Origin: Deltaproteobacteria bacterium | GTDB lineage: Bacteria; Desulfobacterota; Syntrophobacteria; Syntrophobacterales; Syntrophobacteraceae | Reading direction: 5' to 3' | Length of the DNA: 32,558 nucleotides | Assembly: GCA_012517775.1 (NCBI GenBank) | Contig: JAAYUJ010000015.1 | Coordinates: 1-32,558 of the forward strand | In this document: in pieces, positions 1 through 32,558 of the stretch | How positions within the stretch are numbered: position 1 is the first letter of the stretch | Layout: each line of letters begins with the position of its first letter | The notes under the pieces: model-generated | Seen by the model: the letters and a program-made list of their open reading frames with translations, nothing else | The model's database searches: none | What the model was told of the DNA's origin: nothing | Program-made: the position numbers and the translations under genes

Positions 1-2
1 GA

Positions 3-48
3 AGAAAAAAGAGGGCTCCCTCCGTTGCAGGGAGCTCTTTTTTTCTGC
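3..48. terminator. Bidirectional rho-independent terminator
   Basis: Hairpin aaaaaagagggctccct-ccgttgc-agggagctctttttttc, with an A-tract on the left and a T-tract on the right. Confidence 0.75.
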
Positions 49-143
49 GGAGGATTGTTCATTCGACAGGAAGGCAACCTTTCAACACCCAGGAGGCTCT
101 ATGGTCTCCGGTGTGTTGCCTGGACAACGGAAGAGGGACGGGC

Positions 144-479
144 ATGACCGGGGTGTCTGTTGTTTTCGTAACAGCTGGAAGCGAAGAGGAGGCAATGAGT
201 GTTGGAGGAAAGCTCGTTGAAGAGCGTCTTGTTGCCTGCGTCAACATCATTCCTCGCATTCGCTCGATCTACTGGTGGAAGGAGAGGATATGCGATGAGG
301 AAGAGTACTGGTTGGTAATGAAGACAAGGACTGCTCTTGTTCCGACACTCCAAGCTCGTGTTCGCGAACTCCACAGCTACGAAGTTCCGGAGATCATTGC
401 GATTCCAATTGAACAGGGATTGCCTGAATATCTCGAGTGGGTTTTCGGTAACACCATTGACCAGAGCCGCTCTGCCTGA
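144..479 (+). CDS. cutA: Divalent-cation tolerance protein CutA
   Basis: MTGVSVVFVTAGSEEEA..LVEERLVACVNIIPRIRSIYWWKERICDEEEYWLVMKT..HSYEVPEIIAIPIEQGLPEYLEWV is typical of CutA1. The start is chosen at the internal ATG 144 rather than 111. Confidence 0.93.
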   Translation: MTGVSVVFVTAGSEEEAMSVGGKLVEERLVACVNIIPRIRSIYWWKERICDEEEYWLVMKTRTALVPTLQARVRELHSYEVPEIIAIPIEQGLPEYLEWVFGNTIDQSRSA

Positions 480-489
480 CCTTCACAGC

Positions 490-530
490 CTGCCTTGCTC
501 TCTGGATCGTCGTCAGGGCAGTCTGTTTTT
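490..530 (+). terminator. Putative rho-independent terminator downstream of cutA
   Basis: ctgccttg...cagggcag followed by tctgttttt, in the convergent cutA/hisD gap. Confidence 0.45.
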
Positions 531-539
531 CACGTATCC

Positions 540-1853
540 TCATCCCTTTTCCCGCTTCAACCTCATCCTTACCGAAGCTGCATGGGCTTCGAGACCTTCC
601 ATTTCCGCCATGCGCATAACAGCGGGCGCATCCCTCTCCATCGCGCTCTTCGAATAGGCGATCACACTTGTACGCTTCAGGAAATTATCCACGCCAAGGG
701 CAGAAGCGAAACGCGCTGTTCCCGACGTGGGGAGCACATGGTTGGGGCCTGCAAAGTAGTCTCCTACGGCTTCCGGTGTCCAGTTTCCCAGGAAGACTGC
801 TCCTGCGTTTTCGACTCTGCCCAGCAGAGCCCAGGGATCGCCGACCTGCAACTCCAGATGCTCGGGGGCGATACGATTGGCGAGCTCGATGGCTTGATCC
901 AGGCCATTGACAAGAAAAACAGCCCCGAAAGACTGGAGCGATTCCCTGGCGATATCCTGCCGCGGAAGGGTCGCGAGTTGCCTCTCGATGCTTTCCGCTG
1001 CCCCAGTGGCAATCGCCTCATTCGTCGCAACCAGTATTGAGCTTGCCATGGGATCGTGTTCGGCCTGGCTGAGCATATCCGCCGCCACGCAGCCGACGTC
1101 GGCCTGTTCGTCAGCAATCACGAGTATCTCACTTGGCCCTGCCAGAAGATCGATGCCCACTTCGCCAAAGACGATTCTCTTGGCAAGAGCGACATAGACA
1201 TTTCCGGGGCCGACGATAACATCCACACACCGTATCCGGTCGGTTCCGAAGGCCAGAGCTCCAATGGCCCAGGCACCGCCGACCTTGTGAATGCGGGATA
1301 TTCCCACTTCCTGTGCCGCTACGAGCAGTTGGGGGCTAACGCTTCCATCCGGTCGGGGGGGAGTCACCATGGCCAGGTCGGGAACGCCTGCAATACGTGC
1401 GGGGATGCCATTCATGAGGACTGAAGAGATGAGAGGGGTTTGGCCGCCCTTGCCGCCGGGGATATAAAGACCCGCTGAGGCGACAGGTCGGACTATCTGA
1501 CCGAGAAAGGTGCCGTCCGGCTTGGTGGTGAAATATGAGGAGCGGGCCTGGTGTCTGTGGAAAGACTCGATATTGGCAATGGCCTTCTGAAGGACATGGA
1601 CAAAATCCTCACCGACACTCTCATAGGCCTGCCTGATTTCACTCTCCCCGACAGTCAACGCATGAGCTGTCATCTCGGGAGCGTCAAAAGCTCTTGTGTA
1701 GTCCAAGAGGGCTGCATCGCCATCTCGTCTGACACGGTCAAGAATCTCCTCCACCCTCTTGACAAGCAGTGGGTCCACTCCCAACTTGCGGGCGGCAATT
1801 TCCTTCAATCGAGCTTCTGCATCTTCCGAGGGATACGGAATCGGAGGGAGCAT
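540..1853 (-). CDS. hisD: Histidinol dehydrogenase
   Basis: GLYIPGGKGGQTPLISSVLMNGIPARIAGV, KVGGAWAIGALAFGT, VDVIVGPGNVYVALAKR, GPSEILVIAD, GPNHVLPTSGTARFAS. The start is likely at Met67 of the listed ORF (1853), just after the upstream gene ends. Confidence 0.95.
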   Translation of the reverse strand: MLPPIPYPSEDAEARLKEIAARKLGVDPLLVKRVEEILDRVRRDGDAALLDYTRAFDAPEMTAHALTVGESEIRQAYESVGEDFVHVLQKAIANIESFHRHQARSSYFTTKPDGTFLGQIVRPVASAGLYIPGGKGGQTPLISSVLMNGIPARIAGVPDLAMVTPPRPDGSVSPQLLVAAQEVGISRIHKVGGAWAIGALAFGTDRIRCVDVIVGPGNVYVALAKRIVFGEVGIDLLAGPSEILVIADEQADVGCVAADMLSQAEHDPMASSILVATNEAIATGAAESIERQLATLPRQDIARESLQSFGAVFLVNGLDQAIELANRIAPEHLELQVGDPWALLGRVENAGAVFLGNWTPEAVGDYFAGPNHVLPTSGTARFASALGVDNFLKRTSVIAYSKSAMERDAPAVMRMAEMEGLEAHAASVRMRLKREKG

Positions 1854-1854
1854 T

Positions 1855-2628
1855 TCATCCTCCTTCCATTGCCACCACGAAAGCATCGACAAATCCCATG
1901 CCCTGCAATCGTCGCATTTCCTGCTGAGCCAGTAGAATGTCCTGATAGTTGCCGACCTGGACTCGAAAGTACTGGCATCCCTTGTCATGGAAGGGAAAGA
2001 TCTGGATGCTCCCGTACCCGCCAGACATCTTTTCCTTAAGTCGCTGAGCATTCATCTGTTCAACGAACGCTCCTATCTGCACGGCAAAGGAACCGTAACG
2101 GAACGAGGGAAGGGGATCGACCTTCCAGTAGGTGTTCTGCCCGATATGTTGTTCGGTTGCCACCTGCACCGCCTCGACCCTCACTCGGGCAAGGCCTTTC
2201 TGATATGATCCCAGTTCCTGAGCAGCTCTGCAGGAGAGATCGATAATCCTGCCGGACACAAACGGTCCGCGATCGTTCACTCTCAGAATGATCGAATTGC
2301 CGTTCTGCAGGTTGGTCACTTTGACATAAGTACCCAAGGGAAGCGTCTTGTGTGCGGCGGTCATGGCGTACATGTCATACGGTTCTCCACATGAGGTGGG
2401 TTTCCCGTGAAAATCCCGGCCGTACCAGCTCGCGAAGCCTTCCTCCCTGTAACCCTCCGCGCTGGGCAGGGGATAGTACCATATGCCGTTGATCTGGTAA
2501 GGCCTCTGGGTCTTGAGTTCGGCTTGAGGCGGAGGTTTGGGAGGTGAAGGCGTTGTCGAACAACCCGCAAGAACGAGAAGAACGAGAAGACTCGTATATC
2601 TGCTTTTGATCAAAGAGATTCTTTCCAT
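1855..2628 (-). CDS. rlpA: RlpA-like septal ring lytic transglycosylase lipoprotein with C-terminal SPOR domain
   Basis: Lipobox LVLAGC; EGFASWYGRDFHGKPTSCGEPYDMYAMTAAHKTLPLGTYVKVTNLQNGNSIILRVNDRGPF; C-terminal FAVQIGAF..FRVQVGNY SPOR repeat. Confidence 0.9.
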   Translation of the reverse strand: MERISLIKSRYTSLLVLLVLAGCSTTPSPPKPPPQAELKTQRPYQINGIWYYPLPSAEGYREEGFASWYGRDFHGKPTSCGEPYDMYAMTAAHKTLPLGTYVKVTNLQNGNSIILRVNDRGPFVSGRIIDLSCRAAQELGSYQKGLARVRVEAVQVATEQHIGQNTYWKVDPLPSFRYGSFAVQIGAFVEQMNAQRLKEKMSGGYGSIQIFPFHDKGCQYFRVQVGNYQDILLAQQEMRRLQGMGFVDAFVVAMEGG

Positions 2629-2674
2629 AAGTCTCTCATTTCGAAGTTCCCTGTCGCCATCAGAGGGGTATGGG

Positions 2675-2787
2675 TAACTTCTCAACAAGTGGGTCGGGAT
2701 TCCAATCCCGACAGCCTTAGCGCCAAGTTGTCGGGTATGGAAACCCGACCTGCGAAGTTCTCGATACCTGAGCTTATTGAGAAATTA
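2675..2787 (+). repeat. ~112-bp MITE-like intergenic repeat, copy A
   Basis: TIRs taacttctcaacaag ... cttattgagaaatta; internal hairpins gtcgggattccaatcccgac and gtcgggtatggaaacccgac. Confidence 0.85.
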
Positions 2788-2808
2788 CGGGTATGGGATC
2801 CAAACCCG

Positions 2809-4638
2809 CTAGAAATCCCCTGTTTCCTCCATTTTAGCCAGGTCTTCAAAACGGATGTCGATCCCGAGCACTCCCACGATCTCCTCCGATTCATTGCGAA
2901 TGGGCGCCGAAACCGTCACGCACAGTGCGCCCGTATACCGTGAAGTGTAGAAATCCGTGAGGTGGACTTTGCCGTTACGAACGGGCTCAATGAACCATGG
3001 ACGGTCCGACAGATCCTCACCCAACTTGGCGCTTTCGTATTTCGCCTTATCGACGATGTGCGTGATATTCCTGGTGATCTTTCGCCCTTCCTGGTCGGTG
3101 ATGTAGATATACTGGATGAATGGGTTGAGATCCAGAAGGGTCTGGAGGACGGGCTCCTGGCGACTGGGGTCCATGGTCTTGATGGCTTCGCTCTCCACCA
3201 CTTCCTCCACAAGATGGGCAGCGAGCGCGTTGGCTCTTCTCTTGAGTTTATCGAATTCACTGACGAAGTATTCGGGTAGATAACGTCTGGCCCAACGCTC
3301 GAGTTCCTCGGTCGATATCGACGTGTTTCTCCCCTCCTCGTACTCGTGCATGACCCGCTTATGAATCCGCACAACCCCAGGGTGACGCTTGTCAAGACGC
3401 CTTTCCCCTTCCAGGCGCAGCCGGTTGTTCACCCAGTAGGCGATACTTGAAACCCCGGATTTATCGGTGACGATGATGCTGACAGGTCTCTTCAGGAGCC
3501 TCTCCGTGTTGAAGATGTTGTAGATCTCTTCATCCTTGACCAGGCCGTCGGCGTGGATTCCGGCCCGGGTCGCATTGAATTCTTCACCTACGAAAGGATA
3601 ATTCGGGGGAATGCGATATCCGAGCTCAGTTTGGAAATACTCGGCCATATCGGTTATGGCGGTGGTGTCGATGCCGGACAGGGATCCCTTGAGGGAGATG
3701 TATTCCATGATGAGGCCTTCTATCGGCGCATTTCCAGTTCTTTCCCCGAAACCGAGCAGCGTGCCGTTCGCTCCGCTGCATCCGTAAAGCCAGGCAGAAG
3801 CAGCATTGGTCAGCACTTTGTGGAAGTCGTTGTGACCGTGCCATTCGAGTAAATTCCCGGGAACTCCGCCATCGTCTATGAACGTGCGCACCAGTTTGGG
3901 CACGCTTCGGGGCAGAGCGGTTCCAGGATAGGTAACTCCAAAGCCCAGCGTGTCGCAAAGGCGTATTTTGATGTCTATCCCGCTTTCTTCACGCAGACGC
4001 ATGAGCTCAATGGCGAAAGGAATGCAGAATCCATAAATGTCGGCCCGCGTGACGTCCTCAAAGTGGCAACGGGGAGTGATGCCCTTTTCAAGAGCAGCGC
4101 GAACGATTCCCAGATATTTGGCCAGAGCTGCCTTACGATCGATTTTGAGCTTAAGAAAGATATGATAATCGGAAACAGACGTGAGAATGCCCGTTTCCTT
4201 GATTCCCATGTCCGCAACAAGCTGAAGATCCTGTTCCACTGCGCGGATCCACCCTGTGATCTGCGGATAGGGGTAGTTCTTGGAAAGGCATTGCTCCAGA
4301 GCTTGACGGTCTTTCGATGTGTAGAGGAAGAACTCCGACTGACGGATAACCCCCTGAGGTCCCGAAAGACGCTGGAGGAAATCAAACAGGGTTTCGATCT
4401 GTTTCACTGTGTAGGGTGGCCGAGCCTGCTGCCCATCTCGAAAGGTGGTGTCCGTGATGAAGATGTCCTCAGCGGGATCAATGGGCAGTAGTGTATGATC
4501 GAAATCAATCTTGGGCACTTCCTCATACGAGAAGATTTCCCTCATGAGGTTGGGTTCCGGAACTTCCATCAGATTGTGCTGCCAGAACTTGGAATGCTCG
4601 TGTTCCAAAACCCGTCTTTTGGGGTTCCATCGGGCCAT
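2809..4638 (-). CDS. HMGL-like (isopropylmalate/homocitrate/Re-citrate synthase superfamily) protein with C-terminal Cache-like domain
   Basis: Catalytic-type motifs ITDTTFRDGQQARPPYT, LEWHGHND, GERTGNAPIEGL, GIHADGLVKD; C-terminal IYITDQEGRKITRNIT..DRPWFIEPVRNGKVHLTDFYTSRYTGALCVTVSAPIRNESEEIVGVLGIDIRFEDL resembles a Cache sensor. Confidence 0.82.
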   Translation of the reverse strand: MARWNPKRRVLEHEHSKFWQHNLMEVPEPNLMREIFSYEEVPKIDFDHTLLPIDPAEDIFITDTTFRDGQQARPPYTVKQIETLFDFLQRLSGPQGVIRQSEFFLYTSKDRQALEQCLSKNYPYPQITGWIRAVEQDLQLVADMGIKETGILTSVSDYHIFLKLKIDRKAALAKYLGIVRAALEKGITPRCHFEDVTRADIYGFCIPFAIELMRLREESGIDIKIRLCDTLGFGVTYPGTALPRSVPKLVRTFIDDGGVPGNLLEWHGHNDFHKVLTNAASAWLYGCSGANGTLLGFGERTGNAPIEGLIMEYISLKGSLSGIDTTAITDMAEYFQTELGYRIPPNYPFVGEEFNATRAGIHADGLVKDEEIYNIFNTERLLKRPVSIIVTDKSGVSSIAYWVNNRLRLEGERRLDKRHPGVVRIHKRVMHEYEEGRNTSISTEELERWARRYLPEYFVSEFDKLKRRANALAAHLVEEVVESEAIKTMDPSRQEPVLQTLLDLNPFIQYIYITDQEGRKITRNITHIVDKAKYESAKLGEDLSDRPWFIEPVRNGKVHLTDFYTSRYTGALCVTVSAPIRNESEEIVGVLGIDIRFEDLAKMEETGDF

Positions 4639-4686
4639 GGATGATGTCTCCTGTTCATGGGGATACGGCTTTGCGCCCCGACTCGC

Positions 4687-4795
4687 ACCTTCTCAATAAG
4701 TGGGTCGGGACTCCAATCCCGACAGCGTCTGCACCCGTATGTCGGTTGTGGAAACCCGACACAGGACGAGAGATAGGGACTCATTGAGAAGTCAC
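4687..4795 (+). repeat. MITE-like intergenic repeat, copy B
   Basis: accttctcaataag ... ctcattgagaagtca, with internal gtcgggactccaatcccgac hairpin. Confidence 0.83.
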
Positions 4796-4977
4796 CTCCA
4801 ACTCTTAACGAGTAGTATATTTTACTTTAAGAGTGTATGGAGGAAACGCCGGCTGCTTCCCCCCATGGTACGATTCATAAGAACCACGTGCAACCGGCTC
4901 GTCACCCCCTTCGATCATGGGGGAAACCAGATGTGCAACCGGCTGACCTCCTGCCTCACCGTCGAAGAGCCCATCAC

Positions 4978-5092
4978 TGTACTCTCTCAACAAGAAGGTC
5001 GGGATTCCAATCCTGACAGCCTTTGCGCCAATGTGCCGGGTATGGGAAGCCGATCCTTGAAGCAATGGTCACCTTGACTTATTGAGAAATTA
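4978..5092 (+). repeat. MITE-like intergenic repeat, copy C (diverged)
   Basis: ctctctcaacaag ... cttattgagaaatta; internal gtcgggattccaatcctgac. Confidence 0.8.
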
Positions 5093-5277
5093 CCCCTCAC
5101 GCCCCCATGGAATGCCCATCATGATGAAAAGCGCCGGATTCTGCCGCCGAGTGCGCAGAGCCTGCGGAGACTTCCATCATATGATTCTCTGTGTGGTTTC
5201 TGTCATCTCTGGTGAAGTCAAGAGTCATCATGGCAGATGACTGCGTTCAGAGAATGTGTCCTGCAGGCGACAACGAG

Positions 5278-7143
5278 TTACTGATTCTCGATCTTGACGC
5301 ACAGTTCAAGTAATTGACCGATTTCAGGCTCTGACGGGGCTCCACTCATGAGACAGGTTGCCTTCTGGGTCTTGGGAAAGGCGATCACATCCCTGATGGA
5401 GAGGGAATGGGTCAGCAACATGATCAGCCTGTCAAAACCGAATGCGATGCCTCCATGGGGAGGCGCACCGTGCTGAAGCGCTTCGAGTAGAAAACCGAAC
5501 TTCATCTGCGCCTCTTCCTCTCTGATTCCCAGTGCTCGAAAGACCAGTCCCTGGATGTCCTGGCGATGGATTCGAATGCTTCCCCCCCCGATCTCAATGC
5601 CGTTGAGAACAAGATCGTAGGCCCGGCTGCGCACCTTATCCGGTTCGTGGGGAAGAAGATTCAGATCCTCCTCCATGGGGGCCGTGAATGGATGATGCAC
5701 AGACGTATAACGCTTTTCCTCGTGATCCCATTCAAGCAGAGGAAACTCGGTGACCCAGACAAAATCATACGCCCCGGATTTGATCAGATTCAACTGATGA
5801 GCCAGGCGAACCCGGAGGTTTCCGAGTCCGTCATGGACGATTTTGGGCTGGTCTGCAAGGAAGAAGACAATATCTCCCTCTTCCAGCCGGAGTCGCTCAG
5901 TGAGTGCAGCGCGGACAGAATCCTGCATGAACTTGGCAATGGGGGATTGCCAGCCGTCGGGCATTATCTTGATCCATGCCATTCCCTTGGCCCCGTATAT
6001 TTTAACGAAGTCGATCAAGTCGTCCAGTTCCTTTCGGGACAACCCACTTCCCTGAGGAAGGCGCATTGCCTTAACCAACCCTCCCTGCTCCGTCACCTGC
6101 CGAAAGACCTTGACCTCCGATGCCTCGGCAAGATCCGTGATGTTCACGAGGTGAAGCCCGAATCGCGTATCGGGTCTATCCGTTCCATAGCAGTCCATGG
6201 CATCTGAGTAAGTGATTCTTGAAAAAGGCGTATTGAGCTCAATCCCGAGAAGCCGCCGGAACAGCGAGACCAGCCAGCCCTCTATGAGCCCATAGATTGT
6301 CTCCTCACGGACGAAGGACATCTCGAGATCCACCTGGGTGAACTCGGGCTGGCGGTCCGCACGCAGGTCCTCGTCTCTGAAACACCTCACTATTTGATAA
6401 TAACGATCAAAACCCGCAACCATCAAGAGTTGCTTGAAAATCTGAGGAGACTGGGGAAGGGCGTAGAACCTGCCAGGATTCACACGGCTGGGAACGAGAT
6501 AGTCGCGGGCTCCTTCGGGTGTGCTCTTGGTAAGGACCGGGGTCTCGATCTCGAGAAAGCCATGTTCATCCAGATAGGTGCGGGTAATTTGCGCGGCGCG
6601 GTGCCGCATCAAGAGATTTCTCGTCATTCTCGGTCGTCTCAGGTCCACGTAACGGTATCGTAGCCGCACATTCTCGCTGGCTTCCACATCGTCTTCGATG
6701 TGAAAAGGTGGAGTTTTTGCTGTGTTCAAGATCCTCAGGTCCGATGCGATGACCTCGATGGCTCCCGTACGAAGCCTGGGATTGGTCATTCCATCCGGCC
6801 GGTTTCTCACCTTGCCCTTGACCGCAACGACATATTCGCTCCTGAGGAGATGTGCTCTTTCGTGTGATCGTGAGTCGATCTGGGGATCGAAAACGATCTG
6901 GGTGATGCCTTCACGGTCTCTCAAATCAATAAAAATAAGTCCTCCGTGATCCCGGCGGCGTTGTACCCAACCCATCAAAGTGACAAATTCGCCCACCCAG
7001 AGATGGTCAAGTGAGTTGCAGTCATGAGTCTTTACCCAATCTCCAAGCGAGTCCAGAGTAACGGATGGCGATGCAAGAATTTCCTGCCTATCGTCCTGCT
7101 GCTTTTCCAGAAAATCCACTCTATGGTCCTCCTCGTATATCAT
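5278..7143 (-). CDS. aspS: Aspartyl-tRNA synthetase
   Basis: [121 protein letters not shown]. The exact N-terminus is uncertain (extended relative to typical AspRS). Confidence 0.96.
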
Positions 7144-7263
7144 GTCGGCTGGTAGCCGATTATCTGCAAGAAATGGAAGACAGGCCGGAAAAACTGGTCC
7201 GGAGATGATCGCCGGCCCCGGTCATCTGCCGGAAACTCCATGCCAGGGAGGCACCGGCAGAGG

Positions 7264-8547
7264 TCAGCCGTTTGATGACTTTCGGTCCTTGCCGCACATC
7301 TCCAGCAGTGTCGGGACAATGCGATCCAGGGAGAGAACGTTCTGGGTCTTGTTGATCATATCGCGAATCTGGGCTTCTCCCCTGCTCAATTCGTTTTCCC
7401 CAATGATGACAACATGCTGTGCCGCCAGTTTGTCCGCGCGTCGCATCTGGCTCTTGAGGCTTCGTCCCTCGTACTCCATATCCGCAGCAAGGCCTTCTTT
7501 TCGCAATTCCTGCAAGAGAAGGAAACCCCTCGTTCTTGAAGCCTCTCCCAATGCCGCGACGAAAATCCTGGGTGATGGTGTCCCAACTTGCTGATTTTGC
7601 TGAAGGAGCAAAATGAGACGTTCCATTCCAATGGCAAATCCAATTCCCGGGATGTCCGGTCCTCCCAGGTCTTTTACAAGCCCATTGTAACGCCCTCCTC
7701 CCCCAATGGCGTTCTGGGCGCCGAGTTGGTCAGTGATGACCTCGAAGGTGGTTCTCATATAGTAGTCCAGTCCACGGACCATTCGCGGGTTGACCAAAAA
7801 GGGAGTCTGCAGCTGGGAAAGATAAGACTTCACCCGTGCGAAATGGCTTGCACACTCCTCGCAGATCGAGTCGCCGAGAATCGGCGCATCACCAAGGACG
7901 GACTGGCACCGCTCGACCTTGCAGTCAAATACCCTGAGTGGATTGGTGTGCCTGCGCCTTTCACAGTCGGGGCACAGTGTTTCGGCGTGGTCTGCCAGAT
8001 AAGACTGAAGGAGAATTCGATAGGATGAACGGCAACTTGGGCAACCGAGTGAATTGAGATGCAGTACCACCCCCACGAGGCCGAGACGCTCCAGAAACAG
8101 GCGGAGCATGTAAATCACCTCTGCATCGAGCATGGGATCATCCACACCGAAGGCTTCCACGTCGATCTGGTGAAACTGCCGGTAACGCCCCTTCTGGGGA
8201 CGCTCATGGCGGAACATGGGCCCAATCGCGTAGAACTTGCGCACCAGAGGGTCTGCGTGGAGATTGTGTTGGATGAGAGCCCGGACGATGGATGCGGTGG
8301 CCTCGGGGCGAAGGCTTACCAAATCCCCTTTTCGGTCTGCGAACGCGTACATTTCCTTTTCAACGATGTCCGTGCTTTCGCCGATGCTTCGCGCGAAGAG
8401 CTCCAGTTTTTCGAGAACGGGTGTACGAATCTCATAATACCCGAAATCTTCCATCACCATTCTCGCAGTCTGCTCAACACGCTGCCACCAAGCGATCTCA
8501 TTGGGGAGAATATCATTCATGCCACGGATGGCCTGGATCAAGCCCAT
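7264..8547 (-). CDS. hisS: Histidyl-tRNA synthetase
   Basis: MGLIQAIRGMNDILPNE, LRPEATASIVRAL, FYAIGPMFRHERPQKGRYRQFHQIDVEAFG, GLDYYMRTTFEV, GGGGRYNGLVKDLGGPDIPGIGFAIGMERL. Start at Met33 of the listed ORF. Confidence 0.95.
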   Translation of the reverse strand: MGLIQAIRGMNDILPNEIAWWQRVEQTARMVMEDFGYYEIRTPVLEKLELFARSIGESTDIVEKEMYAFADRKGDLVSLRPEATASIVRALIQHNLHADPLVRKFYAIGPMFRHERPQKGRYRQFHQIDVEAFGVDDPMLDAEVIYMLRLFLERLGLVGVVLHLNSLGCPSCRSSYRILLQSYLADHAETLCPDCERRRHTNPLRVFDCKVERCQSVLGDAPILGDSICEECASHFARVKSYLSQLQTPFLVNPRMVRGLDYYMRTTFEVITDQLGAQNAIGGGGRYNGLVKDLGGPDIPGIGFAIGMERLILLLQQNQQVGTPSPRIFVAALGEASRTRGFLLLQELRKEGLAADMEYEGRSLKSQMRRADKLAAQHVVIIGENELSRGEAQIRDMINKTQNVLSLDRIVPTLLEMCGKDRKSSNG

Positions 8548-8793
8548 GACAATTCCTTGAAAAAAGATAACAAAATCAACCAGCAAACTTATCTCTCTAA
8601 AAAAAGGCAGTGGGAAAGTCAAGCAAAACATCCTCCTGCCCAACGTGAAAAGTAATTTCTTCGATAACCTCCGAGGTTTATCCCCGCGGCACAGGGAACT
8701 GAACCTGCAAACCCCTTACACATAAGGCTCAAGTCGTGAGGACATCTTGACGTTAATATGGGAGGTGACTAACGCCGACAACTGGAGAGACTG

Positions 8794-9918
8794 ATGGGTT
8801 CCGACAATGTGATGTTCCTTGAAGTAATCGAATGGTTCGATCCCACGGGACAGGAGATGCTCCACCGGATTCCCGAGGAGGGCTCAGGAGAGATCAAGTA
8901 TGGGGCGCAGCTGACCGTTCGAGAGAGTCAGGTGGGCGTATTCTTTTATCAGGGCAAGGCCATTCACCCTTTCGGCCCTGGAAGGCATACCCTGCAAACC
9001 GGCAACATTCCCATACTCAACAAGATTCTGAGCATCCCCTGGGGTTTTGCGAGTCCCCTGCGTGCCGAAGTCTATTTCGTCAACACCAAGGTGTTTACCA
9101 ACCTCAAGTGGGGGACGCGAGACCCGGTTGCGTTCAAGGATGCGGAGCTTGGGCTCATCCGCCTCAGGGCCCATGGCATCTTCAACGTACAGGTTCTCCA
9201 GCCCCTTCTGTTCATCAACTCACTGGTGGGCACCCTCGGCCAGTTCAGCACCGATGGCATCGAGGAATACCTCAGCCGTGTCATCGTCTCCCGTTTGAAC
9301 GACTACATGGGGGAACGGTTGCGATCAGTCCTGGATCTTCCCGGACAATACGAGCCATGGGCAGAGGGTCTCAGAACCAAGGTCCAGGAGGATCTTGGCA
9401 ATTTCGGCCTGGGGCTCACCCATCTCTACATCAATTCCATCACGCCGCCGTCCGATGTGCAGAAAGCCATCGACGACCGCAGCAAGCTCGCCCTGTTTCA
9501 GGATCTCAACCGGCTCCTTCAGCTCAAGGCGGCCAATGCCCTTGAAAAGATGGCGGAAACAGGAGGGGGTGCATCGGAAGGTCTCGGGCTTGGAGTCGGC
9601 CTGATGATACCGGGCTTGATGCATCATCTGGCAAAGTTCCATGATGGCACGACAATTGAGTCCACAGAGCCCTTGAAGTGCCCGGACTGTGACCGGCCCG
9701 TCCCGCCGGATGCGCGGTTCTGCCCCCAATGCGGCCATCAGATGATGCTCTTTTCCAGGTGCGTCGGTTGTGGAAAGAACCTGCCGCCCGGTGCCCGCTT
9801 TTGCTCCCGGTGCGGCTCACCGGTGGATCAAGGACCTGTCCAGAAGAAGTGTTCCCACTGCGGCAGGGAAAACCTCCCTCAATCCGTCTTCTGCAACCAC
9901 TGTGGCGAACGGCTCTGA
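8794..9918 (+). CDS. SPFH (YdjI/virion-core-type) domain protein with C-terminal tandem zinc ribbons
   Basis: MFLEVIEWFDPTGQEMLHRIPEEGSGEIKYGAQLTVRESQVGVFFYQGKAIHPFGPGRHTLQTGNIPIL (SPFH/YdjI-like), then three CxxC...CxxC ribbons (CPDC..CPQC, CVGC..CSRC, CSHC..CNHC). GGAGA ribosome-binding site precedes the ATG. Confidence 0.85.
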   Translation: MGSDNVMFLEVIEWFDPTGQEMLHRIPEEGSGEIKYGAQLTVRESQVGVFFYQGKAIHPFGPGRHTLQTGNIPILNKILSIPWGFASPLRAEVYFVNTKVFTNLKWGTRDPVAFKDAELGLIRLRAHGIFNVQVLQPLLFINSLVGTLGQFSTDGIEEYLSRVIVSRLNDYMGERLRSVLDLPGQYEPWAEGLRTKVQEDLGNFGLGLTHLYINSITPPSDVQKAIDDRSKLALFQDLNRLLQLKAANALEKMAETGGGASEGLGLGVGLMIPGLMHHLAKFHDGTTIESTEPLKCPDCDRPVPPDARFCPQCGHQMMLFSRCVGCGKNLPPGARFCSRCGSPVDQGPVQKKCSHCGRENLPQSVFCNHCGERL

Positions 9919-11155
9919 TTTCCAGCTTCAGCTGCAATGCCCTCAGTGCGGCGCCGAGGTGATCCTTCACGAAACGGATCGGGTCTTTTGGTGCGCTTAC
10001 TGCAGGGTCAGACTCTATCTGCCCTACAGAATCCCCTTTCATTGCTATTTTCCGGCGAGAGCTGTTTTGCAGGCGCACGAGGGATTGTTCTATCTGCCAT
10101 ACTGGCGGTTCCGGGGTGTCAGTTATGCCTTGAGAGGCACCCAGGTCATGCACCGTATCCTCGACACCTCCGTTTGGGGATATCCTTTGAAAGGAGCACC
10201 ATATTCCCTGGGAATGAGACCACAGGCATTGAAACTGCACTTCCTCACTCCCGATACTCCGGGCCGGTTCATTAGACCATCCCTGGACCTTGACGCATTC
10301 CTTCAAAGACTGGAAAATACGCTTCCGGCAGGCTCCGCTGGGGAGCAGCATCCGCTCTTCGCACATTCATTCCTCGGTCAAACGGTCACCCTCATCTACA
10401 CTCCTTTCCGCTGGAGCAATGACTGCATTTACGATGCGCTGACGGAAAGGCCTTTGATGTGCGATGAGGTTTCGTGGGAGTCTATGGATTCGCTTGAGCA
10501 AATGTCAAGGGAAGGTTTAACATTCTGGCCGACACTCTGCCCTGAGTGCGGCTATGACCTTGAGGCCCACAAGGACAGCGTGGTTCTCTTCTGTCCTGTT
10601 TGCCGTTGTGCCTGGGAAGCGGGAAACACCGGTTTTGAAAAAGTGGAAATCTGCTGCCTCGGGTCTGATAAAAGGCCGCACACCTGGCTGCCTTTCTGGC
10701 AAATGGAAGCGACTCTTGCCGGAATTCCTCTGAATACCCTGGCGGATTTTATCCGATTGACCGACCTTCCCCGGATTATCAAACCGGAGATGGGGGAAAA
10801 GCCCTTTACCTTCTGGATTCCGGCTTTCAAACTGAACCCGCATCTTTTTCTTCGCGTCAGCCGGCAGATGACCATCTCCCAACAAGGGACACAGGAGGGC
10901 AGGTGGCCTGAATTCGGAGAACGCCATCCCTCCTGTCTCCCCGCAGGCGAAGCATTTCGGATCGTTCCCATTCTCCTGGGTGATCTCACCCCTGCAAGGG
11001 AAACCCTCTTCCCCCTCATGCGGGATCTCAAGCCCACACTGAAAACAAGGCGTCTGGCATTTGTTCCCTTTCAGCAACAGGGGATGGAGCTCATTCAACC
11101 CCGGCTGGGTTTCAGCCTGCCCCATGCCGCACTACGGTTCGGCCGTTCCCTTTGA
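9902..11155 (+). CDS. Zinc-ribbon protein of unknown function, overlapping the SPFH gene
   Basis: GTG start at 9902 overlaps the 3' end of the SPFH CDS by 17 nt in another frame. Contains CPQCG..CAYC and CPECGYD..CPVC ribbons. The listed ORF start (9770) lies deep inside the SPFH CDS and is unlikely. Confidence 0.75.
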   Translation: MANGSDFQLQLQCPQCGAEVILHETDRVFWCAYCRVRLYLPYRIPFHCYFPARAVLQAHEGLFYLPYWRFRGVSYALRGTQVMHRILDTSVWGYPLKGAPYSLGMRPQALKLHFLTPDTPGRFIRPSLDLDAFLQRLENTLPAGSAGEQHPLFAHSFLGQTVTLIYTPFRWSNDCIYDALTERPLMCDEVSWESMDSLEQMSREGLTFWPTLCPECGYDLEAHKDSVVLFCPVCRCAWEAGNTGFEKVEICCLGSDKRPHTWLPFWQMEATLAGIPLNTLADFIRLTDLPRIIKPEMGEKPFTFWIPAFKLNPHLFLRVSRQMTISQQGTQEGRWPEFGERHPSCLPAGEAFRIVPILLGDLTPARETLFPLMRDLKPTLKTRRLAFVPFQQQGMELIQPRLGFSLPHAALRFGRSL

Positions 11156-11208
11156 GAAGTCTCGCCATCCCTGAATGCCACTGCATTGCAGTACAGGTCG
11201 TGCGGCAG

Positions 11209-11320
11209 TACCTTCTCAATAAACAGGTCGGGATTCCAATCCCGACGGCGTTTGCACCCAGTGTCGGGTATGGAAACCCGACCTACGAAGGAGCTGTAAC
11301 CCGGACTTATTGAGAAGTCA
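11209..11320 (+). repeat. MITE-like intergenic repeat, copy D
   Basis: taccttctcaataaa ... cttattgagaagtca; internal gtcgggattccaatcccgac and gtcgggtatggaaacccgac. Confidence 0.85.
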
Positions 11321-11576
11321 TATGCGATATGGACAAGTCTTGACCCTGCGATGACAAATTGTGTCTCTCCGATGCCGTTTTCTGTCCGCCCCCTTCAATG
11401 TGAAGCTCATGCGCAGATCATCGCAAAAACCTGTAGACCGGCATCAGAAAACCATTTCATGTGTCCGGCTCAACTTGGCGCGATTATTGACTAGACCATC
11501 TTTCAAGAAGCTTTCCTCCAGGCAGCTTGGGATTGGACAGGATCAGGCAAAAACATTACAATTTGAAAGGCCGGTT

Positions 11577-12275
11577 ATGCTCATCTTATCGATCGTCGCA
11601 GTCTTCGTCATCTCCGCTTTCATCGTCTACTGGATGGCGGAACAAAATCCGGCAGAGTCCCTGGCACTCGCGGGAGCCCTTGGGATTCACCCTTCGGAGA
11701 AATGGGGCCGGGTCAAATCATTATCCGGCCAACATGCTTGCGGGCTCCCCACATACTTTGAAGGGACCTTCGAAGATGCCAGGGCGACCTGCCACAGAAT
11801 CAAAATAACAGGAGTTAAAACCAACCTCCTGAGACTCTCCCTGGATCACCCGCATTCCCTTTCCATGGGGCTTGTGTGCTGTTATCGCCTGCAACCATGC
11901 AAATTTTCCGAAGAGACGACGTTATCCAGGACCGATATAGGGCTTGATGACTTCACAGTATGGGCGGCCAATCGGGAAAAGGCGGAGTACCTGTTCAAGG
12001 AAGCGGATGTTGCAGCGTCGATAATGGAAGTGACTCAGATCTTCCAGGAAATGGAGCCGGATGGTCACAGATCACCCTGGCTGGGTTTCTTGATGACGGA
12101 CAGGGAAATCACGGCGTATTTTCCAGAGAACTTAACGTTGGACAAGAGGCTGGTCAGCGCCCTTGCGAGGCTCAGTCGAGTCGCAGCCGATTCATCCCTG
12201 ATACCCCTATCCCTGATGCATATCCAGGGAAGAGACGATGATCTGCAGCGGTCGCTGGAGCAGTCGGGATCGTGA
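11577..12275 (+). CDS. Membrane-anchored hypothetical protein
   Basis: From the internal ATG 11577: MLILSIVAVFVISAFIVYWMAEQ, an N-terminal TM helix followed by a soluble domain. No family recognised. Confidence 0.6.
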   Translation: MLILSIVAVFVISAFIVYWMAEQNPAESLALAGALGIHPSEKWGRVKSLSGQHACGLPTYFEGTFEDARATCHRIKITGVKTNLLRLSLDHPHSLSMGLVCCYRLQPCKFSEETTLSRTDIGLDDFTVWAANREKAEYLFKEADVAASIMEVTQIFQEMEPDGHRSPWLGFLMTDREITAYFPENLTLDKRLVSALARLSRVAADSSLIPLSLMHIQGRDDDLQRSLEQSGS

Positions 12276-12332
12276 TCGTCGGCATCGGGACGGCCCTCTC
12301 GGGATTATGCCTTGTTCCTTTGGGATACGAGG

Positions 12333-12818
12333 TCATTCCCCCGCGAATAACTCGACACAGATATAATCGTGACAGCCAACCCCAAGGAATTGAAACCGTG
12401 GGCTCAGGATGTTCTGCCTGTGCTCCGGGCTGGCCATCAGAGCTTTGTGTGTCTCCTCCGGTGATTGGTATCCTTTGGTAAGATTCTCCCCGGCATACGT
12501 GCAACGGCGACAGCTCTCAACCAGGCGCCATGCCTCGTTTTGGCCCGTCCATGGGTCTCTGTGTTCGAAAACCCCTGCCTCCACCAACAGCCGTGCCCGC
12601 CTCATGGCGCGCACAGCAAGGCATTCATCCCAAGTGAGCCGTCTGTTTTCGCGGCGGGCAAGTTCATAGAGCCTCCATGCCTTCTCGGCAGCAGGTAAAT
12701 CCCTCGCCCCGGTGGTGCCGGTAATGTCGATGGAGTAGAGAGGTGCCGCACTGGATGCACAGGGGAAGGTCACAACGCACGCAAGAGCGAGCAACAGACG
12801 TGCCCAGGGTGTTGCCAT
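12333..12818 (-). CDS. Secreted CAP/SCP-domain (CYSTM1/allergen-V5-like) protein
   Basis: Signal peptide MATPWARLLLALACVVTFPCASSA; AGENLTKGYQSPEETHKALMASPEHRQNILSPRFQFLGVG is characteristic of CAP domains. Confidence 0.8.
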   Translation of the reverse strand: MATPWARLLLALACVVTFPCASSAAPLYSIDITGTTGARDLPAAEKAWRLYELARRENRRLTWDECLAVRAMRRARLLVEAGVFEHRDPWTGQNEAWRLVESCRRCTYAGENLTKGYQSPEETHKALMASPEHRQNILSPRFQFLGVGCHDYICVELFAGE

Positions 12819-12839
12819 CAGCGGTCCTCAAAATTCGGT

Positions 12840-14009
12840 TTATGGCGAAATGATCACCGTTACGGACAGAATCTCCCGATTTCTGTGCACAGTCAGGATG
12901 TGGCGGTCTCCAGGCTGGATCATGGCTTTGTGCAGGTCTTCCAAGAGCTTCAATGGAGCACCGTCGACCGTGAGAATGAGGTCGCCCTTCTTCATCCCAG
13001 CCTTTTCGGCGGGGCTTCCGGGAAGAACGGAAACCACTTCGAGGCCTTTTCCCGACGCGGTCTCACGAATCACCATCCCAAGCCTTCCCCGCCGGGAGGA
13101 TTCCGATTTCTCCGTGACCCACACATAGTCTGCCTTAGCAGAATCCACGATACTGTCACGGTAATCCAGCGGGACAGGGACAACAGTCTTATATGTGTGT
13201 GTTATCCGCCTGGCAACCAACTTGGGCAAACCTACCCGATGACTGACATGTCCCTTACCGACCAGCACCACTATCTGTTCGCTTCCAGAGGTTGAGAGCA
13301 GTCTCTGGGCCAGCGTTTCCGCCATGGTCTCCTCCCAGGCCAGCTGCGCCTCGAAAAACGTGTCGAAGTCACTGATGCTTCCTCTCATATGCTGAGCATA
13401 CTGGCTGCGGACATATTCCCGATGTATGGGATCATCCAGGTGAAAATCCTGCGCAACCCTTTCCCTTTCAACCAGGGTAAGAGACTGGAGGCCGTTCACG
13501 GCAATCTTGCGCACAATCTCCCGTGGGGCGTTCAGGCCAAGAATGGGAATCCTTTTTTCCCTGGCAAACATGAGAATCGGTCGATATAGCCTGAAGGGAT
13601 AACCCCACATCTCGTCCCAGTTGACTTCCTGGAGAAAGACTTCATCAGTCATTATTCCACTGGAGAAACGGTCCAGGATCGGCTGGGACTCCCTGGAAAA
13701 CATTTCCATCCCCACCGCCAGGGAAGCGTTCCCCGTGTGAAGGCGCGTGATTATTTCTTCCTGCACCCGATGGTCTTCGGTGCTGATATGCGTCTCTCCC
13801 ACGTAGACGATCTGCACGCTGGAGAGCTCCCGAAAAAGCAGGTCCCTGGAGATGGGTCTTCCGGAGTGGGTGTCTACTATATCACCGACCCTGTAGCCGC
13901 CTGACAGGGAGACTCCCTTCTTTGTGGGAACGGTCATAGATCCCATGCATCCCCAAAGCAAAACCCCGATCAATCCAATGAGAGAGCCTCTCAATACCAG
14001 CACGTTCAT
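12840..14009 (-). CDS. ChaN-family lipoprotein fused to a C-terminal PDZ domain
   Basis: MNVLVLRGSLIGLIGVLLWGC lipobox; VQIVYVGETHISTEDHRVQEEIITRLH, VGMEMFSRESQPILDRF, EIVRKIAVNGL, QIVVLVGKGHVSHRVGLP (ChaN); LEVVSVLPGSPAEKAGMKKGDLILTVDGAPL (PDZ). Confidence 0.85.
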   Translation of the reverse strand: MNVLVLRGSLIGLIGVLLWGCMGSMTVPTKKGVSLSGGYRVGDIVDTHSGRPISRDLLFRELSSVQIVYVGETHISTEDHRVQEEIITRLHTGNASLAVGMEMFSRESQPILDRFSSGIMTDEVFLQEVNWDEMWGYPFRLYRPILMFAREKRIPILGLNAPREIVRKIAVNGLQSLTLVERERVAQDFHLDDPIHREYVRSQYAQHMRGSISDFDTFFEAQLAWEETMAETLAQRLLSTSGSEQIVVLVGKGHVSHRVGLPKLVARRITHTYKTVVPVPLDYRDSIVDSAKADYVWVTEKSESSRRGRLGMVIRETASGKGLEVVSVLPGSPAEKAGMKKGDLILTVDGAPLKLLEDLHKAMIQPGDRHILTVHRNREILSVTVIISP

Positions 14010-14141
14010 GGAAGCGCTTCTCCTTCCCCTGATTTTGACTTTCCAGGCGTTTGGGCTCAGCACCGAAATGCTGTCAGGCGTCCTTTCGTGGTCCTCGTCC
14101 CTTTCGTGATGGAAAAAGAGGATCAGGACCGCCAACATGAT

Positions 14142-15260
14142 TTACGACAGCATGCGGATGAGCTTGCGATTGGCTGCAGGGAAAGGGAAGTTCTCCAGTT
14201 CATGCCGCTCCACCCATCTCGCATCCGCAGCACATCGGAGTACCATCCGCTGATCGGAGCCATCCAGTTCACATCGGAATGCGTGGAGGGTCACTTTGAA
14301 GGTGGTGTAATTGTGCCGTATGACAGTGATGCGTGCCAGGCAGGCCACCCGGAGCTCCAATTCCTCCTGGAACTCCCGAACCAGAGCCTCTTCGGGTGCT
14401 TCCCCATCCACCACCTTGCCACCGGGGAATTCCCAAAGGTTGGCCATCAAGCCTGCTGGAGGCCGTTTCTGTATGAGAATTCTCCCCTCATGCTCCAGCA
14501 CTCCTACGGCTACACGAACGGCTGTGGTGATCTTTCGGGTGGGGGAAACAGGTCGCTGGTCGACAACCCCTTTTTGAAATGCCTGGCAGAAGTCCTTTGC
14601 GGGACAATCGCTGCATAGAGGTCTTCGCGGGAGACATATGGTGGCTCCCAGGTCCATCAGTGCCTGATTGAACCGCCCGGCCCTGCCCTTGGGAAGGAGG
14701 CCTTCAGCAATTTTCCACATGAGGTTTCGCGAAAACGACCGCCCCACAGGATCCGATATGTCAAAAAGCCTGGCGAAAATCCGCTCCACGTTACCGTCAA
14801 CGACGGGGAAATCCTTCTTGAAGGCGATACTGAGAATGGCTCCCGCCGAGTACTTTCCAATTCCAGGGAGATCGAGCAGTGTCTTGAGATCTGCCGGGAA
14901 CTCTCCTTTGTGCTCCTCAACCACGATTCGAGATGTGCGGTGAACATGCAGGGCCCTGGAGTAATACCCCAGGCCTTCCCAAAAGCGCAGGACTTCCTCT
15001 TGAGATGACGCGGCTATGGAGGCGATATCCGGAAATCGCCTCATCCAGCGATGGTAATAGGGAAGAACGGTCTTCACCTGGGTCTGCTGCAGCATCATCT
15101 CCGCGATCCAGACTTGATAGGGAAAGGGTTTGCTCCTCCATGGGAGGTCTCTGGCATTCTTCCGGAACCAGTCGAGCAGGCTCTTCCGCAATCGTTTGAC
15201 ATGACTTCGAGAAAGCACCCGGAGCTCCACTGCAATCACGTCGGTTGGGGTTTGGTACAC
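14142..15260 (-). CDS. mutY: A/G-specific adenine glycosylase MutY with C-terminal NUDIX-like domain
   Basis: WIAEMMLQQTQVKTVLPYYHRWM, LDLPGIGKYSAGAILSIAF, VDGNVERIFARLFDI, [4Fe-4S] loop CLPRRPLCSDCPAKDFC; C-terminal LWEFPGGKVVDGEAPEEALVREFQEEL. Confidence 0.95.
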   Translation of the reverse strand: MYQTPTDVIAVELRVLSRSHVKRLRKSLLDWFRKNARDLPWRSKPFPYQVWIAEMMLQQTQVKTVLPYYHRWMRRFPDIASIAASSQEEVLRFWEGLGYYSRALHVHRTSRIVVEEHKGEFPADLKTLLDLPGIGKYSAGAILSIAFKKDFPVVDGNVERIFARLFDISDPVGRSFSRNLMWKIAEGLLPKGRAGRFNQALMDLGATICLPRRPLCSDCPAKDFCQAFQKGVVDQRPVSPTRKITTAVRVAVGVLEHEGRILIQKRPPAGLMANLWEFPGGKVVDGEAPEEALVREFQEELELRVACLARITVIRHNYTTFKVTLHAFRCELDGSDQRMVLRCAADARWVERHELENFPFPAANRKLIRMLS

Positions 15261-15408
15261 GAGTAGTCTTCAGGTTCGATGCTCGTGAGGTATACACATA
15301 AATCTGAATCAGTACCAGGAAAATCAAGATCTGAATTTCCAATTCACAGATGATCAGACTGATCTTGAAGAACGAGCAAGATGCCGAAGACGAATTCCTG
15401 TCGGCCGC

Positions 15409-15521
15409 AGCTTTCCAATGAGGAGGTCGGGGTCCATATCCCGACACCCCTTGCGTTAGGGTGTCGGGTATGGAAATCTGACTTGCGAAGCTGTCGTTAG
15501 CCGGCCTCACTGAGAGGCCAC
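15409..15521 (+). repeat. MITE-like intergenic repeat, copy E (diverged)
   Basis: ctttccaatgagg ... cctcactgagaggcca; internal gtcggggtccatatcccgac and gtcgggtatggaaatctgac. Confidence 0.75.
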
Positions 15522-15587
15522 CGCTCGTCTGGGAAAAGAGGAGAGTCCCATTTTGGAAATAACAGGATATGCGTGTGTAACAAATGT

Positions 15588-15669
15588 CGTCACTCCCGCA
15601 TGCTTTCGTTGACGCTCCGGGGTCGGCTGAAAGAAACTGGATTCCCCCTGAACGCATACGGGAATGACG
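15588..15669. repeat. Second, unrelated ~82-bp intergenic inverted-repeat element
   Basis: 16-bp ends cgtcactcccgcatgc ... gcatacgggaatgacg, inverted with two mismatches, with an inner ctggattccccc segment. Confidence 0.65.
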
Positions 15670-15749
15670 TTCGGGATCCTCTCCCGGTTCCGTGAGCGCA
15701 GAATGTCACATGGGAAATCCTCAAGCGAATGCCTGGAGGCGAAAAACCA

Positions 15750-16319
15750 TCAGATCGTCCTTCGATAGCCCACAAAACTGTGAATATCCTCCATCACACT
15801 CTGATAGTCCTTTTTCATACTCTCATACAGACGGGCGTTTTCGATGGCGATGGCCCCAATTTCAGCCAGAGCTTCAGCGAAGTTCAGTTCGGCCTTGTCG
15901 AAGTCCCTGGGCTCATTCGTGTAGAGGCGCATCACTCCGATCACGCTTCCTTTGACGGAGAGGGGAATGGAGACCATGCTCGCAATTCCCTCAGCGGCAG
16001 CCTCCTGAGGATACTGAGCTCGAGGATCGGTGCGGACATCCGAGATGATGACGGTCTTGCCTTTCATGGCTTCCGCGATGCTTTTGTCGGCAGCTACGGA
16101 ACCCTTCTTGATGTACTTATCACTCAGTCCGCACGAAGCTGAGAGCTCCAGGGTTCTCATCTTGGGATGAAGCAATCGGATGGCACACCCCTTCAGGCCC
16201 ATCACCTCGGTGACCCTCTCAACCGTGGCCTGGAGCACCGTTTGCACGTCGAGACTCGAATGCACCGCCTTCACAATGTCCCTGAACGATTCGAAAAAAG
16301 CTTTTTCTTTGGTTTTCAT
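15750..16319 (-). CDS. GAF-domain protein
   Basis: VQTVLQATVERVTEVMGLKGCAIRLLHPKMRTLELSASCGLSDKYIKKG..VISDVRTDPRAQYPQEAAAEGIASMVSIPLSVKGSVIGVMRLYTNEPRDFDKAELNFAEALAEIGAIAIENARLY. Confidence 0.9.
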   Translation of the reverse strand: MKTKEKAFFESFRDIVKAVHSSLDVQTVLQATVERVTEVMGLKGCAIRLLHPKMRTLELSASCGLSDKYIKKGSVAADKSIAEAMKGKTVIISDVRTDPRAQYPQEAAAEGIASMVSIPLSVKGSVIGVMRLYTNEPRDFDKAELNFAEALAEIGAIAIENARLYESMKKDYQSVMEDIHSFVGYRRTI

Positions 16320-16373
16320 GGATCACCTCCACTGTAACCGGGTTTATTGAAGAGAGCTCCGAAAGGGGTAGAT

Positions 16374-19300
16374 TCAACTGGTGAATCTTCCTGACCGGAG
16401 CTCGTGAACCGCCTCATTGAGACTACGTTCCAGCATGACATCCCTTGCGCCGACTTCATGCTCCGGCACCTCGAGTAAATCGAGAAAACGCTCTTTCTGT
16501 CTGGCTTGGAAAGGCCGAACCTGGTCCAACCTGTCCAATTCCAGCACCAGATTGCGCATGAGGTGTTTCTTGAGGGAAAAAGAATAACCGACTATTTCCC
16601 GACGCCGCTTGGATATCCTTTCCACATTCTCCCGGGTGATCAGGCGAAGCGCTTCCAGGCTCTTGAAGAGCTCGACCTTTTCCAGCCGTGGATTCGAGAG
16701 CAAATACCGGAGGAAAGCGTGAGGAAAGAACCGCAGTGCACTGGTGACCGGATTGGAAGCTGTCATTCCCAGCCCGCATTGACTGCCTGCCTTGATGGCG
16801 TCGCTTTTGGCCCACAATGCGTGAATGTGGTCACTCATCCCCTCGCCGTGGAGGATGATGTCCAGGTTCACTCCCAGGGACCGTGCACCCTGAAAGCAGG
16901 CAGGGCACTGCCCGCACGACTCTTCCGCAAGCCAGTCGGTAAAATGCCGCGCCAGCCGGACCACGTCATCGTCCTCACCGATGAAGACCAGACCGCCTGA
17001 ACCGAGCATGGCACCCACATCGTCAAATGCGTCGAAGTCCAGAGGAGTGTGGAGCAAGTATGAACGGATGCCGGTCAGTGAGAGAATTGCCCCCGATGGC
17101 CCTCCAATCTGAACCCCGGCAAGTCGCTTTCCTTCCTGAATTCCCCCACAAATGTGGATGATATCCTGCAATGTCCTTCCAAATCGGACTTCCACAAGCC
17201 CTGTGTGCTTCACAATCCCGGCCACGGAAAAAATCTTGGACCCGCCGGTATTTCCTGTCCCCTGTGCTGCATACCAACCGGCTCCCCGGTGGAGAATCAG
17301 AGGAACGTTGGCAAAGGTTTCCACGTTGTTGAGAAGCGTCGGCTTGCCCCAGAGTCCCCTCTGGGTATTGGACGGCGCGTTGAGGGTGGGTTCCGCCGCC
17401 TGACCTTCGATGGCACGCATGATCGCCCGTTTCTCTCCCGCCACAAAAGCTCCCGCTCCAAGCCGGATGTCCACGTCGAAATGGAGACCCTCGACACCGA
17501 AGATGTTCCTGCCGAGATATCCCTTCCTCCTCGCCTGGAAGATGGCATTCTCGAGACGCCTCACTGCATCTTCATATTCCTTCCGCACATAGATGACTCC
17601 GTATCGGGCGCCAACGGCAATGGCGGCAATGAGCATCCCTTCAAGGATCTGATGAGGCCTCTCCTGAATGAGCGTTCGATCCATAAAGGCCCCGGGGTCT
17701 CCCTCGTCGCCGTTGGCTACAATAAGCTTGATCCTGTCCTGATTCTCATCCTTTTCGAGGATGGTGCATGTGGCCTGCCTCATCCCATCCCACTTCCTCC
17801 CGGTGGGAAAACCTGCTCCACCCCGCCCTCTCAATCGGGCGGCGGCGATTTCACCGATGATGGCTTCCGGATTCCAGGGATCTTCCCCTTCAAGGCCGAG
17901 CACTCTCCTAACGGTATGATAGCCTCCCTGAGCCACATAGGCGTCGATGTTTTCAGAGCCTTTCGCTGATGAAAATCCGAGGAGCAGGCGATCCTGGAGC
18001 TTTAGGAAATCCTTCTCTTCCGGGGCTTCTCTCATAGCTCCTCGAACCTTTAGCCCCTCTTCCCTTTCCGGCGGTGCCTGAGTGGGAGGTCCAGAGAGTT
18101 CGATGAGCCTGTATCCACCGCTTTCATCTTGCACCACCATCGCATTGGCGCTGTAACCTCCTATTGGGAAGGGACCATCGAACCGATCCACCCACACCAT
18201 GTTTCCCTCCACGTAGGCACGGGGTTTCATTGTCCGGTTGAGCTCATCCGGGGCAAACGGAAACGGCGTGCGCACAACCGTCTGGACTTGGCCGGCATGG
18301 TCGAGGATCAGGGCGCCCAGTTGAGTTCTGCCGTCCGGCATACTGAAGTGGAAACAGAGACTCCCGGTAACCAGGCGACCGAGAAATTCCCTGCGCGCCT
18401 CGATGTGTGCGAAAACATGGCCGGTATCACTGATCTGAAGACAGGCTCCCTCCAGGGTTTTCCCGGAAACATCGGAATCCTGGATGGGATACCCCTTTTC
18501 GTGTGCTTCAGGAAATGAGATAAGCGGCTGGTTCGATCCTCCCGAAGCATCGCCCGTCAGGGACTTGATCCTGAGCTCTTCGATGGGATCGCTTTGGTGC
18601 CCCGGAGCCAACATCCGCCGGATCCTGTCCAGAAACATGATGCGGTTTTCATAGCTCGGACCCTTCATCAGCTGGTCCAGGAGCATTGGAATATCTTCAG
18701 CCTTCCTCCTCCCGAGAAAGGTATCCCGTGTCTTGATCACCGGGGCGAGATGACAGACACCAAAACAATCCATTTCGATGAACTGAACACCACCTTTGCC
18801 CACCTGGCCTTCGTCAGCCATGATTTCATCCGCGATTTTGCGGGAGAGCTCGGGTTGCCCCCTTAGGAAACAGGCAGTCCCCTTGCAAACATATATGATG
18901 ATGTCCCCCCCTCGGTCGGCGCTGAATTGCTTGTAGGATGCGATGAGGCGTATGACATCCACGGGATCGATTTGGAAATGATCGACAATTCGCTCGACGG
19001 CTTCGGGAGTGACATAGCCGAAAATGTTCTGAACCTCATGGAGCACCCTTGGCAGATGGGCGCGGGAGCTCAGGCCGGGGATTGCCCTGTAGATATCCTT
19101 GTGCTCTTCCCGTTCGGCAATGGCTGCAATCACATCGGGTCTCAGCATGAATGCATAAAGGAAGATTCTCATCTCATCATCGGACAGCACCAACGGCTTG
19201 GCGGCATATTCCGGGAGCATGTTGTACCGAGCCAGCTCACCTCCGAGATGCTCCATCTGGACATTCCGGGGCGCATAGCAACTGGAGAGGATAGCGCGAT

Positions 19301-20162
19301 AGGCGTCTTCCCTTTCGATGAGATGGCGTACAAAGGCCGCATGCCCAGCCTTTTCCACCGGAAGACATTCCAGAAGATACACAGACGCTCTTTCCAGAGG
19401 TTTCAGGCTTACAGGGATGCCGCGATCACTCCAGATTCGATCTGCTTCCTGGATCAGTCGGTTCCAGAGCTCTTCAGGTTCTTGGGGTAAGGATATGGCG
19501 CCGACAAAGAAATCCAATGGAATTCCCATTACAATTCCTAAACCGACAACAAGCAGGCGGAGGCCCTCCTCGTTCAGCTCCGCAAATCTCACCGACTGGC
19601 TCATGAGAAACTTGCGAGCCATCATCAAGCCTGCAAGACTACCTTTCGCTTCAGACATCAATCCATCCAGGGCATGTCTGTATGCCTGCGGGTCCGATGT
19701 TCTCAGCGCCTCAAATTGAACCAGTTCGTCCTTCCGTTCCGAAGCCCGCCTGCCGGAATCATCCCCCAACAGGCATCCATCTTCAATTCTCCCAAGGTAT
19801 TCGAGCATCATCTCGAGGACGTCAAGCTCACGCCAATCCACCCGGGAGAGGAAGGCCTCAATCAGACTTATCAGACTCTCCTTGCCTTGAGTGTCCAAAG
19901 GGATTTGTTGATTGTCCGATAATGACCTGGTGAATGCCTTGATCCTCTCCGGTTTTCCAATCAGGGCAAGTCGGAGCTGTTCCAGGCTGAACCTCAGGGT
20001 ACAGAGCTCTCTCGCAAGGCATTCCATGTACGCAGGGATCCTGGAATCCCTGGGGGCCAGGCCGGCCAGGCCGGCAAGTCTATGGCAATGAAGCCACTGA
20101 ACCGGGCTCATATCCGGGTCGGGGACACAGTTCAAATCCTGAAAGAAACCGTCCGTAGTCAT
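16374..20162 (-). CDS. Giant NuoE-NuoF-type fusion flavoprotein (NAD(P)H dehydrogenase module)
   Basis: NuoE part: [29 protein letters not shown]...CFGVC (2Fe-2S). NuoF part: [88 protein letters not shown]...SQCGLG (4Fe-4S). RBS-like GAGG upstream. Confidence 0.9.
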   Translation of the reverse strand: [1262 protein letters not shown]

Positions 20163-20231
20163 GGGGCATGTCCTCTTGAGTTTGAAAACCCCAAAAGTTA
20201 AAAAAACGTCTCGGTGGCTATGTTAAAATCC

Positions 20232-23200
20232 TCAAATGCATTCCGCTTGAATTCGGGTTACTTGATCCTGCACCCACTCTTCAAAGTCCCTCTCCGCTTC
20301 CCTGGCAGCCTCCTCCTCCAGCACCAGAGGTGAAGCTCCAAGAAGTGCCTGCATCTTCTCATCGATCTCCCTGATCCGCTCGTGTCGGTCTGCCCTTGAG
20401 GAACACCTCAGGTCTGCCACCGGCATCATCCAATGTTCCACAAGGAATCGCAGAAAATCCTCCCACGATGGTTCCGAGACGTGCTTCTGATATTGCCGCA
20501 GAATATAGAAAACCGTTCTTCGGTCTATTGTCCCCGCATTCCAGCCGGCGAAAATCTCCTCTCTCTTGTCGTCGAGTTGATCAACAATCTGTCGGATACG
20601 GCTCTGAAAAGTGGCCACACGCTCTGATTCGAGAAGATCCGAGAGTTGCCGGTACATCTCCTCCTTGATCTGCCCGAGGGCCACTCCTCTCCGGCTGATG
20701 ATCAGAGCATGGCGATCGTCCACGTGGCCATCTGCTTTGAGGATATCCAGCCGTATTTTTTGGAACTGCCGCTCGATCTCGTTCAATTCCGGATGCTGTG
20801 CAGCAAGCTTCCTGGCAGTCACCGTGGTGAAGATCCAGATCTTTCGATTCTTCAAAGGTGCCATTCGAGCTGATTCTCTCTCTGCGGCCGATTTCAGGGC
20901 GTCCTCATCAATGCCCGTGAGGTCATAGCCGCTTGCCAGCAATTCCTCCACGGCCTTGCCCGGAAGGGTCGATTCGGAGTCTTTCGCCAGTACCAGAAGA
21001 TGAAAGCGGAGGAAGTTCAGGAGTTCATTGGCGGCCGCAGCCACATTGCGCTTTTCCCTGCGGCCCACCCCCCTTCTCAAGCACAGGTTGACAGCCTCCT
21101 TATCCTGGAGACCGGAAACTAGAAGCTGGATTCCGACGCGTTCCTCCGGCATCGTTTTCGGTGGTGGTCCCTCAAGAATACGCTCCTCTGTGAATCGCAA
21201 CCAGGCAGCTTCAATGATGTCCGATGTTTCACGGATCTCCCGCAGCAGGGCGGTGAGAGTGTCGAGATTCCCCTCCATCTTTGCCAGGAGGAAGAGGTAG
21301 TGAAGGAGCCGATCATGATCAATACGGGGTTGCTTGTAAAGAATACGGTCTACAGCATCTTTGAGATCCGGAAGACTGTTCAGAATTCTGTCCTCCAGGA
21401 TGTCGCGGGTTTGGCGTGTTCTGGAAATCAGACTTTCCTGGAGCAGGCTGTATGCCCTCCTGCGGAGGAACGTGTGGAGCATGTCCCCCTGAAAAGCCCT
21501 GAAAAGGTCCTTCTTCTCCCGGATGGCTTCAAGAATTCCACCCATTCTCCTCTTGACCTCGTCAGGGCCGGCCCCGCTCTTCAGAAGATGACGGACGGAC
21601 ACGCGAAAAGACCCTATGGGCGGTCTTCCTGAGGAAGATCCTTCGATTTGCTTGTTGAACCATTGCCACTCAACCCTCTCCTGGGCACGACTGCGAATGA
21701 TTCCAGCAATAAGAGCGCGGATGAGGGCGGCGCGCTTCACCAGAGAACCGCTCCATTCTTCCAGGAAAAAGACACCGTCGCCCTGACCCTGGCGCCCGCC
21801 GGGCTCGGCACCCATCTCCAATGCGATGGCTTCTTGCTCTGCTTGGGAAAGCTCACTCCACCGGCATGAAAACTCACGCGAAAACAAAACATTCTCTGTC
21901 TGAAACCGGTTCCAGAGGCTCTGCCTTGCGATACTTAAGAGATCGTCCTGAGCCGTCGGTGTTCCGGAAAGTGACAATGCCCCCTGAGGGTCCTCATCTG
22001 CAAGACCCTCCAGGAACATTCTCAATTCAGACATGCCCGTTACAGATCCACCGCTGCGCAATCCCTTGAGTGCCGTCCGCCGCATGTCGAATTCCAAGAC
22101 CTCCTGTTCCACCAACCGCTCCAGGAAGTCTGCGAAGAGGTTTCCTGAGAGCGTGTCTGCTGCATCTCCTCCAGCATCTGCCTGATACTTCTCCAGGGCT
22201 ACAAGGGCATCTCCAGGTGCGAGCGAGCTTTCCTGATGCCAGTAGGCATTCTTGATGATTTTTGTGAAGTCTTCCCAATCATGAATGGAGAATTCCGGGT
22301 GTTTCATGGTGAGGAGATCCTCGTTCCACCAACGCCTGAATCCGTCCTGCCAATGTTCCAACCTGTACTGGAGCACCAGCTTTCTGTCTCGCGGGCTCAA
22401 CTGATGAAGGAATAGCTTTTCGCCATAAAAATACTGCGCTATGGACAAAGGGTCCCGGCTCAGCAAGAGTGGTCTTCCCTGGCGGTTCCGGGCCGCGAGA
22501 GAAAGCCAGTCCTGCCTCTGTTTGAGAGCATTCCACTCAGACTCCTCCCTGACATTCCCCTGCTCCACAAGGAGTCTTCTCTCTGCATCGGTGAGTCGTT
22601 CCGCCGATTCGTAGCCTACGTATCGGCAGAGCTCCTGGTAAAAGCTTTCAGAATCCGGGCACTTGAAAATCTCCGGTTTGGAGGGCAGCTCTTCCCAGAC
22701 ACGCTTCCAACGGTCGAGGAAAAGCCGCCTGGCTTTTCTCTTCTCCGGGGAGAACAGTGACTCAAATGATTCGCGGTGAGGGCTCTTGAGCCACTGGGAA
22801 AGCTCCTGCAATGCACCCAGGGGATTCAAGTCGGGCTTCGCCCCCTGTCCATCTTCCCTCATGGCACTCAGGATCTCCACCACTCGGGATAGTCCCGGCG
22901 CTGGGAGCTGAACACACCCACTTGGCTCCTTCCTGCCACGCAGCAGGGATCGCGCGAAATGAAGGCAGTCAGGCTCTCCGCATGCACCGCAGTCCAGCTG
23001 CGGCAGAACAGCATGAACGGCGGCAAGAAGTCCTGCGTCGGGGTCGGCGGACTCATCTCCTCGACCAAGTAAGGAGAGGAAAGTGGAACGTACTGTTTCG
23101 AGGGAAAGGGATCCGGGAGCCCGTTCGGATTGTTCCGCATCCTTCGCTGTGTCTTCAAGAAATCTGTCTAGATCCGTTGCCTCGAGAAAAGCCGTGAGAT

Positions 23201-25259
23201 CAGGGCCAATGCGCCGATGGGCCAACCAGGCAACATAGGCCTCCCACTCCGCGTGGTTCATGATGAACGGGAGACACTGGGCTCGATAGAGCCGGTTCTT
23301 CACTCCTGTGAACGCTTGCCGGTTCGACCTTCGAGCGATAGTTTCGAGCCGCTCCAGGGAGGGTGCGAGGAATCTCACCAGGGCTGGAATCACCTCATTG
23401 AAGGGTTTGGTCACCTCGAGGCGAGGGAGGTTGCTTTGATGTCTCCCGAAAGCGACAGCGAGCAGGTAGTGTGTGGCACTAATCTCTCGCAGCAGCTCTT
23501 CGTCAATTCCGGATGAGGATGTTTCAATGCTGCCCGCAACCAGGCCGGCGGGTGTCATGCCCGAGAAATAATCCCGTATGGAATCGAGGGGGTGCGCCCA
23601 GCGTCCGGTGGCATCGATGGAATGAGCGGAAGCGAGGGAGATTAACCATTCCGGTGTATTGGACAGATCTGATTTCGATGCAAGCAGGCTGGCATCTTTT
23701 TGGAGCTTTTCCGGATCAGGACTGATATCATTTTGAATCATCCGAAAAAAGCTGTAGCGAGCAAAAACCCCGTAGTCGTGGGAACCCTGAATCGTCCTCG
23801 TGCGAGCAATGCGATGGAGAGTCTCCCACTGCTTCTTTCCCTCTTCTTCCATGAGTCGCTTGAACTCCTGCTTGGATCCCAGTTCATATCCCTTTCGCGG
23901 GCGAATCAGATAGCGCACGACATTTTCAGGAAGCAGGGCTCTGATACTGTCTTCCCAACTGGAATCAGGTTCGCCAATGGGCCATGGATGACTTGCGAGA
24001 AACCAGGATGTCGCAAAACGGACAAGCCGCCGCACGAGGTGGGCCTGGGGGAGAGGCTGTGAATAAGCCTTTGCATATGAATTCATCTCTTCCATGACCT
24101 CCGCCAGAATACGCTGGTGCAGGCGAACCAGTGTCTCCCGTCCTAAGTTCAGATCACGGTCGAAGTCTCCTGAGAGCTCATCAATATTTACAAAGAGAGG
24201 CACCCGGGACATTTCCAATCGTTCCGTGTCAGCCAGAGAGACACACGATATCTCATAAGGGTCACGGAACTTCTCGTGTTTGATCCCGAAACCTTCTTCC
24301 TGCAGTTGATCCAGCACGGAAATCACCAGAGGCAGGCGATTTTCGCGAAGGGTTCGCTGCACCACAACCCGCATGAGGTCCAGGAGACTGTCGAATTCGC
24401 GAGTGGAATGAACCCTGTCGAGCCTGACCTGGTCCTCCTTCTCCCATGTCTCGGAGAGGCAGAGCTGGTGGGAACGGAGCAGAACATACAGGACCGCCCT
24501 TAGAGGCAAACCGGCAAATAGGTCGGGGTCGATTCTGGATTCCAGTTCCTGGGTCAACCGGGCGCTCAATCGATTCAGATCAACAATACCGGCCTTGCTC
24601 ATTTCCCCCAATAAAGAGTGCTCAAGCCAAATGTGGAGATCCTCCAGTCTCTTCAAAGAGTGTCGCTCCGTCCCTGTGCGCAGAGCCTTCAGGCGATCCA
24701 TCCGGATTTCGTGGTTTTGAGGGTCCGATCGATGATACCTTTCAATATCTAGAAAAATCCTCGTCCAGGAGGCGATTTCCAGGGGTTGTTTTCTGAAGAA
24801 ACCGGCCTGCTCCACGTGGCTGAAACCGGTCAGCAGAGGGATCGAAACACCGAGCTTCGAGGAGGGCGTCACGTCTTTTCCCTTCTCCCAGTGTTGCCGC
24901 AGCAGAGAATATGTGGAACTGGCTCCATCGGGCGTCTCAGCCATTCTGCACTTCGACTCGGCATCGAAGAGACGTTCCACTGCATCGCGAACGCAATGAT
25001 GAACCAGATCGCCCTCCGTGGAAAAAATGAAAAAGGTGTGGAGAAGATACAGGATTTGGGAGATCACCTCTCCCTTCAATGACTCCAGTTGCTGCCGTAA
25101 CCTGATGCCGAAATCGGATGGCAGTATGCCTGGAGGAGCCTGCCGCTTCTCAGGGGTGATCGTTACACCCCCTCCTGAAACCCTCGATCCATTGGGCCGT
25201 CCAGGAAAGATGCTCTCCACCTCTCGGTAAATGGCCTTTCTTTTGCTCTCGCTGATCAT
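20232..25259 (-). CDS. Giant (1675 aa) protein of unknown function with one Fe-S (CFeSP/RnfB-type) motif
   Basis: Continuous 1675-codon ORF between two redox genes on the same strand; LDCGACGEPDCLHFARSLLRGRKEPSGC resembles the CxxCx4C...C Fe-S motif (PF04060-like). The rest is largely helical in composition and not assignable. Confidence 0.85.
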   Translation of the reverse strand: MISESKRKAIYREVESIFPGRPNGSRVSGGGVTITPEKRQAPPGILPSDFGIRLRQQLESLKGEVISQILYLLHTFFIFSTEGDLVHHCVRDAVERLFDAESKCRMAETPDGASSTYSLLRQHWEKGKDVTPSSKLGVSIPLLTGFSHVEQAGFFRKQPLEIASWTRIFLDIERYHRSDPQNHEIRMDRLKALRTGTERHSLKRLEDLHIWLEHSLLGEMSKAGIVDLNRLSARLTQELESRIDPDLFAGLPLRAVLYVLLRSHQLCLSETWEKEDQVRLDRVHSTREFDSLLDLMRVVVQRTLRENRLPLVISVLDQLQEEGFGIKHEKFRDPYEISCVSLADTERLEMSRVPLFVNIDELSGDFDRDLNLGRETLVRLHQRILAEVMEEMNSYAKAYSQPLPQAHLVRRLVRFATSWFLASHPWPIGEPDSSWEDSIRALLPENVVRYLIRPRKGYELGSKQEFKRLMEEEGKKQWETLHRIARTRTIQGSHDYGVFARYSFFRMIQNDISPDPEKLQKDASLLASKSDLSNTPEWLISLASAHSIDATGRWAHPLDSIRDYFSGMTPAGLVAGSIETSSSGIDEELLREISATHYLLAVAFGRHQSNLPRLEVTKPFNEVIPALVRFLAPSLERLETIARRSNRQAFTGVKNRLYRAQCLPFIMNHAEWEAYVAWLAHRRIGPDLTAFLEATDLDRFLEDTAKDAEQSERAPGSLSLETVRSTFLSLLGRGDESADPDAGLLAAVHAVLPQLDCGACGEPDCLHFARSLLRGRKEPSGCVQLPAPGLSRVVEILSAMREDGQGAKPDLNPLGALQELSQWLKSPHRESFESLFSPEKRKARRLFLDRWKRVWEELPSKPEIFKCPDSESFYQELCRYVGYESAERLTDAERRLLVEQGNVREESEWNALKQRQDWLSLAARNRQGRPLLLSRDPLSIAQYFYGEKLFLHQLSPRDRKLVLQYRLEHWQDGFRRWWNEDLLTMKHPEFSIHDWEDFTKIIKNAYWHQESSLAPGDALVALEKYQADAGGDAADTLSGNLFADFLERLVEQEVLEFDMRRTALKGLRSGGSVTGMSELRMFLEGLADEDPQGALSLSGTPTAQDDLLSIARQSLWNRFQTENVLFSREFSCRWSELSQAEQEAIALEMGAEPGGRQGQGDGVFFLEEWSGSLVKRAALIRALIAGIIRSRAQERVEWQWFNKQIEGSSSGRPPIGSFRVSVRHLLKSGAGPDEVKRRMGGILEAIREKKDLFRAFQGDMLHTFLRRRAYSLLQESLISRTRQTRDILEDRILNSLPDLKDAVDRILYKQPRIDHDRLLHYLFLLAKMEGNLDTLTALLREIRETSDIIEAAWLRFTEERILEGPPPKTMPEERVGIQLLVSGLQDKEAVNLCLRRGVGRREKRNVAAAANELLNFLRFHLLVLAKDSESTLPGKAVEELLASGYDLTGIDEDALKSAAERESARMAPLKNRKIWIFTTVTARKLAAQHPELNEIERQFQKIRLDILKADGHVDDRHALIISRRGVALGQIKEEMYRQLSDLLESERVATFQSRIRQIVDQLDDKREEIFAGWNAGTIDRRTVFYILRQYQKHVSEPSWEDFLRFLVEHWMMPVADLRCSSRADRHERIREIDEKMQALLGASPLVLEEEAAREAERDFEEWVQDQVTRIQAECI

Positions 25260-25379
25260 AAGCGTCTTTTCGTTTCTCTGAGGTTCAAGGTATCTTTTTC
25301 AGTTTGAAATAGTCTGATTTCACCGTAGTTCCTCATGCTCCTTCGGCGACACCCGAAACAAGGAAAAAGATCATAGACA

Positions 25380-25432
25380 GGTCGGGTTTTCCGCCCTGCA
25401 CTCCCCGTCGGGAATGGAATCCCGGCCTATGG
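25380..25432 (-). repeat. Degenerate remnant of the MITE-like repeat (copy F)
   Basis: caggtcgggttttccgccctgcactccccgtcgggaatggaatcccggcc matches the core in reverse orientation; no TIRs are seen. Confidence 0.5.
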
Positions 25433-28400
25433 GGTGGATGGAGCCGAAGCACTCTTGAGAGGATTCACGCCGCGGGTATCCAAGAGCTGTGGCATCACCC
25501 AGTGGCGGAAATAGTCCATATAGAAAGCGGCGCTTCTGGGATAATCCGGAAGGCAACGTTCCAGGAGATAGCGCTCGAGCTCCCGTGAGATTTCAGCCGA
25601 GGATTCCTCTGCGGCTTTTTCCTCAAGTGCTCTTCGCAATCTCTCTAACAGTTCAGCCAGGCGTTTCTGCCCCTCGCCCTCGAAGAGCTCGGCCAGCTCA
25701 GGAGCGTGGTGCCGCACAAGGATCTCTCTCTGGAGAGTCCAGTCAATAAGATCCCGGTAACAGCAACGGTAACTCCAAAGGATCCCATCCGCCTGATGAG
25801 GGGAAAACCGCTCGAAAACCCGGTAGAGGGGGGACTGAGTCACATCCTGCATCCTCTCGAGAAGCTCGTGCTCATAGTCCTCAGGGTTGAAGAAAAGGGG
25901 TCTTTCTCCATTCATGACCACCATCTCCCTCAGGATCCTCTGAATCCTCCTTCCCTCCTCAGGGTCAAAAACCATCGAAAGGGGAGTATCCAGGTCTGAC
26001 GAATCGGGACAGGAGTCACATGGAGGCGCGCTGAGAGACTCAAGCTCTGTCTCCTCGCCTGCAACGGGTTGCTCTGTCTGCGCTTCCTTCTCTTCAGAGT
26101 CATGGCCAGAAAGCTTCAGTGCGCCACGCAGGAGCTCCGAAGGGACTTTTCCTGCCTCAACCTCCTGCTGGATTATGGCACGGGCATATTCAAGGTCCTG
26201 TTCCTGATGGCTGTAGTGAAGAAGGATCATTGCATGCCGCAGACTGCCGATTCCTGATACCATGGCGTGCCTCGCCAGTCTCAACTCCAGATGCAGGACG
26301 ATCTGCTGATGCAGGGCGGACTCCTGCAGAACTTCTCTCGCATCCAGAAACTCAACCTGATGATAGGTCTGGAGAAACTGGGGATAGTCTTTGGTCACGA
26401 GGAATGCCTTGAGTCTTTCCAGGTTGTCCCGGTATTCTCTTGTTTCTGCTTCTCTTGTTCGAAGATGGGCTGGTACTCGCGTATGGCGACTGGTATTACG
26501 AAGGTCCAGAGCTGCGGCTTCAGCGAGGAAGGCCCTCAGGATTTCGTCCTCTTCCATCCAGCGCTCAATCAAAGGGGTTTCCCAGCCATGGGGATTGTGG
26601 AAGAGAAGGTGCGTCGAGAGAAGGATCTCTTTCATCTGATCTACCGTCACGTCACGACCACCAAGTCCTCCCACCAGAGTCCTGAGGGGCTTTCTTTGAA
26701 CTTCCGGGCTTCGGGATGCCATGCGGCCGAAAGTGGCGAAGATCCTGGAGGCCAGCGGAGGAATGGAGCCGAAGCTGTTGGACCGGTCGAGCACAACGAC
26801 CCTTCTCGCCGCTTCCAGCCATGGAATCAGCTTCTCCTCGGGAAAGGGATTCATGCATCGCAGGGAAAGACAGGCCATGCCTCTCCAGCCTTCATGCTCC
26901 AGCTCCGAAAGGGCCTCGACCGCGTTGGGAAAAAGGGAACCCTGAAGGATGAACAGGGTTTCCGTGTGGGAGGAGTTCCTCCCGGATGAAATGCCACGAT
27001 CCGCCTCCCACTCCATCTCAATCCCCGGCGGTCGTCCATCGGTCCCTCCCTGGGTTATCACCTCGATCTCGTCCAGCCGGACCCCTGTCAGCTCGAATAC
27101 GGCATTGAGGGCATAAGGCAGGATTCGGGTGAAGGCCAGGTGAGCTTTTTCTATCTCCGACTGGGTTTCCTGGTACACTGCGGATGTTCCACTGGGACCG
27201 TGAACAATCAGTTCTCCTTCATGATTCGTCAGCTTGTTCTCCAGGTAGTTGAACCCATCGAGGGTCTTCTTCAGCCAGTCTCTGACTCTTTGGTCCGATG
27301 GGACCCTGACCAATCCGATCTTGTGCGTATCCGTTATCCCACCTATGGAAAGGATCACCGGCAGCCTGGCGAAATGGGTCAGAATTCTGGCCAGATAGAG
27401 GGAAGGCACATATTCCTGGATGTCCTTGGGGGCAAGCATGATTCCCCCGTCATCCCTGAAGCTCATAAAATCCGTGTGGCTTTCCTCAATATTGAGATTT
27501 GGAGCGGCGAGGGCTCGTTTGGTAAGGATGAAGAGCCCTTCCAGACGGGCTCCCACATACTGGGGGATGATTTCGGTGAAAAGCCTCCAACCTTGGGATG
27601 CCGTGAATGTAACGGGGAGAAAACCGCCTGTGCGCGCCACACCTAAAAGCTTCTCGGCAGCTACTTTCTCCGATGGGTTGACTTCATCCACCACAATGTA
27701 CGGATGTCCGTTGGCAAATGCCTCCGCCATGAAATAGAAGGGGTTTCCCGCAGGCGTGATGGGAAAGCCAACGTAAAAGAGAGGGCTCTCCGCCGTGGCG
27801 ACTTGACTGAGCACCATGCCCGCAAGGGTTCCTCCCATGATCATGAGGTGCTCCGCCGGGTCTTGAAGCCATTTGAAACCATCGGATCGGCCTGGTGAAA
27901 TGGGAAGGCCCTCTATGCCACCGGATTCGGAGGTTAGCGCAACCATTGGGGAGTAATCGGCGATCATCCCCGGTCCAAGAAAGCCCGGCACGAGAGATTC
28001 CGATTCATGGATCGCTGCTTCCATGGCTCTGCCGTACCAGTCCAACAGCTCCTTCTTTTTTTTCACGGCTTCTGGAAAACCCTGGCTGAGGAGGACCAGA
28101 TCCTTTTCCCAATCGAAGGGGAAACCCAGCTCCTGGAGGGCGCGAAAAATAGGGCCGACTGCCACAAGATTGGAAACCACCCTGGAAGAACCTGAAATCC
28201 TCTCCATGATGCCGTCCATATCCACAGAAACGAGCCTGACACATGCCATTGCCGCCACCTTTTCGGCATCGTGCTTCTCTTGCTCATCCAGACGTTCGAA
28301 CGGCCTATTCCAAAGGATAACGGATGCTTCCTCGACAAAAGCACGGACCACGCTCTTGTCGCTCTGCTCCCCACTGCCGCAGTCTGCATTCTGAGTCGAA

Positions 28401-31400
28401 GGCCCTCCCGGCTTCGAGAGCCGCTCCTGCAATTCCGCCACGGCCTGGCGGATCCTGTCCGGGTATTTCCCCGTCAGCTCCTGCCACAGGATCTCAGGAG
28501 GCTTGCGGTGATTGATGATGAGATACCCTCCCGGGCGAAGCCGACTGAAGAACAGGTCCGGATTCTGTTTCATCTCCTCGTAGTTGGTGACGACGAGAAC
28601 AAGCATGGGGAAGCTGTGCATGGCGTCTTTTCTGTGGAGCGGCTTCGCATCGACAAAGGTGGCGGACAGAACGGGGGTGCCCCGCTTGGAAGACCCGAAC
28701 TGCCATGCCATTCCCGCCCAGGCTCCCCTGGCACTTAAAAACTGGGCAAAAGCCCTGTTTATGGCGATGCCCCGGTCGCCGGCAAGACTGGCGACACCCA
28801 GGGCAAACGGTCCCAGTCGGTCGATATGCCTCCTGAGCCTGACCCGCTCTACGGTCGTCTCAGCGACTTTGCGGGTCTCGATGATCCCGCCCCCTTCCAT
28901 GAAGTCCTTCCTGAGCTGTTGGCTCAGACGGAACTGCTGGAGTTCCACCTGTCTGGCAAGGGCCCGCTCATCCAGTATTCGGTCGAGGATTCGGAAGAGC
29001 GCTTTGCGCCGCATTTCCGGAACACTCGGAGCAGATTCCTGCGCGGAGCTGCGCGAAAGGATCTCGTCTTCCAGAGGACTGGAAGGAGACTTTTCGGCCA
29101 GGAATTCCCTGACAGAGCCCAATGCCTCATGCAATGCCCGGCTGGCGTCGGATATCCTGGCGAGGGTCTCCTCAACTTTGCTGTCCGGACCTTGTAGATC
29201 GTCCATGAAGGGGTCCGACCGTCCCTCCAGTCTCTCCAGTTCCGCCATGAAAGCCGTGATGCGGGTATCATGGTCCTCAATGGCTTCGTCTCGCTTCGCC
29301 TGGTAGCGGTTCAACGGCTCCCAGCCGAGTACTCGACGAACCATCTCCTGTTCCAGGCTTGCACGATACTCGGGTTTGAACTCTCCCTGGCTGTCAAACA
29401 GCATCGCATAGGGAAAGACCTCGAGCTGATAGCAGTAGTGTCTCCATGTTGCCCTGAGCTCCTGGAGGAAGGAAGCAACCCATTCCTCGGCCTGCCGTAC
29501 AATGCGTGTCTCCAGGTCGATCTGCCAGTTGAGCTGGTCGCGGTAGCTCTCCAGCTGTGTGATAAGATAATGGGCCACGATGTTGCGAGGCTCGGACTCT
29601 CCGGTCTGAGGGTTCTTGCGAAACAGGTCCCGGTAGCGAGGATCCCTGGTCAGCCAGTATTGGATGGGCTTGGGATGATTCCGCCACTCCCTCCATGGCC
29701 TGTTCCGGTCCTCTGGGTGGAACGGAGCAACGCGTTTTCGGAACCTTCCGACGAAGACCAGTTCGGGCAGCATTCCTGCGTGGGCCATTACCTCCGCCAG
29801 ATCATCCGGATCCTCTCCGAAAAACTTGCCTGTTTCCGGACACGGCGTCACATCCCATCGAATGGCCGACTGCCCGAGCTGGTCAGCGAGCATCCAGAAT
29901 TGCTGCATGGATGCCTTATTGCCGCTGTGGCCGGTCCCTACGAGAATTCCAGGAAATTCAGCGGCGAGGTTGATCAGGTTCCATTGGATTCTCTGATTTC
30001 CCATAAGGAACTTGCCCACCGGCGTGGTGAGGGTGCCGAGGCCCAGGAGTGAACTGGCCGAGCTTTCTCCTCCTGTGTTGGAGTAAACTTGTGTGTCCGT
30101 AATGTTGATAAAATGGAGCACATTGGGGTGCCGCTGCTGAATGAGAAAGGCTTTTTGTCTCAGAGCATTCAGGAAGGCAGGCAAACCGATGACGGACCCT
30201 CCATCGCCCCCCTGGCTCACCACATAGCGACGTCCCTTTGGGAGGTTCCCCAGACGCACACTCCAGTCCTGAGCCATGGCGATGGCCTCTCCGAACGCAA
30301 ATCCTCCGCCGAAGACAGTCCGCCCCCCCGGAACTTTCTGGGCGACTTCCTTCACCTTGTTGAGCGTTTCACTCATACATCCCGTTTCACACGTGAAAGA
30401 AACATGAGGAATCTCTCCCCTGGCCAGGCTCATGGCAATGCTCATATAGACGGGCAGGGCAAGGACCTGGACTTCCGCGCATGTTGGACATGCGCTGTGT
30501 CCGCTGGCAATGGCCATGTGGCGGTAGCGTGCATGGATAAGGGCCTGATTCCGCGGTATGTTCCCGAGGAGCTCCCGGGCGACTTCGGCCTCCGCAGCCC
30601 TCAGCTCGGGACTTCCCCTGAAGATGGCTGCCAGATCTGCATTGAGTTGCATGAGCAGGCGGTTTTTCGTGATGGGCAGAGCCTGGAAGATATGTGGAAA
30701 GACGATCTGGGCCACCCTGCCCGTTTCCGCAAGAATGCTCTGCTGCAGATCCGCAGGCACCCCATCGGCGAATGGGCTCATGAAGAGGTCCGCTTCCCGG
30801 TTCTTCCAAATATCGAGGGGGGAGGCCCATCTGAAACGTCCCAATCGGTAAAAAAAACTGGCCGTATTATGGGTGGGAAAGGACATCCCATTGTCCGCCG
30901 TGGCTGCAACGGCCTCCACCAGGATGCCCAAAGTCATGGCCGCCCGCGCCATAGCCCATTCCACATCCCCCGTTCGCGTTTGCAGCAGAAGGGCTCCCCG
31001 GTAACGCCTGCGCACCACGCATCTTTCCGAATCCCTCCCGTTTCCATCAATGTGGCTCGCAAGAAGCGGAGCGGGCCGCTCGCCCCCGTGGCCCTCTCCC
31101 CACTCGAGAGTTACCTGTTTGCGAACCTCCAGGATCTGCGCAAACTCCTCCGGTCTCACCATTCGGGCATGCACTCGGACAGGGAGCCATGGCGGTAACT
31201 GCATTTCCCACTCACTCAGTGTCTGCAGATAGTCCCAGGCATGCTTTCCGTAAAGGACAACGCCCGCACCCCCTTCATCGATTCTCAGGTCGGGCTCCAG
31301 TGACCTTTTCAGATTCTCTTTGGATTCAACATGGAGGTAAGAACACCGCTTCCGACACAACCCGCAATTGGTGCAGTAGTCTTCCATTGGTCCGAGGAGA

Positions 31401-32062
31401 ATGCTCTCCCCCTTCCAGGTGACGACCCGCATTTCACTGCAGGCAGTTACGCACCTCAGGCATTGAGTGCAAAGCCTCGGTTCATGCATGACCTTCTGCG
31501 GGATATGCTTCCTCAAACGTTCCGTATTGTGACGCTGTATGATGGAGTGTGCCCCGATGGTCAGAAAGTCGCCGTAGTCATCGAATCGGGTATGCTCGAC
31601 CCCGCTTTGTGTGATCAGTTGAAAGACGAGGGTCAAGGCCCCCCAGAATGCCGGTTCGGCAGGCCATGCGAGTTCCAGAAGGTGGAAGTCCCCCGCGGAA
31701 TCCTCCAGAAGCGTAGCCAATGGAACGGCATCCTGTTTTCGCTCCGGCGGTTGAAAAAAAACGAGAAAGAACCGCCCCTGGTTCATCTCACGATCCAGCA
31801 GTTCATGTAGGGACCCCGGCCATTCTTTTCCACGGCAGTCCAGAGCATACCGGGAGCCGATGAGACTTGAAACCAATCCCAAACCTATCGATTCATGCCT
31901 CACCAGCCTGTAGGAACGCCCGTCCATCATCACGAGCGCGGCCCCGTCGCCGGGCTTCCCGATGAGCTTCCAGTGCTGTTCGGATGTGCTCTTTCTTGCT
32001 TCGGACAGTTTGGAGAGCTCGCTGAAGAGCCCCCTTATCCAGTAAGGATCAGTGTGAGCCAT
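25427..32062 (-). CDS. Giant pyruvate/2-oxoacid:ferredoxin oxidoreductase-like protein, domain order Fd-beta-gamma-alpha
   Basis: 2x[4Fe-4S] CTQCLRCVTAC..CTNCGLCRKRC; beta: CPTC..CETGC, GGDGGSVIGLPAFLNALRQ..ITDTQVYSNTGGESS (PFOR TPP motif); gamma-like GDRGIAINRAFAQFLSARGAW..SSKRGTPVLSATFVD; alpha: YVGFPITPAGNPFYFMAEAF, NPSEKVAAEKLLGVARTGGFLPVTFTASQGW. Start at 32062 preferred (AAGGA 8-12 nt upstream of MAHTDPYW); the ORF could begin at 32113. Confidence 0.9.
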   Translation of the reverse strand: MAHTDPYWIRGLFSELSKLSEARKSTSEQHWKLIGKPGDGAALVMMDGRSYRLVRHESIGLGLVSSLIGSRYALDCRGKEWPGSLHELLDREMNQGRFFLVFFQPPERKQDAVPLATLLEDSAGDFHLLELAWPAEPAFWGALTLVFQLITQSGVEHTRFDDYGDFLTIGAHSIIQRHNTERLRKHIPQKVMHEPRLCTQCLRCVTACSEMRVVTWKGESILLGPMEDYCTNCGLCRKRCSYLHVESKENLKRSLEPDLRIDEGGAGVVLYGKHAWDYLQTLSEWEMQLPPWLPVRVHARMVRPEEFAQILEVRKQVTLEWGEGHGGERPAPLLASHIDGNGRDSERCVVRRRYRGALLLQTRTGDVEWAMARAAMTLGILVEAVAATADNGMSFPTHNTASFFYRLGRFRWASPLDIWKNREADLFMSPFADGVPADLQQSILAETGRVAQIVFPHIFQALPITKNRLLMQLNADLAAIFRGSPELRAAEAEVARELLGNIPRNQALIHARYRHMAIASGHSACPTCAEVQVLALPVYMSIAMSLARGEIPHVSFTCETGCMSETLNKVKEVAQKVPGGRTVFGGGFAFGEAIAMAQDWSVRLGNLPKGRRYVVSQGGDGGSVIGLPAFLNALRQKAFLIQQRHPNVLHFINITDTQVYSNTGGESSASSLLGLGTLTTPVGKFLMGNQRIQWNLINLAAEFPGILVGTGHSGNKASMQQFWMLADQLGQSAIRWDVTPCPETGKFFGEDPDDLAEVMAHAGMLPELVFVGRFRKRVAPFHPEDRNRPWREWRNHPKPIQYWLTRDPRYRDLFRKNPQTGESEPRNIVAHYLITQLESYRDQLNWQIDLETRIVRQAEEWVASFLQELRATWRHYCYQLEVFPYAMLFDSQGEFKPEYRASLEQEMVRRVLGWEPLNRYQAKRDEAIEDHDTRITAFMAELERLEGRSDPFMDDLQGPDSKVEETLARISDASRALHEALGSVREFLAEKSPSSPLEDEILSRSSAQESAPSVPEMRRKALFRILDRILDERALARQVELQQFRLSQQLRKDFMEGGGIIETRKVAETTVERVRLRRHIDRLGPFALGVASLAGDRGIAINRAFAQFLSARGAWAGMAWQFGSSKRGTPVLSATFVDAKPLHRKDAMHSFPMLVLVVTNYEEMKQNPDLFFSRLRPGGYLIINHRKPPEILWQELTGKYPDRIRQAVAELQERLSKPGGPSTQNADCGSGEQSDKSVVRAFVEEASVILWNRPFERLDEQEKHDAEKVAAMACVRLVSVDMDGIMERISGSSRVVSNLVAVGPIFRALQELGFPFDWEKDLVLLSQGFPEAVKKKKELLDWYGRAMEAAIHESESLVPGFLGPGMIADYSPMVALTSESGGIEGLPISPGRSDGFKWLQDPAEHLMIMGGTLAGMVLSQVATAESPLFYVGFPITPAGNPFYFMAEAFANGHPYIVVDEVNPSEKVAAEKLLGVARTGGFLPVTFTASQGWRLFTEIIPQYVGARLEGLFILTKRALAAPNLNIEESHTDFMSFRDDGGIMLAPKDIQEYVPSLYLARILTHFARLPVILSIGGITDTHKIGLVRVPSDQRVRDWLKKTLDGFNYLENKLTNHEGELIVHGPSGTSAVYQETQSEIEKAHLAFTRILPYALNAVFELTGVRLDEIEVITQGGTDGRPPGIEMEWEADRGISSGRNSSHTETLFILQGSLFPNAVEALSELEHEGWRGMACLSLRCMNPFPEEKLIPWLEAARRVVVLDRSNSFGSIPPLASRIFATFGRMASRSPEVQRKPLRTLVGGLGGRDVTVDQMKEILLSTHLLFHNPHGWETPLIERWMEEDEILRAFLAEAAALDLRNTSRHTRVPAHLRTREAETREYRDNLERLKAFLVTKDYPQFLQTYHQVEFLDAREVLQESALHQQIVLHLELRLARHAMVSGIGSLRHAMILLHYSHQEQDLEYARAIIQQEVEAGKVPSELLRGALKLSGHDSEEKEAQTEQPVAGEETELESLSAPPCDSCPDSSDLDTPLSMVFDPEEGRRIQRILREMVVMNGERPLFFNPEDYEHELLERMQDVTQSPLYRVFERFSPHQADGILWSYRCCYRDLIDWTLQREILVRHHAPELAELFEGEGQKRLAELLERLRRALEEKAAEESSAEISRELERYLLERCLPDYPRSAAFYMDYFRHWVMPQLLDTRGVNPLKSASAPSTP

Positions 32063-32132
32063 GATGAGTCCTTTTCCATCAACGGAATCCGGCGTTTCCC
32101 GTCTTATTGCCACTCCGTTACACGCGATTCAT

Positions 32133-32245
32133 CTCACTTCTCAATAGATCCCCGTCAAGACAGCTTCGGATGTCGGGTTTCCTACCCGACATCCGGGTGC
32201 GAATGCTGTCGGGATTGGAATCCAGACATGCTTATTGAGAAGGTG
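32133..32245 (-). repeat. MITE-like intergenic repeat, copy G (inverted)
   Basis: tcacttctcaatag ... cttattgagaaggtg; internal gtcgggtttcctacccgac and gtcgggattggaatccagac. Located directly upstream of the giant oxidoreductase cluster. Confidence 0.83.
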
Positions 32246-32558
32246 CCGATTCGTGTCATGAGAAACAGGTGCGCTATTCCAGAATGCCTTGCAGGTGGCG
32301 ACCCTTCAGGCTCCAAATCTGTTGATGAACTGATCTGAAGTGCGAAAGGCGAAGGCACGGCTGATAGGAAGATCAAATCCGTGGCAGGTTCAGATGAACT
32401 TGGCAGGAACAGGAAGATAACAGGAATGGAAGAACAAGCGATCTTTGTCGGCAAATCAAAGGGAAAAGGAAGAGTCGGGTCCCCGTGGCTTCCGGGCAAT
32501 CAAGCTCGGAGGACTTGGGAGAGCACCTGCTTCAGCACTTTCAACTGGTGCTGATTAA

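Follow-up and report, generated by a model that had tools for sequence, protein, structure and literature searches.

The window analysed here, a 32,558-nucleotide stretch of DNA from a bacterium of the family Syntrophobacteraceae, encodes on its minus strand three giant proteins that, judged from their sequences, probably form a dedicated and probably soluble 2-oxoacid:NAD(P)+ oxidoreductase complex that works independently of ferredoxin. Electrons would pass from a 2-oxoacid oxidoreductase (OFOR) to a NuoE-NuoF fusion (NUOEF) linked to it by an Fe-S protein of a new family (FES). More tentatively, the trio may define a new class, a ferredoxin-free and NADP(H)-specific 2-oxoacid oxidoreductase megacomplex with protomers of more than 5,000 residues, its rearranged OFOR being wired by a previously undescribed scaffold family of ~1,600 residues to a NuoEF module whose nucleotide site has been remade.

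In reading order, the locus comprises the genes for OFOR, FES, NUOEF and a GAF-domain protein (Table 1). The original prediction of four reading frames at these positions on this strand holds, with intergenic gaps of 167, 69 and 54 nt, each 1 nt below the 168, 70 and 55 nt given there, and its assignment of OFOR, NuoEF, GAF and Fe-S modules is backed by Pfam and NCBIfam matches. Translation of OFOR very probably begins with the ATG at 32062 rather than with the GTG at 32113, since this Met is invariant in an alignment of nine homologues, a ribosome-binding-site-like GGAAAAGGA lies just 5' of the codon, and the family profile starts at the same residue. No promoter-like site was found in the gaps, with promoter and terminator scans both falling below shuffled background, and an Rfam scan returned no RNA element.

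Table 1. Features of the four-gene locus, in window coordinates.
Feature	Position	Strand	Details
OFOR, 2-oxoacid oxidoreductase ORF	25427-32113	minus	2228 aa from GTG at 32113
Giant OFOR, preferred start ATG	25427-32062	minus	2211 aa; domains delta-beta-gamma-alpha
OFOR delta-like 2x[4Fe-4S] ferredoxin domain	31334-31495	minus	residues 207-260, numbered from GTG
OFOR beta-like TPP domain	29504-30523	minus	residues ~531-870; PorB 1.8e-11
OFOR gamma-like domain	28094-28816	minus	residues ~1100-1340; PF01558, 2.8e-7
OFOR alpha-like POR_N + PFOR_II	26636-27802	minus	residues 1438-1826; PorA 3.5e-25
FES, Fe-S protein of new family	20232-25259	minus	1675 aa
RnfB/CdhE-type [4Fe-4S] motif in FES	22911-23006	minus	PF04060, residues 752-783
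Most conserved FES block	20235-21362	minus	residues ~1300-1675, LAKMEGNLDxxTxLLREIRETSDIIEAAWLxF
NUOEF, NuoE-NuoF fusion	16374-20162	minus	1262 aa; ~350-aa N-terminal extension, NuoE, linker, NuoF
NuoE-like [2Fe-2S] domain	18669-19070	minus	residues 365-498; Cys 426, 431, 466, 470 invariant
NuoF-like FMN/[4Fe-4S] domain	16710-18020	minus	residues 715-1151; Cys 1083, 1086, 1089, 1129 invariant
GEKRA replacing GEETA	17424-17438	minus	NUOEF residues 909-913; rebuilt adenosine-ribose subsite
GAF-domain protein, fourth gene	15750-16319	minus	189 aa; GAF domain 2.3e-20

Around the locus, an intergenic MITE/REP-like repeat of ~115 bp occurs at window positions 2674-2788, 4685-4799, 4979-5093, 11205-11325, 15407-15521 and 32130-32250 (inverted); its ends resemble TTCTCAATAAG/CTTATTGAGAA, and it encloses two GTCGGG...CCCGAC hairpins. 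By BLAST it is present in ~40 copies in the genome of the window (40 of 523 first-look candidates scored) and is essentially absent from a genome of the same genus, G001. Also on the minus strand are a 609-aa protein with an unusual pairing of an HMGL-type (homocitrate/isopropylmalate synthase-like) domain and a Cache sensor domain (2809-4638), and a PDZ domain fused to a ChaN-type haem-binding domain (12840-14138).

The giant OFOR retains the alpha, beta, gamma and delta modules of its class, with 12 ligand cysteines and the TPP motif invariant. Pfam matches comprise POR_N (4.6e-27), PFOR_II (6.3e-9), POR gamma (2.8e-7) and a weak ferredoxin dicluster. Cysteines 215, 218, 221, 225 and 247, 250, 253, 257 of the delta-like domain and proximal-cluster cysteines 542, 545, 579 and 758 correspond to two ferredoxin-type [4Fe-4S] clusters and one proximal [4Fe-4S] cluster; the TPP motif, GDG...DTQVYSNTGG, is intact. 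Few invariant cysteines occur in OFOR, FES or NUOEF beyond the expected cluster ligands. The alpha domain is nearest to PorA models, scoring 88.7 bits against a cut-off of 550 bits, and the protein falls far below every NCBIfam POR cut-off, outside the pyruvate-specific POR/PFOR assignment, so that its score does not settle the substrate; pyruvate is the most likely candidate. The same domain can be aligned to Moorella PFOR across the ITP, SE and R-A-L segments, where PFOR structures place the Thr and Arg that contact pyruvate as well as the catalytic Glu, and OFOR therefore looks active.

By its sequence, FES is a new family of 1,500-1,700 aa with a single predicted cluster. A Pfam scan gave PF04060 alone (1.8e-10), a motif of ~33 residues, bearing out the original description of a third giant with an Fe-S motif and no other recognisable domain, and a scan of 11 FES homologues likewise gave nothing besides PF04060. 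Cysteines 757, 760, 765 and 782 are invariant, sufficient for one [4Fe-4S] cluster. FES shares this four-cysteine motif with RnfB and CdhE (the CFeSP large subunit), but the match spans ~50 of 1,675 residues, confined to about profile residues 732-794, and no homology to these proteins was found outside it; beyond the Fe-S motif, FES has no relatives in Pfam or among PDB sequences. Profile comparisons of FES with OFOR and with NUOEF revealed no shared domain. Five family members matched HEPN_RES_NTD1 weakly (best E 0.02), a hit that we discounted. Structures predicted for segments 1290-1675 and 735-1030, from the window and one relative (L021), consist of helices at low confidence (mean pLDDT 48 and 42, respectively), a quality too low to support fold comparison, so FES is predicted, with that same low confidence, to be mostly helical in the two modelled segments. 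Because it offers one cluster in ~1,600 residues, FES could be a pure scaffold or have another role.

NUOEF matches Complex1_51K (1.6e-40), NuoE-type 2Fe-2S (4e-23), NADH_4Fe-4S (1.1e-17) and, weakly, SLBB. Its eight invariant cluster-ligand cysteines provide for one [2Fe-2S] and one [4Fe-4S] cluster, and the FMN motifs GRGGAGFP, a glycine-rich loop, and NGDEGDPGAF are intact. The nucleotide site, on the other hand, is altered. Every one of the nine giant NUOEF proteins compared has GEKRA, whereas the 17 further NuoF proteins encoded in these genomes, like T. maritima HydB, carry GEETA, GESTA, GEATA or GEVTA. All nine giants also have A-[PIV]-SNT and lack the PP[FY]P-type stretch that most other NuoF proteins keep; the GEET(A) and PP[FY]P signatures of NAD-binding NuoF/HydB proteins are thus both missing. 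The second Glu of GEETA corresponds to E183 of E. coli NuoF, which disfavours NADPH. The replacement by GEKRA suggests a preference for NADP(H), whose 2'-phosphate the Lys-Arg pair would suit. However, with the PP[FY]P-type motif gone from the adenosine pocket as well, the nucleotide might be something other than NAD or NADP. Another NuoF subgroup with a changed adenosine site is formed by L080, L084 and L085, 617-aa Bfu-type paralogues in G034, G001 and G000 in which GESTA and RGKHIHT replace GEETA and PPFP.

Co-conservation of the trio had been set beforehand as the test on which the original prediction could fail, and it was found. In a sample of 56 genomes of the class, each searched by profile, OFOR and NUOEF match the same 17 genomes, FES matches 16 of these, and the other 39 have none of the three. 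The exception, G036, is an assembly of ~380 contigs in which the OFOR and NUOEF pieces both stop at contig ends with FES missing between them, so FES is better regarded as unassembled there than as shown to be absent. Searching with a single FES sequence gave matches in the window's genus, family, order and class. In every resolvable FES neighbourhood, the trio has the same order and strand, and this order is kept in five families, with FES identity down to 27%; because it recurs in at least 13 other genomes, chance adjacency of the genes can be dismissed. The genomes with the trio also carry several ordinary OFORs and several NuoF proteins.

Sampling of the distribution covered the phylum of the window, where an evenly drawn set of 395 genomes added one further family, f12, in whose order FES was found in 3 of 29 genomes. 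The trio is present in the f12 genome G283, where FES identity is 27%, and is split over two contigs in another, G216. This patchy presence fits loss or transfer. The GAF gene adjoins the trio in most relatives and lies 12 kb off in G011, and no GAF match was found within the flanks examined in G283. G216 has two GAF matches, in tandem after NUOEF (L057:5773-6831).

Adjacency alone is no proof of physical association, and with gaps of 69-167 nt the genes could be translated separately. The genes could thus share an operon without their products forming a single complex, with OFOR dependent on ferredoxin, NUOEF acting as a separate dehydrogenase and FES serving as an assembly factor or carrier. 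We consider this improbable, given that the giant OFOR and NUOEF are never apart in the 56 genomes and that each giant is extended by large regions that stand-alone OFOR and NuoEF proteins lack. Pairwise distances co-vary among the trio, with Pearson correlations of 0.85-0.98 of a kind that shared ancestry alone also gives. In G041, a single MAG, FES and NUOEF are read in one continuous frame of 2394 aa or more, an arrangement that, as read from the assembly, supports physical association; in G045, of the same genus, NUOEF occupies a separate frame of 1364 aa, and in G026 and G032 the FES and NUOEF genes overlap or abut.

Alongside the observed gene order, co-inheritance, intact cofactor-ligand signatures and altered nucleotide site, we infer the assembly, its wire through FES, its direction, its substrate and its nucleotide as follows. 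The giant OFOR would use TPP and CoA for the oxidative decarboxylation of a 2-oxoacid, pyruvate being the most likely one, and release one electron at a time through the proximal [4Fe-4S] cluster and the two ferredoxin-like [4Fe-4S] clusters. FES would act as a large, mainly helical scaffold that holds OFOR and NUOEF, and its RnfB/CdhE-type [4Fe-4S] cluster may relay electrons. In NUOEF, electrons would be gathered on the [4Fe-4S] and [2Fe-2S] clusters, and FMN would make the hydride for NAD(P)+, more likely NADP+. Energetically, pyruvate oxidation (-500 mV) can directly reduce NAD(P)+ (-280 to -380 mV; potentials from PMC9304861).

The same potentials bear on the opposite direction, in which the complex would mainly synthesise pyruvate, drawing on NAD(P)H together with reduced ferredoxin that docks at the delta clusters of OFOR or at the cluster of FES. 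NAD(P)H alone would be too weak a donor for this (about -280 to -380 versus -500 mV) unless bifurcation operates. OFOR does keep ferredoxin-like clusters, and pyruvate synthesis in energy-limited organisms has been proposed for Por-Bfu (PMC9304861), a related system compared below. Neighbouring genes in family f2, which also include an HD-domain protein, speak to both sides: citramalate synthase (TIGR00977, 5e-233), a pyruvate user, lies just downstream of the trio, whereas three genomes have, upstream of it, an NDP-forming acyl-CoA synthetase, which fits the use rather than the supply of acyl-CoA. These neighbours suit pyruvate and acetyl-CoA, albeit circumstantially, and we regard a mainly reductive role as unlikely.

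Whether the oxidative complex also bifurcates depends on features for which two published sets of criteria exist. Bifurcating beta-subunits have Ala/Glu and Met at HydB positions 232/234, a Phe near the FMN site and GGPSG (PMC7311640). All these features are present in each of the nine giants compared, as NGDEGDPGAFMDR, AGAFVAGE and GGPSG: the giant NuoF has Ala and Met at T. maritima HydB 232/234 and a Phe before the GE motif, the Phe being matched by motif, as position 367 of PMC7311640 did not map in the numbering used. The nearest solved relatives of the domain are HydB/NfnB/HoxF-type subunits, of which HydB and NfnB come mostly from bifurcating enzymes. In the Bfu family (BfuABC), on the other hand, the BfuBC core has six Fe-S clusters, five of them (B1-B5) in BfuB, BfuA is absent only in Type 4, and clusters B2-B5 occur in all true Bfu enzymes and are absent from non-bifurcating homologues (PMC9304861). 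The giants have no conserved cysteines for B2-B5, their conserved sets being the B1-type 1083/1086/1089/1129 and the NuoE [2Fe-2S], and Pfam finds no Fer2 or NuoG-type domain in OFOR, FES or NUOEF that could represent BfuA; with neither the six-cluster core nor BfuA, they fall outside the Bfu family. Residue and cluster criteria, as applied to these sequences, therefore disagree.

The original prediction had raised bifurcation or confurcation, which, because B2-B5 have no conserved cysteines, is not supported on present evidence. An enzyme in which the NUOEF FMN couples 2-oxoacid chemistry to NAD(P) and to a third partner, ferredoxin or other, as proposed for Por-Bfu, is in our estimation unlikely, and a Pfam search for a second flavin domain found none. 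The giant NuoF proteins form one well-supported clade on a very long stem (2.27 changes per column), which makes their placement in the tree unsure and means that inherited residues may not mean inherited function. A closed bifurcating machine is possible; in our reading, a Bfu-like ancestor lost its ferredoxin-docking clusters and was then wired to OFOR through FES.

Among known systems, the ordinary single-chain PFORs (for example Moorella 6cin and Desulfovibrio 1b0p) resemble the giant OFOR in uniting the TPP, gamma, delta and alpha modules in a single polypeptide. Their domain order is alpha-gamma-delta-beta, whereas the giant has delta-beta-gamma-alpha and ~1,000 extra residues. Direct wiring of a PFOR to an NADP reductase, as proposed here, is known from the pyruvate:NADP+ oxidoreductase (PNO) of Euglena and apicomplexans, a PFOR fused to a cytochrome P450 reductase-type domain that works without free ferredoxin. 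The giant set has NuoEF instead, and Pfam detects no cytochrome P450 reductase-type domain; a PNO-type reductase was set aside, there being no flavodoxin or FNR domains in the giants. Phenylglyoxylate:NAD+ oxidoreductase (PadEFGHI) is likewise an NAD-linked OFOR, and its PadI seems, from a weak NCBIfam match, to join a ferredoxin dicluster to a TPP subunit as the giant OFOR N-terminus does. Pad uses PadH, a flavoprotein of another family; in the giant OFOR and FES, Pfam found no FAD-type flavin domain.

The nearest parallel, and the only one that literature searches for this composition returned, is Por-Bfu, a predicted seven-subunit complex of POR and a NuoEF-type flavoprotein reported from Chloroflexi and syntrophic Proteobacteria (Schut et al. 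2022, PMC9304861). Both systems encode POR modules together with NuoE/NuoF-type subunits and have bifurcating-type NuoF residues, but Por-Bfu consists of seven separate subunits of ordinary size, includes BfuA and clusters B2-B5, and lacks FES and giant fusions. The two are distinct systems, since G283 carries the trio and, as a separate gene set (L075:201-6567), a complete Por-Bfu-like cluster of PorC, PorD, PorA, PorB, BfuC, BfuB and a Fer2/NuoG-type BfuA. The original statement that no complex of this composition had been described thus stands for the giant fusions and FES, of which we found no description, and not for the general idea, which the Por-Bfu prediction shares. If real, the complex would add an independent solution to those of Pad, PNO and the predicted Por-Bfu for wiring a low-potential 2-oxoacid oxidoreductase directly to NAD(P). 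A bifurcating-type flavoprotein would then be seen to persist without ferredoxin-docking clusters, and the conflict between published residue and cluster criteria would make the set a natural experiment on what lets a NuoF-like subunit bifurcate. FES would stand as a large and new family of anaerobe proteins that relay electrons or act as a scaffold. As far as we found, the novelty relative to the already predicted coupling of POR to NuoEF lies in how the set is built, with a giant OFOR of rearranged domain order, a NuoEF whose nucleotide pocket has been remade and, newest of all, the FES family.
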